Of a stretch of 64,000 nt of DNA, positions 1-64,000 are shown one piece after another. Under the pieces are notes generated by a model. The model worked only from the letters and a program-made list of their open reading frames with translations. It ran no database searches and was not told the DNA's origin. The position numbers were made by a program, and so were the translations under genes. The first letter of the stretch is position 1; every line of letters begins with the position of its first letter. Source of the DNA: a virus. The DNA lies in IMG/VR virus record IMGVR_UViG_3300050821_003884, positions 16,898-80,897 of that record. One strand, given 5' to 3'.

Positions 1-22
1 CGTCCCATTCCATTTTTTCCAT
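1..22 (-). CDS. Partial CDS, 5' end only (runs off left edge)
   Basis: An ATG at 22-20 starts six nucleotides after the stop of the recombinase gene, with a GGAGG-type ribosome site lying inside the end of that gene. Only seven codons are visible, starting Met-Glu-Lys-Met-Glu-Trp-Asp. It would continue the - strand operon to the left. Nothing can be said about its function. Confidence 0.35.
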
Positions 23-25
23 TGC

Positions 26-688
26 CTATACCGCCTCCATGCGGCGGATGATTTTCGCGACCGTGGTGCCGCGCCACGGCAAACCGGAGCGGCTCTTGTA
101 GCCGCAGGCATTCAGGTCTTCTGCGATCTTCTTGGGAGTGGCTCCAGTCCCACGCCATTCACGAATCTGTTCCAGCGTGCTGGCCTCGGACGGCTTCTCT
201 CCAAAAGCGTGACGACCTTCAGCCTTGCCGTGTTTTAATTTCTTGCGCCCTCGGGCGGCACGCAGCTTCTGCACGATCATGACGCGGTCATACTCGGCGA
301 TTGCGCCCATGATCTGGCGCATCAGCTTGCGGCTGGGATCGTCGCTGCACAGGTCCGGCTCATACACTGAGATCAGCGTAAAGCCGCGCTTGCGCAGGTC
401 GGCGATGATGGTTTCCTGCACCATCAGGTCACGCGCCAGACGGTCAAGTTTCTCGATCAGGATGGTCTTGATGCCATTCTCTTCCAGAGCCGCCAGCAGG
501 GATGCCAGCGCAGGACGGTCATCCAGTTCCTTAGTGCCGGATATGGCCTCTTCGCGAAACACCTCGGCAATCTCAAAGGCGTTGTCCGCAGCGTACTTCT
601 CACAGGCGAGTATCTGGCGATCAAATCCATCGCCTTCCACCTGTGCGCGTCCAGATACGCGTAAATATGCAAATGCTTTTACTACCAC
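26..688 (-). CDS. Serine recombinase (resolvase/invertase family)
   Basis: The 220-aa protein opens with the resolvase signature AYLRVSGRAQ, giving candidate nucleophile Ser12 and Arg10. It keeps the catalytic-domain motif LDRLARD at residues 81-87. The last 40 residues (TGATPKKIAEDLNACGY...) look like the helix-turn-helix that binds crossover DNA. The length suits a small resolvase or invertase rather than a large serine integrase. By family it cuts and rejoins DNA through a phosphoserine intermediate; dimer resolution or integration of this replicon is inferred. The start is GTG at 688 behind GGGAGGGG. It is the last complete gene of the leftward operon after the antitoxin and toxin genes. 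No attachment site was recognised next to it. Confidence 0.85.
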   Translation of the reverse strand: MVVKAFAYLRVSGRAQVEGDGFDRQILACEKYAADNAFEIAEVFREEAISGTKELDDRPALASLLAALEENGIKTILIEKLDRLARDLMVQETIIADLRKRGFTLISVYEPDLCSDDPSRKLMRQIMGAIAEYDRVMIVQKLRAARGRKKLKHGKAEGRHAFGEKPSEASTLEQIREWRGTGATPKKIAEDLNACGYKSRSGLPWRGTTVAKIIRRMEAV

Positions 689-719
689 TTACCCCTCCCG
701 GTAATTTAATTTACTGCTG

Positions 720-1184
720 CTACTTTCGCCGTCCGCTGACCCTGCGCCGGGGAATAGGTTTTAATCCCGGATCGCTACCGCCCAACAGAGCCAACCTGCG
801 TGACGCCTCCCACTCGATTAAGGTCTTTAGAGCCTTACGCACCAAGGCGCTCTTTTCCTGAATACCGGTGTACTCCTGCGCCTGCTTAATTAGTTTGTCG
901 TCTAATGTCAGTGTCGTTCGCATGTCTCCTCCTGTAAGGTCGTCCTCTGACATCTCTTTCACCATTTCGGAAGTAATGGTCCGACCCGTGGCCTTCATGA
1001 CAAGGAAGCCGTACTTGTCCCGTTTCAGTCTGGACGACGCGCTCAGCGGCGGCTCTGGTGCCTGTTCGGCCTTGCGGATCAGCTCGCTGACGGCGCTGCC
1101 CAGCTTGATACCCTTGGCGTCGGCGTAATATGACGCGATCTTCAGGGCGTCGTTGTCGATATGGAGATTCGTTCGTGTTCTCAT
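720..1184 (-). CDS. Fused double antitoxin-like protein (VapB module at C-terminus)
   Basis: One uninterrupted frame joins two small modules. Residues 1-87 resemble a ribbon-helix-helix antitoxin of unknown partner (MRTRTNLHIDNDALKIA...). From Met88 the sequence MRTTLTLDDKLIKQAQ is a second, complete VapB-type antitoxin closely like the 1581-1793 gene, ending LALLGGSDPGLKPIPRRR. The inner Met88 (position 923) has its own GGAGGAG ribosome site, so both a 154-aa fusion and a 67-aa VapB could be made. Start 1184 was chosen over an upstream in-frame start because GGGAGGG lies just before it. No separate toxin for this second VapB is adjacent; it may neutralise the same VapC or protect against a host toxin. 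Confidence 0.7.
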   Translation of the reverse strand: MRTRTNLHIDNDALKIASYYADAKGIKLGSAVSELIRKAEQAPEPPLSASSRLKRDKYGFLVMKATGRTITSEMVKEMSEDDLTGGDMRTTLTLDDKLIKQAQEYTGIQEKSALVRKALKTLIEWEASRRLALLGGSDPGLKPIPRRRVSGRRK

Positions 1185-1215
1185 ATGTATATTCCCTCCC
1201 GGTAGACGTTCTTTC

Positions 1216-1584
1216 TTATTTCCAAGCAACATGAATGGCAAGCGACTCGGCGATACTGCGCAGAGCCTTGTCTCTAGTCCATAGCTGAGTGGACGGGTTA
1301 ATAAGAACGGCGGCAATCAAGTGGGCATCTGTCCAGCCGATGCCCCGGTTGTAAAGCTTCAGGTCTTCGATTAAGCGCCGGATTTCGCTCGATGTTGCCG
1401 GATAAATCTGCGGTAGACCGTCGAGGCGGGAGATGGTTGTTAATCTTGCTGGCAACGGGCCTAATGCCAATTCGCCAATCACGAATGGATGCATCGTAAT
1501 CTCGTCGGCATCAAGTCGCCGCTGCAACTCCAAATCACCGCGATTAAGGTGGTCGATCCAAATCGTTGTATCCGCGAGGATCAT
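1216..1584 (-). CDS. vapC: VapC-type PIN-domain ribonuclease toxin
   Basis: This 122-aa protein has the usual PIN length and acidic residues in the expected order: Asp5 in MILADTTIWIDHL, Glu38, Asp86 in GWTDAHLIAA and Asp105 in WTRDKAL. PIN toxins are Mg-dependent endoribonucleases that act on tRNA or rRNA in the cytoplasm. The ATG overlaps the stop of the upstream VapB gene by four bases, the normal coupling of an antitoxin-toxin pair. The likely role is stabilisation of the replicon or response to infection by competitors. The target RNA cannot be predicted. Confidence 0.85.
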   Translation of the reverse strand: MILADTTIWIDHLNRGDLELQRRLDADEITMHPFVIGELALGPLPARLTTISRLDGLPQIYPATSSEIRRLIEDLKLYNRGIGWTDAHLIAAVLINPSTQLWTRDKALRSIAESLAIHVAWK

Positions 1585-1793
1585 GCTCTTCGCTTACTTT
1601 CCGGTGCAAACCTGCGGCGCGGAATCTGCGGAAAATCTGGAGCTGACCCGCCAAGCAGCGCTAGACGGCGTGCGCTTTCGCGTTCGATAAGCGCTTTCAA
1701 TCCGGCGTTGACCAGTGCTGTTGGCTTGGTCAGTCCCGTCAATTCCTGCGCAGTGTTTAAAAGTTCGTCATCCAGCGCCAATGTTGTTCGCAT
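1581..1793 (-). CDS. vapB: VapB-type antitoxin
   Basis: This 70-aa protein begins MRTTLALDDELLNTAQ and has the family tail ALIERESARRLALLGGS, followed by a basic end that in VapB proteins binds the toxin. It should form a ribbon-helix-helix dimer that binds its own promoter and blocks VapC. The start at 1793 is preferred to an in-frame ATG at 1805 because GGGGGGAA lies directly before it. It is the first gene of the leftward toxin-antitoxin operon, behind a TATAAT-containing promoter with a dyad at 1811-1836. The fused protein at 720-1184 carries a close paralogue. Confidence 0.85.
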   Translation of the reverse strand: MRTTLALDDELLNTAQELTGLTKPTALVNAGLKALIERESARRLALLGGSAPDFPQIPRRRFAPESKRRA

Positions 1794-1810
1794 GGTTCCC
1801 CCCATGCGTT

Positions 1811-1836
1811 AATTATAGCATCACATGATGACACAA
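1811..1836 (-). promoter_or_regulatory. Promoter with dyad upstream of vapBC
   Basis: Read on the - strand there is TTGTGT, 13 nt containing the dyad CATCATGTGATG, then TATAAT. The same TTGACA-like / 13 nt / TATAAT-like spacing recurs at four other starts in the left arm. The dyad is the probable operator, presumably for VapB autoregulation. The 13-nt spacing is shorter than the sigma-70 norm, so the true -35 may lie slightly further out. Confidence 0.5.
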
Positions 1837-1851
1837 TGCATGCATCGTAGA

Positions 1852-2328
1852 TCAGGGGTATATTACCGTTTGGGCATAAGGCTCGCGGTAGATTTCATGC
1901 CGCGTCTTTGGGTTGTCGAGCACGGTGTTGCCCTGATAGCGGATCGCCTTCTCCGCCACTTCCAGCGGGAACTCGACGCCAAGGTAGGCCAGCCCCGTTT
2001 CTTGCCAAGTGTTGTCGATTAAATTTCCAACGCCGTCGAGGTTCCACGCGTGATGAATCGGAAGAAACGCGCAGCCATCGGCCACTGCGTAGCCTTCCAC
2101 AAATCTGTATTTGCCTGTTCTGGCCAGCTTCAGCGCGTTAGAGAAGCAGCCTCTTGGGATGCCGCGCCGCATACGCTTCGGCAGGGGCCTCGGTTCGTAC
2201 CATGTGCCATGCAGCAACAGGAACTCCCCGATCCCCGCATAGGTGTACCCCTCCGGCATCTGCCCGCGAGTAACTCTGCCAAGTAACGTTAGCCAGTCTG
2301 TAATAGCTTTCTGTGCATCTGAATTCAT
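1852..2328 (-). CDS. Conserved phage protein of unknown function
   Basis: This 158-aa soluble protein has several motif-like stretches: GCFSNALKLA, YRFVEGYAVADG, HHAWN, NLIDNTW and AYLGVEFPL. The spaced Cys, His and Asn/Asp residues suggest a small enzyme fold with a Cys-His pair, but no family name can be assigned. It has no signal peptide or membrane segment. It sits between the toxin-antitoxin block and a zinc-ribbon gene. Confidence 0.65.
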   Translation of the reverse strand: MNSDAQKAITDWLTLLGRVTRGQMPEGYTYAGIGEFLLLHGTWYEPRPLPKRMRRGIPRGCFSNALKLARTGKYRFVEGYAVADGCAFLPIHHAWNLDGVGNLIDNTWQETGLAYLGVEFPLEVAEKAIRYQGNTVLDNPKTRHEIYREPYAQTVIYP

Positions 2329-2420
2329 AGTTATAATTGTTCTCGCGGGGTGTTATCCTTCCGTCCCCCAGATTGAAGTGAGTAGTACCTCGGGCACCCC
2401 GCCACTTATCTATCCAGTTT

Positions 2421-2648
2421 TTAAAGGTCGTCGCCAATCAGGGTGATGATTCTCGGCCTGCCGCCTTTGCGGGGGCGCGGCAGCTTGATCTCATCGACGT
2501 GCGACGGCTGCTTCTTGCCGTTCCACGCCCGCGACCTGCACTTCTTGTTCTGGCAGTTCTGCGGCGGTGTCTTGCCGATGGAAACCCATTTATGGTGGCA
2601 CTTGTTGCAGGTGCATTCATTAGCGGCGATAGTGATACTGCGAATCAT
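2421..2648 (-). CDS. Small zinc-ribbon protein
   Basis: This 75-aa basic protein has paired cysteines CTCNKC and CQNKKC flanking a Trp (HHKWVSIG) and ending in RSRAWN. The same Cys-pair / Trp / Cys-pair / Trp layout occurs at 4785-5219, 29012-29518 and 37093-37278, so it is one of a family of small zinc ribbons on this genome. DNA or RNA binding is likely but inferred. Its stop region overlaps nothing, and its start overlaps the stop of the 2645-3133 gene (ATGA coupling). Confidence 0.7.
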   Translation of the reverse strand: MIRSITIAANECTCNKCHHKWVSIGKTPPQNCQNKKCRSRAWNGKKQPSHVDEIKLPRPRKGGRPRIITLIGDDL

Positions 2649-3133
2649 TCGTTCATCCTTGCCCTTTTCTCCTCGGGTGCTTCGGCCTGACGCCCGGAGT
2701 CCCAGAGGTGATTCCAGATGCGGTTATAGAGTGATGGCTCATGCCACGCCTGAAAGACCGCCACCAGCCCTTCGTGCGACAGCCGTTCCTGATCCTGCGC
2801 CCCGCAGCCGAAAAATGCGCAACCGAAAGGCGATGTCTCCCAAATCTGGCAGCGCCGCTGCACGTAGTAAATGCAGGAGCCGTCAGGCTTGGTCGCCATG
2901 ACCAGCGTGGGGATGCGGAAGACTTCTCCATGCTTTGCGACGATGGCTCCGGGTGACGCCAGTAAATTTAATTCAGCCCACTGCAACGGGTCCGCGCCTT
3001 CCGGGATCATGCGATCCAGATCGGATGGGATGAGGAACCCCGGAAGGTACATGCAGTTCCTGCGGCAGGTGCGGCAGGAACAGCCCTCGCCGCGCTCTAC
3101 GCCGAATTCCGTTCTTGTAATCACTTCAGTCAT
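2645..3133 (-). CDS. YkgJ-like cysteine-cluster protein
   Basis: This 162-aa protein has an N-terminal cluster (GCSCRTCRRNC) and a second one (GSCIYYVQRRC, then GCAFFGC). This resembles the YkgJ/UPF0153 family, proposed to bind zinc or iron. The spacing of the second cluster (C...Y...RRCxIWExxPFGC) is the strongest match. It is coupled by ATGA overlap to its neighbours on both sides, so the 2421-3731 genes form one translational unit. The function is unknown. Confidence 0.6.
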   Translation of the reverse strand: MTEVITRTEFGVERGEGCSCRTCRRNCMYLPGFLIPSDLDRMIPEGADPLQWAELNLLASPGAIVAKHGEVFRIPTLVMATKPDGSCIYYVQRRCQIWETSPFGCAFFGCGAQDQERLSHEGLVAVFQAWHEPSLYNRIWNHLWDSGRQAEAPEEKRARMNE

Positions 3134-3525
3134 TGACCGTCCTGTATCTTTTCCTGACGCACAAAAACAAAAGGCGCGTCGAAAAGCTCCTTAATAAATG
3201 CCTCATAGTCGCCGTGGTTGAGAATCTCGTACAGCCTGCCGTTCTCCGATGCCGCCTCTAGCGATCCGCCGGTGCTCCGCAGGGCAAAGATGCAGTAATT
3301 GCGCGCACCGGGAACCTCCGCCCTATACCAGCTTTTTCGGTCCTCCGACTCAAAGGCTTTGTCGTCCTCGTAGTAGCGGAAGCGATAGGTAAGCTCGTAC
3401 TTATCGTCCGGGATCACCTCGCGCAGGCAGGCCATCCAGTCCTGCTTTTCTGTCGTCTTCAGAAACCAGACGCCGACAACCTTGTCGTCGAGCTGGATGC
3501 CGTCAAAGGTCTTCTCATCCGTCAT
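3130..3525 (-). CDS. Hypothetical protein in ATGA-coupled cluster
   Basis: This 131-aa acidic protein has no recognised family. It is rich in aromatic and charged residues (YELTYRFRYYEDDKAF, FIKELFDAPFVFVRQ), which suggests a compact beta-sheet domain. It has no signal peptide. Start and stop overlap both neighbours by four bases, which supports a real coding frame. Confidence 0.65.
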   Translation of the reverse strand: MTDEKTFDGIQLDDKVVGVWFLKTTEKQDWMACLREVIPDDKYELTYRFRYYEDDKAFESEDRKSWYRAEVPGARNYCIFALRSTGGSLEAASENGRLYEILNHGDYEAFIKELFDAPFVFVRQEKIQDGQ

Positions 3526-3731
3526 TGCGCTGTACCTCTCTGCTTGTCGCTGATGGCCATTTCAATTCCGTACTCGCCGACTTCCGTTTCGCAAACCGTG
3601 AAACTCAGTCTGCGCCCATTGTCGAGAGTCAGCACCGGGTTCGTGGTACGCGGACGGTGCGACAGGCCAGTGCCGAACCATCCCCAGTCAACATCGACAA
3701 TCGTGCGACCGATTAAATCAGCTTTTCGCAT
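3522..3731 (-). CDS. Small hypothetical protein, first gene of the coupled cluster
   Basis: This 69-aa protein (MRKADLIGRTIVDVDWGWFG...) has a strand-rich pattern with LTLDNGRRLSFTVCETEVGEYG. That looks like a small beta-barrel but matches no family that I recognise. It overlaps the next gene by ATGA. It has no membrane segment or metal motif. Confidence 0.6.
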   Translation of the reverse strand: MRKADLIGRTIVDVDWGWFGTGLSHRPRTTNPVLTLDNGRRLSFTVCETEVGEYGIEMAISDKQRGTAQ

Positions 3732-3757
3732 TCAGCCAGCTCCGGCTACTTCTCTGT

Positions 3758-4363
3758 TCACTCATAACAGCTCCAAACTTCTTCTAGGTCGAGAACGAAT
3801 CCCTGTACTGGATTTATGCCCGTAAGGCTGGAAGCTGAGGACACCTCGCCAATCAGGCCAAACGCATTGTAGATGTAGCAACGTCTGTCCTTCGGATCAA
3901 TCAGCCAGCCAAGAGCCGCACCATTTTTCGCCCAGCGCTCCATCTTTTCCTGAGCCTCTTTCAGGGAGTCGCTCGGAGAACGAAGCTCGATGACGAAGTT
4001 GGGGCAGACAGGCGGGTAGCCCTTCAGAGCACCTTTGGGCAGTTGCCCCAAGCGCTCCTCTGTAACGTAAGCAGCGTCTGGGCACATACGGTCACGGCTG
4101 GCTGGGGATGCGGCGTCCGGGAAAATAAATTCCGTGCTGGAATCGAAGCAGCGCCCTCGTCTGTGTGTCTTCCACCAATTACGTAGCTGCGCGGCGATCT
4201 CTGAGTTTGCGTCGCCAGTCTCACCACCTGTTGGCGGATTCATGAAAATTTCTCCTCCTCTAATTTCGATCTGCATAGAGCTGAAGGCGCGACACAACTC
4301 GTCGTATTCCTCGTCAGTAAGTTGCGGGTCAAAGATGACCCTGTGTGCTTGTATGGTTGCCAT
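3758..4363 (-). CDS. Uma2 family PD-(D/E)XK-like protein (copy 1)
   Basis: This 201-aa protein fits the Uma2/DUF820 family in length and order. A helical N-terminus with PQLTDEEYDEL is followed by the acidic motifs CPDAAYV (Asp96) and FVIELRSPSD (Glu126), then GAALGWLIDP. These correspond to the PD-(D/E)XK nuclease-like active site. Uma2 genes are abundant in cyanobacteria and Acidobacteria and their biological role is still unclear. A second, diverged copy lies at 7655-8200. The neighbouring gene follows three bases downstream. Confidence 0.8.
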   Translation of the reverse strand: MATIQAHRVIFDPQLTDEEYDELCRAFSSMQIEIRGGEIFMNPPTGGETGDANSEIAAQLRNWWKTHRRGRCFDSSTEFIFPDAASPASRDRMCPDAAYVTEERLGQLPKGALKGYPPVCPNFVIELRSPSDSLKEAQEKMERWAKNGAALGWLIDPKDRRCYIYNAFGLIGEVSSASSLTGINPVQGFVLDLEEVWSCYE

Positions 4364-4366
4364 GAT

Positions 4367-4792
4367 TCAACTCCTTATTGGTCGTTGCACCGACTTCTCC
4401 GTGTTGGGGACGCTGGGCTTGGGGCCGATACCGTCCCAGATATTGCGGCCCTGCTCCCAGCACAGGCCCATGCGCGTGAAATACGGCACGTCTGAGAGAA
4501 AGCCGAACAGGTGGTACTGATTACTCAGGTCCACCACCTGCGACTCTCGCGGATACATTTCCACCATTTCCGTCTCCGGCCCCAGCAGCTCATTTTTAAT
4601 TCGCTGGAAGTCGCGCCAGTCGTGCTTGGCGGTACGCTCGTTGTCCCGGATGGATAGGTGGATGATGTCCGGGCCGCCCTCCTTAGGGTTGGGATACCGG
4701 CGCATGATGACGTGATACCGGTTGTTGTGAAATAAAACTCCCTGACCGTCGGGCAATTGCTCCATCTGAAACGGCGACCAGCTTCTAGGCAT
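4367..4792 (-). CDS. DUF7694-like conserved phage protein
   Basis: This 141-aa protein has a central block HLSIRDNERTAKHDWRDFQR, followed by IKNELLGPETEMVEMYPRES and NQYHLF. I recognise the block as a widespread phage protein of unknown function. The function is not known. Its start overlaps the end of the zinc-ribbon gene 4785-5219 by eight bases, so the two are probably co-translated. Confidence 0.65.
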   Translation of the reverse strand: MPRSWSPFQMEQLPDGQGVLFHNNRYHVIMRRYPNPKEGGPDIIHLSIRDNERTAKHDWRDFQRIKNELLGPETEMVEMYPRESQVVDLSNQYHLFGFLSDVPYFTRMGLCWEQGRNIWDGIGPKPSVPNTEKSVQRPIRS

Positions 4793-5219
4793 TCTGCTCC
4801 TCTGGCCCCGTCTCCTTCGTCTTTACCAGATACGTTGTGCGCCTCGGCTGGAGCGCCTTCAGCCTTGCGATCTGCTGGTCGAGGACGAACAAAAACGCCT
4901 TCTCCCTGCAAACACACTCGTTCTTCTTGTGGTCGCACGGGCCGAATCCGACAATCATGTCGTCGATGATGGTTCGCGCCTCGGTGAACACCTCCAGCAT
5001 CAGCTCGTAGCTCGGGGCGCGGGGAGCCTCTGTGCCCGTCTCGATCTGCGAAAGAAAAGGGACACTGGCATACGGCTCTGCGAAGCGGTGATCCTCGCCG
5101 TTCCAGCTTCTGATCTTGCACTTTGCGCAGCGATGGGGCTTCGCGTCAGCGTCCCACTCCCAGCCGCAGTGAACACATCTGCAATGGAAGACTGTCTTGG
5201 TTTTAAGGGTGATAGGCAT
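4785..5219 (-). CDS. Zinc-ribbon protein with C-terminal helical tail
   Basis: This 144-aa protein starts with a ribbon of the genome-wide type: CRCVHCGWEWDADAKPHRC, then AKC and RSWNGE. Later cysteines (GPCDHKKNECVC) may form a second metal site. Residues 70-140 are predicted helical. Nucleic-acid binding is plausible. The ribbon is paralogous to those at 2421, 29012 and 37093. Confidence 0.7.
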   Translation of the reverse strand: MPITLKTKTVFHCRCVHCGWEWDADAKPHRCAKCKIRSWNGEDHRFAEPYASVPFLSQIETGTEAPRAPSYELMLEVFTEARTIIDDMIVGFGPCDHKKNECVCREKAFLFVLDQQIARLKALQPRRTTYLVKTKETGPEEQNA

Positions 5220-5272
5220 GGGGAAATGCTCTCCTGAAAATTACTTTTGGTGCGTGTCTACTCCAGCCCACT

Positions 5273-5617
5273 TTAATGAGTTGGCTGCCGGTTCTCGCGG
5301 AACTTGCGATGCAGCTCGGCGATACTCCTGCGGGCTTCGGCCACAGGCAGCCTGTGACCGTACTTCCTGCGAAAGGTTTCAACGCTGCGATCAAGCAACG
5401 CATCCCAGTTGTTCGCATCGATCAGGCCCGCACAGGTCTTGCACGCCGCCCAGTCGGACTCGGAATTAATGTTCAGCTTGCTGCCGTCCGGCTTGGGTAA
5501 CTGCGACACATTAAAATCTCTTGCCGGGTAATCGGCGTAAATGGGGCTATCAGAGCAAAAGTCGCAAATCGGCCCCTCCGGCGGCTCGCTAAGGTAAACT
5601 GTCTCTCCGCTTTTCAT
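5273..5617 (-). CDS. Small CxxC/CxxC protein, paralogue of the 9256-10521 N-terminus
   Basis: This 114-aa protein has CDFC at 18-21, CKTC at 59-62 and then GLIDANNWDALLDR. The 9256-10521 protein has the same order (CDFC, CATC, EGFIEVDNWDAV) at its N-terminus, so the two share a four-cysteine zinc domain. The rest is helical and basic. It starts an operon segment directly behind an ACACC/GGTGT-type dyad at 5631-5646. Its role is unknown. Confidence 0.65.
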   Translation of the reverse strand: MKSGETVYLSEPPEGPICDFCSDSPIYADYPARDFNVSQLPKPDGSKLNINSESDWAACKTCAGLIDANNWDALLDRSVETFRRKYGHRLPVAEARRSIAELHRKFRENRQPTH

Positions 5618-5623
5618 TCTGCT

Positions 5624-5971
5624 CTATTCTACCACCGTGGTGTCAACTGCAACCTCGTGTGTCGTTCCATCCGGTATGGGTGGACGGCCAGCCACGGCGC
5701 GAAGCAGCCCCTCCTGTACGTTGCGGCGAACATCGAGGACAGCTTGAAGCGCGACAAGGGAAGTGCGCAGCGAGGCTCGCTCAGTCTCGGTGATGGCCGT
5801 CCCTCGCGCCACCTCCAGCAGGATTATGCGATGCTCATTTAAAAAATCTGCCGCAGCGTTGGCCAGCGCAGCGGTCGCTTCCTCGAACAGCTTTACATGT
5901 GCGTTGACGCGCTCGACGCCTTCTGGGGTCTGCAAGCCTTGGGGTGTGAGGTCAATCTCCTCGATTTCCAT
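5624..5971 (-). CDS. Helical hypothetical protein
   Basis: This 115-aa protein is almost entirely alpha-helical, with Ala- and Leu-rich heptad-like stretches from about 20 to 95 (VKLFEEATAALANAAADFLN). It may be a small coiled-coil or structural phage protein. The last codons overlap the dyad promoter that drives the next gene. No family was recognised. Confidence 0.55.
   Translation of the reverse strand: MEIEEIDLTPQGLQTPEGVERVNAHVKLFEEATAALANAAADFLNEHRIILLEVARGTAITETERASLRTSLVALQAVLDVRRNVQEGLLRAVAGRPPIPDGTTHEVAVDTTVVE
5628..5650 (-). promoter_or_regulatory. Dyad promoter inside the end of the 5624 gene
   Basis: On the - strand, TTGACACCACGGTGG is followed by TAGAAT, just before the 5273-5617 gene. 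The ACACC/GGTGG dyad matches the operator seen at 9218, 15620, 18505 and 20264, but here the TAGAAT is only nine bases from TTGACA. The upstream TTGCAG could serve as the -35. Confidence 0.4.
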
Positions 5972-6153
5972 TAGTAGTCCTCCGGTTCAATCGGTTCGTC
6001 TACATCCGCTTGGGTGTAGTGCGTGAATATTACTGGGCGGTAGCGTGCCAGCTTCTCGGCCTTGCACTTGGCGCAGACGCGGCAGAGCGGGATGCCTCTG
6101 CCGTCTTGCTCCCACCAGCTCTCCAGCCCAGAGCCACAGGAACAGGGGCGCAT
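5971..6153 (-). CDS. Small cysteine-rich protein
   Basis: This 60-aa protein starts MRPCSCGSGLESWWEQDG and continues PLCRVCAKCKAEKL, which looks like a one-zinc finger with an SEC-C-like CSCGSG opening. The ATG at 6153 shares its A with the stop of the upstream gene (TAATG) behind GGAGAT. This decides the start against a longer frame reading through the neighbour. The C-terminus is acidic. Confidence 0.6.
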   Translation of the reverse strand: MRPCSCGSGLESWWEQDGRGIPLCRVCAKCKAEKLARYRPVIFTHYTQADVDEPIEPEDY

Positions 6154-6635
6154 TAGCTTATCTCCTGCGGCGTCTTCCATGCCTGCTGGTTGCGGATTTC
6201 TAAAACCTGCTGAATGGATAGCTTGTCGATATCCCAGCCCTTGGCCTTGCAGTACTGCGCCACGAACTCGCCGCGCATGCGGAGGATGGTGTGCTGTTCC
6301 TGTGTACCGCCTGCGACGGTGACTCCACCGGGCAGTGCGATTTCTGGTACGTGGTTGGCCAGCGCATAGCGGGGCGTGAAGAAGTCTTCCAGCTTTCCGG
6401 TGTCGCGGTTGATGTGCTTGCGGATGCCGTAAATGTCGTGCGATAAGTCCTGCAAGGGGCCTTCCAGCATGCTCTTGAAGTCGAGCGCACAGGCGTTGGC
6501 GTGGCACGCCATAAGGTCCATTACCAGCGTGCGCTTGTCGTCAGGGTAGTGCGTGAACGCGGCCAGTGCGCGGTCAGCGACCTGCACAAGCAAGTCGAAT
6601 TCCGGCTTGGAAATTTCCCAGTTGGTGATCGTCAT
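6153..6635 (-). CDS. DUF6874-like phage protein
   Basis: This 160-aa protein has a core resembling a phage family of unknown function: LVMDLMACHANACALDFKS, LSHDIYGIRKHINRDTGKL and FFTPRYA. I recall this pattern as DUF6874, without being able to check. It is helical and soluble. The start at 6635 follows GGAGGAAATTTAAA. An upstream in-frame ATG lacks a ribosome site. Confidence 0.6.
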   Translation of the reverse strand: MTITNWEISKPEFDLLVQVADRALAAFTHYPDDKRTLVMDLMACHANACALDFKSMLEGPLQDLSHDIYGIRKHINRDTGKLEDFFTPRYALANHVPEIALPGGVTVAGGTQEQHTILRMRGEFVAQYCKAKGWDIDKLSIQQVLEIRNQQAWKTPQEIS

Positions 6636-6874
6636 TTTAAATTTCCTCCAGTCAGGGCGCTGATACATGCCTCAGAGGGCCAGCGGTTGATGTCGCTGCG
6701 GCAGTCGCCGCTGTAGCCCGGTGGATGAGCGCCGTCGCAGCAGCCGCAATCTTCCCAGTCGTCGGGCGGATTTTCGGCGTAGGTAGGGTTCGGTGCCAGC
6801 TCCCATGCCTTGGGGTCTACATAGAAACCCTTCGACTGGGCAACAGGCTGGTTATTGCTGGGTTGGGTCGTCAT
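6632..6874 (-). CDS. Small Cys-rich hypothetical protein
   Basis: This 80-aa protein begins MTTQPSNNQPVAQ and carries DDWEDCGCCDGAHPPGYSGDC near the C-terminus, a probable metal or disulphide cluster. The ATG at 6874 has GTAGGAG nine bases upstream. An alternative GTG at 6970 would add 32 residues and overlap the upstream stop, but it has a weak ribosome site. The end overlaps the next start by four bases. Confidence 0.5.
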   Translation of the reverse strand: MTTQPSNNQPVAQSKGFYVDPKAWELAPNPTYAENPPDDWEDCGCCDGAHPPGYSGDCRSDINRWPSEACISALTGGNLK

Positions 6875-6966
6875 GTCATTACTCCTACTGAGAAAGGCGA
6901 GGATACTCTCAACAAAGGTCAGCATCGTTTCCCTCACGCAAATCGGTTTACCTGCGGTTGCGGCGT

Positions 6967-7386
6967 TCACTTCTTACTGCTCCTGTAGGCGTCGATCAGC
7001 TCCTGAATCTGGCCGTCCGCTGCGGACAGCAGGCTCTGAGCCTGATCTTTCACGACATTGCTACCGCTCTGGAAGGCCCATTGCTGAACAAAAAGGTCGC
7101 CATCGTCGGTCTGCATTGTTAAGGCAACCGCCTGAATACTGGAAGAGTCCTTGGCAAGGGCATCGCTCAGCGTGACCACGTGCAGCCTCCAGCGGGTGCC
7201 CGTGGACGCGGATTCGTAGCGCGGACTGCGGGCAATATCATCGCGCAGGGCGGAGCAAAAACGTCCGCCGACAAAGTCGTCGGCTTCGTTGGTGCAGGTG
7301 ACTTCGATAGGCTGCTTGTTGGGCTGTGCATGGCACAGGCTGGCGGTGAAAACTAAGGCAGAGAGTATTACAGTAGTAAGTTTCAT
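6967..7386 (-). CDS. Exported hypothetical protein
   Basis: This 139-aa protein has a clear Sec signal peptide, MKLTTVILSALVFTASLCHA, with cleavage likely after Ala20. The mature part is small and polar with two cysteines (VTCTNEADDFVGGRFCSAL) that could form a disulphide. It is one of three exported proteins in the left arm; the periplasm or envelope is its probable place. No family was recognised. The start follows a GGGAGGGG leader. Confidence 0.6.
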   Translation of the reverse strand: MKLTTVILSALVFTASLCHAQPNKQPIEVTCTNEADDFVGGRFCSALRDDIARSPRYESASTGTRWRLHVVTLSDALAKDSSSIQAVALTMQTDDGDLFVQQWAFQSGSNVVKDQAQSLLSAADGQIQELIDAYRSSKK

Positions 7387-7425
7387 TTCCCCTCCCGGAA
7401 ATCGGTTTATGTGTAGTTGCTGTTT

Positions 7426-7620
7426 TTAATTTGCGTGCTGGTGCAGGTAATCCCAAGCTTCTCGGGCAGTGAAGCTCCCGAGACGCCTTCCAGCCCCGTT
7501 GTAGATGGTCCTGCGCTGATCGTCGTTCTCTTTGCGGTGCGTCCAGCCCCGGCTGGCGATGGCTTCGCTCAGAGTCTGCTCGCCTGCGACGACAGTGTTG
7601 ACATAATGTTCGTGATCCAC
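7426..7620 (-). CDS. Small hypothetical protein, GTG start
   Basis: This 64-aa protein (MDHEHYVNTVVAGEQTLSEAI...) has HRKENDDQRRTIYNGAGRRLGSFTAREAWDYL, a pattern of many short phage proteins of unknown role. The start is GTG at 7620 behind the CGGGAGGG leader that precedes most genes of this arm. Confidence 0.55.
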   Translation of the reverse strand: MDHEHYVNTVVAGEQTLSEAIASRGWTHRKENDDQRRTIYNGAGRRLGSFTAREAWDYLHQHAN

Positions 7621-7654
7621 TTTTCCCTCCCGAAAATTGGTTTATATGTGTTGT

Positions 7655-8200
7655 CTATTCCGGCAACCCGACGAAAAAGTCTTCTACCCTGAGCGCTCCC
7701 TTGAGCGGAGCGGGCAGCGTTACATCGTCGGTTGAATCCAGAAGAGCGGACAGCGTTCGCCAGTAGGCGATGACGGTGCGCTGCTTGGGATCGACTACCC
7801 ACACCACATCGACACGCGCATTCAGGTAGATATCCACCTTCTCACTCGCGTCCTGATTCGGCGACAAGATTTCCACCGCCAGCAGGGGAGGAACGTTGAC
7901 GTACGCGTCGTCCTGCATGGCCCGTCTCCACGCTGGCCATGAAACGATGAACAGGTCAGGCGAGGGCATGTCGTAGGGTGTCAGCTTGATGTTGGAGTCG
8001 CCGTTGCAGATGTAGCCGCTGTCCTTACACGCAGCGTCGAGCAGTCTCCGAATGTTCTGCTGCACCTGCTGGTGCAGCGGCTTTGCGTCCGGTGTCATCA
8101 CTATCCTTCCGTTAATCAGTTCGTCGCGAAACCCCGGAACGCCAGCGAACGAATGCTCGTACTGCTCGACCATGATGGGGTGCGTGTTTATGGTTGCCAT
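7655..8200 (-). CDS. Uma2 family PD-(D/E)XK-like protein (copy 2)
   Basis: This 181-aa protein has the Uma2 order: GFRDELINGRIVMTP, then QNIRRLLDAACKD, MPSPDLFIV (Asp82) and LLAVEILSPNQ (Glu110), then YLNARVDVVWVVDP. It is closer to the canonical Uma2 motif than the copy at 3758-4363. Nuclease activity is inferred from the fold and has little experimental support in the family. It may be a defence or anti-host function. Confidence 0.85.
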   Translation of the reverse strand: MATINTHPIMVEQYEHSFAGVPGFRDELINGRIVMTPDAKPLHQQVQQNIRRLLDAACKDSGYICNGDSNIKLTPYDMPSPDLFIVSWPAWRRAMQDDAYVNVPPLLAVEILSPNQDASEKVDIYLNARVDVVWVVDPKQRTVIAYWRTLSALLDSTDDVTLPAPLKGALRVEDFFVGLPE

Positions 8201-8234
8201 CTCAAATCCCTCCCGGTAAATCTGTTTATGCGTG

Positions 8235-8819
8235 TTACTTGCTTGCGGTTCCCGATTCTTCCAAGTCCTCTACGTCGGCCAAATCACGTCTCCGGCCAGC
8301 GGCTAACTTAGAAGCGATGAGGTCTTGCTTGGAAATAAAAGGTATCTCAAGGTCACCCAGCTTGGCGATAACACGCTGCCTCCAAGCCGAGTCGAAGTCT
8401 ACCCCGGAAATCTTTTTAAGTATGTCGATGCGGAATGGCTCAACCCCAATCTGCAAAATCAGATCGTTAGCGAAATCGGCAGGGGCGAATTTGTCCATCG
8501 GTGCCCCAAACTCACTGCACGCGTCGTAGGCGTGCTGGGCGTTCTCGGCAGTTTGGCGTATCCATACGTCGAAGTCTTTGGTGTATCGCCACTGAGCATA
8601 AAAGCTGAAGGCGTGCCCACCAATGATGAGATAGTCAACGCCGTGCTTATTCAATACGCGCAGCATGGCTATGTAATCGGGTGACTCAATATGCAAAGCT
8701 TCTTTCATCTGAAAAATCTCCCTCATCCGCCTGTCTTCGCTCAGACCATGCCATGCGAGATATTCCGACCTTTTCACGTCGGCGAAGTTGGTGTAGCTGG
8801 TTAAGGTAATGTCGCGCAT
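8235..8819 (-). CDS. Nucleotidyltransferase-like protein (DUF6036/AbiEii-type fold)
   Basis: This 194-aa protein contains VDYLIIGGHAFSFYAQ, followed by RYTKDFDVWI. This is the GG...DxD motif of minimal nucleotidyltransferases, with the acidic pair at residues 82-84. It is followed by ISKQDLIASKLAAGRRRDLAD, a usual C-terminal element of these proteins. Members act as MenT/AbiEii-like toxins or as stand-alone transferases; no matching antitoxin is seen next to it. ATG at 8819 was chosen because GGGGG lies upstream. The gene begins one base after the stop of its upstream neighbour. Confidence 0.75.
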   Translation of the reverse strand: MRDITLTSYTNFADVKRSEYLAWHGLSEDRRMREIFQMKEALHIESPDYIAMLRVLNKHGVDYLIIGGHAFSFYAQWRYTKDFDVWIRQTAENAQHAYDACSEFGAPMDKFAPADFANDLILQIGVEPFRIDILKKISGVDFDSAWRQRVIAKLGDLEIPFISKQDLIASKLAAGRRRDLADVEDLEESGTASK

Positions 8820-8820
8820 G

Positions 8821-9183
8821 TTATGCGTCCCCCTCTCGCAGGCCGCAGATTTTAATTCGCAGCGCCCGCCACTCATCCGGCGTCAGCTTATCCAGCGGGT
8901 GATTGTCGTGCTCCATGGTTTCGATGGATGACCGGATGTCGTCGGCATCCGCGTAGTCAGGACGCGCCCGGAATGCAGCGATGCGGCTGCGCTCCTCGGC
9001 CTCGTCTGCTCGCTTCTTCTGCTCTGCTTTAATTTCGGCCTTGGTCGCGGGGCGGGGAACTGTGTATCCCATGGGCGCGATTTCGCCGTCAGCCCTGATC
9101 ACAGTGTGAGTGCCGGAATAGGTCGTGAAGGCTGTCCAGCCCTCCGCTCGCCGTGTCGGTATTACTTTCTTGGCTTTTGCCAT
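8821..9183 (-). CDS. Hypothetical protein, first gene after a dyad promoter
   Basis: This 120-aa basic protein has a charged helical middle (ATKAEIKAEQKKRADEAEERS) and a C-terminus HPLDKLTPDEWRALRIKI. No family was recognised. It directly follows the dyad promoter at 9207-9232 and precedes the nucleotidyltransferase-like gene by two bases, so it could be its partner or regulator. That is inference from position only. Confidence 0.55.
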   Translation of the reverse strand: MAKAKKVIPTRRAEGWTAFTTYSGTHTVIRADGEIAPMGYTVPRPATKAEIKAEQKKRADEAEERSRIAAFRARPDYADADDIRSSIETMEHDNHPLDKLTPDEWRALRIKICGLREGDA

Positions 9184-9206
9184 TTTCCCTCCCGTAAATA
9201 CAGTAG

Positions 9207-9232
9207 ATCATAGTTAGCACTATGGTGTCAAG
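9207..9232 (-). promoter_or_regulatory. Dyad promoter/operator
   Basis: On the - strand, TTGACACCATAGTG overlaps the shared dyad and is followed 13 nt after TTGACA by TATGAT, then the 8821-9183 gene. One arm has an A in place of the G found in the perfect copy at 18505. Confidence 0.5.
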
Positions 9233-9255
9233 TTAACCCAATTCTTCTCAGTCAC

Positions 9256-10521
9256 TCACTGGCCAAGCCCTCGCGTGTACGGCTCGATCCAGATACGTTT
9301 CTTCTGTTGCAGTTTGCGCTCGCCGAATGGCTGCTCGCGATAGAATCCCCGCACCCAGTGGAAGCGGGGCGACGCGTGGTGGCCGCCCTGATACTCGCTC
9401 GCCTCCCGGCGTATGCGGTAGTCCTCGCCGATGATGCTCGGGGTCCAGAATTCCTTCGCGGCCTTCTTCTCGCTTGCAGGGAAGTGCTTTAAGCGTGTGC
9501 CCAGCTTCACCATGTCCGGACGGGAAGTCATCAGGAGCAGAGTCCCGAAGATGTAGTGAATTAAATCAACCAGCATCAGGTTGTCATCGTCGGTCATCGC
9601 TGGCTGGTAGAACCATCCCGATTCGTGGCGGTCATCGCTGAACCGGGACACCATCTTATCTGCGTCGGGCAGGCTGATACGCTCCCCAAACGCGTCTAAA
9701 GGCATATTCCAGTGGGTGAGATGTCCGGCCTCGGTGAGCGCCAGCATAGTCAGCGCTCCGTTGACGGAACCATAGGGTCGTCCGGGGATGAGCTTGGAAA
9801 TCAATCTCTCATTTTCCCGGAAGCGGCTATAGGCAATGAATTCTACATTGCCCTCGGTGGGGTGCCGCATGCTCCCCTTCGGCAGCATAAAGATCGCCGC
9901 CTCGAAAGGCAGCGGCATCGCGTACCAGTCGATCTCGCCGGGGGGAGTCGTCTGCCGGATGGCCTCGGCGATGTCTTTCCCCAGCCAGTACATCGGCATC
10001 TGGTAACGGGCAAGCTGGGAGGCTACAAGAAACTCGTATTGTTCGCTGCGCCCTACGGTTCCCTGCATCACCTTCAAGGCGATGGCGGCAAACTGACGCG
10101 CTGGTTCTTTCGGGCTGTAGTAATTTCCGCAGCGCGGCGACTCGGAATAAATTCGCGGATAGCAGATGCGCCACAGTTCGGGATAATTCCTTTCCAGCTC
10201 ATCGTAGGTGTCGCGAATCTCCTGCGCGGTAAACTCCATCTTCGGGATATGCCGCCGGACGGCATAGCGATGGAACTCAGAGAGAGACATATCGCCAGCC
10301 TGATTGAGAAGAACTGGGGAAAGCTTGGCCATCTCCGGGTCTGCCATCATGGCCTTCAGGAGCCGCGCATGGACGGCATCCCAGTTATCAACCTCGATGA
10401 ACCCCTCGCATGTCGCGCAAGCCATCCAGCGCCACACCTGCTGATCCTCGCCGCTGCTGGTGCGGCTCGCTGCGTAGACGACGACTGGATCGGGTCCGGC
10501 GCAGAAGTCGCAGCGAGACAC
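9256..10521 (-). CDS. Large protein with N-terminal 4-Cys domain and AcrVA2-like C-terminus
   Basis: This 421-aa protein has three visible parts. Residues 4-50 form a four-cysteine domain (CDFC, CATC, then EVDNWDAV) shared with 5273-5617. The middle, about 60-340, is helical with no motif recognised. The C-terminus HHASPRFHWVRGFYREQ, then KRIWIEPYTRG, resembles the end of the phage anti-CRISPR AcrVA2 and its many homologues on mobile elements. AcrVA2 reduces Cas12a production by acting on its mRNA during translation. Whether this protein is an anti-CRISPR or another member of the wider family cannot be told. It starts with GTG at 10521. Confidence 0.6.
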   Translation of the reverse strand: MSRCDFCAGPDPVVVYAASRTSSGEDQQVWRWMACATCEGFIEVDNWDAVHARLLKAMMADPEMAKLSPVLLNQAGDMSLSEFHRYAVRRHIPKMEFTAQEIRDTYDELERNYPELWRICYPRIYSESPRCGNYYSPKEPARQFAAIALKVMQGTVGRSEQYEFLVASQLARYQMPMYWLGKDIAEAIRQTTPPGEIDWYAMPLPFEAAIFMLPKGSMRHPTEGNVEFIAYSRFRENERLISKLIPGRPYGSVNGALTMLALTEAGHLTHWNMPLDAFGERISLPDADKMVSRFSDDRHESGWFYQPAMTDDDNLMLVDLIHYIFGTLLLMTSRPDMVKLGTRLKHFPASEKKAAKEFWTPSIIGEDYRIRREASEYQGGHHASPRFHWVRGFYREQPFGERKLQQKKRIWIEPYTRGLGQ

Positions 10522-10547
10522 CGCCGTGGGTATATATTTCTCATGGT

Positions 10548-10763
10548 TTAGAGATTGCGCACGAGGACTTCGTTGTCGTAGTCCCGCTTGCGTCGCTGGT
10601 TAACGGCAGCGCTCATGGTTGACTGGTGGAACTTCTCCGCCAGATACCAGCGCAGTTCGATACCATCCCATCCTTCCGGCATGGCAGCGACTTTGCTCAG
10701 CGCCTCACTCTGTACGCTGGCCACAAGCTCACGGATAAACGTCTTTTTCTGTTGTTTCGTCAT
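10548..10763 (-). CDS. Small helical hypothetical protein
   Basis: This 71-aa protein (MTKQQKKTFIRELVASVQSEALSK...) has GWDGIELRWYLAEKFHQS in the middle, a motif of many small phage proteins without known function. It is basic and soluble. A CGGGAGGAAATTTAA leader gives a strong ribosome site. Confidence 0.6.
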   Translation of the reverse strand: MTKQQKKTFIRELVASVQSEALSKVAAMPEGWDGIELRWYLAEKFHQSTMSAAVNQRRKRDYDNEVLVRNL

Positions 10764-10820
10764 TTAAATTTCCTCCCGGTTTGTGTCCGCCGCTTCTTAC
10801 ATGGGAAGCGGCGGTTAGTT

Positions 10821-11471
10821 TTACTGCTTTACGGTCCCGGTAGCTGAGTCAATCGCTGCCGGAGCAGCAGCAGCGGTTGCGCCGCCGCAGAGTTGGGCCT
10901 CAACTTCCGGCTTCAGCTTTCTGGCACCGCAGAGGGAAGCGCTTGCTTGCTGCGTGTTGCTGCCATCGCCGCTGATGAACGGCGTGAAGTCTCCAATCGT
11001 CGCATATTCGTGATCGGTGCTGTCCGGATCAGGGAAGTAGAACGTGCAGCGAACGGTTTCGTGCGGATGTTTCTTGCTCGGGCTGGCGCAGTCCGATGCA
11101 AACAGAACTTTCGTGCCAGACTGGACACCATCCAAAAACCACTTGTTGTGAATCGTCTTAGCGTCGTAGGGACGCTCCGCCATGCCAGCCGCCAGCGCAA
11201 GGGCGAACGTTCTTCCCTTGTTGACGGGAGCTTCCACCCGGTAATTCCCGGCGTCGGTATACAGCAGGTGTATCCCTTGTCCTCCGTCGTCCAGCTTGGC
11301 GTCCGTCTGCGTCTTGCCCAGAGTTACGTCAGAACCGGTTGTGATGCGAAAGCTTTTATCAAGCGTGCCCATCTGGTACTGAGCAGCATGCCTATACGTC
11401 TTGGTGTCCTTGGCAAAACTAAATGTGGTCGAGAGCGCCACGGCAAAAATGCTACAAATTACTTTCTTCAC
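10821..11471 (-). CDS. Exported hypothetical protein
   Basis: This 216-aa protein starts with GTG and has a Sec signal peptide, MKKVICSIFAVALSTTFSFA, cleaved before Lys-Asp. The mature protein is beta-rich with two cysteine pairs and an Ala-rich tail (GGATAAAAPAAIDSATG). The periplasm or outer envelope is expected. It may be a moron that alters the lysogen surface, but no family was recognised. Confidence 0.6.
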   Translation of the reverse strand: MKKVICSIFAVALSTTFSFAKDTKTYRHAAQYQMGTLDKSFRITTGSDVTLGKTQTDAKLDDGGQGIHLLYTDAGNYRVEAPVNKGRTFALALAAGMAERPYDAKTIHNKWFLDGVQSGTKVLFASDCASPSKKHPHETVRCTFYFPDPDSTDHEYATIGDFTPFISGDGSNTQQASASLCGARKLKPEVEAQLCGGATAAAAPAAIDSATGTVKQ

Positions 11472-11524
11472 TTACTTCTCCTGTAATTTTATTTACTGCA
11501 ACTCCGCAGTCGGTTAGGGGGGGG

Positions 11525-11734
11525 TTAAGTAATCTCTACAAGGGTGAGCCGCTTGTCGCCCTCGTCCGCAGGAATCTCGGGGTAGTATTCGACAAACAGG
11601 GAACCGCACTCCCATTCATTGAACAACTCCTGCTTGATCTCGCGAATCCGGTAGTGGCCGTCGCTGGTCGCCTTCACAACCTCCATTTCCGGCGGCATCT
11701 TTGCCAATGCCTCGATAAGTTCTTTTACGGTCAT
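11525..11734 (-). CDS. Small hypothetical phage protein
   Basis: This protein of about 69 aa has MTVKELIEALAKMPPEMEVV, then LVEIT at the end. This layout is common in short phage proteins of unknown function. The stop of the upstream gene overlaps the ATG (TGATG). A GTG one codon earlier is an alternative start. GAGGAG lies upstream. Confidence 0.6.
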   Translation of the reverse strand: MTVKELIEALAKMPPEMEVVKATSDGHYRIREIKQELFNEWECGSLFVEYYPEIPADEGDKRLTLVEIT

Positions 11735-11937
11735 CACGCCTCCTCAAACTCTGCCTTGCGGCTCAGGAATCCCGGCTCATGGGTGCTGTTGTACTGGTGG
11801 CAAATCTCCCGCGCATCGGCGTAGGTGACGTGCTTGCGCAGGTAAGTCTTAGGCCCCGCTCCCGGCTCCCGGCCACCCGGCCAGTCTTTATTTCGCTTCC
11901 ACCAGTTGCGTACAAATACGTTGTAGTAAGTTTCCAT
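11734..11937 (-). CDS. Conserved small protein with NWWK motif
   Basis: This 67-aa protein contains VRNWWKRNKDWPGGREPG, KTYLRKHVTYADAREICHQYN and HEPGFLSRKAEFEE. I know this order from many phages and bacteria, always without assigned function. It is translationally coupled to the downstream gene. Confidence 0.65.
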   Translation of the reverse strand: METYYNVFVRNWWKRNKDWPGGREPGAGPKTYLRKHVTYADAREICHQYNSTHEPGFLSRKAEFEEA

Positions 11938-11973
11938 TCGATTGAATCCCTCCCGGTTCGTTTTAAATTTTGT

Positions 11974-12255
11974 TTACTCTCCCGATTCCGCTGCCGCTTG
12001 CCAGACAGTTGTTCCGGCTTGCTCAGCCCAGAACTGGTCTTTACATGGCTCCCACTTCAGGCCGCTCCAGTCGGGCTTCGTCTTGGACACGGTGAAGTAT
12101 TCTTGGCCGACTGCATAGATGGCCAGCTTGCCCGTGTGTCCGTACTGGTAGCGGTAGTCTTTAATGTCTGCCGCATCGAAGCCGATAGTCCCGGCAATGA
12201 TGGCTGCGGCGTTGACGCGAACTTTTTTCGTTGTCGTTACCTTGCTCACTGTCAT
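11974..12255 (-). CDS. Hypothetical protein
   Basis: This 93-aa protein has a basic N-terminus (MTVSKVTTTKKVRV) and a mixed alpha/beta middle. No motif was recognised. It overlaps the upstream membrane-protein gene by four bases (ATGA), which supports the frame. Confidence 0.5.
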   Translation of the reverse strand: MTVSKVTTTKKVRVNAAAIIAGTIGFDAADIKDYRYQYGHTGKLAIYAVGQEYFTVSKTKPDWSGLKWEPCKDQFWAEQAGTTVWQAAAESGE

Positions 12256-12725
12256 CGCACGCCTCCAGCCGTCGCTCTTTCCTGCTCGGCCACGCTAAGC
12301 AGAAGGTCTTCCTCTCTCCACTTCCGTAGTTTCAGCGAATCTTGAATGTCGTTCAGGATTCCCAACTCTTCACGCTCCAGCTTCTGGCTGACCTCGGCGC
12401 TGTTTAGGGTATTTGCCCTCCGCACCGCTACATCGTAGGAGTTCAGCTCCTCCAGCCTCATCATCTTGTCGAACATCATGTCGTCAGCCAGCGACTTCGA
12501 TTGTTTTTTCGCCGCGTCCCGCCACTCGTCTACAGCACGCCAGTCCATATCGAAGGGATACGAACTCGCAATCATCTGCGTTGCTACCTGCCGGAACCCC
12601 GGACTCAGCGTGAACATTCTGTAGATCACCTTGCCCCCGCTCCACAGAAGAAGCCCAACAAACCCTAAAAATATCCTCAGTGCCACGTTCTTTTGTATGC
12701 TTGGCGCAGTCGTTGTCGTTGTCAT
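12252..12725 (-). CDS. Membrane-anchored hypothetical protein
   Basis: This protein of about 157 aa has one transmembrane segment near the N-terminus (NVALRIFLGFVGLLLWSG). It is followed by a charged, helical cytoplasmic or periplasmic domain with coiled-coil character (LEREELGILNDIQDSLKLR). The start is either ATG 12725 or TTG 12734; GGGAGAG precedes the ATG closely. Its role is unknown. Confidence 0.5.
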   Translation of the reverse strand: MTTTTTAPSIQKNVALRIFLGFVGLLLWSGGKVIYRMFTLSPGFRQVATQMIASSYPFDMDWRAVDEWRDAAKKQSKSLADDMMFDKMMRLEELNSYDVAVRRANTLNSAEVSQKLEREELGILNDIQDSLKLRKWREEDLLLSVAEQERATAGGVR

Positions 12726-12841
12726 CTCTCCCAAACTCCTTTTCCTGTAATTGTGAAATTTAAATCTCAGTGGCCGCGCTACCGGGAGGTGAACGCGGCC
12801 ACTCTCGCACCCAGCTATACTCCTCGCTGTAAGTGCGAAAC

Positions 12842-13105
12842 TTAAACCTCGTCGCCGAAGTTCGGACCCCAGCCGCCGTAGCAGGCGTCAGAGTGGTATC
12901 CGGTTCCTATGCATCCGGGGCAATCTGGCGTTGGGGCTTCCACTGCCCACCATCTTGCGCATCCGCACTTCTCGCCATTCGCCATAACCACGTCGCATGG
13001 GATAGGTGCCCCTTTCGGGGGATTAGGCTTGCCGTCCGCATTGAGCGGGGAAGTAGCCAGCGTGTGGTGGGTACACCAGTCGTGCCCACAGTATTTGCAT
13101 CTCAT
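12842..13105 (-). CDS. Cys/His-rich zinc-binding protein
   Basis: This 87-aa protein starts MRCKYCGHDWCTHHTL and ends with CPGCIGTGYHSDACYGG, with CDVV and KCGCARWW between. At least eight Cys and several His suggest two zinc sites. The start at 13105 is set by the GGGAGGG leader; a longer upstream frame crosses that leader and is rejected. Confidence 0.6.
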   Translation of the reverse strand: MRCKYCGHDWCTHHTLATSPLNADGKPNPPKGAPIPCDVVMANGEKCGCARWWAVEAPTPDCPGCIGTGYHSDACYGGWGPNFGDEV

Positions 13106-13157
13106 AATCGAACCCTCCCGGTTTCTTCTGTAAATCGTTTTAGGTGTGAACCTGCTG

Positions 13158-13496
13158 TTAGAAACCAGCGCGTTTTTTAATTGTTTCCCAGCCGTTGTCG
13201 AGTGTCTGCACTTCGTGGCCATCAGGGAAGACGGCGTCGGACTTAATAAGTCCTGTCAAGCCGTAGCCCAGATACTTCTTGGCCGAAGCCCACCTGCCAA
13301 ACGGTCTGACAATCATGTCCCCCACGATCAATTCGTGCGCGTAGCCCTCAGTGACAAGCCGGGTTGGCGTTGAGATGAGCGCCGCCGCCAGAGTGAGGCT
13401 GTGGCCTCGCTCGATTCCCATGTCCTGCATGAGGAGCTGAACCGGGGTGTGTAGAGCATGAATCCCAAACATTGCCTTGATGTAAACGTCGTCCAT
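13158..13496 (-). CDS. Hypothetical protein
   Basis: This 112-aa protein (MDDVYIKAMFGIHALHTPVQL...) has a strand-rich second half with HELIVGDMIVRPFGRWASAKKYLGYG. No family is visible. A conserved intergenic leader precedes it. Confidence 0.55.
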   Translation of the reverse strand: MDDVYIKAMFGIHALHTPVQLLMQDMGIERGHSLTLAAALISTPTRLVTEGYAHELIVGDMIVRPFGRWASAKKYLGYGLTGLIKSDAVFPDGHEVQTLDNGWETIKKRAGF

Positions 13497-13529
13497 CGGA
13501 ACCCTCCCGGTTCTTTCTATAAAAGCTGT

Positions 13530-13901
13530 TTACGTGTGAGTGTAGCCGTCCGGCTCGATGCCCACGAACATACCGCACCATTTGATCCCGGCGAAGCGGT
13601 CGGAGCCGATGCCGCACTCCTGTATCCGGGTGAAGAACTCCCGGCGATCCTTTGAGCCGTCATGGCTGCGACGGTAGAGCTTGTTGATGGCCTCGACCTG
13701 TGCCGGGGTCATCCAGCCGGGGATAACAACGTGCCCCTCGCCCTCGGCCAGACGCTTGTCGCGATCCTCTGAACCTGCGACGTAGCCGTCGAAGTACGCC
13801 TCGCGGTTGAAGACTCCCCGCGTGTTCGGCTGCTCGGAGTCGGAGCCGTGGCGGTATCCCGTGGAATAGTCGCTGTTCGTGTTTGTCTCTTCTGTGCTCA
13901 T
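13530..13901 (-). CDS. Hypothetical protein
   Basis: This 123-aa polar protein has a low-complexity Ser/Thr/Asn-rich N-terminus and a block FNREAYFDGYVAGSEDRD. Its C-terminus is IKWCGMFVGIEPDGY. It is coupled by ATGA overlap to the upstream 13898 gene. Its function is unknown. Confidence 0.55.
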   Translation of the reverse strand: MSTEETNTNSDYSTGYRHGSDSEQPNTRGVFNREAYFDGYVAGSEDRDKRLAEGEGHVVIPGWMTPAQVEAINKLYRRSHDGSKDRREFFTRIQECGIGSDRFAGIKWCGMFVGIEPDGYTHT

Positions 13902-14539
13902 GGCTGCTCCTGTAAATCGGTTTCGTCGTCATCCTGCGATGCGTGGCTATCCCGGATGTCTCCAGCGGCCAGCCAGAGGATGCGGGTAAGGTTCTGGTTG
14001 TGGTCGGATAGTTCCTCTGCGTCCCACGTCCCATAGTCCTCCAATTCCCGGCGTAGCGCTTCCGGCTTGATCTTCGCCAACTGCTCGGCAATAACCGGGT
14101 CGGCTTGCAGGGCTTGCACGTCGGCTTCGCAGTCTCCGGCATGGGAAGCGGACTCGGCCTGTTCCAGTGTCATCTCGAACTCAACGCCATAGTTGCCGCT
14201 GAACCAATATTTCTTTTCGCTGGTATCCTCGGCATACGCAAACGTCGCCAGAGGGTAATCCTGCGCTACCTGCCGCTGCGCGTCCTGAAACGATGCGGCT
14301 CGCTTGTAAATGTCGATCTGGTTGTCTACGCCATCCGGACAGTAGGCGCGGTAAATGTGTTCGCCTTTGGTTGCTCCCCAGTAGGCTCCGCCGTCGTCGT
14401 AATCGCCGTCTACCCACCTGAGGCGAATCAGCAGGAAGGCTACGGGCCGGGACTTGGAGCCGTCGTCGTGTACGTCGCTGCGGCCCATGCTTGCACCGTA
14501 CCGTGAATACGCTTTCGTTAACGCTGGAACCTGTGCCAT
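13898..14539 (-). CDS. Hypothetical protein, 213 aa
   Basis: The sequence is acidic, with RPVAFLLIRLRWVDGDYDDGG near the start and a helical C-terminal half (ALRRELEDYGTWDAEELSDHN). ATG 14539 is used; a GTG at 14557 is possible but lacks a spaced ribosome site. It is the gene next to parB in the same operon. No domain was recognised. Confidence 0.55.
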   Translation of the reverse strand: MAQVPALTKAYSRYGASMGRSDVHDDGSKSRPVAFLLIRLRWVDGDYDDGGAYWGATKGEHIYRAYCPDGVDNQIDIYKRAASFQDAQRQVAQDYPLATFAYAEDTSEKKYWFSGNYGVEFEMTLEQAESASHAGDCEADVQALQADPVIAEQLAKIKPEALRRELEDYGTWDAEELSDHNQNLTRILWLAAGDIRDSHASQDDDETDLQEQP

Positions 14540-14617
14540 TTTAAAATTATTCCTCACTGGTAAATCTGTTTTTGGGTGTGGTCGCGGCTTGCTTGGCTGC
14601 GACCACTTGGAAGGGAA

Positions 14618-15505
14618 CTACGCTGTCTTACGCTTGGGTACGAGCGTACGGTACGCCTTGTGCGCGGAGATGAGCTTCTTCTCTGCCGCGTCCGTGGCAT
14701 CTTCCAGCCAGTGATCCACTGCGTGAGCCAGAGCCTCGGCTGCTTCATAGACGGAGCTGGTCACCTTGGGTGCTGGCGCTGGCTTCGCTGTTCCGTGGGC
14801 CTTCGCGTCCTTCGTCTTACCCTTGGCGGCGATCACGTTGCTGACCTTGACGCGGGTCTTGCCCTTCAACGTGTTCTTGGTTTCCGCGATGACCTCCTTC
14901 TGCTTGTCCTTGCTCAGCTTGGTAAGCTGGACGGCAGCGGTGATCTTCACCTTCCCGTCACGAACGGCTTGTGCGGCTTCAGGAGCCAATTCCACCAGTG
15001 CGGCACGGTCTTTCACCCACTTCACCGCAGTCGCCTTCTCTTCGGGCTTCTTCGCCTCAGGAAAATAGATTTCAGCAATCTCTTCCAGAGACTTCTTGAA
15101 GCGCTTCTGCCAGATGCCGATGTTGTGTGTGTCGTCCATCGGCGTGGTGTCCTTGCGGAAACGGTTCTCGGCAATGGCTGCGGCGAAGGCTTCTTCGTCG
15201 GTCAGCGTCTCGTAGGTCGCCTCAAGCTTGATGAGCGGCTCGCCCTTCTTGGCTAGGCGGCTGTTCAGCAGCTTGACGGCACGCCAGCGGCGGTGGCCGT
15301 AGACGAGCACGGGTTGACCAGCGTCATTCTTGCGCACCAGTACGGGTGTGCGCTGGCCGTTCTTTTCAATATCTGCGGCCAAGTCATCGACATCGGTGTT
15401 CTCGATGCGCCCGTTAAGCTGCGGATCGAGCAGGATGTTCTCAGGGTAATCAGCGACCAGAGTGCTGGTGCGCTTCGTTGTTTCGTTTGCGAATACTACA
15501 GCCAT
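14618..15505 (-). CDS. parB: ParB-like protein
   Basis: This 295-aa protein has a ParB N-terminal CTPase/nuclease-like domain: DLAADIEKNGQRTPVLVR (about 41-58), YGHRRWRA (69-76, the box II equivalent) and AENRFRKDT. A helical central region probably contains the DNA-binding helix-turn-helix. An Ala/Lys/Pro-rich linker leads to a C-terminal helical dimerisation part. No parA lies nearby, so partition by this protein alone is uncertain; ParB-like phage proteins can also act in DNA modification or transcription. It starts a transcription unit behind the dyad promoter at 15607-15632. The many palindrome-like leader cores in this arm are possible binding sites. Confidence 0.8.
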   Translation of the reverse strand: MAVVFANETTKRTSTLVADYPENILLDPQLNGRIENTDVDDLAADIEKNGQRTPVLVRKNDAGQPVLVYGHRRWRAVKLLNSRLAKKGEPLIKLEATYETLTDEEAFAAAIAENRFRKDTTPMDDTHNIGIWQKRFKKSLEEIAEIYFPEAKKPEEKATAVKWVKDRAALVELAPEAAQAVRDGKVKITAAVQLTKLSKDKQKEVIAETKNTLKGKTRVKVSNVIAAKGKTKDAKAHGTAKPAPAPKVTSSVYEAAEALAHAVDHWLEDATDAAEKKLISAHKAYRTLVPKRKTA

Positions 15506-15606
15506 TTTATTTTCTCCCGGTATTTGGTTTGAGTTAAGGTTCTGGCACCCAATCCTCGTTCGGATGCGGTGTGCCGCGTTCTGTACTGCCGTTCTGTTAT
15601 TGTTAG

Positions 15607-15632
15607 ATTATATACATAGCACCATGGTGTCA
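15607..15632 (-). promoter_or_regulatory. Dyad promoter of the parB unit
   Basis: On the - strand, TTGACACCATGGTG is followed by TATATAAT 13 nt after TTGACA (or TAATCT at 17). It contains the CACCATGGTG palindrome (15620-15629) shared with four other sites. The 284-bp region 15506-15789 also holds TAAACGTGTTTA (near 15706), a copy of the leader palindrome core. Confidence 0.55.
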
Positions 15633-15789
15633 AGCACTATTTTAAATTATTTCTGCCTTACCTATAACACTCTAAAAGAGTTACGTAGGTAACCGTTGAT
15701 CACTGCTAAACGTGTTTAGGTATAAAGCGGGGGAGTCTTGCTCGGGTCAAAGGCGCAGGGTAGGCGCAATTGCTGCTGCCATGTTCTTT

Positions 15790-15987
15790 TTAATTTTCCC
15801 GGCGCACGGCAACCAATTTGCCGCTGGCATCCCGGATGAGATGGCGCGGTCTGACTGGCTGCGGGGGCTTGCGCTCAGGAAGCTGAAAGCGGGGACTCTC
15901 AGGCAGGAAGCGGCATTCGTTGTCGGGGTTGTGGTCTTCGTTGCAGTAGGGGCAACCGGGCAGGATATGGGCTGGCTTGGTTCTCAT
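15790..15987 (-). CDS. Small zinc-binding-like protein
   Basis: This 65-aa protein has GCPYCNEDHNPDNEC, a one-zinc motif, followed by a Pro/Arg-rich tail and HLIRDASGKLVAVRREN. Its function is unknown. It follows the upstream membrane-protein gene by four bases. Confidence 0.5.
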   Translation of the reverse strand: MRTKPAHILPGCPYCNEDHNPDNECRFLPESPRFQLPERKPPQPVRPRHLIRDASGKLVAVRREN

Positions 15988-15991
15988 GGGT

Positions 15992-16216
15992 TTAATTCCC
16001 GCCAGCCAAAATAGCTATTACTAGGCAGGCTGCGACGAAGAGAGTGAAGATGACCCAGTTGCGCCTTGAATCCCTCTGAGCCTTCTTCTGTTCCTCGGTA
16101 AGGACTGGCTTCTCGGGGCGGTGGTAGGTCTTCCGCTCTTCAAGGTAGCTCCCAAAGGCGCATATCAGCCACCAGCATCCCACAGCAAGGGCGACAATAA
16201 AAATAAATGCAATCAT
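15992..16216 (-). CDS. Two-helix membrane protein
   Basis: This 74-aa protein has two transmembrane segments, MIAFIFIVALAVGCWWLICA and WVIFTLFVAACLVIAILAG, separated by a charged loop of about 30 residues. Holin-like in size, but far from the lysis genes, so probably an accessory inner-membrane protein. The start at 16216 follows AGGAG by eight bases. Confidence 0.55.
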   Translation of the reverse strand: MIAFIFIVALAVGCWWLICAFGSYLEERKTYHRPEKPVLTEEQKKAQRDSRRNWVIFTLFVAACLVIAILAGGN

Positions 16217-16241
16217 TTCGATCACTCCTGTAAATCTGTTT

Positions 16242-16451
16242 CTACCTGTTGCAGGGCACCCAGAACGAATGGGTGTCCGTACTCTTGGTTTTCTGGTTGT
16301 AGTGCGTGTGCTGGTAGTTGCACTCCTCGCCGCCGTCCGTCATCCTGCTCCCGGTGAAGTAAGCCGTCTCGCCATCCGTGGGGCAGGATGCGGTCAGGTC
16401 GTAGACGGCCATGCCCAGCAGGGCCAAAGCAATTAAAAGTGTACGCTTCAA
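16242..16451 (-). CDS. Short exported protein
   Basis: This 69-aa protein has a signal peptide (MKRTLLIALALLGMAVYDLTA) and a mature part of about 48 residues with three cysteines and several histidines (CNYQHTHYNQ). It is secreted to the periplasm or a lipid-free surface location. It overlaps the upstream gene by ATGA. Confidence 0.55.
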   Translation of the reverse strand: MKRTLLIALALLGMAVYDLTASCPTDGETAYFTGSRMTDGGEECNYQHTHYNQKTKSTDTHSFWVPCNR

Positions 16452-16912
16452 GCGGTTACCTCTCTTTGCTCTGCGGCAAGGTAATCAAGCAGCGGCACCT
16501 GTGACTCAGGCTTCAGGATGACGGCCTCTTGTGTGCTGTAGTCGAAGACGAAATACGCGCCCTCGCCAGCCTTGGCGACTGCGGCCCGGATGCGGCGCGA
16601 AGCCCCGTCCGTGCATTTAATTTGCAGCCCCTGACTGCCCGTGCGCAGGGCAACGTGGAAGCGCTTCACCTCAACGTCTTTCGAGATGAGCACCTCGTCA
16701 GGGTCGGTGATGATGCACTCAGGCTTGCTGCCTACCCACCATGTTGGCTTTGGGCTAGGCTCGCCCTCAGACGTGTTTACAGGCGTGGTCAGGCTCTGAC
16801 CAGCGCGGCTGAAGTCGATGGCCGTCCAGATAGCGATGCCGCCTCTGTCCCGGAGCCAGCCAGCAATCTTCTCGGCATTGTCCGGTGTCGTGATGTACGG
16901 TTTTAAATTCAT
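16448..16912 (-). CDS. Hypothetical protein carrying a leader-like insert
   Basis: This 154-aa protein has KPYITTPDNAEKIAGWLRDRGGIAIWTAI at its N-terminus and RFHVALRTGSQGLQIKCTDG later. Both are typical of a conserved phage protein without known role. Residues around TTPVNTSEGEPSP are encoded by a copy of the TGTAAACACG leader core lying inside the gene (about 16765-16790). The same peptide motif recurs in 20827-21597. Confidence 0.6.
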   Translation of the reverse strand: MNLKPYITTPDNAEKIAGWLRDRGGIAIWTAIDFSRAGQSLTTPVNTSEGEPSPKPTWWVGSKPECIITDPDEVLISKDVEVKRFHVALRTGSQGLQIKCTDGASRRIRAAVAKAGEGAYFVFDYSTQEAVILKPESQVPLLDYLAAEQREVTA

Positions 16913-16951
16913 GCTTACCCTCCCGGTAAAGCGGTTTACAGGTGTTCAGGG

Positions 16952-17497
16952 TTACGAGCGCCAGTCGGTGACGCGGGTCGCGTAGAGCCGGTCGAACTCG
17001 GCGCGATCTTCGGCAGTCAACTCTTTCCGGTACTCGGCTAGGTTTCTGTCAAGGTCGTCGGCGCTGCCGATGAATGCTCCGCCGCCGTCTGAAGCCGTAG
17101 AGCCAGCGGTGACATAGCCGTCTGACGTGATGGACAGGCTGTAGAGCCGTCCGCCGCGCCCGTCACGTGCGCCATAGTCGTGACCGATAATCGCGCCCAC
17201 GATGGCTACCAGCTTGGGGCTGAAGTTAAAGTGGCTGGGGTCGATGCGCTCTGCGAACTCGTCCACCTTCGGCGCTTCTGTCGCTGCGACCTTTTCGGCA
17301 ATCACGACGGATGTGCGAACGCCCGTCTGGTACTTCTTGCCGTCAGGTGCCTTGTACGATCTGGATGTGACTTTGGTCATAGTCTGGTCGCTGCTGGGGA
17401 ACTTAAACTCCTGTCCCACGGTCAGGTACTTGAAGATTGAATTGCCTTGGCCTTGTGTCAGTGCTGCTAAATCTCGAAACTCTGTGTCGTTGCTCAT
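16952..17497 (-). CDS. Hypothetical protein, 181 aa
   Basis: The N-terminal third (IFKYLTVGQEFKFPSSDQTMTKV...DGKKYQTG) looks like a small beta domain. The rest is mixed, with a Gly-rich loop (DGRGGRLYSLSITSDGYVTAG). No family was recognised. A conserved leader precedes it. Confidence 0.55.
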   Translation of the reverse strand: MSNDTEFRDLAALTQGQGNSIFKYLTVGQEFKFPSSDQTMTKVTSRSYKAPDGKKYQTGVRTSVVIAEKVAATEAPKVDEFAERIDPSHFNFSPKLVAIVGAIIGHDYGARDGRGGRLYSLSITSDGYVTAGSTASDGGGAFIGSADDLDRNLAEYRKELTAEDRAEFDRLYATRVTDWRS

Positions 17498-17542
17498 AGT
17501 CCCTCCCGGTGACTTGCTGTAAAGATGTTTTAGCGTATGTGG

Positions 17543-17770
17543 CTATGCTTGTTCCGGTGCCTCGGCCTTCACTGCCACCAGCCCAGCCGTGGATGACCAT
17601 GTGTAGTTGACTGGCTCGTCGGACTCGACTACCTGATACGCCTCGGCCAGCGTCCACGCCGCAATCTTGTTGCGGCCATAGGCTTCTGCCTCTTCGCGGG
17701 TCGCCAGTGCGACGCCGTTCAGGTAAAACTTGGGGTCGTCGTAGGTTTTAATTTCTGCTTTGAAGCTCAT
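17543..17770 (-). CDS. Small hypothetical protein
   Basis: This 75-aa acidic protein contains LNGVALATREEAEAYGRN, then NKIAAWTLAEAYQVVESDEPVNYTW. Similar 'tREEAEaYg' segments occur in many short phage proteins of unknown function. It is preceded by a leader with GGGAGGG. Confidence 0.6.
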   Translation of the reverse strand: MSFKAEIKTYDDPKFYLNGVALATREEAEAYGRNKIAAWTLAEAYQVVESDEPVNYTWSSTAGLVAVKAEAPEQA

Positions 17771-17809
17771 GCGCTTTCCCTCCCGGTGAAAGACTTGTGT
17801 AAAGCGGTT

Positions 17810-18280
17810 TTAGCGTGACATGTGGCGGCGGCGTATCTCGGTTGCGTTCGCCGGGATGCGCTTTCGCACGTCCAAGTGATAGTGATAGGGTGCGGACTCA
17901 AGCTCTCGCTTCAGGTCTGCGTACTCTTCAGGCTTCGCCAGCTTGGTACGGTAGATGATGTCTAGGTTCGCTGCGCCATGCTGCCCGATGTGCTGATAGC
18001 TGTCGCAGTCGTACTCGCTGGTGCCGGGGTCGCAGGGGAACAAGGCGATTACATCGCCACCCTCGGACTTCGGCCACTTGCGAAAGATCACTGGCGTTTT
18101 GCACATCGCGAACCAGTGGCCAGTCGGCCCGATGACTACGGTGTGATTCGCCTCATCCTGTTGGCACTCGCCGCAGTAGTTAAACTCAAACGTTTGCCGT
18201 AAAAACTCTTTTACGGTGATGCCGCTCGCGTCTTTCTTCGGCGGCACAGGTGCGAATCGGTTGCCAGCGGCTTGTGTCAT
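17810..18280 (-). CDS. Cys/His-containing hypothetical protein
   Basis: This 156-aa protein has CGECQQDEANHTVV, HWFAMC and FPCDPGTSEYDCDSYQH, which may form a metal site. The C-terminus is helical and basic. Its start overlaps the stop of the upstream zinc-finger gene by four bases. No family was recognised. Confidence 0.55.
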   Translation of the reverse strand: MTQAAGNRFAPVPPKKDASGITVKEFLRQTFEFNYCGECQQDEANHTVVIGPTGHWFAMCKTPVIFRKWPKSEGGDVIALFPCDPGTSEYDCDSYQHIGQHGAANLDIIYRTKLAKPEEYADLKRELESAPYHYHLDVRKRIPANATEIRRRHMSR

Positions 18281-18459
18281 TGCGCGGCCTCCGTTTTCGC
18301 CTTGCAGCCTTCGCAGTAGTACGCGTTGGCGCTGAATGGCCTTGCCGTAACGTCGGCATAGACGGCTTCACGATCATCCTGCAATGCCTTGCCGCACCCA
18401 GCGCAGCGGTACTGTAATGTTGCCGCGTGGTTCTTGTTTACTTTCACGAACTTGTGCAT
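18277..18459 (-). CDS. Small zinc-finger protein
   Basis: This 60-aa protein has CAGCGKAL and, near the end, YYCEGCKAK, two CxxC knuckles of a treble-clef type finger. The start at 18459 follows GGGAGGGG. It is the first gene behind the perfect dyad promoter at 18495-18520. Confidence 0.6.
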   Translation of the reverse strand: MHKFVKVNKNHAATLQYRCAGCGKALQDDREAVYADVTARPFSANAYYCEGCKAKTEAAQ

Positions 18460-18494
18460 TTACCCCTCCCGGTAAAACGCGTACTGTCCTCATC

Positions 18495-18520
18495 CTACAT
18501 AGGTGACACCATGGTGTCAA
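18495..18520 (-). promoter_or_regulatory. Dyad promoter with perfect 14-bp palindrome
   Basis: The palindrome GACACCATGGTGTC (18505-18518) overlaps TTGACA on the - strand. TATGTA lies 13 nt beyond, and TAGGAT at 17 nt is an alternative -10. This is the best-preserved copy of the operator-like element of the left arm. Confidence 0.6.
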
Positions 18521-18565
18521 GTATGCGCAGGTTTCAGGGTGATGGTGGGGCCGTAGCCCCACGGG

Positions 18566-18889
18566 TTAGCTTCGGCTAAGGTAGGGAGTGGCTGGCCCTT
18601 CCATGAGCACCTGAAGGACCGTCTGCCCGTCAAGGGTCGTGAATGACCAGTGGGGCTTCGGCAGGTAGACGTGGAACCGCGCTACCCAGTCCTTTGTTTT
18701 GCTGCCCTCGCTCTGTACGTGCGCAAGGCGCTCCTCAAAGTCCTCGCGCTCTTCCTCGGGCAGGGTATAGCGCAGCGCCTCGATAGCTTGCTCCAGCGCT
18801 TTGGGGTCGTGCTGCTTCAGGTGGGTGTGGATGTGCGGGGTCAGTATCAGCACCTGTAATGCGTTGCCTGTTCTGGTTCCTTTTATCAT
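18566..18889 (-). CDS. Hypothetical protein, 107 aa
   Basis: It contains ALQVLILTPHIHTHLKQHDPKALEQAIEALRYTLPEEEREDFEERL, a helical acidic segment, and a C-terminal sheet (VARFHVYLPKPHWSF). No family was recognised. A CAGGAGAG leader gives the start. Confidence 0.5.
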   Translation of the reverse strand: MIKGTRTGNALQVLILTPHIHTHLKQHDPKALEQAIEALRYTLPEEEREDFEERLAHVQSEGSKTKDWVARFHVYLPKPHWSFTTLDGQTVLQVLMEGPATPYLSRS

Positions 18890-18938
18890 TTAGCTCTCTC
18901 CTGTAAATAAGTTCTGGTGAGTGGTTGCGGTTTAGCTG

Positions 18939-19202
18939 CTACCTGCCCTCTTGGGTTGCTATCACTTTCTGCGCGTTGTGGATGCCAGCGGTTAACTTCT
19001 GGATCAGCTTCTCAGCCTCAAAGACAGTCATGCGGACATTCAACTGTAGGGGATTGTCGGTGTCGTGCCTCTGAAGGATCAGCACCAGCAGGGGTGTGCC
19101 TTCCGGCGTGGTGACGTTCAAAAGCTCCGGGTCAATGTTCGCCATGTTGGACGGGTAATGAGACTGCCCGTGTGACGTTGCAAATCTTCTGCTTACTTTC
19201 AT
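18939..19202 (-). CDS. Hypothetical protein, 87 aa
   Basis: It has a basic N-terminus (MKVSRRFATSHGQSH) and a C-terminal helix (VFEAEKLIQKLTAGIHNAQKV). The middle resembles a small beta-alpha domain. Its function is unknown. ACAGGAG leader. Confidence 0.5.
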   Translation of the reverse strand: MKVSRRFATSHGQSHYPSNMANIDPELLNVTTPEGTPLLVLILQRHDTDNPLQLNVRMTVFEAEKLIQKLTAGIHNAQKVIATQEGR

Positions 19203-19241
19203 TGCTTCTCCTGTAAATCGGTTTCCGTGTGTTGATCTTGC

Positions 19242-19565
19242 TCAGTCCAGCGGCGGGAATTTTAATCCCGCCTTGTAACCAGCCTTCGTATAGAAAGCCT
19301 TGATCGGTGCCAGCGTCTTCTTAAGCTCTGCCTCAGTCGGCTCGGGCAGTCGCGGATATGCGCCCATGCCAGCGAACATGTAGCCATACAGCAGGGTCAT
19401 CAGCTTGTCGGCTGCTTTCGCTGGCAGCTTCCAGTAGGGCCAGCCGTCGCTGTGCTCGTTGACTTCGTTCTTGAACGCGTCCAGAAACCTCGCGTACTTG
19501 CCCAGAACAGGATGCGACTGGAACCTCTGCGCTGCCTCTTCAACTTCCCATTGATTCATCCACAT
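19242..19565 (-). CDS. Hypothetical helical protein, 107 aa
   Basis: Helical and Trp-rich (MWMNQWEVEEAAQRF, DGWPYWKLPAKAADKLMTLLYGYMFAGMG). The ATG lies just inside the end of the upstream frame, whose last codons read through the leader. No domain was recognised. Confidence 0.5.
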   Translation of the reverse strand: MWMNQWEVEEAAQRFQSHPVLGKYARFLDAFKNEVNEHSDGWPYWKLPAKAADKLMTLLYGYMFAGMGAYPRLPEPTEAELKKTLAPIKAFYTKAGYKAGLKFPPLD

Positions 19566-19744
19566 ATTTCTATTCCTCCCGGTTGTATAAATTTGTTTTC
19601 AGGTGATTGGGCTTTGCAGTACCCACCATTAACCATGTCTGCATGCGGTTGGATAATTCCACTCTTACTGACGACTTCACGCTTGCAGATGGGACAAAGG
19701 ACAATGCTAATTTTGGCGAGTTGCTTTCTCTGCTTTGGTGTCAT
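19556..19744 (-). CDS. Small Cys-containing protein reading through the leader
   Basis: This 62-aa protein has VLCPICKREVVSKSG, then ENKFIQPGGIEICG. Its final residues SPENKFIQPGG are the translated intergenic leader, because the expected stop before the leader is absent. It overlaps the upstream coiled-coil gene by ATGA and the downstream gene by ten bases. Confidence 0.5.
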   Translation of the reverse strand: MTPKQRKQLAKISIVLCPICKREVVSKSGIIQPHADMVNGGYCKAQSPENKFIQPGGIEICG

Positions 19745-20220
19745 GGCTTGACTCTCAGCGCGGCAATCTCCAGCTTGATCGTGGTGATCTTGCCCTCAAG
19801 GTCGGCGATTTCTTTCTCGCGCTTCTCGATCTCGCGGCGCGTGTCGTCCTGCTGCGCCTCGACCAGCGCGGCCTGATTGTCTTTCAGCCAGCGCTCGACC
19901 TCGGCAGTCAGAAGCTCTGCGACCGCAACCCGTGCAGTGTGGCTGATATCGCTCTTTACGTTGCTGCCACGGCGCGAAATGTACATGTTATGGTAGAACT
20001 TCGCAGACGGGGCTTCGCCCTCTTTGCCCAGCGTCCACGTGCCTGTCGGCGACTTGTAGAAATGGGCACTGACGCCATAGGTGATGCCGCGCACGGTGAT
20101 GAAAAATCCGCCCTCGAATCTGGATGCGCTGCCCGTGTTGCAGTCGAAGAAAATATGCTCGCCGCTCGTCGGGGTAATCTCGCCCCGGAGTTGCTTTGTC
20201 TCTACTTTGAAAGATGCCAT
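19741..20220 (-). CDS. Coiled-coil protein
   Basis: This 159-aa protein has a beta-rich first half (GEHIFFDCNTGSASRFEGGF) and a long C-terminal coiled coil (EIEKREKEIADLEGKITTIK). It is the first gene behind the dyad at 20255-20280. Its function is unknown. Confidence 0.6.
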   Translation of the reverse strand: MASFKVETKQLRGEITPTSGEHIFFDCNTGSASRFEGGFFITVRGITYGVSAHFYKSPTGTWTLGKEGEAPSAKFYHNMYISRRGSNVKSDISHTARVAVAELLTAEVERWLKDNQAALVEAQQDDTRREIEKREKEIADLEGKITTIKLEIAALRVKP

Positions 20221-20254
20221 GTCTTACCCTCCCGGTAAAAGCAGTTATCAGGTT

Positions 20255-20280
20255 ATTGTATGTGACACCGTGGTGTCAAG
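20255..20280 (-). promoter_or_regulatory. Dyad promoter/operator
   Basis: GACACCGTGGTGTC (20264-20277) overlaps TTGACA on the - strand, with TACAAT 13 nt beyond. The element overlaps the stop codon of the 20276 gene, so a new transcription unit begins within the array of leftward genes. Confidence 0.5.
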
Positions 20281-20512
20281 TATTCTGCAACTCAATCGTG
20301 ACGGGGAACAGGAAGTAATACGGGCCGATAACGCGCACGATCTCATCTAGTGCGGCCTTGGCCTCTTCCTCGTCCTCCCATATCTCCAGCAAGTATCCGG
20401 AGATACGCTTCGCAGCGAACGGTGCAGCATCCAGAAGGCCCGGACACGCTACCTTGTGCCAGCCGGGGAATGATCCATCCGTCCGCCTCTGCGAGATAAT
20501 GAAGCCCTTCAT
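20276..20512 (-). CDS. Small hypothetical protein
   Basis: This 78-aa protein has MKGFIISQRRTDGSFPGWHK, then GYLLEIWEDEEEAKAALDEIVR. It looks like a small alpha/beta domain. No family was recognised. The stop lies within the dyad promoter of the next unit. CAGGAGAGAGG leader. Confidence 0.5.
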   Translation of the reverse strand: MKGFIISQRRTDGSFPGWHKVACPGLLDAAPFAAKRISGYLLEIWEDEEEAKAALDEIVRVIGPYYFLFPVTIELQNT

Positions 20513-20536
20513 GTTTGTAATCCTCTCTCCTGTAAA

Positions 20537-20728
20537 TCAGTTTGCGTGTGACGTACTTGCAAGCCCTGCGGCTCTAAGGTGCGCTGTCGCCTGTTGCGGG
20601 GTGTAGAGCAAACCATAGGGGCTGCCGGGTCGCTGTTGCGCTTCCACGCTGCCATCGGCTCTAAACTTCAGACGATAATGCGGGTAGTGTCGCCTGATTG
20701 CCGTTTTCTGCTTGGCGGTGTACTTCAT
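20537..20728 (-). CDS. Small basic protein
   Basis: This 63-aa protein starts MKYTAKQKTAIRRHYPHYRLKF and ends with a helix (TPQQATAHLRAAGL). ATG 20728 is chosen by the CAGGAGAG leader; a longer frame upstream crosses the leader. The high Arg/Lys/His content suggests nucleic-acid contact, inferred only. Confidence 0.5.
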   Translation of the reverse strand: MKYTAKQKTAIRRHYPHYRLKFRADGSVEAQQRPGSPYGLLYTPQQATAHLRAAGLASTSHAN

Positions 20729-20826
20729 AACTCTCTCCTGTAAATCAATTTTGGCGTGATGCGCCAATTCAGGCCCACGCATATGGGCTTGAATCAGCGC
20801 ACGGGGCAGGGGATGCCCCATGCGGG

Positions 20827-21597
20827 TTAGTTCTGCGTCTTTAGCTTGTCGGCTTCCTCGATCACTGCGACGGCTTGGATCAGCAGGTCGTGTGGACTGT
20901 TAGCGTCGCGTGGTGACGTGTGCTCACGCGCCCAGTCTGTCAGCGCTCGCAGTGCTTCCAGCAATCGCGTGTTGACTGGCTCACCTGTAGACGTGTTTTC
21001 AGGTGATGCTGTTCCCAGTTCCGCCTGAGACAACTCTTTGACGCCCACGATGGCCTCGGCCTCGGCCCATGTCAGGTCTACGGTAAAGCCGGGGGTGTCC
21101 AGAAAGACGCTCTCGCTATTGGTTGCCGTGGCTTTCGGATTCGATCTCACGGCATAAGCGGTGCGCTTGTCGGTAACAAATGTCACACGGGCATAGCCAT
21201 TCGCTGCGGGGATATTGTCGGCATCGAAGTCTACATATTCCTCATGCGTCTGTACCCAGTGATACGTTTCCCGTGCAGACACTGCGGCGTTGACAGTGAC
21301 AGGCTCGGCGTTGCGCGTCGCGCCTGTTGCTCTGTCTGTCCATGGACGCGACTCGTTCGCGGCTGTCGTGATCGCGCTCTCGTGCTGCCACGAAGTAAGC
21401 ACAGCGCAAGGCTCGGGCTGTCGCGGCCAGACGGTCTGCACAACACCGTAGCTCTGGCCCAAGTCAATCGCGATAGGCTCGCGGCCTTTGGCGATGGTGG
21501 ACGCGTAGGAGTCAGCCTCGCTGCGCGTGTCAAACTGGCGACGGGTCGCCTGTACATAGTCGCCGCTGTCGTCGCGGCAGATAACGATGAAGCTCAT
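20827..21597 (-). CDS. Hypothetical protein, 256 aa, with leader-like insert
   Basis: The N-terminus MSFIVICRDDSGDYVQ is strand-rich. The C-terminal 60 residues are helical (RLLEALRALTDWAREH). Between them TASPENTSTGEPVN is encoded by a CACCTG...CAGGTG copy of the leader core (about 20980-21006), in frame. No catalytic motif is visible. GGGAGG leader. Confidence 0.55.
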   Translation of the reverse strand: MSFIVICRDDSGDYVQATRRQFDTRSEADSYASTIAKGREPIAIDLGQSYGVVQTVWPRQPEPCAVLTSWQHESAITTAANESRPWTDRATGATRNAEPVTVNAAVSARETYHWVQTHEEYVDFDADNIPAANGYARVTFVTDKRTAYAVRSNPKATATNSESVFLDTPGFTVDLTWAEAEAIVGVKELSQAELGTASPENTSTGEPVNTRLLEALRALTDWAREHTSPRDANSPHDLLIQAVAVIEEADKLKTQN

Positions 21598-21638
21598 TTT
21601 TAATTCCTCCCGGTTGTGTAAATTGGTTTTAGTGTGAA

Positions 21639-21944
21639 TTACAGGATGCCCCCGTAGATGTTCGGGCCGAAGTCGTCTTCCGGCGGGAAGCGTACCTCGA
21701 TGCTCCAGCCATACACGAAGTCAATGTCGATCCCGTCGCCGTAAAGCTCTTCAGTCTCTTCGCTGGCGATTTTGCCGCGCAATGCGTCGGCTGTTTCTTT
21801 GGGCATGTAACTGTCGAACAGGGCAGGGTCGGGAATCAGTAGGCTCGGCTTCGTGTCAAATGTTTGCCAGTCGCCGTCTACCTCGATTTCCAGATGGAGC
21901 ACGCCGCTCGCGTCTTTCCATGCGTTATAACTTCCCGGTGTCAT
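21639..21944 (-). CDS. Acidic hypothetical protein, 101 aa
   Basis: Strand-rich and acidic, with AWKDASGVLHLEIEVDGDWQTF and a C-terminus WSIEVRFPPEDDFGPNIYGGIL. No family was recognised. The ACAGGAG leader fixes the start. Confidence 0.5.
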   Translation of the reverse strand: MTPGSYNAWKDASGVLHLEIEVDGDWQTFDTKPSLLIPDPALFDSYMPKETADALRGKIASEETEELYGDGIDIDFVYGWSIEVRFPPEDDFGPNIYGGIL

Positions 21945-21984
21945 GATGCGTTCTCCTGTAAATGTGTTTGTGTGTGATGGGTGT

Positions 21985-22188
21985 TTACGGCAGTTGCCGG
22001 ATATCGCGATGCGTCCAGCCTGAGCCTATGCTCGGCATCAGGCCAAGGACGTAATCTCTGGAGTAGGGTGTGGCGACGTGGACGTGTGCTGTGCCCTCAA
22101 TGGTGACGGTGATATCTTCCTTCTGGCGTAGCTTCTCAGCTACCCACTGCACCAGCGTCGGCCCAGTGTAGATGGCGAAGCGGTTCAT
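21985..22188 (-). CDS. Small hypothetical protein, 67 aa
   Basis: MNRFAIYTGPTLVQWVAEKLRQ opens a small alpha/beta protein ending GSGWTHRDIRQLP. The start at 22188 lies behind ACAGGAGATAGCA. A longer frame crosses the leader and is rejected. Confidence 0.5.
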   Translation of the reverse strand: MNRFAIYTGPTLVQWVAEKLRQKEDITVTIEGTAHVHVATPYSRDYVLGLMPSIGSGWTHRDIRQLP

Positions 22189-22223
22189 GTTGCTATCTCC
22201 TGTAAACAAGTTTGTGTGTTGGT

Positions 22224-22484
22224 TTAAAGGATCGACTGAATAGCTCGCCGCATACTGGCGACTTCTTCGGCTGTGCTCTTCGGCTTCTCCGTGGCCGGGA
22301 CAGTCACGCGCTCCAGTTCCACCCATTGCTGGCCCGTGCTGTTGCGGCTGTCAGGCGTGATAAGCAGACGCGGCTTGCCCCATGAGTTCTTGACGTTCAG
22401 AACAGTGCAGAGAATTTGTAGTTGTTCAAAGCGGACTAGGACTGTCGCGCCAATTGCGGGGATCATCTCAAGTGCGGTTGTCAT
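22224..22484 (-). CDS. Small hypothetical protein, 86 aa
   Basis: It is strand-rich (ATVLVRFEQLQILCTVLNVKNS, WVELERVTVPA) with a helical end. It could be a small beta-barrel; no family was recognised. Typical CAGGAGAGAG leader. Confidence 0.5.
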   Translation of the reverse strand: MTTALEMIPAIGATVLVRFEQLQILCTVLNVKNSWGKPRLLITPDSRNSTGQQWVELERVTVPATEKPKSTAEEVASMRRAIQSIL

Positions 22485-22521
22485 TTGGCTCTCTCCTGTA
22501 AATAAGTTTGTGTGTGATGGC

Positions 22522-22686
22522 TTAGTCTTCGTACTCTGCGGTCAGCTTCTTGCTGGCCTTGCGTGCTCGCCTGTTGAAGCGTGCCTTGATCTTCTTGCGC
22601 GTTCCTGCGCGGAACCCGTAGTACTTCTTTGCCGTGGTAAGTGCGTCGTACTCGTCGCCGCCCTTGAGTGGAATCTCGCGTCTCAT
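22522..22686 (-). CDS. Very basic small protein, 54 aa
   Basis: MRREIPLKGGDEYDALTTAKKY is followed by FRAGTRKKIKARFNRRARKA and a short acidic end. The charge suggests RNA or DNA binding. It lies upstream of the VWA gene. ATG 22686 follows an ACAGGAG leader. Confidence 0.55.
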   Translation of the reverse strand: MRREIPLKGGDEYDALTTAKKYYGFRAGTRKKIKARFNRRARKASKKLTAEYED

Positions 22687-22801
22687 TGCCGTGTGCTCCT
22701 GTAAATGTGTTTGTGTGTGACGCAATGCGCCAGCGCAAGCCTCTGTGCAGGGGCTTGAGTTGGCGCATGGGGCTTGTTGCGCCCCATGCGGTTGTTGTTG
22801 G

Positions 22802-24139
22802 TTAGTCGGCGACGTATACCGTCTCGCCGAAGGGTGCGACCAGTGGCTGCCCTCTGTAGTCGCGCTCTTTAGTCGCAAGCCATAGGACGGGAACCTCCGG
22901 CGCTACCAGCGGGAAGGTGCCCTCAAGGTCAGTGATGCAGATGCAGCAGACAGGCTGTGACTCATCCTGTTCTATCGCTTCCAGCGCGGGAATGAAGTTC
23001 GTTCCGCCGCCGCCTTTTGGTTCCCACGTCAGCGGCTCGCCGCGTTCCAGCCGTACAATGCTGCACACTCGCGCATCCGCCATGTACAGCGTTACGCCCG
23101 AGGGGTCGCATTCATCTAGTACGCTCTGCACGATCTGGCGAGCGAAGTCCAGCGCCACATCGTCAATGCTGCCCGATGTGTCTACCATGATCGCCACCTC
23201 GCCCATGCGGTGAGCATAGAGCGCGGGAAGGTACGTACCCTGCGCAAGGTAACGCGTGTTTGGACGCGTCCAGCTATAGTCGCTCGCTGTCCGTTCCTGC
23301 ATCCAGCGCAGTACCAGACTGCGCACGTCTACGCGGGGCTTCAGCGCGTCGGCAATCACACGCGCCAGACCGCCGGGTAACTCGCCCTGCGACTTGGCCA
23401 GCGCTGCCGCTGTTGCGACCGCCTCCTTCCACTCCTGCTCGCTCGGGGCTTCGTCGCCGTCTGCATCCGGGCCAACCGGAGCATCTCTGACTTCGCCCTG
23501 ACTGTTGCCGCTGCCTTGCTGCTCGCCGCCGCCTTCGCCGTCGCTGCCTTCGCTCTGGCCTTCGCCGTTGCCGTCACCATCCGACTCGCCGCCTTGCTCG
23601 CCGTCACCGTCGCCGGTGCCGTCGCCTTCGTCGTCAGCGTCTCCGGGTTGGCCGGGGTCGCCGTTGTCGTCGGGCTGCTCTTCGTTCTCCTCATCTTCGT
23701 CGGGCTGCGGTTCAGGTTCCGGCTTAGGTTCCGGCTCCTGCTCTTGCTGGTGGCCGTGAATCCATTCCGCCGACTTGCCAATCTCCTCGCCCTCTGCATA
23801 GTACGCATCCGGCGGGAGGGTAAAGCCAGACGTTTGCAGTTCCGTATTGATCGCCTTGTCGCAAGCGATATTCCACGGCTTCATACTGCGACCGCCACGC
23901 CGCCACGGATGGCCCAGCGCGACGTGCAGTACCTCATGCGCTACCAGTCCGACAAGCTCGCCGTGGCTCAGTGAATCGACAAACGCCGGATTGTAGCCCA
24001 GCGTTCGCCCGTCTACCCATGCGGTTTCGCATGTTGGGTCGGCTTGCACCTTCAGACGCAGCGCAAGCGAACCGAAGAACGGCTGCTCTAAGATCAGCGA
24101 AGTGCGAGCCGCAATAAATTTACCGTGTGCTGTACTCAT
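22802..24139 (-). CDS. VWA-like predicted metallopeptidase (CobT-like, DUF2201)
   Basis: This 445-aa protein has an N-terminal zinc-peptidase motif HEVLHVALGH (68-77). A low-complexity acidic Gln/Gly/Asp linker spans about 131-235, and a C-terminal VWA domain has the MIDAS motif DTSGS (320-324), then TDLEGTFPL. This is the DUF2201/VWA-like family, which pairs with MoxR-type ATPases. The three-gene unit (25146 ATPase, 24139 DUF3150, this gene) resembles a CobS/CobT-style chaperone found in large phages. It probably remodels or cleaves a target complex; the target is unknown. It overlaps the DUF3150 stop by one base. Confidence 0.8.
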   Translation of the reverse strand: MSTAHGKFIAARTSLILEQPFFGSLALRLKVQADPTCETAWVDGRTLGYNPAFVDSLSHGELVGLVAHEVLHVALGHPWRRGGRSMKPWNIACDKAINTELQTSGFTLPPDAYYAEGEEIGKSAEWIHGHQQEQEPEPKPEPEPQPDEDEENEEQPDDNGDPGQPGDADDEGDGTGDGDGEQGGESDGDGNGEGQSEGSDGEGGGEQQGSGNSQGEVRDAPVGPDADGDEAPSEQEWKEAVATAAALAKSQGELPGGLARVIADALKPRVDVRSLVLRWMQERTASDYSWTRPNTRYLAQGTYLPALYAHRMGEVAIMVDTSGSIDDVALDFARQIVQSVLDECDPSGVTLYMADARVCSIVRLERGEPLTWEPKGGGGTNFIPALEAIEQDESQPVCCICITDLEGTFPLVAPEVPVLWLATKERDYRGQPLVAPFGETVYVAD

Positions 24140-25074
24140 TAGCTAAACAACCCCTTCCCAAACGTTTTCTGCATGTCGTCTAAAATGCTCTGTGCTCGTG
24201 CTGCCGTTTCTGCGCGGACTGCCGGAACCTTGCGCAGCGTCTCCGGTTCACTCATGGCGAGCAATTCCGTTTCGCGCCTGTACTTCTCCAACCGTGGATC
24301 GCCTGTGACGTTCAAGCGTTCCAACACGTCGCAGAGGTCACGCGCATTACCAATCAAGGTGTCGCGAAAGATCGCATCCGGTGAAGACAGTGCGGAAACA
24401 ATCTTCTCGACTCGCTCGTATAAGCGGCCAATCGCTTCTTTCTGCGCGGCTTCAAACTGTGCCTTGACGCGGTTTTCAGCGCTTGACGCAATCGCCTGAA
24501 TCTCAGCGTCGGACAGTGCAACCCGGAAGTCGCCGCCACTCGGAACAGGATTAAATTCAATCCCGAATGAGAAGCGCTTCGCCATGTCCGAAGGGTAATC
24601 GCCATGCTCAAACATGCCGTTCAGGATCGTTTTTGCCGCCTCGCGCAGTGCCGGATAGTCGTGCAGGAATTCAGCCAGCAAGCGATTAAATTCATGCTGC
24701 CGTTCACGGATGCCATCCGTGTACGCTTGGTAATTCTTGATCGGTAGCAACTGCCAGCCATCCGACCATTTGAGCGTTTGCTCGTAATGCCAGACGCGAA
24801 CCGCCGCGATGTGTGCCGTTAGCGCCTTGTGACTGTTGGCGTGTTGCACCTGCTTCAGCGCTTGCATGTTCTTGACACTGAAGCGTGTTTCGTCGTGAAT
24901 GCTCAGCTTGGACGGAAGCAGGTCTTTGTTGAAACGTCCCGCCCCTTCGCTTGCGCCTTGCGCTGCCAGTGTTTCGCGGGTCACTCGCTTGTCGAACTTC
25001 TTGCCGCTCCAGCTTGAAATGCTGAGCGATACCAGAATTGCGCGTGCGTGTAAGTCTTGCTTCGTGTTGCTCAT
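24139..25074 (-). CDS. DUF3150 family protein
   Basis: This 311-aa helical protein starts ILVSLSISSWSGKKFDKRVT, then RFNKDLLP and FSVKNMQALKQVQHANSHKA, the features I associate with DUF3150. Members sit between a MoxR-like ATPase and a VWA protein in phages and bacteria and may be the substrate or adaptor of that machine. Stop and next start share one base, so the unit is co-translated. Confidence 0.7.
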   Translation of the reverse strand: MSNTKQDLHARAILVSLSISSWSGKKFDKRVTRETLAAQGASEGAGRFNKDLLPSKLSIHDETRFSVKNMQALKQVQHANSHKALTAHIAAVRVWHYEQTLKWSDGWQLLPIKNYQAYTDGIRERQHEFNRLLAEFLHDYPALREAAKTILNGMFEHGDYPSDMAKRFSFGIEFNPVPSGGDFRVALSDAEIQAIASSAENRVKAQFEAAQKEAIGRLYERVEKIVSALSSPDAIFRDTLIGNARDLCDVLERLNVTGDPRLEKYRRETELLAMSEPETLRKVPAVRAETAARAQSILDDMQKTFGKGLFS

Positions 25075-25145
25075 CTCTTTTACCCTCCCGGTAAACGTGT
25101 TTGTGTGTGTTCGTGGCGAGCGTTCCCACGCGCTCGCCAGTGAAT

Positions 25146-26210
25146 TTAATTGCTGCCGCTGATTAGCTTGCCGAATTCCGTAGTCTGCAAACGAACATAC
25201 GCGTCACTGTAAATAAGCTTGTCGTTTTTGTCGGTCGCAGAGCGGACAGTCAGCACAGCGAACTCGCCGAAACCCGCTTCAGCCCAGCGCTTGGCATAGG
25301 TGCATATCCGGTTGAAGTTCTGCTCGGTAGCTCTGCCAGCAAGCGCGATGGCGACCGCGTAGCGCTCATTCGGTGACGTTGGCAACGGTGCCTTGTCGGG
25401 ATTCAACAGGATCGCGTCCACGTTGACCAAAGACTTGTACATCCGGCGGAATACCTGATATTCGGTCGCTGCCGCTTCGCCCACTGCGCCAGCCAGCGCA
25501 ACCGACTCGACTTCTGCGGACAGGTCCAAGTCTTCAATCTGCGCGGCGTGTTGCCAAGTACGCGGCGAAGGACTGTTGGTTAGATCAGCGCTTGCCTCAA
25601 ACTTGGAAAGCAGCTCCGGGCGATAGCGCAGAAACGCTATCAGCATCGGACTGATACCCGCGTCAAATGCCCAGCGTGCCCATGCATCTATGTCTGTGTG
25701 CAGTTCCACGATAGTGGCAAAGCGCGACTTGACAGGTTCCAGCAAGCCCCGTGCCCCGGCTCTGTGCTGCCGTCCATTGGTCGCAGCAACAAAGGTTACG
25801 CAGTCGGGAAGGATGTGCTCGCCTACACGCCGCGCTAAAAACAACTGCATACATGCGGCTTGGACTGACTCCGGCGCTTGCGCCAAGTCATCAAAAAACC
25901 ATACGGTCGGCATCGTCGCCAGCAGTGCAGCGGCGAACTCGCCAATAGGCCGGAAGTCTGCGACTTTCGACTTCGCGTCAAACCACGGCAACCCCTTAAA
26001 ATCCGTGGGATCACTGACAGCAGGGTGCGAAACGATCAGGTTAAAGCCCAGCGCTTGCGCAGTCTGCTCAACTAGTTGCGTCTTGCCGATACCCGGCGCA
26101 CCTGCTACCAGAACAGGACGGCGCTTGGGAATTGCCTTCGTGAGTAATTCAATCAAGCCTTGCGGCTTCAGTGCGGGTAAAACCTGCGGTGTTTGTGTTG
26201 CGGTTGCCAT
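25146..26210 (-). CDS. MoxR/CobS-type AAA+ ATPase
   Basis: This 354-aa protein has Walker A GAPGIGKT (37-44), Walker B VWFFDDLAQA (Asp107-Asp108), sensor-1 AATNGRQH and an arginine-finger region EPVKSRFATI. These fit MoxR-family AAA+ ATPases, which use ATP to load metals or remodel partners with VWA proteins. It is the first gene of the ATPase/DUF3150/VWA unit. CGGGAGGAATTAAA ribosome site. Confidence 0.85.
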   Translation of the reverse strand: MATATQTPQVLPALKPQGLIELLTKAIPKRRPVLVAGAPGIGKTQLVEQTAQALGFNLIVSHPAVSDPTDFKGLPWFDAKSKVADFRPIGEFAAALLATMPTVWFFDDLAQAPESVQAACMQLFLARRVGEHILPDCVTFVAATNGRQHRAGARGLLEPVKSRFATIVELHTDIDAWARWAFDAGISPMLIAFLRYRPELLSKFEASADLTNSPSPRTWQHAAQIEDLDLSAEVESVALAGAVGEAAATEYQVFRRMYKSLVNVDAILLNPDKAPLPTSPNERYAVAIALAGRATEQNFNRICTYAKRWAEAGFGEFAVLTVRSATDKNDKLIYSDAYVRLQTTEFGKLISGSN

Positions 26211-26239
26211 GTTGTTTTAATTCCTCCCGGTAAATGTTT

Positions 26240-26300
26240 TGAAAGTTAAGCTTTCAATTCTGCTCACTGCGAGAGTGAGCAGACATCAAAGCTTAGTAAC
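26240..26300 (-). promoter_or_regulatory. Strong hairpin between 26293 gene and ATPase gene
   Basis: CTGCTCACT / AGTGAGCAG forms a nine-base-pair stem around 26258-26281, and the flanks AAGCTTT / AAAGCTT can extend it. There is no U-run, so it is not a clear terminator. It may stabilise mRNA or attenuate entry into the ATPase unit. Confidence 0.45.
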
Positions 26301-26430
26301 CTAGTGACTTCATAAGCTCGCAGAACTTCTGTAAAAGCTCATCGGCTTGCGCCTTGCGGATGTCGTTTTCTACTTCATCCATCGTCGTGCGGTACTGCTC
26401 GGCAATTGCCGCGATGATTAGCTCTTTCAT
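26293..26430 (-). CDS. Short helical protein, 45 aa
   Basis: The frame reads MKELIIAAIAEQYRTTMDEVE, then NDIRKAQADELLQKFCELMK. It is fully helical and acidic, with a strong CGGGAGGAATTAAAAA ribosome site. It lies in the gap between the ATPase and the 26436 gene and is easily missed. Its function is unknown. Confidence 0.6.
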   Translation of the reverse strand: MKELIIAAIAEQYRTTMDEVENDIRKAQADELLQKFCELMKSLGY

Positions 26431-26435
26431 GTTTT

Positions 26436-26783
26436 TTAATTCCTCCCGGTTGTTGGTTCAAAAGTAGTGCCGTGCGGGTTTAGCCTGTAGAGCTTGCTGC
26501 CCGTTTCGCTGTTAATCTCAAGGTTAAAAGTCAGCGTCAAAGCGTGAACTATATCAACCTGTTCTGGCTTGATTCCTGCGGCTTTCGTCATCCTGACGAT
26601 GCGCTTTAGTTCCTTCTGTAACTCGCCGAGTGTTGCTGCGCGATAGGTGTTTATCTTGACCACCTTGCGGTTGTGCGTCTGATGAGCGATTGAAGCGGCG
26701 TAACTCTCTATGCGTTGCGCCATTGTCGGCTCTGCATTGTCGGTATACTGCGCGTCAGTGCGGGGTTCAGGTGTTTTCTTCAT
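26436..26783 (-). CDS. Hypothetical protein, 115 aa
   Basis: Helical and basic (MAQRIESYAASIAHQTHNRK, LGELQKELKRIVRMTKAAG) with a final strand-rich part. No family was recognised. It is part of the first genes transcribed leftward from the central control region. Confidence 0.5.
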   Translation of the reverse strand: MKKTPEPRTDAQYTDNAEPTMAQRIESYAASIAHQTHNRKVVKINTYRAATLGELQKELKRIVRMTKAAGIKPEQVDIVHALTLTFNLEINSETGSKLYRLNPHGTTFEPTTGRN

Positions 26784-26853
26784 TGTTTCCTTCCGGTAAT
26801 TTCAGGCGTGCGCCTGTTGCTTGCCTCACGCATGAGGCAAGGCACAGAAGCAC

Positions 26854-27027
26854 TTACCGGATGTAAGCATTAAGCCCGATAATCACAGGCTTGCCGTCTA
26901 CGGTGGCGGTTGTTGCCACGTTGCCGCCGGAACTGGCAACGATCAAAGTCTTGCCCGTTTTTGACGGGGTTGGCGACTGCATCGGAATGCGGATTACTAG
27001 CTCATTTTTCTCAATTACTACTTTCAT
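26854..27027 (-). CDS. Small conserved protein, 57 aa
   Basis: MKVVIEKNELVIRIPMQSP is followed by SKTGKTLIVASSGGN and VDGKPVIIGLNAYI. This compact beta protein is seen in many bacteria and phages without assigned function. It is the first leftward gene after the central region. The start at 27027 follows CGGGAGGAAACAC. Confidence 0.65.
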   Translation of the reverse strand: MKVVIEKNELVIRIPMQSPTPSKTGKTLIVASSGGNVATTATVDGKPVIIGLNAYIR

Positions 27028-27444
27028 TGTGTTTCCTCCCGGTACGCTGGATGCGCCCATGTAAGTCCCATTGAATGAAGCTTGCATGGACGCATAGGAA
27101 CCTCATAAATCCCTATGCGACCGAATCTTTTTGTTGTGTCTCATGTATCTCTGTTTGCGCTTTGCTTTGCGCTTGTCGTACTTGCGACCGGAGAGCCTTT
27201 GCCCTCATCGTTCCTGATCCACCGTTAGTGCAGGGCCGTTAACCCCTGCCTAGTACCTCCGAATCCGCCTGTTACCGTCAACTTTCGCTGCTCCCATCCT
27301 GCCTCGCGCCTTCGCGCCTACGTTGCCAGATGTTTAGGTAACCCGTTCGTTTTCTTCAGCATCCCGTGTTCTTAAATCAGGTATCGCTTTCAGAACTTAT
27401 GCAATTGTCAAAGATCAGTACGGTTACCGAAGTAACCGCCGCGC
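27028..27444 (-). other. Non-coding leader region of leftward block with stable hairpins
   Basis: About 420 bp without a convincing gene. Transcribed leftward it would fold: CGGTTAC-TTCG-GTAACCG at 27421-27438 is a seven-pair stem with the very stable cUUCGg loop, and CAGGGG/CCCTG pairs around 27231-27248. A Lys/Arg-rich reading frame ending near 27110 has no start codon. The region is probably a long structured 5' leader or small RNA. Confidence 0.45.
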
Positions 27445-27980
27445 CTTAGCGCCGAACTCACTAAAACCACTATACACGCAATGTGTCCTTAACACACATA
27501 TATTTCAACTATTTTATAACCTTTACAATCAATCACTTGGAACGTTTTCCACAGAGAGTTATATTTAACACTCCGGTGCTAGTCGCAACCGTATATATAG
27601 GTGTGAACGCGTACGGATGCCGGGACAGGATACGGACACCTTATATAGAGCAGGGAATCCAGCGCGGGAGCACTGCCGGGGTTTCCCGGCTCCTGCCGGG
27701 AATTAAATCCAGCGGAAACCGCCGCATTTCTGATCGCTTTATCTTCGCCCCTAATACACAAAAAGCCAGTGAATGTGTGCATCTGTATGATTACAAAGGC
27801 ATTGCAGCGCCTGTTTTCAAAACGCGTTCGTTTTAAGCGTGTATTAGGGCACAGGTAAGGGTGCAGGCTCACTTTTTTACCCGGTGCCTAGAAGGTGCCT
27901 CAGAGCGCGATTAAAGGGCATCCTAGCGAAGGCCAAAAATGTGGAAAAGCCTGTGGAAAAGCCTGTGGATAACTTTTGCA
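27445..27980. other. Candidate replication origin with DnaA boxes
   Basis: This is the switch point between the all-leftward and all-rightward gene blocks. It holds an AT-rich stretch (about 27460-27560) and DnaA-box-like 9-mers. These are TTTTCCACA at 27545-27553, TGTGGAAAA at 27940-27948 and 27952-27960, and the perfect box TGTGGATAA at 27964-27972. The last three repeat every 12 bp. Hairpins built on GCCGGG/CCCGGC lie between them. Origin function is inferred from the pattern. Confidence 0.5.
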
Positions 27981-29011
27981 CCCAGTGTTTACGCGGCTGA
28001 AATAAACTGCACACGCGTGTTTCCCTTTGTTTGCGCGTCGGACATGCGTCTGTCCCTTTGTTTATGCGGGTGTTAGCTGCTGTTGCCTTAATACACGTTT
28101 CCATGCTTGCGTTTTCGCCCCGGAACGGTGGCCGGGACAGGATGCCTGTACTCTCCTGCTAAAACACCTGACTCTCTGCCGGGAGTGCCTCCCGGCGGGT
28201 GCTCCCGCCGCGTAGGCGCATCCGCTGTGCATCCGCTGCAAACGCCGCAAGCTTCGCCATGGCAAACGCCACGCCAACGCGCTACAACCGCCGCCAGACG
28301 CCAGCAAACGCCACGCCACGAATCGCCAGCACTGCCGCCACGGAACGCCGCCGCCGCTGCCGTGTGTTCGCGCATGGATGGCAGGGTTTGGCCGATGCTG
28401 GAAACGATCTCGCCAATTTTCGCCGCGCATTTTATTCCGCGCAATGTCCTGTAAACGCGTTTGTCCGCATTGTCCTTTTTTCCGTCCACGTGGCGCAAAC
28501 CCGCATGGATACAGGGGTTTTAGCGCCTCAGAGTCTCATTCTGTACAATCGGACTTCAGCCCCGGCCTCGCCTCAGCCCCGGCCTCGCCGGACACCTGTA
28601 AACGCGTTTGCGCACCTCGAAGTCCTCGAAGTCCTCGCCGGAGGTTGTCCCGCACCCCCACCTGCTGCTACAGCTATAACTCATTTTCCGCCTCTTGCCT
28701 TCTTCCTTCTCCAGCCGAAGGCGCAGCTTTTCGCCACCGTACGGGGCTGAAGGCGCAGCTTTACCCTGAAAAATTCACAGCGGTGGAAAATAAAAATTTT
28801 CGGCAGCCGGATAATTCCATACGTGGCGATGATAAGTTGAATGGCAACAATATATTGCCGCGATCTTGGCTCTGTACTTACCGGGTAAAAGCGCAGCTTA
28901 GGCGCAGCATGTGTATGGAATTATGGGGGTTACGGGTAGAAATTGCTGGAAAAATATGCACGAACGGTGTACATAACTAGTGGACACAATTGGTGCTCAC
29001 GATTGGTGCTT
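27981..29011. other. Gene-poor GC-rich region with short repeats
   Basis: About 1 kb where reading frames have biased, unlikely composition. It contains two exact copies of CCTGTAAACGCGTTTG (about 28446 and 28603), the leader core of the left arm. It also holds direct repeats of AAACGCCACGCCA (28265, 28308), a tandem AGCCCCGGCCTCGCC pair (28560-28590), GAAGGCGCAGCTTT repeats (28720, 28751 and a variant near 28890), and GCCGGGACAGGAT (also at 27617). It is probably regulatory or origin-linked. Confidence 0.4.
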
Positions 29012-29518
29012 ATGGATATCAATCATTGTTTGCGTTGCGGGCGGGACTGGTGCTACCGGGGTGAAGGCAGGGCGCTGCGCTGCGGCAAATGCAAGAGTCC
29101 GTACTGGGACCGGCCCATGGGAAACGCAATACAGCCAGTGTTGGTGAGTGTGCCAGACAGTGTGAGCGAAGTGCCGCGCAAGCCGGTGCAGTCGGCGGCG
29201 GAGCCGTCCATGGATATCTTGCGGGAGATGGCGGCGGGCCGGATTCCGGCGGAATATCGGGAACCAGCGAAGAATGCCGGGACTTCTATACGTCAGACCG
29301 CCTACCCGGTGGAAAAGGGCGAAGCGCTGTTCTTTCTGGATCGGCAGGCGTCTCCGGGAAACGGCTTTATGAATGATGAGGCGGGGCCGGAAGCTGAGAT
29401 GTGCCCGATCCGGGGCCGGGACGACCAGCGTGGTGAGTGGATACTGTGTGCCCTGCCCAAGCATGATCCGCGCAAGGTGAAATGCGTGCCGGGGGAAAGG
29501 GTGCCGTATGACGAGTGA
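29012..29518 (+). CDS. Zinc-ribbon protein with long C-terminal extension
   Basis: This 168-aa protein begins MDINHCLRCGRDWCYRGEG, then CGKCKSPYWDRP, the genome's recurring ribbon. It is followed by a 130-residue unique part rich in Pro and Glu. Cysteines recur near the end (MCPIRGRDDQRGEWILC, KVKCVPGE). ATG 29012 lacks a good ribosome site; a TTG further upstream is possible. It is the first rightward gene after the central region. Confidence 0.6.
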   Translation: MDINHCLRCGRDWCYRGEGRALRCGKCKSPYWDRPMGNAIQPVLVSVPDSVSEVPRKPVQSAAEPSMDILREMAAGRIPAEYREPAKNAGTSIRQTAYPVEKGEALFFLDRQASPGNGFMNDEAGPEAEMCPIRGRDDQRGEWILCALPKHDPRKVKCVPGERVPYDE

Positions 29519-29533
29519 GTATGTGGAGGTAGC

Positions 29534-29791
29534 ATGAGATTTCTTCCGATCTACGTGGGGGAAGTAATGGTGGGCTTCGAAGCACAGGCGGAGAGTGAGG
29601 ACGACATCGCGGTGTTGTTCTGTCTGGCGGGATTGAAGCCGCGAGTCTACGGCGACGGGGATAGATTGCCCGCAGTACTGAGGCTGTGCCCGGAGCTGCC
29701 TTACAAGCTGTGCCCGATAGAGCCGATGATGAACTTGAACCCGGTACGGAAGTTGCCGAAAGATTATGCCGGTCCTGCGAAAAAGAGCTGA
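29534..29791 (+). CDS. Small hypothetical protein, 85 aa
   Basis: MRFLPIYVGEVMVGFEAQAESEDD opens a strand-rich protein ending in LPKDYAGPAKKS. GGAGGTAG precedes the ATG. No family was recognised. Confidence 0.55.
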   Translation: MRFLPIYVGEVMVGFEAQAESEDDIAVLFCLAGLKPRVYGDGDRLPAVLRLCPELPYKLCPIEPMMNLNPVRKLPKDYAGPAKKS

Positions 29792-29837
29792 AGCTAACAG
29801 GGAGAGCATTAAGGGAACTTAAGGACGGGAGGGGAAT

Positions 29838-30161
29838 ATGGCGGAACAACCGTTGCGGGAACTTTACCAGCGTCTAAACCATTTGCTGTACGACGCCTCG
29901 CTGACTATCGACCACTTCGAAGCCAGCCCGGAACTGGACAGGCTGCCCAACGTGGCCGACATGGGAGCGCGTCGGGTGGGTTACCCGGAAACGGAGAAGT
30001 ACTGCCGGTTCAAGGTGGACCAGATGATCGCGCATGCCGAAGCCATCCACGACGAAATGGACAGGGTGGCAAAGGTACTGGAAAGGCTGGCGGCTGAAGT
30101 GCAGCCTTCCGTGGCGGAAACGGGTCCGTGGCGCGAGCTTTTACGTTTTAATAAAAAGTAA
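29838..30161 (+). CDS. Helical hypothetical protein, 107 aa
   Basis: Helical with LYQRLNHLLYDASLTIDHFEAS, then HDEMDRVAKVLERLAAEV. GGGAGGGG lies before the ATG. Its last codons run directly into the repeat array that starts at about 30160. No domain was recognised. Confidence 0.55.
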   Translation: MAEQPLRELYQRLNHLLYDASLTIDHFEASPELDRLPNVADMGARRVGYPETEKYCRFKVDQMIAHAEAIHDEMDRVAKVLERLAAEVQPSVAETGPWRELLRFNKK

Positions 30162-30353
30162 GCGCCATCAGAAGTAGAGCGTCAAGCCAAAGAAATCGTG
30201 CGTGCCAAGTAATTTGCGTGAGCCAACTGATACGCGAGCGCCATGAAGGGAGAGTGAGCCGCTATGCTGGAGAGCGCCAAATGAAGGGAGCGGTACACTG
30301 GGGCGTCCGAATCATGGCCGATGAGAGTACCACAGTGTCAGAGTGAACCAAAC

Positions 30354-30386
30354 GAGTGATATAAGGGGTTTTTGTACATTAACCAT
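30354..30386 (+). repeat. Array interruption element a
   Basis: The B core is split: GAGTGA, then TATAAGGGGTTTTTGTACATTA, then ACCATTG and the normal spacer. It is related to interruptions near 30991, 31281, 33612 and 33783 (consensus about TACCGGGGCTTTTGTACTT). Confidence 0.55.
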
Positions 30387-30987
30387 TGTCTAGGCGAGCA
30401 CCACGAACAGCGAGTGAATCATGGGACATGAGAGTGCCAAGAGGCGGGAGTGAATCAAGCAAATTGAGAGTACCGGGAAAAGGGAGTGGCGAGCCATTTG
30501 CGGATGCGAGTGCCAAAGCAAGCGTGCGAGCCAGCCTAAGTGAGCGACAGCCGTTCTTGATACGAGCGCCATGGAGTGGGAGCGAACCATATCTTGAGTG
30601 AGCGCCAAAATGGTGGTGTGAACCACCGAAATTGCGAGTACCAAAGTAAATGCGTGAACCGGAAAGCTATGAGAGCACCAGAATCAGGGAGTGAGCCAAA
30701 GATCGTGAGAGCGCCAAAGGCCGAGGAGCGAACCATCATTGCTGCGAGCACCATTAAAGTTGCGTGAATCAGTAATCATGCGAGCACCAAAAGAGGTGAG
30801 TGAATCAGACATGACGAGAGCGCCAAGATCAGCGAGTGAACCAGTAATTATGCGAGCACCAGAATAATAGCGTGAACCAATCTAGCAGCGAGCACCAAGA
30901 CGATAGAGTGAATCATGCAAACTGCGAGTGCCACGCCCGGAGAGTGAACCAAAGTATGAGCGGGTGCCAAACCAAATGCGTGAATAA

Positions 30988-31036
30988 ACGAATGATACAG
31001 GTGGCTTTTATAATTTTAATTTCAGCCAAAATTACT
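30988..31036 (+). repeat. Array interruption element b
   Basis: GAATGATACAGGTGGCTTTT followed by an AT-rich stretch (TATAATTTTAATTTCAGCC) replaces a B core. It is the most diverged copy; the TATAAT string could act as a -10 element for a sub-array. Confidence 0.45.
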
Positions 31037-31280
31037 TGCGAGCGCCATCGTAAGAGTGAACCAAGTCTTTGGCGAGTGCCGGGAATCCCGCGTGAGCCAA
31101 TAGGTAGTGCGAGCGCCAAAGTGACAGTGCGAACCGAAAGACGCGAGATGCGCCAAAGAAAATGCGTGAACCGTAATGAAAGTGAGCGCCAAGTTCAGAG
31201 CGTGAACCAAGTTGATTGCGAGCACCATTAACGGCGAGTGAACCAACATGGATGTGCGTGCCAAGCGCATGGAGTGAAAT

Positions 31281-31312
31281 GAGTGATACCGGGGCTTTTG
31301 CTTTTCAAACCA
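31281..31312 (+). repeat. Array interruption element c (arm of 21-bp inverted repeat)
   Basis: GAGTGATACCGGGGCTTTTG continues to 31305, then CAAACCATT resumes the array. Positions 31285-31305 are the exact reverse complement of 31450-31470. Confidence 0.65.
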
Positions 31313-31447
31313 TTACATCGGCGGGTGCCAATAAACGAGCGTGAAATTAACCAGTTCAAATGCGCAGTACCAAATAATCCGCGTGAACCACAAAGTAGTG
31401 CGAGCACCACAACACCGGCGTGAACCATATGCACCGCGTGTGCCATA

Positions 31448-31482
31448 GTAAAAGCAAAAGCCCCGGTATCGCTCGTTTAACC
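31448..31482 (-). repeat. Array interruption element d, inverted copy
   Basis: Positions 31450-31470 are the exact reverse complement of 31285-31305, with about 145 bp of array (four units) between. It is the only interruption in the opposite direction. The pair could fold into a long stem or mark an inverted segment. Confidence 0.65.
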
Positions 31483-31794
31483 AACCTTACGGCGAGCGCC
31501 AAGTTGGAAGCGTGGAACCGGAATCAGAGTGAGCGCCAAATACGCTGAGTGAAACCATGGGTGTTGCGAGCACCAGTAAGACTGCGTGAACCAAGATCAG
31601 GGAGAGTGCCAATCGATGAGAGTGAACCAAGTACACCGGGAGTTACCAAAGGAGTTGAGTGAACCAAAGAGTGTTGCGAGTGCCATAACTGCGGAGTAAC
31701 CAACCCACAAGCGAGTACCAAAGATTACGCGTGAACTAATTCATTTGCGAGCGCCAAGGAATCGGAGTGAACCAATCAGCAGGGGAGGAGGACC

Positions 31795-31953
31795 GTGAAA
31801 ACTTACACCGTGCTGCTCAGGGACCGCAGTTATCACGAAATTAAAGCCATGAACGAAAACAGCGCTTACAACAAGGCCCTGCGCCGCTTCGGAATCCATA
31901 GCGTCTTTGCCGTCTGGCGGACCCGATCAGCGCCCGGAGTCTTTAAGGATTAA
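31795..31953 (+). CDS. Small protein embedded in the array, 52 aa
   Basis: GTG start behind GGGGAGGAGG. The protein reads MKTYTVLLRDRSYHEIKAM, then NENSAYNKALRRFGIHSVFA. It is a beta-alpha mini-protein that resembles short phage proteins without known role. It is flanked on both sides by array units, so it is transcribed with the array if that is read rightward. It could be a Tas accessory factor or just a passenger. Confidence 0.7.
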   Translation: MKTYTVLLRDRSYHEIKAMNENSAYNKALRRFGIHSVFAVWRTRSAPGVFKD

Positions 31954-31973
31954 GGGAACAACAGCCAGTGTAG

Positions 31974-32259
31974 ATGCGAGCGCCAAGATACCAGTGTGAG
32001 CCGATGTACAGCGAAAGCCATCTTTGACGGGAGTACCGGAAGGATTGAGTGAACCAATGTCGAAGGTGAGCACCACGGTATAGGAGTGAACCAATAGATG
32101 CGAGAGCGCCACAGCCATAGCGTGAACCAGCTTGATAGTGAGTGCCAGATATAGGGAGTGAACCAGAACCCTAGAGAGCGCCAAGATTGAGGAGTGAATT
32201 TGAAAGAAGTTACCCCGGATCGCGTGCGAGTGCCGAATCCAAGGAGTGAATTTTAATTT
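31974..32259. repeat. TIGR-like guide array, part II (about 8 units)
   Basis: The same A and B cores continue after the 52-aa gene. Units at 32067, 32104, 32140 and 32175 are 35-37 bp apart. Two positions (about 32010 and 32195-32225) are degenerate. The last B core (GAGTGAA, 32242) is followed by TTTTAATTT and then by an A core that contains the tas start codon. Confidence 0.8.
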
Positions 32260-33276
32260 ATGAGCACCATCGCACCCATCGCTGAAGTCATGGAGCCGCT
32301 CAAGCGGCTTACGCGGGATTTAGCCAAAGCCGCCGTCACCCTGTCCGCGCACGAGGCGCGGTTTCTGGTGGACGCCTACTACATGATGCAGAAGAACCGC
32401 ATCGCCGCCGCGCATCAGATTCGTACCCTGAGCGCGGGCAACGAACCCCACACCGTGCTGGACTGGCTGGAAACCCAGAGCGAGATGCTGGAATCGCAGA
32501 TCAAACGCGCTCTGGACAAGTGGACGGACGCGAACCCGGTCGGCATCTGGGCAAAGAGTATCACCGGCATCGGCCCCGTCATCGCGGCGGGATTACTGGC
32601 GCATATCGACATCACCCACTCGGAGACGGCGGGGCATATCTGGTCCTTCGCCGGACTCAATCCCGAGATGGTGTGGAAGAAAGGAGAGAAGCGGCCTTTC
32701 AACGCGTCGCTCAAAACCCTGTGCGCCTTCAAACTGGGCGAGTCGTTCGTGAAGGTGCAGGCGAATGAAAACGACATCTACGGCAGGGTCTTCGCCATGC
32801 GCAAGAAGCAGGAAGCGGAATACAATGTGGCGGGCAGGTTTGCCCAGATAGCCGCGACGAAGGCGGCGATGGTTGGCAAGTCCACCGACGCGTACAAGGC
32901 GTACAGCGCCAACCTGCTGCCCCCGGCGCACATCCATGCGCGGGCCAGACGCTACGCGGTAAAACTGTTTTTAGCCCATTACCACATGGTGGCTTATTTC
33001 CAGCACCACCAGCGGCTGCCGCCCTTTCCCTACGCCTTCTCCCATCTGGAAGGGCACATCCACTTCATCGAGCCGCCGCATGCGGATTTGATTCCGGGCC
33101 TGCCTGCGGCGCTGAATATCTACCAGTTAGAGATGCGCAACCGGCCAAGGAATTTTAATCCACGACAACCAAAAGCTATGAGCGCACCAATGCAGATGAG
33201 TGAACCAGTGTCGCCGGGTGTACCAAGAAACGAGAGTGAACCGAAGCCGAAAGGCAAAAGGAAGCGCAAGGCGTAA
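32260..33276 (+). CDS. tas: Tas-like protein: Nop/IS110-type RNA-guided protein without nuclease domain
   Basis: This 338-aa protein has a helical N-terminal region (residues 1-95, with ARFLVDAYYMMQKNRIAAA). A domain resembling the IS116/IS110/IS902 transposase C-terminus follows at about 98-170: SITGIGPVIAAGLLAHIDI, then GHIWSFAGLNPEMVWKKGE. The C-terminal part is HIHARARRYAVKLFLAHYH (224-242), and the end is a basic tail. TIGR-associated (Tas) proteins have a Nop domain related to this IS110 region and use 36-nt dual-spacer RNAs to find DNA. TasR has an added RuvC domain and TasH an HNH; neither is visible here, so it matches the stand-alone type (TasA in my recollection). Binding without cutting, for example repression, is the expected activity. 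The start codon lies in an array core and residues 307-328 are encoded by two array units. Many databases would call it a transposase; there are no terminal inverted repeats or DEDD domain. Confidence 0.8.
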   Translation: MSTIAPIAEVMEPLKRLTRDLAKAAVTLSAHEARFLVDAYYMMQKNRIAAAHQIRTLSAGNEPHTVLDWLETQSEMLESQIKRALDKWTDANPVGIWAKSITGIGPVIAAGLLAHIDITHSETAGHIWSFAGLNPEMVWKKGEKRPFNASLKTLCAFKLGESFVKVQANENDIYGRVFAMRKKQEAEYNVAGRFAQIAATKAAMVGKSTDAYKAYSANLLPPAHIHARARRYAVKLFLAHYHMVAYFQHHQRLPPFPYAFSHLEGHIHFIEPPHADLIPGLPAALNIYQLEMRNRPRNFNPRQPKAMSAPMQMSEPVSPGVPRNESEPKPKGKRKRKA

Positions 33277-33609
33277 ACCACAGTACTTGCGAGCACCAAG
33301 CAGTCGGAGTGAACCAGAGAATCGGAGAGCACCAAGCCAAGGGAGTGAACCAGCACACGAGAGAGCACCAAGGAGCGCGAGTGAACCAGTAAGTTAGCGA
33401 GTACCAAGAACCGCGAGTGAACCATTAGCAGTTGCGAGCACCAGAACTAGGGAGTGAACCAGTAGCCACGTGAGCACCAATATCGGTGAGTGAACCATCA
33501 TGGTTGTGAGCACCAGAGGAAACACGTGAACCAAGATTTCCGTGAGCGCCAATGGACGAGAGTAAACCGGAAAGCGGGAGAGCACCAAGCGGATAGAGTG
33601 AACCAAACC

Positions 33610-33642
33610 AGCAATACCGGGGCTTTTGTACTTTGAACTAAT
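33610..33642 (+). repeat. Array interruption element e
   Basis: ATACCGGGGCTTTTGTACTT (33614-33633), then TGAACTA, a modified B core. It is identical to element c over ATACCGGGGCTTTTG. Confidence 0.6.
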
Positions 33643-33780
33643 TCATCAGGGAGCGCCAAAAAGAATGCGTGAACCATGGGCCATGCGGGTGCCAAAGCAC
33701 GAGAGTGAAAACCATTCCGCGTGAGCGTACCAAAAATGTCGCGTGAACCAGAGTCGTTGTGAGTGCCATACAAAGGGAGT

Positions 33781-33805
33781 GAGCGGGTTTTGTACTTAAC
33801 CGATT
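33781..33805 (+). repeat. Array interruption element f
   Basis: GAGCGGGTTTTGTACTTAAC splits a B core and is followed by CGATTATCAGGC and a normal A core. It shares TTTTGTAC with elements a and e. Confidence 0.55.
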
Positions 33806-34026
33806 ATCAGGCGAGCGCCAGCGTCGAGGAGTGAACCACGAGCCGCGAGAGCACCAATGCTGCGGAGTGAACCAGAAGGAGATGAGAGCGCCAAGGCAGG
33901 GAAGTGAACCAGTGTACCAGTGAGCACCAAAATGAGTGAGTGAACCATTAGATTAAGGGAGCACCAATAGTACGGCGTGAACCAAAAAGCGAGAGAGCGC
34001 CAAGTTGGAAGTGTGAACCAAAGGAC

Positions 34027-34251
34027 ATGAGAGTGCCAGACAAAGGGAGTGAAATTAAATTCAGCTCCGGCGTGCGTGGCAAGTACGCCGGGAAGCTGCC
34101 GCTGGTGGCCGACGTGAGTATTAGCATCACCTGCCCCAAGTGCGGGATGACGAGTTACAACCCGAACGACGTAAGCCAGCGTTACTGCGGCAACTGCCAT
34201 GCATTTCACGACGACATGAAAGAGGGGTTTGAACGTGGCCCTAGAAGCTGA
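34027..34251 (+). CDS. Zinc-ribbon protein starting inside the last array unit
   Basis: This protein of up to 74 aa has a core SISITCPKCGMTSYNPNDVSQ, then RYCGNCHAFHDD, a widespread short zinc-ribbon family. From ATG 34027 the first nine residues are encoded by an array unit (MRVPDKGSE). A GTG near 34098 with GGGAAG upstream is an alternative start that would exclude the array. Its function is unknown. Confidence 0.65.
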   Translation: MRVPDKGSEIKFSSGVRGKYAGKLPLVADVSISITCPKCGMTSYNPNDVSQRYCGNCHAFHDDMKEGFERGPRS

Positions 34252-34729
34252 GATCGAGCGCGGCTGGGCGCTGCTGGAACTGGATGTGCCTGCCTTAGAG
34301 GGCGGCGTCGCCATGAAGTTTGTCGTCGAAAACGATACCGAATCGACTATCGTCTTCGTGCCCGAACCGGAAGTGATCAACGATCCCGATCTGAAAAGCG
34401 CCGTTGCCCAGAAGGTGCGTAAGCTGGTGCGGGAGATGGACGCGCACACCGTCTATCACATCTCCGATGCATGGACCGGCCACGTGCCCGACGCCAAGAA
34501 CAGGCCGGAGCTGATGCGACTGGTGCAGGAGGTCGGGATAAAGAAGGCTTCCGAAATGGGCCTTGCCACCGTGCGCGAAGCTCTGATGTGCCAGATTACC
34601 AAGCGCAATGAGGCCGCCCTGCTGCGCTGGTTCTATCGCCGCGAGGGCACGGAAGAAAAGATCGTCATGGAGGAGCGCGATAAAATCAACGGACTGGCGC
34701 AGGGAAGATTCTCCAAGCTCTTTACCTGA
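34235..34729 (+). CDS. Hypothetical protein, 164 aa
   Basis: It has an acidic N-terminus and a helical C-terminal half (KKASEMGLATVREALMCQIT, EEKIVMEERDKINGL). GTG 34235 follows GAGGGG by eight bases and overlaps the zinc-ribbon end by 17 bases. It begins VALEAEIERGWALLELDVPALEG. No family was recognised. Confidence 0.6.
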   Translation: MALEAEIERGWALLELDVPALEGGVAMKFVVENDTESTIVFVPEPEVINDPDLKSAVAQKVRKLVREMDAHTVYHISDAWTGHVPDAKNRPELMRLVQEVGIKKASEMGLATVREALMCQITKRNEAALLRWFYRREGTEEKIVMEERDKINGLAQGRFSKLFT

Positions 34730-34753
34730 AAATAAATTCTGGAGGGAAGTTAC

Positions 34754-35314
34754 ATGAGCTGCCCACGCGACGGAAGGCAGAGCCACCCCCTGTTCCAAAC
34801 GTGGCGTTCCATGGTGCGTCGGTGCCACGATCCAAAGTTTAGGCACTATAAGAATTACGGCGCACGTGGCATTCGCGTCTGCGATGTATGGCGACGGTCA
34901 TTCTGGCAGTTCGTGACTGACGTAGGCCAGCGGCCAGCGGGCCGTAGCTTAGACCGGGAGGATAATAACGGTCCTTATTCTCCCGGCAATGTTAAATGGG
35001 CTACACGCGAGGAACAGGGTCGAAACACGCGCTTCAATCGTCTGCTTACGGTCAACGGTGTTACGAAAACATTGCAGGAGTGGAGCAATGAAACGGGTCG
35101 CCCGAAGAGCACTCTTTTTAATCGCATCCGACGCGGCTGGACGGGCGAGGAGGCTGTGCTCACCCCCGTGCGCGGAGAAAGCGTCTTGAGCGTGTGCCAT
35201 GAGCTTGGGTTGAACCCTAATACGGTAGCGGGCAGACTACGCCGTGGCTGGACATGGGAGCAAGCGATTGCTAAACCTGTTCAGGTCCATCGAAGGAGAG
35301 ATTATGTCCACTAA
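34754..35314 (+). CDS. Homing-endonuclease-like phage protein (YGxRGI family)
   Basis: This 186-aa protein has the order TWRSMVRRCHDP, YKNYGARGIRVCDVWRRSF, GRSLDREDNNGPYSPGNVKW and ATREEQGRNTR. This is a common phage family related to HNH-type homing enzymes (the C/H/D/N residues fit a divergent zinc-less HNH). Two helix-turn-helix tails follow, ending RIRRGWTGEEAVLTPV and RLRRGWTWEQAIAKPV. It overlaps the next gene by 11 bases. It is probably a selfish DNA-cutting gene inserted among early genes. Confidence 0.7.
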   Translation: MSCPRDGRQSHPLFQTWRSMVRRCHDPKFRHYKNYGARGIRVCDVWRRSFWQFVTDVGQRPAGRSLDREDNNGPYSPGNVKWATREEQGRNTRFNRLLTVNGVTKTLQEWSNETGRPKSTLFNRIRRGWTGEEAVLTPVRGESVLSVCHELGLNPNTVAGRLRRGWTWEQAIAKPVQVHRRRDYVH

Positions 35315-35972
35315 ATGCCCCGTTGAACACACTCTGAGGCCGGATTTGCCACCCTTGCCGGAAAATATGAAGCATTTGCCTATCTTTCGTTCTTACCCCG
35401 TGCCCGCCTTCGTCCACTGGCTGGAAAACGGCGAACCCGAGTTCCGCATCCTTGAGCCGGGTTACTTCGTCAAAGCCATCCGCCAGTCCCTGTGCTGGGT
35501 CTGCGGCCTGCCTTTTACCAACCGCCGCAGAGCCTTCGTCATTGGGCCGATGTGCGCCATCAACCGCATCTCCGCCGAGCCACCCTGCCATGTGGAATGC
35601 GCCCGCTTCTCCGCCATCGGCTGCCCCTTCATGAGCCGTCCTCACATGGTCCGGCGCGAGGACAACCTGCCCGATGGCATCCACGTGCAGGAAGGCCACG
35701 TCGAGCATAATCCCACCGTGGCGCTGGTCTACCACACGCGAAAGTTCAAGGTCTTCAACACCAAGACCGGCCCGCTGGTTGAAATGGATGAGCCATACGA
35801 CGTGGAGTGGTATTACCAAGGGCGCAGGGCCACGCGGGACGAGGTTCTGGGGGCGCTGGTGAAGGGCATCGCGCAACTGCGCGATGAAGCTCTCACGCAC
35901 GGCCCGGAGGCGGTCACGGAGATGGAGAAGCAGATCGCCTACGTGCTCGACAATCTGGTGCCGGTACGATGA
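35304..35972 (+). CDS. Conserved phage Cys-rich protein, 222 aa
   Basis: It has LPIFRSYPVPAFVHWLENGEPE, LCWVCGLPF, FVIGPMCAINRISAEPPCH and ECARFSAIGCPFMSRP, the constant features of a phage family without assigned function. The five conserved Cys/His could bind zinc. The C-terminal 60 residues are helical. ATG 35304 follows AAGGAGAG. Confidence 0.7.
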   Translation: MSTKCPVEHTLRPDLPPLPENMKHLPIFRSYPVPAFVHWLENGEPEFRILEPGYFVKAIRQSLCWVCGLPFTNRRRAFVIGPMCAINRISAEPPCHVECARFSAIGCPFMSRPHMVRREDNLPDGIHVQEGHVEHNPTVALVYHTRKFKVFNTKTGPLVEMDEPYDVEWYYQGRRATRDEVLGALVKGIAQLRDEALTHGPEAVTEMEKQIAYVLDNLVPVR

Positions 35973-36247
35973 GCGGCGACATGAAAGTAAAGTTCATCCC
36001 TTCGGGCCGGGGCAAGGCGCAGTGTCCGCCCGATCCGGAGTTTCCCAAAGGCGTGCATATCCGCGCTCCCGCAGGCGTTGTCCACACTTGCAGGGTGGAG
36101 CTGCCCTATCCCGCCCCGGAGTGCGGCATGTTCAGCATCGCGTGCGAGCGCTGCGGCCTTACGGTGATGATTACGGCGGCGGGGCGGGTAGACGATCCGG
36201 TCAGCGTGGAGCTGCCCTGCGCGTGGACGGCAGGCAGAAAGGGATAA
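35969..36247 (+). CDS. Small Cys-containing protein, 92 aa
   Basis: It contains CRVELPYPAPECGMFSIACERC, then GLTVMITAAGRVDDPVSVELPC. This resembles a small zinc- or disulphide-stabilised beta domain. It overlaps the upstream gene by ATGA; an inner ATG at 35981 is possible. Its function is unknown. Confidence 0.6.
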   Translation: MSGDMKVKFIPSGRGKAQCPPDPEFPKGVHIRAPAGVVHTCRVELPYPAPECGMFSIACERCGLTVMITAAGRVDDPVSVELPCAWTAGRKG

Positions 36248-36252
36248 AGCGG

Positions 36253-36438
36253 ATGAAAAGCGAACAGGAGGTACGCACCCGACTTGAAGCCATCTACGAC
36301 GAGCTGGTGCGCCTGCGTCACCAGCCCAAGCCATGGGCGCTCCAGACGCGGCAGGATATCGACCGCGCCCACGGACGCATCGACGCGCTGGAATGGGTGC
36401 TGGAACTGGGGATATACGGGGCCGAGGCCAAGCGATGA
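36253..36438 (+). CDS. Short helical protein, 61 aa
   Basis: MKSEQEVRTRLEAIYDELVRL is followed by DRAHGRIDALEWVLELG. This is a two-helix protein common in phages. It overlaps the next gene by four bases. Its function is unknown. Confidence 0.6.
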   Translation: MKSEQEVRTRLEAIYDELVRLRHQPKPWALQTRQDIDRAHGRIDALEWVLELGIYGAEAKR

Positions 36439-36671
36439 AGGCGGCGAGCGAACTGGCGGCGCTGAGGGCGGAAAACGAGCGGCTGAAGCAGGTGCTCGCG
36501 ACGATACAGGAGGAGTGCAACAACTTTGTCGAAGCGTACTCCTTCGCCAAGCCGTATCCGAAGGGGTATATCTACACGCTGGCGGAGTCCCGCGCCGGGA
36601 TGGTCTTTGCCCACGGACGCTTTCAGGTGATGGCCAAGAAGATCGCCGAGGCTATAAGTGGGGTATCTTAA
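36435..36671 (+). CDS. Coiled-coil start, hypothetical, 78 aa
   Basis: It has an N-terminal coiled coil (MKAASELAALRAENERLKQVL) and then FVEAYSFAKPYPKGYIYTLA. The ATGA overlap with the previous gene supports it. It is the last gene before a 421-bp gap. Confidence 0.6.
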   Translation: MKAASELAALRAENERLKQVLATIQEECNNFVEAYSFAKPYPKGYIYTLAESRAGMVFAHGRFQVMAKKIAEAISGVS

Positions 36672-37092
36672 GCAAGGGTTAAGTTATAAACCAAGAGCCA
36701 TTTTATATAATCAGGTTAGTAAGTTAAGTTATTCCCCCTGTAAGGGATGCAGACCTTAGTAACATCGGAAATAAATTGTTGTTTTTGTCGCCGAATGCCT
36801 TGACAAATTGATGATGATCATCAGATATTTGTGATCAACGTCAGGCGGGATATTTAGCCTCCCCCGTTGCCCGTAACACAGTACGGGCGCACAAAGGTTT
36901 CTGTCGCACGCCGCCACGTGAAGGGGAAATCTTCCCCGCAACCCAGCAATGGGAAATTAAAATTTTCGCCGCTACTTCGCTGAATTGCGACAGCGGCGAG
37001 TTGCGTTTTTAGGGTTGATTGCTGTTTCGCCGACTTACGGACTTGCAAAGAATTGCGCCTTTTACCGCTGAGCTATTGCTGGGAGGCTGAAA
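36672..37092. other. Intergenic control region with palindrome
   Basis: 421 bp without a gene. It contains the palindrome TGATGATCATCA at 36812-36823, matching the longer palindrome at 41190, and an AT-rich stretch before it that could hold promoters. Hairpins occur at GGGGAAATCTTCCCC (36920-36934) and GCCGCTACTTCGC...GCGACAGCGGC. A tRNA-like D-arm (GCTCAGCGGTAAA on the - strand near 37070) is not backed by a full cloverleaf. Confidence 0.4.
36811..36823. promoter_or_regulatory. Palindromic operator candidate
   Basis: TGATGATCATCA is a perfect 12-bp palindrome in the control region before the 37093 operon. The same core is at 41190-41209. Confidence 0.4.
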
Positions 37093-37278
37093 TTGGCTAC
37101 ACAAAGTACCTTCGAAACATCTATGCAGCGTGCCTGTTTACGCTGCGGGCATGAGTGGATTCAGCGCAAGATTTCCGATGACAAACCGGCCCAGTGTCCG
37201 GCGTGCAAAAGTCCGAAGTGGAACATTAAATCCACTCGGGCGCGGGCGGGAAAGCGAAAAAGCGACAACCCAAATTAA
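37093..37278 (+). CDS. Small zinc-ribbon protein, TTG start
   Basis: This 61-aa protein contains CLRCGHEWIQRKISDDKPA, then QCPACKSPKWN, the cleanest copy of the genome's ribbon family. It has a basic tail. TTG start with GGGAGG upstream and the context AAATTGGC, which is repeated at 38159. Confidence 0.7.
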   Translation: MATQSTFETSMQRACLRCGHEWIQRKISDDKPAQCPACKSPKWNIKSTRARAGKRKSDNPN

Positions 37279-37327
37279 AACCGGGGAGGGGGCTGAGCCA
37301 TGCCCGGAAACCGGGCGGAGGAGCGGC

Positions 37328-37858
37328 ATGAGCTTCCACGAGCAGGCCAATGACGAAACCAATCGCCTCTGGGCTTATCGCGAGGGTGAGAACGCGTTCG
37401 ACAACGACCAGCGCAAGTGGGTATATGCCCGCGATAACCGCGAGCATGTGCTGAGGCTGGAAGAGGCCGTGCGCGATCTGGAAGAGCTGCCGAAAGGCAC
37501 GCCGATTCCCCTCGCCGATCTCGACGCCCTGCTCACGCGTACCGATGGCGAGCGTGCGCGGCTGAGGAAGGAGAACGACTACCTGCGCGGCGTGGTGGGC
37601 AACGGAAATTACGCCTGCGTCTACTGCGGGCTGTCGCGGGAAGACATGGCCAAGTGCCCCAGCGGCTTTCCCGGCTGCGCCCGCGCCGACGACATCCTGT
37701 GCGCTCCGCCCTGCGCGGGCTGCATCCGCCTCGCCGAGGTGCGCAGAGAGACGCTGGCCAAGGCGCGGGACTGGCTACAGGAAAATAACGGAGCGCTGGC
37801 GGCCTATGCCGAAGAGATGTATCGGGCGCTGGCTCCGAAAGTTACGGAGGACACATGA
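37328..37858 (+). CDS. Hypothetical protein with central Cys cluster, 176 aa
   Basis: It has helical N- and C-termini around ACVYCGLSREDMAKCPSGF, then PGCARADD and CAPPCAGC, a probable zinc site. It starts MSFHEQANDETNRLWAYREGE behind GGAGGAG. Its function is unknown. It overlaps the next gene by ATGA. Confidence 0.65.
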   Translation: MSFHEQANDETNRLWAYREGENAFDNDQRKWVYARDNREHVLRLEEAVRDLEELPKGTPIPLADLDALLTRTDGERARLRKENDYLRGVVGNGNYACVYCGLSREDMAKCPSGFPGCARADDILCAPPCAGCIRLAEVRRETLAKARDWLQENNGALAAYAEEMYRALAPKVTEDT

Positions 37859-38157
37859 GCGGGGACGGGAAGCAGCTCCGGATAGAGGAGCTGCCGCTGA
37901 TACGGGACGACTTCATCATTCGCGCCGGGTTTCATTCAGAATTCCGCGCCGGAAGCGCATCCGCCGACGTAGCCGGAACCTTTACCGAGGAAGACGCCGA
38001 GGATGTGATCGCCATGCTGGAGATTACCATCCGCTCTGTAAAACGGCAGATGCGGGCACCGGGCGAGCAGGAATTAGAGCCGCTGCCCATCGTCGATGAC
38101 CGCAATCAGAATCCCGCCTACGCCTGCTGGGAAGGCATCGGGGAACAGGAGAAATAA
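37855..38157 (+). CDS. Hypothetical protein, 100 aa
   Basis: Acidic, with FIIRAGFHSEFRAGSASADV and FTEEDAEDVIAMLEITIRSV. The layout looks like a small alpha/beta domain. It is coupled to both neighbours. Confidence 0.55.
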   Translation: MSGDGKQLRIEELPLIRDDFIIRAGFHSEFRAGSASADVAGTFTEEDAEDVIAMLEITIRSVKRQMRAPGEQELEPLPIVDDRNQNPAYACWEGIGEQEK

Positions 38158-38158
38158 A

Positions 38159-38467
38159 TTGGCAAGCATCATGATCAACGGCATCGTGTCGCATCGCGAC
38201 AAGCAGCCATACATCCAGATCAGCAATGAAAACGGCATCCTCGCCCAGCTCTCGATGGCACAGGCCAGAAACGTGGCCATGGATATTTTACAAATGAGCG
38301 CAAGAACGGAATGCGACGCCATGATCCGGAAATTCTTCGACACCAACGAGTTTCCTGAAGGCGCTGCGGACGCGCTGGTCATCAGCTTCCGCGACTACCG
38401 CGCCCAGCTCGACGACGAGGAAATCAAAACCAGCCGCAGCGACCCGGATACCGGAGAAAGACACTAA
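38159..38467 (+). CDS. Hypothetical protein, TTG start, 102 aa
   Basis: MASIMINGIVSHRDKQPYIQIS is followed by LSMAQARNVAMDILQMSARTECDAMIRKFF. It is a common short phage protein type with a strand-rich start and a helix of the form AqArnvAmdIlq. TTG is preferred because GGAG is eight bases upstream; ATG 38171 is an alternative. Confidence 0.6.
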   Translation: MASIMINGIVSHRDKQPYIQISNENGILAQLSMAQARNVAMDILQMSARTECDAMIRKFFDTNEFPEGAADALVISFRDYRAQLDDEEIKTSRSDPDTGERH

Positions 38468-38485
38468 GAGAAAGGACAACCCTCT

Positions 38486-38704
38486 ATGGCCTATCTGAAG
38501 GAACGCATGAACGGAACCGTCGTTACCCAGCCCCACAAAATGCGGGTGATGCTGAGAGGTAAAATTTCCAACCTGCTTACGCAGTACACCCTTGATGAAG
38601 TGCTGGGCGAGATTGCCGCGCAGCGGCCCACATTCGACATCCATCTCGTAGTGGCCGGACGCAAAGCGGCCAACGGACAGGAAGCGCTCAGCGACCAGCA
38701 GTAA
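38486..38704 (+). CDS. Small hypothetical protein, 72 aa
   Basis: MAYLKERMNGTVVTQPHKMRVM is followed by ISNLLTQYTLDEVLGEIAAQ. Basic at the start, acidic at the end, ribosome site AAAGGACA. No family was recognised. Confidence 0.55.
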   Translation: MAYLKERMNGTVVTQPHKMRVMLRGKISNLLTQYTLDEVLGEIAAQRPTFDIHLVVAGRKAANGQEALSDQQ

Positions 38705-38731
38705 GTTTTTTCGGAGTTCGGAGGTGACGTA

Positions 38732-38971
38732 ATGCCCGCCATCCGGGAACCAGAAACAGCCTTTTCTATCGGCGTCTGTTCTTTCAACCTGCGCCTGATG
38801 TCGGACGAACTGCGCCGGGAAGTGGAGCGAAGACTCTCCGGCCTGCCGATTGAGTATTCCCGCCTAACCGTGCGCTCCCGCGATGGCCAGACGCGCAGGC
38901 AGATCGTGTGGCACCTGCGCGGCGAAGACTCACCCACTTACACGCAAAGCGATTTACAAGTGATTGAATGA
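38732..38971 (+). CDS. Small hypothetical protein, 79 aa
   Basis: It has FSIGVCSFNLRLMSDELRREVERRLSG, then YSRLTVRSRDGQTRRQIVWHLR. An alpha/beta protein with GGAGGTGA before the ATG. It overlaps the next gene by ATGA. Confidence 0.55.
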   Translation: MPAIREPETAFSIGVCSFNLRLMSDELRREVERRLSGLPIEYSRLTVRSRDGQTRRQIVWHLRGEDSPTYTQSDLQVIE

Positions 38972-39231
38972 CAAACAACGCCAAATGGCGCGACAAGGTG
39001 CGCGAGGAATTAAAAAAGGGCGGCAGCGAGGCTCCCTGCCCCTTTTGCGGCGTTCCCCGCGTCCAGCGCAGCGACTACATTCGCTGCTGCCGCTGCGGCG
39101 TCAACTGGCTGAAAGGCGAAGCGCTCGACTGTGACCCGCGCAGGGAACGCCAGCGCAGGCATCAGGAGCTGGCTGCGGCCACGCTGTCGGGAAATAAGGC
39201 AGGGAAGAAGGAAGAGCATGCCGGACGATAA
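38968..39231 (+). CDS. Zinc-ribbon protein, 87 aa
   Basis: CPFCGVPRVQRSDYIRCCRC, then GVNWLKGEALD, gives a two-knuckle ribbon. The C-terminal part is basic and helical. It is part of the coupled small-gene operon. Confidence 0.6.
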   Translation: MTNNAKWRDKVREELKKGGSEAPCPFCGVPRVQRSDYIRCCRCGVNWLKGEALDCDPRRERQRRHQELAAATLSGNKAGKKEEHAGR

Positions 39232-39409
39232 CATCACGTTCACCATCACGGGCAATGAATATATGCAGCTGCTGCTCATGATGGGCTACGCCACGGGCGC
39301 GGCCAGCAGGGAAGAAGATCAGCCCCTGTTGCGCAGCTTTCTGCGGCTGGCCAACAGCATCAACAAGGACAATCCCAAGTGGATACCTTACGAAGTGCCG
39401 GAAGAATAA
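39218..39409 (+). CDS. Small hypothetical protein, 63 aa
   Basis: MPDDNITFTITGNEYMQLLLMMGYAT is followed by LRSFLRLANSINKDNPKWIPY. I recall similar short proteins in many phages as DUF-type, without known function. GGAAGAG lies before the ATG, and the gene overlaps the previous one by 14 bases. Confidence 0.6.
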   Translation: MPDDNITFTITGNEYMQLLLMMGYATGAASREEDQPLLRSFLRLANSINKDNPKWIPYEVPEE

Positions 39410-39436
39410 AAATTATTCCAAGGAGAATTAAAACTC

Positions 39437-39661
39437 ATGCGCTGTAGGAGACACCGCCGTTTCAACTGCATCGTTTGTACGCCCCAGCCCGCCGCTGCGG
39501 CCACAAGCGACGACTCTTCCTCATCCACGTTGCTGAATCTCGCAGTCGCCGAAAGCGTTGTCGAGACATTCAGCTCCGCGCCCGACTCACAGCCTGACAG
39601 CAACCCCTTCTCCGGCAGCGACGGCATGACCGGTGGCGGCGGCGCAGGCGGAGACTTCTGA
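39437..39661 (+). CDS. Small Cys/Ser-rich protein with GGGG tail
   Basis: This 74-aa protein starts MRCRRHRRFNCIVCTPQ and ends NPFSGSDGMTGGGGAGGDF. A basic Cys start, a helical centre and a Gly-rich aromatic end occur in a class of tiny conserved bacterial and phage proteins. Its function is unknown. Confidence 0.6.
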   Translation: MRCRRHRRFNCIVCTPQPAAAATSDDSSSSTLLNLAVAESVVETFSSAPDSQPDSNPFSGSDGMTGGGGAGGDF

Positions 39662-39670
39662 GGTGTTCTG

Positions 39671-40303
39671 ATGAAAGTCGAAGTGACCAACGAATTAAAA
39701 CTGCGCTGGCCGGAAGGCTGGATTCGTACCCTGATCGAGCTGCGCAAGCACGACGCGCACTGGAAGAAGCCGCTCAGCTATTACGAGCAGCAGACAGTCA
39801 GGGAGCTGACGCTCATGGGCGCGACGGCGGTGCTGATTACCCATGGAACGTTCGACAAGGAGCGCATGGACCCCGGCGTTTCTGTCTGGTTCTCGCTCAC
39901 CAAGGAAGACTACTCGTGGCAGACGCTGCTGGGCCTGCCGCCCGCACCCACGCTGGACGAGATCGATACGAACTATCGTGAGCGGGTCAAGCCCATCCAC
40001 CCTGACCGCGAAGGCGGCGACATCGAACTGTTCAAGCGCTATGGAGAAGCCCGCAAACGCGCCCGCGACTGGGTTCTGGGCACGCATGCGGATCGCCACG
40101 AGTACGTGATGGCGCTGGATCGCTACACCACGATTCGTGCGAATCTGGCCGGACTCTCCAGTGCCTTCCGCAGCTTCCGCTCCCTGCAAAAACTGGGCAT
40201 GCCCACGATTCTCGAACGGGTGCTGGACAAGGCTTTCAAGGCTGCACTACCTATGAACGCATCGGGAGACGCCCATGAGCCTCGTGCTGAACGCACTGCC
40301 TGA
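39671..40303 (+). CDS. J-domain-like phage protein
   Basis: This 210-aa protein carries LLGLPPAPTLDEIDTNYRER, then VKPIHPDREGGDIELFKRYGEA, a J-domain with the key HPD at 110-112. J domains stimulate the ATPase of Hsp70/DnaK. The N-terminal 80 residues form a separate domain (MGATAVLITHGTFDK). It may recruit host DnaK for replication or assembly. Its last 29 bases overlap the next gene. Confidence 0.7.
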   Translation: MKVEVTNELKLRWPEGWIRTLIELRKHDAHWKKPLSYYEQQTVRELTLMGATAVLITHGTFDKERMDPGVSVWFSLTKEDYSWQTLLGLPPAPTLDEIDTNYRERVKPIHPDREGGDIELFKRYGEARKRARDWVLGTHADRHEYVMALDRYTTIRANLAGLSSAFRSFRSLQKLGMPTILERVLDKAFKAALPMNASGDAHEPRAERTA

Positions 40304-40742
40304 TCTGCACTCCGAAATCGCCTCTCTCCGGCGTGAGCTGGAGAAGAAGAATCTGCGCCTCGCGGAAGTGGAAGAAGAGCTGACGCGGGAGCGAAATAAA
40401 AACCGCACCATCGAGGCCGGGGCGGAGAAACTGCGCAACATTCTCGATCCGCTGGTGAACGCTCTGGCCGCCATCTACGGGCGTATGGAGGCCATCGGCA
40501 TCGATGGCTCCGCGCCCGCCAACGACTCCAAGCGGGAAGTCTGGGAGTCGTGGAAGCAGAAGCTGGGCGGCCTGACGGCCAAGGCGATTGATGTGCTCAT
40601 GCTGCACGGCCCCATGAATCAGACGCAGCTACGCATTCAGTTAGCCTGCGCCTCACGCTCCGTAACCAACATCGTCGGCGCACTCAACAAGGCTGGACTG
40701 ATCAACAAAGTGGACGGGAAGATCGCGCTCAAGGAGCTGTAG
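40275..40742 (+). CDS. Coiled-coil plus winged-helix protein
   Basis: This 155-aa protein has an N-terminal coiled coil (about 12-55, LRRELEKKNLRLAEVEEELT) and a C-terminal winged-helix-like part AIDVLMLHGPMNQTQLRIQL, then SRSVTNIVGALNKAGLI. It is probably a DNA-binding regulator or a replication-associated protein. It overlaps the J-domain gene. Confidence 0.6.
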   Translation: MSLVLNALPDLHSEIASLRRELEKKNLRLAEVEEELTRERNKNRTIEAGAEKLRNILDPLVNALAAIYGRMEAIGIDGSAPANDSKREVWESWKQKLGGLTAKAIDVLMLHGPMNQTQLRIQLACASRSVTNIVGALNKAGLINKVDGKIALKEL

Positions 40743-40744
40743 CG

Positions 40745-40948
40745 ATGATTATCATCCTGAATGTACCGACCCCGACACCCATCTCCGTGTGGCACTCCGC
40801 AATCTATCTTCACCAAGACAGAGCGCTGGCCTACCGGCATGCCGGATTTCTGGAAGCGATGACCGGCGACCGTTGCCGGGTCGTAAAACACGGGCTGATG
40901 GGGTATCGCGTGGCCCGCTTCGATCCCGGCGGCGGGGAAGCGGAATAA
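40745..40948 (+). CDS. Small hypothetical protein, 67 aa
   Basis: MIIILNVPTPTPISVWHSAIYL opens a strand-rich protein ending GYRVARFDPGGGEAE. It begins two bases after the previous stop. No family was recognised. Confidence 0.5.
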   Translation: MIIILNVPTPTPISVWHSAIYLHQDRALAYRHAGFLEAMTGDRCRVVKHGLMGYRVARFDPGGGEAE

Positions 40949-40964
40949 TTCCAACTCGGTTCAT

Positions 40965-41171
40965 CTAGAACCCCCAGATCGATTCCGGCTCTTTGCTGTG
41001 CGCTGCCAGTACGCGATTGCGATGCGGCGCGGGCAGGAAGACCTTGCCGCCCATGCCGCCGGGTTTGTCGGCAAGGCAGCGGGCTGTGATCGCCGCACGG
41101 CAGTCCGGACAGACGATGCTCAGCGTCTGCTCGTCGTAGTCGTCGAAGCCTGTCTCTACTTTATGGATCAT
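40965..41171 (-). CDS. Zinc-finger protein on the opposite strand
   Basis: This 68-aa protein has IVCPDCRAAITARCLADKPG, then APHRNRVLAAH. The CPxCxAxxxxxC...HxxRV order matches a phage and actinobacterial zinc finger often fused to HTH regulators. It is transcribed away from the 41300 gene, and the palindrome at 41190 lies between the two starts. It may control that divergent promoter. Confidence 0.65.
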   Translation of the reverse strand: MIHKVETGFDDYDEQTLSIVCPDCRAAITARCLADKPGGMGGKVFLPAPHRNRVLAAHSKEPESIWGF

Positions 41172-41189
41172 ATCTACCCCGACTAATAA

Positions 41190-41209
41190 ATGATGATGAT
41201 CATCATCAT
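41190..41209. promoter_or_regulatory. Perfect 20-bp palindrome between divergent genes
   Basis: ATGATGATGATCATCATCAT lies between the - strand zinc-finger gene and the + strand 41300 gene. The core TGATGATCATCA is also at 36812-36823. It is a likely operator for the zinc finger or for the HTH protein at 41643. Confidence 0.55.
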
Positions 41210-41299
41210 AACTATAGACTTATTAACATCCATGCTTGACTTAGGCGCATGATAGGCGCATGTTATCACCTTGTGATGGCGCATTTGTTGGAGAAATAT

Positions 41300-41479
41300 A
41301 TGATGAACAATCAAGGGAGGATAATCGACCTGCTGGTGCGCTACTGGGGGCTGGGGAAAGAACTGGACGAGGACGAGAGGGCAGTGCTGCTTACGGCTCT
41401 CGACGAGGAGAATAAGCTGCTGCGCGGGCCGATCCACCAGCGGGCGCTGGAGCGCCTGAAGGAGAAGGGAATTGAGTAA
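41300..41479 (+). CDS. Small helical acidic protein, 59 aa
   Basis: MMNNQGRIIDLLVRYWGLGKE is followed by LDEENKLLRGPIHQRALERL. It begins behind TTGGAGAAAT. Helical and acidic, with no family recognised. The stop overlaps the next start by one base. Confidence 0.6.
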   Translation: MMNNQGRIIDLLVRYWGLGKELDEDERAVLLTALDEENKLLRGPIHQRALERLKEKGIE

Positions 41480-41868
41480 TGGACGATCCCCTCTGCGGCT
41501 ACTGCCACATGCCGCTCAGCCTGCACTGCAAAGGCCACCAGTCGCATTCGGACGGACGCCATGGAACCTGTATATGCGTGAGCCGCCACTGTCTCGCGCC
41601 GCTGTGCGACTGTCTTGATTTCCGGCCACCAGAGGAGAAGCCATGCCCCGCCCCAAACCCACCAGCAAGGCGCTGTACGAGCGCAAGGACCGCGCTCAGG
41701 AATGGAAAGTGTTCCGCAGAAACAACCTGCTCACCCAGAAGCGGCTGGCGCATATCATGGGCGTCTCCCGCCGCACCATCCAGTTGGTCGAAGGCGCATA
41801 TATTACCCCGCATCCGAAAACCCTGCGCCTCTTCAGCCAGTTTAAAAACAAGTACGATAGCCGCGTAA
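41479..41868 (+). CDS. Cys-rich protein overlapping the HTH gene
   Basis: Residues 1-55 look real: PLCGYCHMPLSLHCKGHQSH, then CICVSRHCLAPLCDCLDF. This is a Cys/His cluster that could bind two metals. After about residue 55 the frame runs on for 226 nt through the HTH gene in another frame, and this tail (PPARRCTSARTALRNGKCS) has the look of a shadow. Either a long overlap is real or the normal stop was lost. Confidence 0.45.
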   Translation: MDDPLCGYCHMPLSLHCKGHQSHSDGRHGTCICVSRHCLAPLCDCLDFRPPEEKPCPAPNPPARRCTSARTALRNGKCSAETTCSPRSGWRISWASPAAPSSWSKAHILPRIRKPCASSASLKTSTIAA

Positions 41869-41879
41869 ATACTGCATGA
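41643..41879 (+). CDS. HTH XRE-type regulator, 78 aa
   Basis: EWKVFRRNNLLTQKRLAHIM, then GVSRRTIQLVEGAYITPHPK, is a classic XRE/Cro helix-turn-helix. GGAGAAGCC precedes the ATG. It probably binds palindromic operators; TGATGATCATCA sites at 36812 and 41190 are the nearest candidates. It is a candidate switch regulator for the right arm. Confidence 0.75.
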   Translation: MPRPKPTSKALYERKDRAQEWKVFRRNNLLTQKRLAHIMGVSRRTIQLVEGAYITPHPKTLRLFSQFKNKYDSRVNTA

Positions 41880-41901
41880 TTTAAAAACAAAGGAGAAATT
41901 T

Positions 41902-42288
41902 ATGACTGATACTGTTGATTTCGTCGAAGCGCTTTCGGGCGAGGAAATCGTTATCGATCTGTGCTCGCAACTGGCCGAGAAGCTGCGCAAGGACTGCAAC
42001 CTGAGAGAGTCGGACAGCTATCAGGGCGGCTACATGGCCAAGATCACGGTGCATCTGGAAGCTTACGGCATGGACACCGCCACTGTGGATGCCACGGTTG
42101 CGACCGGCACCGAGCAGGATCATCCGGATGAGCTGCTGGACGCCGAGTACGAGATTCCCGTTGAACCTTTGCTGAATGTGGTGCGCGAGCGCTCCGAGCA
42201 GCCGGTGCCCACGCTGGCGGAAGAAGGCGGGCAGCCGGTAGTGAAGTCGCGCCGTTACGTGCGCCGCGAGCAGAAGGTTTCAGTGTAA
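41902..42288 (+). CDS. Hypothetical protein, 128 aa
   Basis: It has a helical N-terminus (EEIVIDLCSQLAEKLRKDCN), then a beta part (GGYMAKITVHLEAYGMDTATV). The C-terminal 30 residues are basic. AGGAGAAATTT is its ribosome site. A GC-rich hairpin (GTGCGGC/GCCGCAC, about 42339-42374) follows it. Confidence 0.55.
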   Translation: MTDTVDFVEALSGEEIVIDLCSQLAEKLRKDCNLRESDSYQGGYMAKITVHLEAYGMDTATVDATVATGTEQDHPDELLDAEYEIPVEPLLNVVRERSEQPVPTLAEEGGQPVVKSRRYVRREQKVSV

Positions 42289-42387
42289 GAAACAGAGCGT
42301 CATCCTCCGCTTAGAAATTAAATTTCAGGCGGGGATGCGGGGTGCGGCGGACTTCTTGGGGGAGGCTGCCGCACGTTATCTCGCGAG

Positions 42388-42780
42388 ATGGAGAAACCCG
42401 CCAACCGAGTGAGCGGCATGCCGATGACAGACGATCAACTGAATTCCTTCGCAGAACGATTCGTACTATCATTCGAGAAATTAGCGTTAGCTCTGGAGGG
42501 CTTGAATGAAACCTACCGACGACAGTACGCCAGCCAGTACCCGGAACGCAGGGAAGTCAGGGAAGCCGTCGTCACGCGGATCCAGTCCGAAGAAGACAGA
42601 ATCCGCGAAGCGCAGGGCGCAAGCAGCAGGCCCCTCTCCGCGTGGCTCAGCGAAGTCGAAGACGAGGAAGAAGAGGCAGAATTTATTGGAGTTCGTGAGC
42701 GCGAATGGCTCGACGCCCAAAGAACCCCCGCCACCGCTCAAGGACGTGAAGGCGATCACACGGAAGAGGGAGAATCCTAA
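42388..42780 (+). CDS. Acidic phage protein overlapping the next gene out of frame
   Basis: This protein of up to 130 aa has MPMTDDQLNSFAERFVLSFEKLALALEGLNE, then PERREVREAVVTRIQSEEDRIREAQ and EEAEFIGVREREWLDAQR. I recall related proteins near phage terminase genes. It overlaps the 42506 gene by 275 bases in another frame. Start 42388 or 42418. The amino-acid composition of the overlap is sensible in this frame. Confidence 0.5.
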   Translation: MEKPANRVSGMPMTDDQLNSFAERFVLSFEKLALALEGLNETYRRQYASQYPERREVREAVVTRIQSEEDRIREAQGASSRPLSAWLSEVEDEEEEAEFIGVREREWLDAQRTPATAQGREGDHTEEGES

Positions 42781-43405
42781 GCGCACCCTCACCGCGCTCA
42801 AGCGCCTTGGCGTCTCCGCGAAAGAGCTGGCGCTCGCTCCCCAGATCACGCCTTTGCTCAAGCGGGCCGAGGGTGGCGTCGAACAGGTTATAGCCGCCAT
42901 GCGCTTTGCTCCCGACGAAGTAATTGCCGCATTTCTGGAAAAATATGACTCCATCCGCGCCGGAGATCGCGAGCGCCTGAGCATTGAAGCTGTTGCGCTG
43001 GCCGCGCAGATCAACATTGCCCACCTACTCGGATCGATCCAGTTGGCGCTTCAGCAGCAGTCGGTAAACACGGTAAAAATTATCGCGGTAACCAATCACC
43101 ATAAGATCACCGAAGCCAGAGTCGCTTACGGCATGTTGCCGCTGGGTGAAAGAGATCGTACCGCGCTCGATACCGCCATGGGATTTTTACCTTCGCCTAA
43201 AGGGCCGACCTTCATCAACAAAGCAATATTCGGATCAGGCAAGAATGTGATGGACCAGCAGCGGAGCGGCGACGATGACGAGGAAGGCGAGCTGGTCAAT
43301 AGCGACGATATCGACTTAGACCGTTTGTTCCCACCTGCAAATCTCATGCAGGAACGGCTTCAGGCAATCAGGCAGCGCCAGTTACCGTCGGGGACGAAGC
43401 CCTGA
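42506..43405 (+). CDS. DNA-packaging-region protein (possible small terminase-like role)
   Basis: This 299-aa protein has a Lys/Ser/Pro-rich first 75 residues that overlap the previous gene. An ordered helical part follows (TLTALKRLGVSAKELALAPQITPLL, GVEQVIAAMRFAPDEVIAAFLEKY, ISRA-like repeats), with an acidic C-terminus (GDDDEEGELVNSDDIDLDRL). GGAGGG lies before the ATG. The position two genes before terL and the DNA-binding-like N-terminus make a terminase small subunit possible, but no signature was seen. Confidence 0.6.
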   Translation: MKPTDDSTPASTRNAGKSGKPSSRGSSPKKTESAKRRAQAAGPSPRGSAKSKTRKKRQNLLEFVSANGSTPKEPPPPLKDVKAITRKRENPKRTLTALKRLGVSAKELALAPQITPLLKRAEGGVEQVIAAMRFAPDEVIAAFLEKYDSIRAGDRERLSIEAVALAAQINIAHLLGSIQLALQQQSVNTVKIIAVTNHHKITEARVAYGMLPLGERDRTALDTAMGFLPSPKGPTFINKAIFGSGKNVMDQQRSGDDDEEGELVNSDDIDLDRLFPPANLMQERLQAIRQRQLPSGTKP

Positions 43406-43424
43406 GCGTGAAAGGAAACAGATT

Positions 43425-44285
43425 ATGGTGTCCGATTCTTATAAAGCGCAATATCCTCCTCTGACTCTGTCGAGTTCATACGAACAGGAAGCCATGAATT
43501 GCGTGCTTACCGGCACCGCTGCGGCCTCCCACTCGACCGGGGACGGGGTCATAATTTACACCGTGCCGCCGCCGTCCCCGGAACCTCCGGTAGAACCGCT
43601 TCCAGAGGGGCCGCCATCGGAACTGGCCACGCTGCACATGGACATGAATGACTCGACGGACAACATCGTGGCCTTGGAAAACAAGGCGTTCACGCCGGTT
43701 GTCGGCAGCATTCTCCAGATCGATGCTGAGTACATGGCCGTCACCGATGCGGCCAACCGCAATAATCTGCAAGTGAGCCGTGCGGCCTGCGGTTCCGACA
43801 TCGGCACGCACACGGCGGGAGTCGAGGTAACGATCTGGGGAGCGTCGCCGCCGACTGATTTGGCCAGCGGGACAGGCGTACTCCACATGCCCATGAACGA
43901 TTCCACCGACAGCATCGTGGCCCTTGAAGACAAGGCGTCATCGGTGGCTGCTGGCAGTGTTCTCGGGATTGACGCCGAGTACATGATGGTTACCGACGCC
44001 ACCAATCTCAACAACCTTGCCGTCACCCGTGCGACTTGCGGCTCCGCTATTGGCCCGCACGCGGAAGGGGCGCAGGTGACGATGTGGGGAAATGGATCAT
44101 CTGCCCAGACGGCGACGAAGACGAAGGGTACGCACCACAATAAAGCTGCTGCTGCGTCAGGCGGCGAGGCCAGCGCTCACAAGACATCGAAACAAATCCG
44201 CCCTGAGACTGCGGCTGAGGAACGGCGGCGCGAAGACGCGGAAGATGACAAAGCTGGCGAGGTACACGCCAAGAAGAAGAAGTAA
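43425..44285 (+). CDS. Two-repeat protein with Lys-rich tail, possibly virion-associated
   Basis: This 286-aa protein has two tandem repeats of about 73 residues, at roughly 66-138 and 146-218. Each reads LHMxMNDSTDxIVALExKA, then GSxLxIDAEYMxVTDAxN, then AxCGSxIGxHxxGxxVTxWG. A Pro-rich linker (VPPPSPEPPVEPLPEGPPSE) precedes them and a Lys/Glu-rich tail ends AKKKK. The repeat motif (IDxEYMxVT...TRAxCGSxxGxH) occurs in phage tail or decoration proteins. It lies just upstream of the late promoter and terL. Confidence 0.6.
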   Translation: MVSDSYKAQYPPLTLSSSYEQEAMNCVLTGTAAASHSTGDGVIIYTVPPPSPEPPVEPLPEGPPSELATLHMDMNDSTDNIVALENKAFTPVVGSILQIDAEYMAVTDAANRNNLQVSRAACGSDIGTHTAGVEVTIWGASPPTDLASGTGVLHMPMNDSTDSIVALEDKASSVAAGSVLGIDAEYMMVTDATNLNNLAVTRATCGSAIGPHAEGAQVTMWGNGSSAQTATKTKGTHHNKAAAASGGEASAHKTSKQIRPETAAEERRREDAEDDKAGEVHAKKKK

Positions 44286-44290
44286 AGCTC

Positions 44291-44319
44291 TTGACGCTAA
44301 GTAATAACACGAATTAGTT
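44291..44319 (+). promoter_or_regulatory. Candidate late promoter P1
   Basis: TTGACG, 17 nt, TTAGTT, followed by GAGATACAG (44332-44340) and the terminator at 44364. The same arrangement (TTGACG-17-ATAGTT, GAGATACAG, hairpin) occurs at 49521. Confidence 0.55.
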
Positions 44320-44363
44320 TTAGTTCCATCGGAGATACAGGCCACCCGCACGGGACAGGTCAT

Positions 44364-44397
44364 GGCTCTGGCACTTATGCCAGAGCCATTTTTATTT
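44364..44397 (+). terminator. Intrinsic terminator before terL
   Basis: GGCTCTGGCA-CTTA-TGCCAGAGCC is a perfect ten-pair stem followed by ATTTTTATTT. It lies between promoter P1 and the terL start at 44408, so readthrough or antitermination would be needed to express terL from P1. Confidence 0.8.
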
Positions 44398-44407
44398 GCG
44401 GAGGGAA

Positions 44408-46558
44408 ATGTACAGCGATAAAACCATCTTCCGTAATCTGGACGACTTTGCCGCCAAGGAAGGGTGGCTGCCCCAATACCACTCTTACGACGAAGTACGC
44501 GAATTCAGCGCCTACATCGACTCGCTTACCAAGATCGAATCGAACTCCAAGTCCAGCTACATTTCCGTAGTCAAGCGCATCACCGCCAAGCGGCAGAAGG
44601 ACGTGGCCCGCTGGATTGAAAACGAGCAGGTTTTGTGCGGCTTCGACAGTGGTTACTGGGAAAGAAATTACGCGTGGGTCTGTGACGAGAAGGGACAGAT
44701 ATTTAAATTCGCGAACCGCACATCGCAGGTGGTCTTCGATTCGATCATCGCCGGTTTCGATGAGCGCGAGGTGTCGATTGAGCTGCTGATCCTGAAGGCG
44801 CGGCAGGTAGGCATCTCCACCAAGACGGCGCTGAAATTTATTCACCGGCTGATGTTCATTCCCCACACGCAGGCGGTGATGGCGTCGGTGATGAAGGAAA
44901 AGTCGGAACTGATCGGACGCATCCTCGATACCGCGTACAACCGCTCGCCATGGTGGCTGGTGCCCCGGCGCATGCCCAAGCGCTCCTTCGACAACGGCTC
45001 CATTCTGTCGATCCAGTCGGGCATGCAGGCTACGGGATTGGCTCAGGGGTGGACGCCAACCTGCGTGCATGTATCCGAGCTGGCTGATGTTCCGAATCCT
45101 AAGACCACCATCGAAGAAGGCTTGTTCCGCGCCGCGCATTCATCCAAAAACCTCTTTATGGTTCTTGAAGGCACAGGCGGCGGCAATACCGGGTGGCTGG
45201 CGGATACGTGGAGAGCTTCGAAAGAAGACTGGCCCAAGGGGCTGGCCCGCCTGTGTCCGGTGTTCATCCCTTGGGCCATGTGCCCGGACATTTACCCGGA
45301 GCCGGACTGGGTGAAAAAGTTTCCCGTGCCCGAAGACTTTGCGTCGCGGATGCACGAGGTAACCCGCAAGCACGTCATCAAGTGCGAATCGTACATCCGC
45401 AACACGCCCTATCTGGCCAAGATCGCGGGCGCTGACTGGCGTATGCCGATTGAGCAGAAGTGGTTCTGGCAGTTCAACTACGATGCGGCCTGCAAGAACC
45501 ACACGCAGAAGACATGGGCCGCGCAGATGCCCGCCGACGACTACGAAGCGCTGACCGGAATTCACGACAGCGTCTTCGATCCCGAGGTGCTGGCGGAAGT
45601 CGAGGACCGCATCTACGAGGTCCATACGGATTCGAACAGGCGGGAGCGCAGGAAGCCGGTTGAGGTCTACGCCATCACCGGCCATGACGTAGATGAAATC
45701 TTTCATCCGCCGGACGAGCGCATCGACTGGACGAAGGACGTGGTGCGCGTCGAGTGGGATTCATATCGCGGCCAGCATTACGAGTGGAAGATGATTCCGC
45801 TGCTCGCGCTGGACGAGGACAGCGAACGCAACACTATGGATTATCTGCTGATCTACGAGTGGCCGAAGAATGGGCAGCGCTACTCCTGCGGGATCGACAC
45901 GGCGGACGGCTTGGGCAAGGAAGACGAAGAGCGGTCTTGCCTGTCGATTGCCAAGAACAGGTATTCCGGTGATTGCGATCAGCAGGTGGCCGAGCTGACA
46001 TCGAACCGCATCAACTCCGCGCAGATCGTCCCCTTTGCGGCCTGCATGGGGGCGCTGTACGGTCCCGCGTGCCCCGACGCCCGTGGCATGAAGTTCTGCA
46101 TCGAGCAGATTCAGGGGCCGGGAGATACCTGCCAGCACCAGTTGAAGATGATGGGCTTCTTCAACCACCACATCCCGCGCCGCTACGACTCGAAAAAGAT
46201 CAAGGACGATTCTTCCAAAAAGGAAGGCTGGTACTCCAGCACGTGGTCCGTCCCGATTCTCACCACCCGCTTTGTCGAGGCGGTCAACGGCGGCTGGTAC
46301 GAGCCGAGATCGAGATGGCTGATCGAGGAGCTGCGCACGCTGGAGCGCCACGAGACGGGCAGCAGGTCCAAGATGGAGCACCGCAGCGGTAAGTTCGACG
46401 ACCGCTTCCGGGCGGCGGCGCAGTCGTACTTCACCGCGCACGACATGGATGTGCTGACGGAGCGGGCGCAGAAGCGCTATGCCCTGCCAGCCCGCAAGGC
46501 GGTGGTTTCCCGTACAGCCTGTACGGCGAATCAGGTATCGGTAGGGAGTTGGGGATGA
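44408..46558 (+). CDS. terL: Terminase large subunit
   Basis: This 716-aa protein has an N-terminal ATPase with Walker A-like KARQVGIST (130-138), then IPHTQAVMASVMKEKSELI, Walker B-like VHVSELADVPNP and the coupling motif EGTGGGNTGW. The C-terminal nuclease part contains YSCGIDTADGLGKEDEE and later DSSKKEGWYSSTWSVP. This is the motor that drives DNA into the capsid and cuts it. ATG 44408 behind GGAGGGAA was chosen over a TTG at 44396. It is followed by coupled small and portal genes. Confidence 0.9.
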   Translation: MYSDKTIFRNLDDFAAKEGWLPQYHSYDEVREFSAYIDSLTKIESNSKSSYISVVKRITAKRQKDVARWIENEQVLCGFDSGYWERNYAWVCDEKGQIFKFANRTSQVVFDSIIAGFDEREVSIELLILKARQVGISTKTALKFIHRLMFIPHTQAVMASVMKEKSELIGRILDTAYNRSPWWLVPRRMPKRSFDNGSILSIQSGMQATGLAQGWTPTCVHVSELADVPNPKTTIEEGLFRAAHSSKNLFMVLEGTGGGNTGWLADTWRASKEDWPKGLARLCPVFIPWAMCPDIYPEPDWVKKFPVPEDFASRMHEVTRKHVIKCESYIRNTPYLAKIAGADWRMPIEQKWFWQFNYDAACKNHTQKTWAAQMPADDYEALTGIHDSVFDPEVLAEVEDRIYEVHTDSNRRERRKPVEVYAITGHDVDEIFHPPDERIDWTKDVVRVEWDSYRGQHYEWKMIPLLALDEDSERNTMDYLLIYEWPKNGQRYSCGIDTADGLGKEDEERSCLSIAKNRYSGDCDQQVAELTSNRINSAQIVPFAACMGALYGPACPDARGMKFCIEQIQGPGDTCQHQLKMMGFFNHHIPRRYDSKKIKDDSSKKEGWYSSTWSVPILTTRFVEAVNGGWYEPRSRWLIEELRTLERHETGSRSKMEHRSGKFDDRFRAAAQSYFTAHDMDVLTERAQKRYALPARKAVVSRTACTANQVSVGSWG

Positions 46559-46944
46559 ACAGGCAGCTACAGACAAAAATTATCTACTACTACAACGGCG
46601 TGACCGGCGCAATCACCATGGGACTCCCGGAGCAGTACAGCGCACCCTATGGCTGGCAGAAGATCGTCTGCCACACAGCGCATGAGGCCGAAGTATGGTC
46701 TGCGCGGATGCGGCGCTGGGAAGCCTTCAAGCAGCAGATGGAAGACGAGCAGCGGGAGCTTATCGAGGGGCCGATCCGGGATAACCTGCGCAGGCATATC
46801 CAGCATCTGGCCGCCAATGCCCGTAATAACATGAACCGCGATTTTCTACTTATGCATTTGAATAACTACGACAAGCGTCCGGACCTAACTAGGACCGAAC
46901 GGATAAGTTATCTACATGCGGAAGCCCACGAAAGCGGGCATTAG
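46555..46944 (+). CDS. Conserved small protein between terL and portal
   Basis: This 130-aa protein has KIIYYYNGVTGAITMGLPEQY, KIVCHTAHEAEVWSARMRRW and DEQRELIEGPIRDNLRRHI, then NARNNMNRDFLL and SYLHAEAHE. I recognise the pattern as a conserved phage protein always near packaging genes, function unknown. The ATG overlaps the terL stop. Confidence 0.7.
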   Translation: MNRQLQTKIIYYYNGVTGAITMGLPEQYSAPYGWQKIVCHTAHEAEVWSARMRRWEAFKQQMEDEQRELIEGPIRDNLRRHIQHLAANARNNMNRDFLLMHLNNYDKRPDLTRTERISYLHAEAHESGH

Positions 46945-47042
46945 TAAAAATTAAATTGCATGCGGACGGATGTCGTTGTAGGTTAGGCAAAGTTACCCCG
47001 TTTGTGGGAGCGGGTTCCGGGAGAGAAACTGGAAACGCCTGA

Positions 47043-49151
47043 GTGCCGGTTCTCGTCGATAGCGTTCAGCAGGCCGTCACGTCCACGGGGCGCACCTCGT
47101 GGGCTGCCCCGAAATTTGAATCGCACCCCAGCGTTATTTTCAATTGGGTAGAAGAGCAGATTCAGGAAGGCGAAGGCTTTCTTGAAGGCCAGCAATGCTA
47201 CCGGGACTTCTCCGCCAACCTGCGGGTCTTCAACGCCGTCTTCAAAGACACCGCCAAATCCAAGCTGGTCACCAACGAGCTTAAATACGATATCCGTAAG
47301 TTCTGCGAGACGCTGGCGCAGGTAAGAGAGATCGCCGGATACGGCTCCGACCATCCCGGATTTAAAAAGATGGCGGACATGCTGACGAAAGTCAGCAAGG
47401 CTATCTACCACGAGTCGGACTTCCCCTTTCAAATCCTCAAGGTTCTCCAATATGCCAGCGTGATGGGCATCGGCTACCTGTGGCCCAAGGTACGCGCCGA
47501 CGAGTACGGCTACGGGGAAAGAAAGATGGAGTTCGACGCGCTGGGGATGCTCGACGTGGTTCCGGTACAGGTGCCGCCGCGCAGCAACAACGTTCAGGAC
47601 GCCTACGCGGTTACCGTCTACGACTACATGCCCCTTGCCGAGGCATTTGCAAGGTTCCCCCTGTTTCAGGGCGACATTCAGCCCGTCGGCCCGCGCAATT
47701 TCTCGACGCGCATGCAGGCCCGCCGCATCGACTTCGCCGAGCGCAACCGCTATGGAATGCAGGGCCGGAGCTTCGGCGACCTCTACGCGGAAATCCGTTA
47801 TACCTTCGTGCGTGATGTACGCATCAACTCCACCGGCTTGGAGCTGCCCATGGGAGACATGGGGACCACTTGGTTCTACAAGGTTCCCTATGTCGGCCAG
47901 CAGATCGTGGGCGGCGTAAGTGATGGCAAGCCGATCATGCGCTATGCCACGCCGGAAGACTGCCGCGTCTATCCCAACCTGCGCTGCATTATTACTTCGA
48001 CGGGCATGGGAAAGCCCATGTACGACGGCCCCGCCTTCGACTGGGATTCGAAGATACCGATAATCCAGTACACCGTGGACGACTGGGCGTGGGAGCCGCT
48101 GGGACGGTCGCTGGTGGGCGATGTCGCTTCGATTGAAACCACCACGCGCAAGATCGAGCGCAAGATGGACGCGGTTATTACCGTTACGCTGAATCCGCCG
48201 CTGGGCTACAACCACACGGAAACCGGCGGTCCCAAGATCGAGCACTTCGACATCTTCGAAGAGGATGTTCGTCTGGGCGTGGACGGCAAGCCGCGAGATA
48301 CGCTGCAATCGGTATTACCCGAAAGCGTGCAGGTAACCAGCGAGCATTTTAATTTCCTGAAATACCTGAAGGAATGCAAGCAGACGCAGCTTGGACTACA
48401 GGACTTGGGCAACCTTCAGAACATGAAGATGAACATCGCCAATGACACCGCAGACAAGATGCTGGAGTCGATTGGTCCCATCGCCAAGGGCATCGCGGCC
48501 AGAATCGAAAAGAGTAACAAGGCTATTGGCTACAGGATGAAATTTTTAATTCTGCAATGGTTCAACGTGCGCCGGATCATGGAGTACGTGGGGCCGGACA
48601 GCGTCGCCCCGGAAACCTTCGACTACAACCCCGACGAGCTGGTCCCCAGCCACATGCCGGACGAAATGGTGAAGGGTAATTTCCCTAGTCTGGGATCGGT
48701 GTATTCGCAACTGGACCGGGCACGGTGGTTTGCCCGCAATATCCGGCTGGTTTCCGTGCCCAGCACGCTGCTGAAGATTACCCAGATGCAGCGCCAGTTG
48801 ACGATGCTGCAACTGAAGCGCGGCGGCGCTCCGCTCTCGTGGCTTACCGTCTTCCGCAACATGGACATTACGAACCCGGAAAAAGAGATTGAGGACAGCT
48901 TCAAGGAAGACGCCAAGCTACAGGAGATGAAGATACTGGCGCAGCTCGAAATCATGAGCAAGCTGAAGCAGATGGGTATCGATCCGCAGGCCCTGATGGG
49001 CGGTGGTGAAGGTGGCGGGGGCGGCGGTAAAGGCGGTGGCGGTGGCGGTGGCGGTAAAGGCGGCAGGCCGTCCAGCGGGCAGAAAGCGCCACGCTTGGGC
49101 ACCAAGGGTGGAGCCGGGGGCGAACCACGCACAACGGTGAAGGAATCATAA
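47043..49151 (+). CDS. Portal protein
   Basis: This 702-aa protein, immediately downstream of terL and its partner gene, has the features of a portal. It has a helical wing region (VRIAL-like stretches near SGFPFQILKVLQYASVMGIGY), a long beta/alpha core and a C-terminal coiled region (DSFKEDAKLQEMKILAQLEIM). A Gly-rich tail (GGGEGGGGGGKGG) and a basic end follow. It forms the ring at the capsid vertex through which DNA passes. GTG start; the ribosome site is weak. Confidence 0.8.
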   Translation: MPVLVDSVQQAVTSTGRTSWAAPKFESHPSVIFNWVEEQIQEGEGFLEGQQCYRDFSANLRVFNAVFKDTAKSKLVTNELKYDIRKFCETLAQVREIAGYGSDHPGFKKMADMLTKVSKAIYHESDFPFQILKVLQYASVMGIGYLWPKVRADEYGYGERKMEFDALGMLDVVPVQVPPRSNNVQDAYAVTVYDYMPLAEAFARFPLFQGDIQPVGPRNFSTRMQARRIDFAERNRYGMQGRSFGDLYAEIRYTFVRDVRINSTGLELPMGDMGTTWFYKVPYVGQQIVGGVSDGKPIMRYATPEDCRVYPNLRCIITSTGMGKPMYDGPAFDWDSKIPIIQYTVDDWAWEPLGRSLVGDVASIETTTRKIERKMDAVITVTLNPPLGYNHTETGGPKIEHFDIFEEDVRLGVDGKPRDTLQSVLPESVQVTSEHFNFLKYLKECKQTQLGLQDLGNLQNMKMNIANDTADKMLESIGPIAKGIAARIEKSNKAIGYRMKFLILQWFNVRRIMEYVGPDSVAPETFDYNPDELVPSHMPDEMVKGNFPSLGSVYSQLDRARWFARNIRLVSVPSTLLKITQMQRQLTMLQLKRGGAPLSWLTVFRNMDITNPEKEIEDSFKEDAKLQEMKILAQLEIMSKLKQMGIDPQALMGGGEGGGGGGKGGGGGGGGKGGRPSSGQKAPRLGTKGGAGGEPRTTVKES

Positions 49152-49179
49152 GTAATTTTTTATTTCCGGGAGAACTGAG

Positions 49180-49434
49180 ATGGCGATAAAGATCATGGCG
49201 CAGAGGGACTTTCTGGTAACTGAAGTCAGCATTGAGCTGCCCTGCGACCTTGCTGAACTCGAATTTCTGCTGAAAACGTCGCGAGGCACGGGCAGGATCG
49301 TCGCCATGTATCAGAAGGGCGGCACGATGGGCGTCAACATCGAACAGAAAACTAAAATTCGCGACAACGTCGCCGACAGAGTGCGGGCATTGGTGGGCGT
49401 GGAAAGCACGGAGATCAATGGACACGAGGAGTAA
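49180..49434 (+). CDS. Small hypothetical protein, 84 aa
   Basis: MAIKIMAQRDFLVTEVSIELP is followed by LEFLLKTSRGTGRIVAMYQKGG. It is an alpha/beta protein behind GGGAGAACTGAG. Similar short proteins with 'GRIVAMYQKGG' sit near portal genes in other phages in my recollection. Its function is unknown. Confidence 0.6.
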   Translation: MAIKIMAQRDFLVTEVSIELPCDLAELEFLLKTSRGTGRIVAMYQKGGTMGVNIEQKTKIRDNVADRVRALVGVESTEINGHEE

Positions 49435-49520
49435 GTGGGATAACATGCGCCTATCTTCCATACTTTTGATTTCTAATTACGCGCACCCGAGGCAAAGTCA
49501 AGATTCTGCGAAATAAAATC

Positions 49521-49549
49521 TTGACGGCAGGGAATAGTTAGGCATAGTT
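49521..49549 (+). promoter_or_regulatory. Candidate late promoter P2 (capsid block)
   Basis: TTGACG, 17 nt, ATAGTT, then GAGATACAG 20 nt later and the hairpin at 49609. It matches the arrangement before terL base for base at the key positions. Confidence 0.55.
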
Positions 49550-49608
49550 TCGTAGGCAAGATTCATTTGAGATACAGACTCCCCGGTAATGTGCTGGGAT
49601 TAAGTCAT

Positions 49609-49641
49609 GGCTCTGGCAAAACGCTAGGGCCATTTTTATTT
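49609..49641 (+). terminator. Intrinsic terminator before capsid block
   Basis: GGCTCTGGC-aaaac-GCTAGGGCC (nine pairs with two G-U) followed by ATTTTTATTT. It keeps the sequence CATGGCTCTGGC of the terL terminator. Confidence 0.7.
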
Positions 49642-49673
49642 GACCTAGCACAACCACTCAAAAGGAGTCTGTC

Positions 49674-49775
49674 ATGGCAAAACGTCGGAAGCATTCCGCT
49701 GCTGTAGCCCACATCAAGAAGTCCCGCAAGCACCGTGGCCGCAAGGGTGGCCGTAAGAGCGCCATCAAGGCGTAG
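49674..49775 (+). CDS. Tiny basic protein, 33 aa
   Basis: MAKRRKHSAAVAHIKKSRKH is followed by RGRKGGRKSAIKA. More than one third Lys/Arg. AAAGGAG lies ahead of the ATG. It is probably a DNA- or RNA-binding or capsid-packaged peptide; similar basic mini-proteins are at 59994 and 60157. Confidence 0.65.
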   Translation: MAKRRKHSAAVAHIKKSRKHRGRKGGRKSAIKA

Positions 49776-49817
49776 TTGTAGCCCCGCACCGCCGAGTAAC
49801 AAAGCTGGAGAGTGCAG

Positions 49818-50132
49818 ATGGCTACACCCCCAATGCCGCAACCCGATCCGGGACAGGGAGCCGCACCGCCGAATGGTGGAGGCTCCCCTCCCCCTGCGCC
49901 AGATCAAGGCGGACAGCAGCCTCCCGATCAGGGTGGGCAGCCATCTCAGGCTCCCGCCAATCCCATTCAAATCCTCCTCGCCAAGTGGTCCAAAGTCGCC
50001 GAACAGATGAGTCAGGCTGATCCGCGTCTGGCAGCGGGCGCAAATAAAGTGCGCGAGGGCATCCGGGATATGCAGCAGGCCATGATTACACCGCAGCAAC
50101 CGACACCGCTGGGACAACAGCCCCAGTACTAA
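49818..50132 (+). CDS. Pro/Gln-rich protein with helical C-terminus, 104 aa
   Basis: A low-complexity start (MPQPDPGQGAAPPNGGG and PPPAPDQGGQQPPDQGG) precedes IQILLAKWSKVAEQMSQADP, then GANKVREGIRDMQQAM. It is probably a minor head or scaffold-associated protein, judged from its position before the scaffold gene. Confidence 0.6.
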   Translation: MATPPMPQPDPGQGAAPPNGGGSPPPAPDQGGQQPPDQGGQPSQAPANPIQILLAKWSKVAEQMSQADPRLAAGANKVREGIRDMQQAMITPQQPTPLGQQPQY

Positions 50133-50167
50133 CCACAACTGTGAATTTCCGGGAGAAATAAAACCTT

Positions 50168-51115
50168 ATGCCAACCGTAGAAGAAGTTTTGAGACAAAGC
50201 GGATTTACCGATGAGCAGATTGCTGGCCTCGACAAGCGGGCTATCACCGCTTTCAGTGGCGTGCTGAGCGCAGCGGACAGGGAACGGCTGGAAGCCAAGG
50301 CCGCGCAGGATGCAGCGGAGCTGGCGCAGCGCAGCAATGTCGATTTCTACGAAAACAGGATCGCGCCTTCGCTAACGCAGTGGGAAGAGGAGAAGCAGCG
50401 CATCGAGAACGAGAAGGCAACGCTGGCGGCACAGGCCGCCTTCTATAAAACGCAGGCTGAGGAAGCCAAGAAGTCAGGCTTTATCGCCGCCGATGCCCCC
50501 AACTTTGTCCCTCCCCCCAATCCCAATCCCGGCGTCCAGCCCCGCGACGGCCAAGGCCGCTACGTAGCGGGCGCTCCCGGCGGCACACCCGGTTCCCCGC
50601 AGTACTTCGACGTGAATAAAGTCTACGAAACCGCTGGCACGGCGGCAGTCCTGATCTCTGACATCGACTGGAAGCACCGCCAGCTCTACGGGGGCAAGCC
50701 CCTGCCGATTTCGCCGACCGAACTGATCCGACAGGCCGACGCCGTCAAGCTCGATCCCATGACCTACGCCTCCCGCACATTTAATTTCGCCGGTCGCGAA
50801 GAGCAGATGAAGGCGGAAGAAGAGAAAGCGCGGAACGAGAAGATCGCCGCCGAGGCCGTAGCCCCGTACGAGGCGAAGCTGAAGGAAGCCGACGAGCAGC
50901 GCAAGAAGGACTTGGCGGAAAACGACAGGAAATGGGCAGAGCGCGTCGGCTCAAATCCCGATGTCCGCATGCCCCAAACGAATCCGCGAATGACAGATAT
51001 TGCTCAGGCGGTTCGCGCAGATGCAAAGCTCGATCCGCTGAATATGAACGATCAGCAGCGCAGGGCGATGACCTCGCAGATGATTCGCAAGGACATTGAA
51101 GGAAACGCGGCCTAA
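50168..51115 (+). CDS. Scaffold-like capsid assembly protein
   Basis: This 315-aa charged protein is mostly coiled coil. The stretches include FYENRIAPSLTQWEEEKQRI, EKATLAAQAAFYKTQAEEAKK and MKAEEEKARNEKIAAEAVAP. A Pro/Gly-rich linker with RDGQGRYVAGAPGG lies between them. It lies directly before the major capsid gene, the usual scaffold position. The end (MTDIAQAVRADAKLDPLN) may bind the capsid protein. Confidence 0.7.
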   Translation: MPTVEEVLRQSGFTDEQIAGLDKRAITAFSGVLSAADRERLEAKAAQDAAELAQRSNVDFYENRIAPSLTQWEEEKQRIENEKATLAAQAAFYKTQAEEAKKSGFIAADAPNFVPPPNPNPGVQPRDGQGRYVAGAPGGTPGSPQYFDVNKVYETAGTAAVLISDIDWKHRQLYGGKPLPISPTELIRQADAVKLDPMTYASRTFNFAGREEQMKAEEEKARNEKIAAEAVAPYEAKLKEADEQRKKDLAENDRKWAERVGSNPDVRMPQTNPRMTDIAQAVRADAKLDPLNMNDQQRRAMTSQMIRKDIEGNAA

Positions 51116-51164
51116 CTGCGGCGGGTAAAAGTTTCGAAGTTATTGACGATAGGAGATATCCATC

Positions 51165-52403
51165 ATGCCGACCGATCCGCTTTATAACGAGATAGACGCG
51201 TCGAATTTAGAGTCTGTCCGCCGTAACGTGGTTTTTAATAACCTGTTCGTCGGCACCCCATTTCAGGCCAAACTGCGCCGCGCTGGCGTGTGGGATGAAT
51301 TCCTCGGCGGCGCGGGCATGATGGAAGGCATCCTGTACGGTCGCACGCAGGGCGCGGCTGTCAATCCGGGCCAGACCATCACGGTTACCCGGCAGCAGAT
51401 CAACACCGGAATTAAATTTCTGCCCAAGGCGTATGCCACTTGGTATCCGCTCGACGACTGGGAAATGGATGACGGTTCCGGCACGGGTGGAGTGATCAAC
51501 TCCGGCCCGTCGAAGATCGTGGACGAGTACCAGCTCTACATGGAGAACCTTGTTCTCACCATGAACACCATGCAGGAGATGGACTCCTTCCGTCATGGGC
51601 AGCCCGCGTCGGCGACGGTGGGTGACAACCGGGTCAAGACGATCAATGGTCTGGACGAGGCGCTGAACAACGGCATCGATCCGTCGATCTACGGAAACAT
51701 CTACAAGTCCTATGGGGGCCAGCAGCGCAATGGCAACGTCGGCGTCGCGCTGAACTCCACTCCGATTTATTGCGGCACTCCGTCTGGCGGCACAGGTCAG
51801 ATCGACTTCGCCGTACTCATGCAGTTGTGGTCGCAGTGCAAAGTGACTGGCGGCTCTCCCTCACTGGGCATCACCAATGTCTTTGGCTTTAAGGCTGTAG
51901 CTATTGCACTCGATGCCCAGCGTCGCGATATTTCGAATACGCGGCACGACATCAAGTGGGACGGGCTGAACTTCAACGGCGTGGATATCTACGCCGATCC
52001 TCTGGCTCCTTCGGCGCAGGCGCAGAACTACATTGCTCTGGGCGCGGCGGTAGGCGGCGGACAAGGCAATGCCAGCTTGGTCGATGGCGTGGGTTCGAGC
52101 ACTACGACTCTGCCTTTCGCGACTCCGCAGTTTGTCGGCCCCACCGGGGCACCGGTTGCGTTTTCGCCGACTGGATCGGGGCTGCCGTCCAACGCGACCA
52201 TTCAGCCGGGTGAGGTCATTTACTTCCTTGAGCCGGAGTCATTCAAGATCAGGCCGACGAACAAGAAGGGCTGGAACTTCGGGCTGCGCCGTGCGCCGAT
52301 GCCGAACAACGTGAGCGTCGATGCGCTGTTCATGAGACTGGGGATCAACCTGTACAACACCCAGCCGAGGCACAACTGCTACGCCTTCTCATTTGCTGCA
52401 TAA
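51165..52403 (+). CDS. Major capsid protein
   Basis: This 412-aa protein follows the scaffold gene with a strong ribosome site (AGGAGATATCC). The N-terminus LESVRRNVVFNNLFVGTPFQ precedes WDEFLGGAGMMEGILYGRTQGAAV and a long beta/alpha body with GVDIYADPLAP. The position, length and composition fit an HK97-fold coat protein, though the fold cannot be proved by eye. It forms the shell of the head. Confidence 0.8.
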   Translation: MPTDPLYNEIDASNLESVRRNVVFNNLFVGTPFQAKLRRAGVWDEFLGGAGMMEGILYGRTQGAAVNPGQTITVTRQQINTGIKFLPKAYATWYPLDDWEMDDGSGTGGVINSGPSKIVDEYQLYMENLVLTMNTMQEMDSFRHGQPASATVGDNRVKTINGLDEALNNGIDPSIYGNIYKSYGGQQRNGNVGVALNSTPIYCGTPSGGTGQIDFAVLMQLWSQCKVTGGSPSLGITNVFGFKAVAIALDAQRRDISNTRHDIKWDGLNFNGVDIYADPLAPSAQAQNYIALGAAVGGGQGNASLVDGVGSSTTTLPFATPQFVGPTGAPVAFSPTGSGLPSNATIQPGEVIYFLEPESFKIRPTNKKGWNFGLRRAPMPNNVSVDALFMRLGINLYNTQPRHNCYAFSFAA

Positions 52404-52452
52404 CAAAGAATTTCAGGCGCTGGTGTAAGGGAACGTTTAAGGAGAGACTCAA

Positions 52453-53280
52453 ATGCCGAGACAGCAAATACTTCCCACTTGGTTCGCGTGGAACAACGCC
52501 AACTTTACAAGCGCGTCTGGAATTACAGACTCGCGGACGGGGCAAGAGTTTCCTGTCGGCGGATTAAATCTGGGCGATTACTTTGAGGTGACGGAGAAGG
52601 AAGCGAACTCCGCTTCCGCGCTGACCGTCGGCCTGCTCCATCACGGCCAGTACCGTCTGGTGCATGTCGATTCCGGCGCAACCCCTGCGAACGTGAAGAC
52701 CGGCACCGTCGGCTACATCCGTGCAGGCATGTTCATGCAGGGCGTGGTCATCACCCTTCCCGGTACAGGCGGCACTCCCGGCACCTATAACATCGCAGCT
52801 ACTCCCGGTTCGGGCGGTGGCGCGGGCGCGGTGATTCAGGTTGTCGTCAACGCGGCAGGCGTGGTTATCTCGGCAGTTCCGCTGGCGGGCGGCAACAACT
52901 ACGTTACCCCGCCGCTGTTCTCGCTGGCTGTCACCGGCGGCACCGGAACGGTTGCGGCGCAACTGAATTCCACGCCGAATGAAGTGACCAGCTACGATCA
53001 GGCCGTCACCACGAAGACTCTGGTGCGTCCGGTGGTGTTCCTGAATTCGATCACTCCCGGCAACTACGGATTTATTCAGGAGCTGGGTCTGGCGACGCTG
53101 CTGTCGAATGGCGCGATTACCGCGAACAACTGGGTGAATTCCGCCGCCAACGGACTTTCGGTGGATGGCGGAGCCGCAGGACCGACCACGGCCACGATAG
53201 GCCAGTCCGTCGACGCGGCCAGCGCGGCGGGTCAGATGTTCAAGGCTTACCTGACGCAGTGCCCTGAAGTTCAGGACTAA
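52453..53280 (+). CDS. Probable capsid decoration or head protein
   Basis: This 275-aa Gly/Ala/Thr-rich, beta-rich protein has a repeat-like central part (TLPGTGGTPGTYNIAATPGSG, then GGNNYVTPPLFSLAVTGGTGT). It comes right after the coat gene. The GxGGxPGTY... motif recurs in 54282-55520 (SPGSGQTPGTYPTLITDGAGAGGG). It is probably displayed on the head or neck. Confidence 0.6.
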   Translation: MPRQQILPTWFAWNNANFTSASGITDSRTGQEFPVGGLNLGDYFEVTEKEANSASALTVGLLHHGQYRLVHVDSGATPANVKTGTVGYIRAGMFMQGVVITLPGTGGTPGTYNIAATPGSGGGAGAVIQVVVNAAGVVISAVPLAGGNNYVTPPLFSLAVTGGTGTVAAQLNSTPNEVTSYDQAVTTKTLVRPVVFLNSITPGNYGFIQELGLATLLSNGAITANNWVNSAANGLSVDGGAAGPTTATIGQSVDAASAAGQMFKAYLTQCPEVQD

Positions 53281-53290
53281 GGAGCGGACG

Positions 53291-53617
53291 ATGCAACTTA
53301 CATTGCTCAAAGGCTACCCGGACTTCGTCGGCAAGCGGGCCACGTTTGTCGGCTACGGAAACGGGCCAGCCGTCTACAACCAAGCGACCGGCGACATCGT
53401 TACGCTTCCGCTGCCGAACTACTACATCGACTCGCTGCAAAGCGGCATAAACAGCGTGAGCGGCCAGTTCTTTGTCAGAGCGCAGCCCGTTGGCGTGGGT
53501 CCACGGCAGAAGTGGGCGTTGTTCTGGTACACGGCAGCAGGCGCTTCGGTGGCGAATAACGCCACCACTCTGGCGGTGGAACAAATACAGATCGGTGGAC
53601 TCTGCGGCCAGTACTAA
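53291..53617 (+). CDS. Small head/tail structural-type protein, 108 aa
   Basis: MQLTLLKGYPDFVGKRATFVG opens a beta-rich protein ending VEQIQIGGLCGQY. It is a likely minor structural protein from its place in the operon. GGAGCGGAC precedes the ATG. Confidence 0.55.
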   Translation: MQLTLLKGYPDFVGKRATFVGYGNGPAVYNQATGDIVTLPLPNYYIDSLQSGINSVSGQFFVRAQPVGVGPRQKWALFWYTAAGASVANNATTLAVEQIQIGGLCGQY

Positions 53618-53662
53618 AAGGCTGCGAACGGAAGTCTCAACCCTCCCGGAATGAGACACAGA

Positions 53663-53704
53663 CAACAGAGGCTCTTGTGGGTTATGCCACATGGGCCTCT
53701 GTTG
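53663..53704 (+). terminator. Long hairpin, possible terminator
   Basis: CAACAGAGGC pairs with GCCTCTGTTG and the inner TTGTGG with CCACAT. There is no U-run, and it follows GAGACACAG as the late cassettes do. The 3' end of the opposite-strand HNH gene is encoded by it. Confidence 0.5.
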
Positions 53705-54245
53705 GCATGGAGGGGAAATTAAGATGAGCAAATTCGCCAAAATGTCGGAGCGCCAGCCCATCATAAAGTCTCGCTGCTTCTTCGGCGGTCATAACAAGGG
53801 GAGATACGATTTGCCTACCTCTAACTATGATCGATGCGCGGAATTTATTTCTGAATCGACGAACCCCCTTGTACCCAATCGTGTTATTCGACGGCTTCGG
53901 GCGATTGGCTTGATTCTGGGAAGTTGTGCATGGACGCAAATTGTCGTCCCGATTATCAAGGCCGTTGCCGTTGTGGTGGTCGATGTCGGAAGAATGGCAT
54001 CCGCCAAGAATGACTCTGTGCATAAGGATGCGCTTCTTTCTTCCCTCGACGACAACCCTTCGCGTTGCGTAGAAGGTGTGCTTTTTACTGTTCCACTGCG
54101 CGTGCCAGTTGAACTGCATCAGGTGGTCGAAATGCCGCGAGCTGACAAGGCAATTCAGTCCTCCGGCCAACGGAATGATGCGATAGCTAGGATCGGATGG
54201 CTGAACAACAGTATGGCGCTGTACCTCGCGTTTCATCTCGGCCAT
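53682..54245 (-). CDS. HNH homing endonuclease with AP2-like DNA-binding domain
   Basis: This 187-aa protein has SSRHFDHLMQFNWHAQWNSKK, then LMHRVILGG, then SSDIDHHNGNGLDNRDDNLRPC, the HNH catalytic pattern, followed by TTSQNQANRP and the AP2-like GYKGVRRFRNKFRASIIV. These enzymes cut DNA at intron-free or intron-bearing sites and spread. It is the only - strand gene within the virion operon. Its last 14 codons use the ribosome site and hairpin of the flanking region, so the insertion was precise or recent. Confidence 0.85.
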   Translation of the reverse strand: MAEMKREVQRHTVVQPSDPSYRIIPLAGGLNCLVSSRHFDHLMQFNWHAQWNSKKHTFYATRRVVVEGRKKRILMHRVILGGCHSSDIDHHNGNGLDNRDDNLRPCTTSQNQANRPKPSNNTIGYKGVRRFRNKFRASIIVRGRQIVSPLVMTAEEAARLYDGLALRHFGEFAHLNFPSMPTEAHVA

Positions 54246-54281
54246 TTTACCCAAGCGGAAGCCCCTTATAGAGGTGCCTAA

Positions 54282-55520
54282 ATGTCCTTGGGTTCAATGC
54301 GGCAGGAGCTACTCGGCATACCGGGCACAAACTTCGGCCTGTGTACCACGAAAATTAACGAAGCTCTGGCTCTGATTCAGGATGAAAACGTCTGGAGCTT
54401 CCAGCTCATCACGAATGGATGGCTCACTCCCGGCCTGCTGGGTGGGCCGAACACAACCTTTCTCAGCCCCGGACTGATAACCGTTACCCCGTATACCAAC
54501 ACCATCACCGGCGATGCGGTGGCGTCGCAGACTTGGCAGGCGACGATTTTTAATCCGCCGCTGCTGACGCAACAGCAGATCAGAGTCCCGTACTACTCGC
54601 TCTATAACATCATCGCGCTGGGAAATAACGGCACCGCTTCGTATGTAACAATCTCCAGCCCCGGCTCAGGGCAGACGCCGGGAACCTATCCGACTCTGAT
54701 TACCGATGGCGCGGGCGCGGGCGGAGGCGGCATTGCTCTGGTCACGGTAGCGGCAGACGGGACAGTGAAGACGGCTCCCACGATACTGGCTCCGGGGGCG
54801 GGCTACGTGATGCCCGTAATTAATTTTTCGCAGGGCGGAGTTCCCGCAGTCTTCCAAGTCGGCATGCAGGCGGTGCTGACGCTGGACCGGCCATGGACGG
54901 AGCCGAAGCAGGTCAATGCGGGCTACATGATCTATCAGGCTTACTTTGCCGCGCCACCCGGATTCAAGCGCTGGTATCTCATCGAGGACACAACCAACAA
55001 TGCCTATATCGACTGGTGGTCTTTTTCGCAGATCGATCTTTCCCAGCGCGACGCGCAGAGAACTAATTTCCAGCAGCCCAGCAATGCGGTTCCTTACGGG
55101 ATGGACACGCGGCAGGGCAGCGCGACGTATGGCCAGTTTTTATATGAGTTATGGCCGCACCCGATCATGCAACTGCCATATACGTTTTCCTGTCAAGCGA
55201 ATTGGCCCGCGCTGGTAAATCCCGGCGATATGGTTCCGTACCCGCTCACCGATGAGCTGGTGAAGTGGCGGTCCTACGAAGTGCTTTACCTCTGGAAAGA
55301 GTCGCAGAAGGGCGACGAGATGGAGCGCGGGTCGGGCGCGAACTGGCAGTTCCTCTCGCAGGCGGCGAACAAGGAATACGGAGGCCGTCTCAAGACGATC
55401 CGCAACATGGATCGCCATCTCGTCGATCTCTACTTCACCAAGATGCGCAGGCAGCCATCCTTTGGATCGGTCTACGGAACCGTGAACAGTCAGGCAAACG
55501 TCGGCGGATGGGACAGCTAG
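54282..55520 (+). CDS. Probable head-tail connector / adaptor protein
   Basis: This 412-aa protein starts MSLGSMRQELLGIPGTNFGL and contains QDENVWSFQLITNGWLTP. A Gly-rich insertion of about 60 residues follows (SPGSGQTPGTYPTLI), and the rest is Trp/Tyr-rich: RWYLIEDTTNNAYIDWWSFSQ, DELVKWRSYEVLYLWKE. The beginning and the C-terminal helical part resemble phage head-closure or adaptor proteins. It lost its direct linkage to the capsid operon through the HNH gene. Confidence 0.6.
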   Translation: MSLGSMRQELLGIPGTNFGLCTTKINEALALIQDENVWSFQLITNGWLTPGLLGGPNTTFLSPGLITVTPYTNTITGDAVASQTWQATIFNPPLLTQQQIRVPYYSLYNIIALGNNGTASYVTISSPGSGQTPGTYPTLITDGAGAGGGGIALVTVAADGTVKTAPTILAPGAGYVMPVINFSQGGVPAVFQVGMQAVLTLDRPWTEPKQVNAGYMIYQAYFAAPPGFKRWYLIEDTTNNAYIDWWSFSQIDLSQRDAQRTNFQQPSNAVPYGMDTRQGSATYGQFLYELWPHPIMQLPYTFSCQANWPALVNPGDMVPYPLTDELVKWRSYEVLYLWKESQKGDEMERGSGANWQFLSQAANKEYGGRLKTIRNMDRHLVDLYFTKMRRQPSFGSVYGTVNSQANVGGWDS

Positions 55521-55532
55521 GGGGGCGATCTC

Positions 55533-56108
55533 ATGAAAAGAGCTTTTCATATGTCAGGGCTGGCGGTTCTCTGGCTGACAGCGGCGGTGCCCGGAGGCGC
55601 ACAGGTGACCGTAGGCAATACTGGCACTAGTTATGTCACCAGCGCTCCAGCGGGGACGTGCAATCCCAGTAGCTCACCGCTGACCATTGTTCGGCCCGCC
55701 GGTACGATGTACACCTGCCAGAGCGGGACATGGGCCAGCGTGGGGTCTACGAGCGGCACGCCTACGGAGAGTTCGTGGTTCTCCTATATGTGGGCCACCC
55801 TTGCATCGGTAGCCTCCTACTCGCAGCTTACCCCTGTAAACGCCATCACGGTAGACCGCGTGGAAGTCGTGCTATCCGTGCAACCGGCAGGCTGCACGAC
55901 CAATGCGGTCGTGGCTCTTCAGGATTCCACGGCGAACTCGGTACTTTATTCATTCACGATTACTCCCACGCAGATTTATGACTCAGGCGCGACTCCGTTA
56001 GCGATATCCGTGCCAGCGCAGCACGCACTCAGGGTACGCACGATAACAGCCAGCGCAGGATGCACTACGACCGGGCAGGTTGGCTCATTCGTCGTGCAGT
56101 ACCACTAA
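55533..56108 (+). CDS. Exported modular protein A (VGNTG module)
   Basis: This 191-aa protein has a Sec signal peptide (GLAVLWLTAAVPGGA) and then the module AQVTVGNTGTSYVTSAPAG, CNPSSSPLTIVRPAGTMYTC, QSGTWASVG. The C-terminal 110 residues form a beta domain with paired cysteines. The same module opens 56119 and 57551, so three neighbouring genes share an exported N-terminus. It may be tail fibre-like or a lysogen surface protein. Confidence 0.7.
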   Translation: MKRAFHMSGLAVLWLTAAVPGGAQVTVGNTGTSYVTSAPAGTCNPSSSPLTIVRPAGTMYTCQSGTWASVGSTSGTPTESSWFSYMWATLASVASYSQLTPVNAITVDRVEVVLSVQPAGCTTNAVVALQDSTANSVLYSFTITPTQIYDSGATPLAISVPAQHALRVRTITASAGCTTTGQVGSFVVQYH

Positions 56109-56118
56109 CAGGGAACTT

Positions 56119-57522
56119 ATGAAAAAAGTTCTTATCATGTTCGCTCTCTGGCCTTTCGCAGTGACGCTGGCGGGCGCACAGGTGCAGGTCGGCAATACGG
56201 GCATCCAGTACGCCACCAGCGCTCCCACCGGGGCGTGTAACGCCAGCAGTGCGGTGCTGACTGTCGTCCGGCCCGTGGGGGCTGTGTACGCGTGCCAGAA
56301 CGGGACATGGGCCTTTGCGGGTGGCGGCTCACCGCCGCCGGTGCTTCCCTACGGAGACAGCTTTACACGTGCGAATGGGCCGCTTGGCGCAAACTGGGCT
56401 GAGCCGGATGGCGCGGACGGAACCCTGCAAATCATCAGCAATCAGGTACTCGCGGCTGCGGTCGGAAGTGGAATTGTACATTCCGCCGAGCTGTACGTAC
56501 CGGGCACGTTCGGAAATAACCAGTACTCCACTATTACGCTGAATAGCGGGACCGGGTCCGCAGTGTCAGGATCGGCAGGGCAGTTCTCACTCGTAAGAGG
56601 GAAAACATCGTCGGTACAGTTTTATAACGATGCCGTCGCGACAGGGGCGACGTTCGGAGGACTGGTATTCCGCGTTGGCAATCCGGCCAGTGTGGACTTT
56701 TGCGGCACAGCGTGGGTCGGGCCTCCTTATGCGATAGGCGACACGCATGAACTGGATGTGGCGGGAACGGGGCCGGTTTTCTTCTGGTCGCGACACAACG
56801 GCGTCATCGACGCGACCTGCGTAGACAGCACTTTTAACTATACGGGAGGGAATCCGGGGTTGGGGGTCATAGACACGAACGCTACTCCGACCCTTGCGGA
56901 TGGACCGTGGCTGGGCGGCACGCTTCCCGACTTCAGTACGACACCCTCTGACAATTTCCAACGCGCCAATGCTGGCTGGTTGGGCGTGAATTGGTGGTTT
57001 GCGATGACGGGAGGGGGAGGCCCCTTCACGTCGTATTTCGTGCTCAACGGAAATGCTGCAACGCTGTCATCGGCAGCAGGCAACGTGGCCGGAGTCGCCA
57101 TCTGGACTACGCCTTTCACCGTGAACCACTCCTCCAAGATCACGGTTGGGAATATTGCATCGGGCAGTGATTGGCTGGGGGCAGTGGCGCGGTACAGCAT
57201 TCCAGCCAACGGCACAGGCAACGAAGGCACCGATACTTTTTATTTCGCCTTGGCAGAGGCGAACGGGACTATAGACCTCTTTGCGTTCAGCGCCGGAACC
57301 TACAATCTCCTGAGCAACGGCACATTTGGATCGGCCATTTCCACGCTGGAGCTGGACGCGACCGGAACATCGCCTGTCCTTCTGACAATCAAGGTTAACG
57401 GCGCTCAGTTCGGCAGCACGATCTCCGATTCGACGTATAAGTACACCGGAACTTATGCGGGGTTCGCCGCATTTGGCAGTCAAGCATCCACGATTACAGG
57501 CTGGTCCGGAGCCAATATCTGA
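56119..57522 (+). CDS. Exported modular protein B with two lectin-like repeats
   Basis: This 467-aa protein has a signal peptide (MKKVLIMFALWPFAVTLAGA), then the module QVQVGNTGIQYATSAPTG, CNASSAVLTVVRPVGAVYAC, QNGTWAFAG. Two tandem beta-sandwich repeats begin DSFTRANGPLGANWAEPDG and DNFQRANAGWLGVNWWF. Each has NxxSTITL-type strands resembling concanavalin/LamG-like sugar-binding domains. Glycan or receptor binding is inferred. Confidence 0.7.
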   Translation: MKKVLIMFALWPFAVTLAGAQVQVGNTGIQYATSAPTGACNASSAVLTVVRPVGAVYACQNGTWAFAGGGSPPPVLPYGDSFTRANGPLGANWAEPDGADGTLQIISNQVLAAAVGSGIVHSAELYVPGTFGNNQYSTITLNSGTGSAVSGSAGQFSLVRGKTSSVQFYNDAVATGATFGGLVFRVGNPASVDFCGTAWVGPPYAIGDTHELDVAGTGPVFFWSRHNGVIDATCVDSTFNYTGGNPGLGVIDTNATPTLADGPWLGGTLPDFSTTPSDNFQRANAGWLGVNWWFAMTGGGGPFTSYFVLNGNAATLSSAAGNVAGVAIWTTPFTVNHSSKITVGNIASGSDWLGAVARYSIPANGTGNEGTDTFYFALAEANGTIDLFAFSAGTYNLLSNGTFGSAISTLELDATGTSPVLLTIKVNGAQFGSTISDSTYKYTGTYAGFAAFGSQASTITGWSGANI

Positions 57523-57550
57523 CGACCGAAGGAGGGACTAGGCGAATCAC

Positions 57551-58579
57551 ATGAAAACAGCTTTACGCATGATCGGGCTGGTCGCTCTGATCGCGGCGGT
57601 GCTGGCAGGCGTCTCCCTCATCTCCGACCGCGCTATACCTGCGCAGGTGACCGTAGGCAATACGGGCATCCAGTATGTCACCAGCGCTCCTACGGGGGCG
57701 TGTAACGCCGGTAACGCGCCACTGACTATCGTCCGTCCCAGCGGGGCTATGTATACGTGCGCAAGCGGGACATGGAGCCAAGCGGGTGGTGGCCCCGGTT
57801 CGGCGGTGACCTCGGTTTCGAATAGCGACAGCACCCTCGTCATCTTGCCTACGACCGGCGATGTGGTGGCCGCGCTTAATCTGGGCCATGCAAATAATTG
57901 GACCGCAAATAACCACGTTTTTAGCGGGGCAGGCGCAGCATCGACGCCCGCCGTTTCTTTCACAGGTACACCGTTCGCCGGTACAGGTACGACTAGTATC
58001 CCGCTGATGTACTTCACGAATGGCGGAGCGCCGCCTTCCGCGACGTGGAACACGAATGCAACATACATGGGCATCGAAGCGCCAGTGGGATGGGCCGGAA
58101 ACTTCGTGGATTTTCAGCGGAACGGTAGCAGCTTCTTCTCGGTTAACAGCGTCGGAGCCGTAACTGCGGGCAGTCTCTACTCGGGCAGCAGCTTTCGTAC
58201 TGTGGCCGCATCTGGAGGATTCTTTGAGCTTAATGCCGGAGGCGCTCCAGCGTGGTTAACTTCTCCCGGCAGTGGCGTGGTGAATATCGGAACCACGAAT
58301 GGGGCGTCGAACGGTACGGTTAATGTCGCAACCCTTCAGGCTTCCGCTCTCATTCAGCAGGCAGCCAACGCCTTTGGCGGGACATGCACGATGGCCTCGG
58401 GCACAACCTGCACAGTCACAATCGGCAAGAGCTACACGGCCCCAGTCTGCATTGCAACCGTACAAAATGGGACGGTGATTACGGGAGGCTGTACGGTAAG
58501 CGGTGCCGTGGCCACGATCACAGCGGCCACCACCAACTCCTCAACGTGGGGCGCAGTCGTGTTCGGGAATCCTAACTAA
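57551..58579 (+). CDS. Exported modular protein C
   Basis: This 342-aa protein has a signal-like hydrophobic start (GLVALIAAVLAGVSLISDRA) and then the module QVTVGNTGIQYVTSAPTG, CNAGNAPLTIVRPSGAMYTC, ASGTWSQAG. A long Ser/Thr/Gly-rich beta region follows with SFFSVNSVGAVTAGSLYSGSS, typical of phage tail fibre shafts. It ends with a Cys-containing beta domain. It is probably part of the adsorption apparatus. Confidence 0.7.
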   Translation: MKTALRMIGLVALIAAVLAGVSLISDRAIPAQVTVGNTGIQYVTSAPTGACNAGNAPLTIVRPSGAMYTCASGTWSQAGGGPGSAVTSVSNSDSTLVILPTTGDVVAALNLGHANNWTANNHVFSGAGAASTPAVSFTGTPFAGTGTTSIPLMYFTNGGAPPSATWNTNATYMGIEAPVGWAGNFVDFQRNGSSFFSVNSVGAVTAGSLYSGSSFRTVAASGGFFELNAGGAPAWLTSPGSGVVNIGTTNGASNGTVNVATLQASALIQQAANAFGGTCTMASGTTCTVTIGKSYTAPVCIATVQNGTVITGGCTVSGAVATITAATTNSSTWGAVVFGNPN

Positions 58580-58592
58580 GAGGAAGGAACTT

Positions 58593-58994
58593 ATGAGTGG
58601 TTATGCCGGAGCAGGACAGGCAACGCTGTTGCGCGGGAACCAGCAGGTATTTTTATTTCAGCAGGAACTCATTGTCGCTGGCAGGGCGAGCCGCGCCGTC
58701 CAGTTAGAAAGAATTAGCCGCCCTTATTACCCATGGGGTGTGTCTTTCCAGCTTTCCTTTGCGGACGTAAACGGCCTTCCGGCTGATCCGGGAGCGTTCG
58801 AGGTGGACATCCAGACATCGGATGTCGATCAGGACATTCAGTACGCCACCATTAATTCATGGGTGAACGACGCCAGCCTGAACGCGACCTTTGCGGGACG
58901 CATCGAGCTTCCCGTTTTCTATGCGAAATACGTCCGCGCATTCATGAAAACGCTGACGAACGCCGTATACACGACTGTCGTGGCGACGCGCTGA
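58593..58994 (+). CDS. Small structural-type protein, 133 aa
   Basis: MSGYAGAGQATLLRGNQQVFLF opens a beta-rich protein with SRPYYPWGVSFQLSFADVNGLPADPG and EVDIQTSDVDQDIQYATI. It is likely a minor tail or neck protein from its position. AGGAAGGAAC is its ribosome site. Confidence 0.6.
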   Translation: MSGYAGAGQATLLRGNQQVFLFQQELIVAGRASRAVQLERISRPYYPWGVSFQLSFADVNGLPADPGAFEVDIQTSDVDQDIQYATINSWVNDASLNATFAGRIELPVFYAKYVRAFMKTLTNAVYTTVVATR

Positions 58995-59001
58995 GGAAAC
59001 C

Positions 59002-59481
59002 ATGGACAGACAGCGTGCGCAGAATTTAATTGAGCAGCACGAGGGGCGGCGTAACCGGGCCTATGCCGACACCGAGGGAATTCTGACGATTGGCATCGGA
59101 TTTAATTTAGAGGAGCCTAGCGCACGTTCCCGTATTGAGGCGCTGGAAGTGGATCACGGCGCACTGTGCGCGGGTCAGGCTTCGCTGACCGACGCGCAGA
59201 TCGACACCCTGTTCAGTCGCGATCTCGACACCGCCATCTCCGACGCCGCGTCGCGGGTGCCGGACTTCTGGAACCAGCCGGAAGATGTGCAGCTTGCCAT
59301 GGTGGACATGATTTTTAATCTGGGCGGGCCGCGTTTTTCGAAGTTCACCGACATGATCGCAGCGCTGAAGGCGAAGGATTACCTGACGGCGGCGGCAGAG
59401 ATGGCTGATTCCAAGTGGGCCAAGCAGGTTTCCAACCGCGCTGCCGACAATATCGCACTGGTACGTGGATGCGCAGCGTGA
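59002..59481 (+). CDS. Lysozyme (GH24 endolysin)
   Basis: This 159-aa protein starts MDRQRAQNLIEQHEGRRNRAY and has the catalytic spacing Glu14-8-Asp23-5-Thr29 of T4-type lysozyme. The family elements DTEGILTIGIGFNL, NLGGPRFSKF and ADNIALVRG follow. It cleaves the MurNAc-GlcNAc bond of peptidoglycan at lysis. No signal peptide, so it needs a holin; the membrane protein at 59498 is the candidate. Confidence 0.9.
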   Translation: MDRQRAQNLIEQHEGRRNRAYADTEGILTIGIGFNLEEPSARSRIEALEVDHGALCAGQASLTDAQIDTLFSRDLDTAISDAASRVPDFWNQPEDVQLAMVDMIFNLGGPRFSKFTDMIAALKAKDYLTAAAEMADSKWAKQVSNRAADNIALVRGCAA

Positions 59482-59497
59482 AGCACAGGAGGACTCT

Positions 59498-59845
59498 ATG
59501 AATCCGCAGATGGAGAAGGCCAAGCACTGGGTTATCACAACTGTTGTCTCGATGCTGGGCGGTGGCGCGGCGGCTGGGTTTGGCGCGATGATGGACCCAT
59601 CGAAGTATGACATCCGGCATGACCTTTTCTCCGGGAAGTTATGGAAGTACGTCTTTATGGGCTGGGGCCTGACCTTCGCTGGCATCATGGTGAAATCTCC
59701 ACTCGGGCAGAAAGTAATCGCCGTCACCAAGCAGAACAAAGAGCAACTGGAGCAGACGCAGAGGGATTTAGATCAGGCCAAGGCCGATCTGAAAGCTGCC
59801 ATGGGTCCAACGCCCGCAACGCCGCCAGATAAAGCGAAATCTTGA
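59498..59845 (+). CDS. Holin-like membrane protein
   Basis: This 115-aa protein has two transmembrane segments, WVITTVVSMLGGGAAAGFGAM and WKYVFMGWGLTFAGIMV, and a charged C-terminal coiled coil (LEQTQRDLDQAKADLKAAM). It lies 17 bases after the endolysin, with AGGAGG before the ATG. This matches class II holins in topology. It probably makes the lesion that releases lysozyme. Confidence 0.7.
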   Translation: MNPQMEKAKHWVITTVVSMLGGGAAAGFGAMMDPSKYDIRHDLFSGKLWKYVFMGWGLTFAGIMVKSPLGQKVIAVTKQNKEQLEQTQRDLDQAKADLKAAMGPTPATPPDKAKS

Positions 59846-59874
59846 TGACACCCTAGCCGAAGCGGTGTTATAAC
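59846..59874 (+). promoter_or_regulatory. Candidate late promoter P3
   Basis: TGACAC, 17 nt, TATAAC, then AAAGATACG and, 47 nt on, the terminator. It is the third promoter-terminator cassette in the virion arm, more diverged than P1 and P2. Confidence 0.45.
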
Positions 59875-59920
59875 TGCCGGTAAAGATACGCGCTCTGCTA
59901 GATTCGTAACAAGGCAATCA

Positions 59921-59969
59921 AGCGGCGGCTTTTCCGGCTAACTACCGGGGAGCCGCCGCTTTTTATTTT
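59921..59969 (+). terminator. Intrinsic terminator
   Basis: AGCGGCGGCT pairs perfectly with AGCCGCCGCT around a 20-base loop that can fold further, followed by TTTTTATTTT. It lies between P3 and the tail spike block. Confidence 0.8.
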
Positions 59970-59993
59970 GGCGCGACAAAGGAGATAACTCAG

Positions 59994-60149
59994 ATGGCTA
60001 AGCCAGCACTCGCCGAATGTGAAGATATGCCCTCTCACCCCAACGCGCCCAAAAAGGTGAACGCTCGTCAGCACGGCACGAACTCGTTCGTCAGGGGTGG
60101 AGGGAAAAAGGGCAAGGGGAAAAGGGGCCGCAAGCACGTAACGAAATAG
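59994..60149 (+). CDS. Small basic protein, 51 aa
   Basis: MAKPALAECEDMPSHPNAPKK is followed by FVRGGGKKGKGKRGRKHVTK. An acidic start and a strongly basic, Gly/Lys-rich end. AAGGAGATAACTC is its ribosome site. It may be a nucleic-acid-binding or packaged protein. Confidence 0.6.
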   Translation: MAKPALAECEDMPSHPNAPKKVNARQHGTNSFVRGGGKKGKGKRGRKHVTK

Positions 60150-60156
60150 GGAAGCC

Positions 60157-60309
60157 GTGCCGACGGAAACCTATAAGTCCGAAGAAGCCTACCGGAAGGC
60201 CCGCGCCTACACACACATGCATGGCATAGTCACGCATGCCAAGCGTGTTTGTATTAAGGGCCGGGGATGCCACACGGTCAAGCACGGAAAGAGAACCCGC
60301 AAAAGGTGA
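60157..60309 (+). CDS. Small basic protein, 50 aa, GTG start
   Basis: MPTETYKSEEAYRKARAYTHM is followed by HAKRVCIKGRGCHTVKHGKRTRKR. Cys/His are spaced so that metal binding is possible. It begins seven bases after the previous stop and ends just before the tail spike. Its function is unknown. Confidence 0.55.
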   Translation: MPTETYKSEEAYRKARAYTHMHGIVTHAKRVCIKGRGCHTVKHGKRTRKR

Positions 60310-60312
60310 GCA

Positions 60313-63300
60313 ATGAAATGGTTGTGGGCGATTCTTCTACTCCTGAGTCCGGTGCTGGCGCGAGCGCAAACCGCTGCACCGATTTCCGGCTTCTGCGTCA
60401 ACGGCGCAAAGCCAGCGATCACCAGCGGGCTGCCATCCAGTAACTACAATCAGAATTTAATTCCCAGATGCACGGTGCAGGTGTTTCTGGCGGGAAGCAC
60501 AAATCCGGCCACCATCTACGCCGATCAGAACAAGACGCCGCTGACCAATCCATTCACGGCCAACACGGATGGATCGTGGACATTCTACGTAGTTGCGCCG
60601 ACAACTCAGGGCACGAATCAGGCTTATGATGTCACCCTTTCGGGCGGCATCGCGCCGAATGTTTACACCCTGCCGCGAACCCTATCCAGCCTGTCGCTGG
60701 GCGGCGGCGGCGGCGCGACGCCAGCAGCCCCGCCATCCGGAAGCTTCCAGTTAAATTTAAATAACGTCTTCGCTTCCGATCAGTTGGCGATGTGGGACTT
60801 CACGAAGAAACAGGCACAGTTCTATGACGTGGCCGCGCAGCGCCCCAAGGTGGATATCCGCAATCCGCAATACGCGGGCGGCGCTGACCCGACAGGGGTG
60901 GCGGATTCCAGCAACGCGGTTTTGGCGGCTTACGCCGACCTTGTCGCGCATCCGTCTGCGACGGGCGTATATCCCTGCCTCTATGTGCCGACCGGTACAT
61001 ACATCATGACGAAGACGCTGCGCGTCACGAACCCCAGTTTTTGTATTGTGGGAGACAGCGGCAGCAACTCCATCCTGCGGATGATGGACCCGACCGTCAA
61101 CCTGATAACCATCAAGGCTGGCGGCATGACCAAAGGCTACCTCGCCAACTTTCAACTTCAAGGCAACGGGCATTTGTCGTCCGGCACCCTGCTGGAAGTG
61201 GACGACTCGTATCCCGTCATGACGAACGGCCTCGTGTTCGTCAACAACGGCGGCAGGTGTCTGGCTCTGAACGGCGGGGCAGAGCGGTTTCGCGCCTATG
61301 ACGCAGTGTTCTGGAACTGTCGCTGGTCGCTGGTGGAGTCGGGCAACACCAATGAAAATAAATTTTCCGGGCTTTTGGTGCTAAATCCCGGCTCAGATAC
61401 AGGCAACTATAGCTGGAATGTGAATGCCGTCAACGGCGTGTGGCCGGGGCCGAATCTGGGCCAGCCGGTTGCGGCAACGTGGGCAGCAAGCACGTTCTAT
61501 CCGCACAATGCGATTGTCAGCGATGGCTCCACGAACTGCTCCGGCGGAGCCTGCAATCAGCAGATGACTTCCGCGAGTCAGATATGCGGCGCAACTCCAC
61601 CCCCCTACGGCGCAGCCGATGGCTCGACCGCCAGCGATGGCGTATGCACATGGGCGAATATTTCCCGGCGCACCTTGGTTCGTCCCGAAAACCACGCTGC
61701 GATTGTGCTTTCCGGGCAGAACAACACGATTGACGGAGCTTGTTCAGTTAAGGCGCTGATCGATCAGAGCGGCATCATTTTTGGCGGCGAAACCGGAGTT
61801 GTCAGTAACTGCTACTTTGAAGGGTTTTTGGTAAAGGTTCCAAACCACTCCGTCCAGACACAAGGGCCGCTGGATCATTTTGTCGGAACCAGCACTCTGA
61901 ATGTCGGCGGACTCGTTGCATCCATTACCAACTCACAGTGGATGGGGCCTTATCGGAATGACCCTGCCGACGCGCAGGCGGTAAACATTGGCGGTGCTCT
62001 TGTATATGTCATTGTCCCGATTGACTACGACGCAGGATCGTCGGCCCCATCAGCAGTTCCCGGCGTGGCAAAGAACCAATACGAATACATCAATGTCGGC
62101 GCTGCGGCTTCCGATGGAAAGCTCTACATCGTAAACAGAAATCAGAGTGGATCGACTGCGCCAGCGAATACGACGTGGCTGGCAAATAATTACTTCTTCT
62201 TCCAGTACATCGGCCAAGGTGCTGGCCCGGTGCATTACAAAAACAATCATCTGGAGGCTACGCAGGCACCCGCAGCGGGGTATGCGATCCTCGGCACGGA
62301 CAACGACAACCCGGCAGCCGAAGTTTTACTTGGGCAGGAAGTAGATGGGCAGATTATTAAAGGGCCGGGACAGGGCACAAGATTTCCCGGCATGACTAAC
62401 TTGTTTGGCACACGTGAGATTGATCTTGACGGCAACATCACGCGGACTGGGCCGTGGGATCAAGGCTCAATCAAGGCTCCGATATATGGCGTTGTTGAGA
62501 TGCCCATGACCACCTATACGCCATTCTCATCCCCAACAACTTCAAACTGGCTTTACACCACCGCCCCGATTATCGGCACCTTCCACCACATACCGACCGC
62601 ATGGCCGGGAGGGAACTATTCAACCTATACGCTTGACTACCTGAACGGATTCATCGGGGGAGCGGACAGCAGCGGCACGGTGTTTAACCACTTTTACCTC
62701 AGGACTGCGGTGGGTGCGAACAACGCAGAGGCCCAAGTATTCACTAACCAGTATTGCTTCCAAGACACGCCGCCAGCATCGGGAGGCACCACACAAGCGA
62801 ATCATCAGTTCTGCTTTCAGGGCGATCCGGCCTTCGGCGCATCCACCGGCTTCTATATAAATTACTTTAGCGCGGGAGGAATGCGGAAGGCTTTCGGCGT
62901 GTCTCCGAACGCAAGCCTCGATGCCGTATTCAGCACAGGCAGGTATTACAACTTCAGCAATCAGTTTTTGGTAGACCCCGCTGGCGAAACAGCCAGCCCT
63001 AGTCGGGGCTTGGGTGCGCTGGTGGGCTATCAGGATGGCTTGGCCGTACAAGGTAAGTCAAACGCTGGCGCAGATTCCAACCCGGTGTTCGATGTGGCGA
63101 CCAACGACCTTACGCACCTCATGACTGTCCTGAATAACGGGAACGCGACGATTGGCGCTACCTCGCAGGGCATGATGTCCAATCGTGTGCGCAATTCCTA
63201 CAACTTCGCCGCCGCAACTTGGACGACGACAAACTCGCCCACCATCACGCCGGGGCAAACCGATGGGTGGGGCGGCACAACCGGAACGAAGATTGTTTCC

Positions 63301-63957
63301 ACGGTGGCAAACACCACACTGATCGACAACTATTCCGGAGCCGTTGATTTAAACGCGTATCTCACCTGTGTCCATACGAAGGGCAACACTGGCGGCGAGA
63401 CGGTCATGGCGACCGCGTTCAATAACGTATCACCAGCGCCGACCTATACCCTGACGACTAACTATGCGTGGTATTGCGCGACGAACAGCCGCACTGTCAA
63501 CCTTACATTTGCGTTTACACTCACGCTTCTTGTGCCCGAGACGATCTTCGTTGATGCCGTGCTTACCGTCTTTCAGGGCGCGGCTGGCTCAGCCGGTTCA
63601 TTTCTCTACACCGGCCCCGTCCCGCTCTATCTGCCCACCAACGGAACGCCTTACAGCACTCCCATTCTAGCCACCACTCAAGGCAATACGCTGGTTTCGC
63701 CAGTAGTGCTGTCTGGAGTGACTGGCAGCATCGGCGGTAGCGCTCTGGCGGCGGGAGCCTGCGCCACCGGAACCGCGTCCATCACCGGCGCGACGGTGGG
63801 GGAAGTAGGACAGGCTATGGCTGCGGACGGCACGTTTCAGGCAGGCTACGTGGTGTCGGCAGGGGGAACGGCGGCAGGTACAGCAACTGTGAACGTATGC
63901 GCGATTGTGGCGGGAACGCCGACAGCGAAGACGTACAACGTTCGCTTGTTGCCTTAA
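60313..63957 (+). CDS. Tail spike / beta-helix protein with signal peptide
   Basis: This 1214-aa protein starts with a signal-like sequence MKWLWAILLLLSPVLARA, then a beta domain to about 130. A pectate-lyase-like entry follows: DIRNPQYAGGADPTGVADSSNAVLAAYADL, then LYVPTGTYIMTK and CIVGDSGSNS. The long middle is repetitive beta-strand sequence of a right-handed helix. The C-terminal 200 residues are Gly/Ala/Thr-rich. Such proteins bind or cut host surface polysaccharide. The signal peptide is unusual for a virion spike; export to the envelope before assembly is an open possibility. Confidence 0.75.
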   Translation: MKWLWAILLLLSPVLARAQTAAPISGFCVNGAKPAITSGLPSSNYNQNLIPRCTVQVFLAGSTNPATIYADQNKTPLTNPFTANTDGSWTFYVVAPTTQGTNQAYDVTLSGGIAPNVYTLPRTLSSLSLGGGGGATPAAPPSGSFQLNLNNVFASDQLAMWDFTKKQAQFYDVAAQRPKVDIRNPQYAGGADPTGVADSSNAVLAAYADLVAHPSATGVYPCLYVPTGTYIMTKTLRVTNPSFCIVGDSGSNSILRMMDPTVNLITIKAGGMTKGYLANFQLQGNGHLSSGTLLEVDDSYPVMTNGLVFVNNGGRCLALNGGAERFRAYDAVFWNCRWSLVESGNTNENKFSGLLVLNPGSDTGNYSWNVNAVNGVWPGPNLGQPVAATWAASTFYPHNAIVSDGSTNCSGGACNQQMTSASQICGATPPPYGAADGSTASDGVCTWANISRRTLVRPENHAAIVLSGQNNTIDGACSVKALIDQSGIIFGGETGVVSNCYFEGFLVKVPNHSVQTQGPLDHFVGTSTLNVGGLVASITNSQWMGPYRNDPADAQAVNIGGALVYVIVPIDYDAGSSAPSAVPGVAKNQYEYINVGAAASDGKLYIVNRNQSGSTAPANTTWLANNYFFFQYIGQGAGPVHYKNNHLEATQAPAAGYAILGTDNDNPAAEVLLGQEVDGQIIKGPGQGTRFPGMTNLFGTREIDLDGNITRTGPWDQGSIKAPIYGVVEMPMTTYTPFSSPTTSNWLYTTAPIIGTFHHIPTAWPGGNYSTYTLDYLNGFIGGADSSGTVFNHFYLRTAVGANNAEAQVFTNQYCFQDTPPASGGTTQANHQFCFQGDPAFGASTGFYINYFSAGGMRKAFGVSPNASLDAVFSTGRYYNFSNQFLVDPAGETASPSRGLGALVGYQDGLAVQGKSNAGADSNPVFDVATNDLTHLMTVLNNGNATIGATSQGMMSNRVRNSYNFAAATWTTTNSPTITPGQTDGWGGTTGTKIVSTVANTTLIDNYSGAVDLNAYLTCVHTKGNTGGETVMATAFNNVSPAPTYTLTTNYAWYCATNSRTVNLTFAFTLTLLVPETIFVDAVLTVFQGAAGSAGSFLYTGPVPLYLPTNGTPYSTPILATTQGNTLVSPVVLSGVTGSIGGSALAAGACATGTASITGATVGEVGQAMAADGTFQAGYVVSAGGTAAGTATVNVCAIVAGTPTAKTYNVRLLP

Positions 63958-63978
63958 GTGAGTTTTTGGGAGAAGGAA

Positions 63979-64000
63979 ATGAAGAAGCTCTGGGCGTTGC
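63979..64000 (+). CDS. Partial CDS, 5' end only (runs off right edge)
   Basis: The ATG follows GGGAGAAGGAA; only MKKLWAL is visible, a beginning like the signal peptides of the preceding four tail-region genes. It probably encodes another exported or tail protein. Confidence 0.5.

Follow-up and report, generated by a model that had tools for sequence, protein, structure and literature searches.

The virus record IMGVR_UViG_3300050821_003884 carries a dual-repeat TIGR array of about 69 units around a single gene for TasA, a Tas protein without a nuclease domain, and among the relatives of this phage the guide array is rewritten fast: near-identical sister phages differ in over half of their units. 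We analyzed a stretch of 64,000 nucleotides (bases 16898-80897 of the 80,897-bp record), which we refer to as the window. Dual-repeat TIGR-TasA systems in phages have already been published (Faure 2025, PMC12045711), and the system in the window belongs to that kind. According to the main text of that study, TIGR arrays are processed to 36-nt tigRNAs, the Tas protein acts as a dimer, and the two spacers pair with opposite strands (PMC12045711).

The array region lies at 30160-34056 on the + strand, with about 69 units of 36 nt flanking the one Tas gene. Each unit has the order edge repeat GNGTGAACCA (10 nt), 8-nt spacer A, loop repeat GNGAGYRCCA (10 nt), and 8-nt spacer B. On the + strand, the exact core GAGYRCCA is present in 53 copies in the region and 7 copies in the rest of the window, and the exact core GTGAAYCA is present in 40 copies and 1 copy, respectively; the region's - strand has neither core. 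Alternation of the two cores at a spacing of exactly 18 nt occurs 57 times in the region, and it is absent from the rest of the window and from all 500 first-order Markov shuffles. Our parse of the array has 69 loop cores and 63 edge cores. These counts confirm the sequence-only reading's description of two alternating cores in about 70 units and three blocks. That reading also described a strict 36-bp period, which is strong but not strict, since 96 of the roughly 117 core-to-core steps are exactly 18 nt and 10 are 19 nt. Similarly, it took the array to be made of 8-nt cores that are each followed by about 10 variable bases. The cores are real, but the two bases ahead of each core (G, then N) are part of the repeat, so the repeats are 10 nt and the spacers are 8 nt. 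Sub-arrays break off at a truncated GTGAA and resume with ACCA, which is why we consider GNGTGAACCA, with the core GTGAAYCA, to be the edge repeat.

Both the edge and the loop repeats in the window have the box ends GNG...CCA. In several relatives, these box C/box D ends covary, with the last base changing jointly in edge and loop (CCA/CCA or CCG/CCG). The spacers are A-rich and have about 40-45% G+C, in genomes with 57% G+C, and the first positions of spacer B have a purine bias. We also asked if the variable N of box D correlates with the spacers and found nothing consistent. Aberrant spacers or repeats are common among the units.

The three blocks of the array (about 30160-31774, 31969-32253, and 33164-34056) are subdivided by six junction elements. 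Junction element 1 (30353..30386, + strand) consists of a 3'-truncated edge repeat, a T-rich GATATAAGGGGTTTTTG stretch, and a 5'-truncated edge repeat, AACCA. Element 2 (30986..31028, +) is a longer variant of this type. Element 3 (31279..31312, +) contains GATACCGGGGCTTTTG, and element 4 (31446..31483, -) is the GATACCGGGGCTTTTG element inverted within the + strand array (0 mismatches on the - strand). Elements 5 (33608..33640, +) and 6 (33784..33803, +) have AATACCGGGGCTTTTG and GGGTTTTGTACTTAACC, respectively. The upstream array (30160..32253, +) is interrupted by junction elements and also by an inserted 52-aa ORF (31795..31953, +) with no family match. The first units of the downstream array (33164..34056, +), at 33164-33260, are in frame with tasA and overlap its 3' end. 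More broadly, sub-arrays start with 5'-truncated edge repeats and end with 3'-truncated ones, as in published TIGR arrays. We found no complete intrinsic terminator at the array ends, just the T-rich junction elements, which resemble half of a terminator.

A 3'-truncated edge repeat, AGGAGTGAA (32242..32259, +), occupies the Shine-Dalgarno position of tasA. This last truncated edge repeat, GGAGTGAA, is at Shine-Dalgarno distance upstream of tasA, and truncated edge repeats are similarly placed before the genes that follow satellite arrays (described below). Their position suggests that a truncated edge repeat may serve as the Shine-Dalgarno sequence of the next gene, tasA included. This arrangement is an addition to the main text of Faure 2025, which does not describe it (PMC12045711). 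A loop-like motif also covers the start codon of tasA; we considered autoregulation and rejected it because most relatives do not keep the motif.

The tasA gene (32260..33276, +) encodes a nuclease-less Nop-domain Tas protein of 338 amino acids. It matches the NCBIfam model TIGR_Tas_endo (NF052498) at 193.7 bits (the cut-off is 100) but scores just 34.5 bits with the IS110 model, under its cut-off of 140. Its best solved relatives by sequence are TasR (PDB 9mty, 8.7e-13) and TasH (5.1e-8), and a profile built from 41 relatives, when compared to solved structures, gives 1.9e-28 for TasR and 2.2e-17 for TasH. An AlphaFold2 model (pLDDT 85.8) has ten fold matches at E <= 0.001, all of them TasH or TasR, and IS110-family recombinases rank after these. 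In the Pfam scan, Transposase_20 alone was above its cut-off, and in the alignment to TasH the segment equivalent to the HNH domain is missing from the window's protein, so we identify it as TasA, the nuclease-less form. The structure prediction and the profile search thus agree with the earlier proposal of a stand-alone Tas protein without a nuclease domain. That proposal was worded as "TIGR-Tas-like"; the stronger statement that the window has a TIGR array with a published type of Tas protein, TasA, is fully supported. The 338-aa protein is otherwise as first described, except that its C-terminal part is linked to the array: the last 40 or so residues, starting near position 300, are encoded by or beside the units at 33164-33260, and they are basic and modelled with low confidence. 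The TasA proteins of both sister phages lack this tail and terminate ahead of the array.

The sequence-only reading also allowed for an unseen partner of TasA, and we found none. An HNH gene (34754-35314) lies just downstream of the array, but nothing in the sister phages matches it, and we rejected it as a nuclease partner. A ParB-like gene (14618-15505, - strand) is about 17 kb from tasA, so the two do not form a TasA-TasParB operon. There were no Cas proteins among the window proteins that were scanned, which represent part of the window's genes; Rfam gave no match at the gathering threshold; and defence libraries gave nothing.

Among known systems, SpTIGR-TasH from Salicola phage CGphi29 (PMC12045711; HQ634153), which has been studied experimentally, has the same 10+8+10+8 layout, with repeats AAGCGAGCCA / AAGACAACCA. 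Its TasH is a Nop-domain protein that is about 27% identical to the window's TasA by alignment, but it has an N-terminal HNH nuclease, which TasA lacks, and a short array. FpTIGR-TasA from Flavonifractor plautii, as described in the main text of PMC12045711, is a stand-alone nuclease-less Nop protein with a dual-repeat array, like the window's system. The 36-nt length of its tigRNA was shown experimentally, and the window's unit is also 36 nt, although each FpTIGR tigRNA contains 18 nt of variable sequence instead of 8+8 (PMC12045711). TIGR-TasR (PDB 9mty) has the Nop fold, the tandem-spacer logic, and the box C CCA in common with the window's system, but it has a RuvC nuclease and a box D of UG, while the window's system has no nuclease and a box D of GNG. 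The IS110/IS621 bridge-RNA transposases share a Nop-like RNA-binding domain with TasA. The window's system has neither the DEDD catalytic domain nor the bridge RNA of an IS110 transposon, and it has an array instead of one RNA. CRISPR-Cas systems have a single type of repeat and cas genes, while the window has two alternating repeats and no Cas protein among those scanned.

The earlier description of the array as unusually large holds relative to published arrays, which in the main text of Faure 2025 most often have 5-15 units (PMC12045711), but not relative to its own family: near relatives have about 80 units and other family members have up to about 75. The published TIGR-TasA arrays, mostly of 5-15 units, thus contrast with about 69 in the window. 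Arrays with a 36-bp period are adjacent in most of the 80 viral relatives, and their typical repeats are GAGCGAGCC[AG] (edge) and GAGAGNACC[AG] (loop). The two closest relatives of TasA are in the phage records G001 (122 kb) and G002 (121 kb). More distant relatives are on contigs from metagenome-assembled genomes of Acidobacteriota, which might be misbinned; they suggest an acidobacterial host group. The window's virus record encodes an integrase-family protein (a putative integrase), a terminase, and a likely major head protein, so on gene content it is probably a temperate tailed phage.

Besides the main arrays, these phages have small satellite arrays that are tens of kilobases away from tasA. 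The window's record has two, outside the window at contig positions 10439-10651 and 12569-12783; G001 has one at 69181-69641; and G002 has one at 54154-54617. All of these are on the + strand. No satellite arrays were found on the opposite strand or in a shuffled genome. In other members of the family, the array is split into four or five separate blocks over about 10 kb. Satellite arrays are absent from the main text of Faure 2025, so they are an addition to it (PMC12045711).

To describe how the arrays change, we rely on pairs of closely related phages. The sister phages G001 and G002 encode identical TasA, and most of the backbone blocks that they share have 97-98% identity, among them the 5.2 kb running up to the array. 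Their main arrays have 78 and 79 parsed units, and 34 of these are common and in the same order. In all, 27 units are identical, 7 are near-identical, 9 share one half, and 35 and 36 are private. Shared and private units are interleaved, so replacement occurs in the interior of the array, with no trend towards or away from tasA (permutation p = 0.20 in both). In the units that were retained, we found substitutions at 11 of 544 spacer positions and 12 of 340 loop-repeat positions, which is about the divergence of the backbone. Array change is therefore due to the replacement of units and not to hypermutation. The junctions of these replacements can fall inside the loop repeat. Independent lineages repeat this pattern: the pair L171 and L172 is 97.1% identical over 7.5 kb outside the arrays, yet their arrays of 11 and 24 units have just 1 unit in common. 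The pairs L169/L171, L170/L172, and L192/L197 behave in the same way.

Units may also move between more distant phages. The window's unit ATTATCAG/GCGTCGAG (33795..33830, +) has 2 mismatches to the unit ATTATCAC/GCGTCAAG of the divergent phage G002, and GTGTACCA/AAATGAGT (33904..33939, +) has 1 mismatch to the G002 unit GTGTACCA/AGATGAGT. These two G002 units are neighbours. The two phages are far apart, and we calculate that about 0.001 such pairs would be expected by chance, so the units were either exchanged or independently re-acquired. Half-shared units and near-duplicates within arrays point to recombination at repeats. We asked if near-duplicate units track synonymous changes in a target and rejected this, because the differences are not confined to one codon phase. 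Fast, non-polar turnover of units is an addition to the main text of Faure 2025, where the terms "turnover," "acquisition," and "closely related" do not appear (PMC12045711; the comparison covers the main text).

We think that these observations are probably best explained by a phage-borne dual-repeat TIGR-TasA system that acts as a guided, non-cutting binder with an evolving set of guides, most likely against outside DNA. What TasA does with its guides we infer as follows. The arrays would be transcribed from the + strand along with phage genes. By analogy to published relatives, cuts in the middle of the edge repeats would release 36-nt tigRNAs, each of which would be held by a TasA dimer via the box C (CCA) and box D (GNG) ends of the edge and loop repeats. 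The two strands of an adjoining target would each pair with a different spacer, one with A and the other with B, again as in published relatives. TasA would then bind the DNA, probably bending or blocking it, without cleavage. Several dispersed arrays could supply one TasA in trans. The guides appear to change far faster than the remaining genome does, as whole units and in some cases half-units that are joined at a repeat are replaced, duplicated, and exchanged between phages. The likeliest purpose would be interference with variable outside DNA, such as other phages, prophages, or plasmids in acidobacterial hosts; this resembles the earlier suggestion of binding rival or host DNA without cutting, which is still an expectation. 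We favor outside DNA by exclusion and because the units are so variable.

The earlier reading had looked to paired spacers for targets, and these searches found matches at the rate expected by chance. We derived a target pattern from the published cleavage rule: spacer A, a gap of 0-2 nt, and the reverse complement of spacer B. One alternative, which we consider unlikely, is that the array drifts and is largely non-functional, with no selection on targets acting as its units duplicate, recombine, and mutate. When we compared 898 spacer pairs to 1.9 Mb of DNA from related and TIGR-bearing phages, the target pattern was at chance, and the lack of targets in every set that we searched is what drift would predict. 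So are the half-shared units, the near-duplicates within arrays, the many aberrant spacers and repeats, and the lack of a coding-frame signature: the reading-frame consistency of the spacer pairs has z scores of 0.3 and 0.7, versus 3.5 and 8.0 for natural phage 16-mers, so most spacer pairs are not plain fragments of genes resembling those in these phages. This result also weighs against the reading that we favor. (At gap 0, spacer A plus the reverse complement of spacer B had a weak excess at the peptide level, of the size seen for natural DNA; we dropped it when the stronger coding-phase test gave no support.) Against drift, the repeats and the 36-nt frame are maintained over 70-80 or so units while the spacers differ. 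Also, TasA is intact, and is identical in the sister phages, and most of the 80 viral relatives still have dual-repeat arrays next to them.

About equally doubtful is that the guides aim at conserved chromosomal genes of Acidobacteriota, either for takeover of the host or for bending at the attachment site. The relatives in acidobacterial contigs and the putative integrase of a probably temperate phage would fit, and aid to an integrase is one option suggested in the main text of Faure et al. (PMC12045711). But the two units that are conserved across divergent phages had 0 and 1 matches in 396 acidobacterial genomes, while reversed-pattern controls had 0 and 7. Host targets that are strain-specific may still exist. 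These two units, which are shared with G002, also have exact matches in viral contigs, and we rejected those as targets because they lie in unrelated and partly redundant genes. We read a cluster of gap-0 matches that encodes the helicase-like motif RDYQLDA as chance matches to a conserved motif.

It is still less probable that array-guided TasA regulates or organizes the phage's own genome. A protein without a nuclease, arrays that lie among phage genes, and a genome with a ParB-like gene and an integrase would suit such a role. In the own and sister genomes, however, tests of four orientations with gaps of 0-3 found no excess of the target pattern over mispaired controls or over the other orientations, and the genome that private units would need to match changes more slowly than they do. 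Finally, an IS110-type transposase with a bridge RNA, or a CRISPR array, is very nearly excluded despite the Transposase_20 match and the repeat-spacer look, given the IS110 score far under the cut-off, the lack of a DEDD domain, the two alternating 10-nt repeats with 8-nt spacers, the lack of Cas among the proteins scanned, and the lack of an Rfam match at threshold.

We suggest, more tentatively than the guided non-cutting binder itself and with slightly less than even confidence, that the arrays are actively renewed libraries, in which units and half-units are swapped anywhere, exchanged between phages, and dispersed around the genome, and that TasA with these guides is a fast-evolving repertoire for non-cutting interference between mobile elements. 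If so, renewal of units anywhere in a TIGR array would contrast with CRISPR arrays, which are renewed at one end. The main text of Faure et al. lists the origin and expansion of TIGR arrays, their targets, and the role of nuclease-free TasA as open questions (PMC12045711). Pairs of near-identical phages with arrays of about 80 units, over half of which differ, and with junctions in repeats, offer a handle on the origin and expansion of the arrays. Such pairs could be followed over time to find the source of new units and the DNA that they match.

In the window and in the sister phages G001 and G002, the spacers are A-rich and G+C-poor compared to the genomes that carry them, and C is scarce at position 1 of spacer A and at positions 1-3 of spacer B. 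This bias is strand-asymmetric, and pairing with double-stranded DNA does not explain it.

The main array has T-rich GATACCGGGGCTTTTG elements at its sub-array junctions, on the + strand at 31279-31304 and as an inverted copy on the - strand at 31446-31470; the element resembles one half of an intrinsic terminator. The array is also broken by a 52-aa ORF (31795-31953), for which we found no family match, and the arrays of the sisters lack a similar gap. A short way downstream of the array is a gene for an HNH endonuclease, probably of the homing type (34754-35314), and we did not find a match for it in G001 or G002.

In an acidobacterial MAG contig (locus L242, about 6810-7600), tasA is followed immediately by a gene that, when read by eye, resembles a ParB-like nuclease; judged this way, the gene order is reminiscent of the published TasParB pairing.

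Satellite TIGR arrays lie in intergenic gaps, tens of kb from tasA, in all three phages: at 10439-10651 and 12569-12783 of the window's source contig G000 (locus L006), which is outside the window; at 69181-69641 of G001 (9181-9641 of locus L010); and at 54154-54617 of G002 (14154-14617 of locus L016). The sisters' satellite arrays differ from each other too. The tasA cassette itself is at a different site in G000 than in G001 and G002, and the G001 region that is syntenic to the cassette's site in G000 holds the G001 satellite array (G000 46900-51100 compared with G001 69180-73150). This suggests that the tasA cassette moves.
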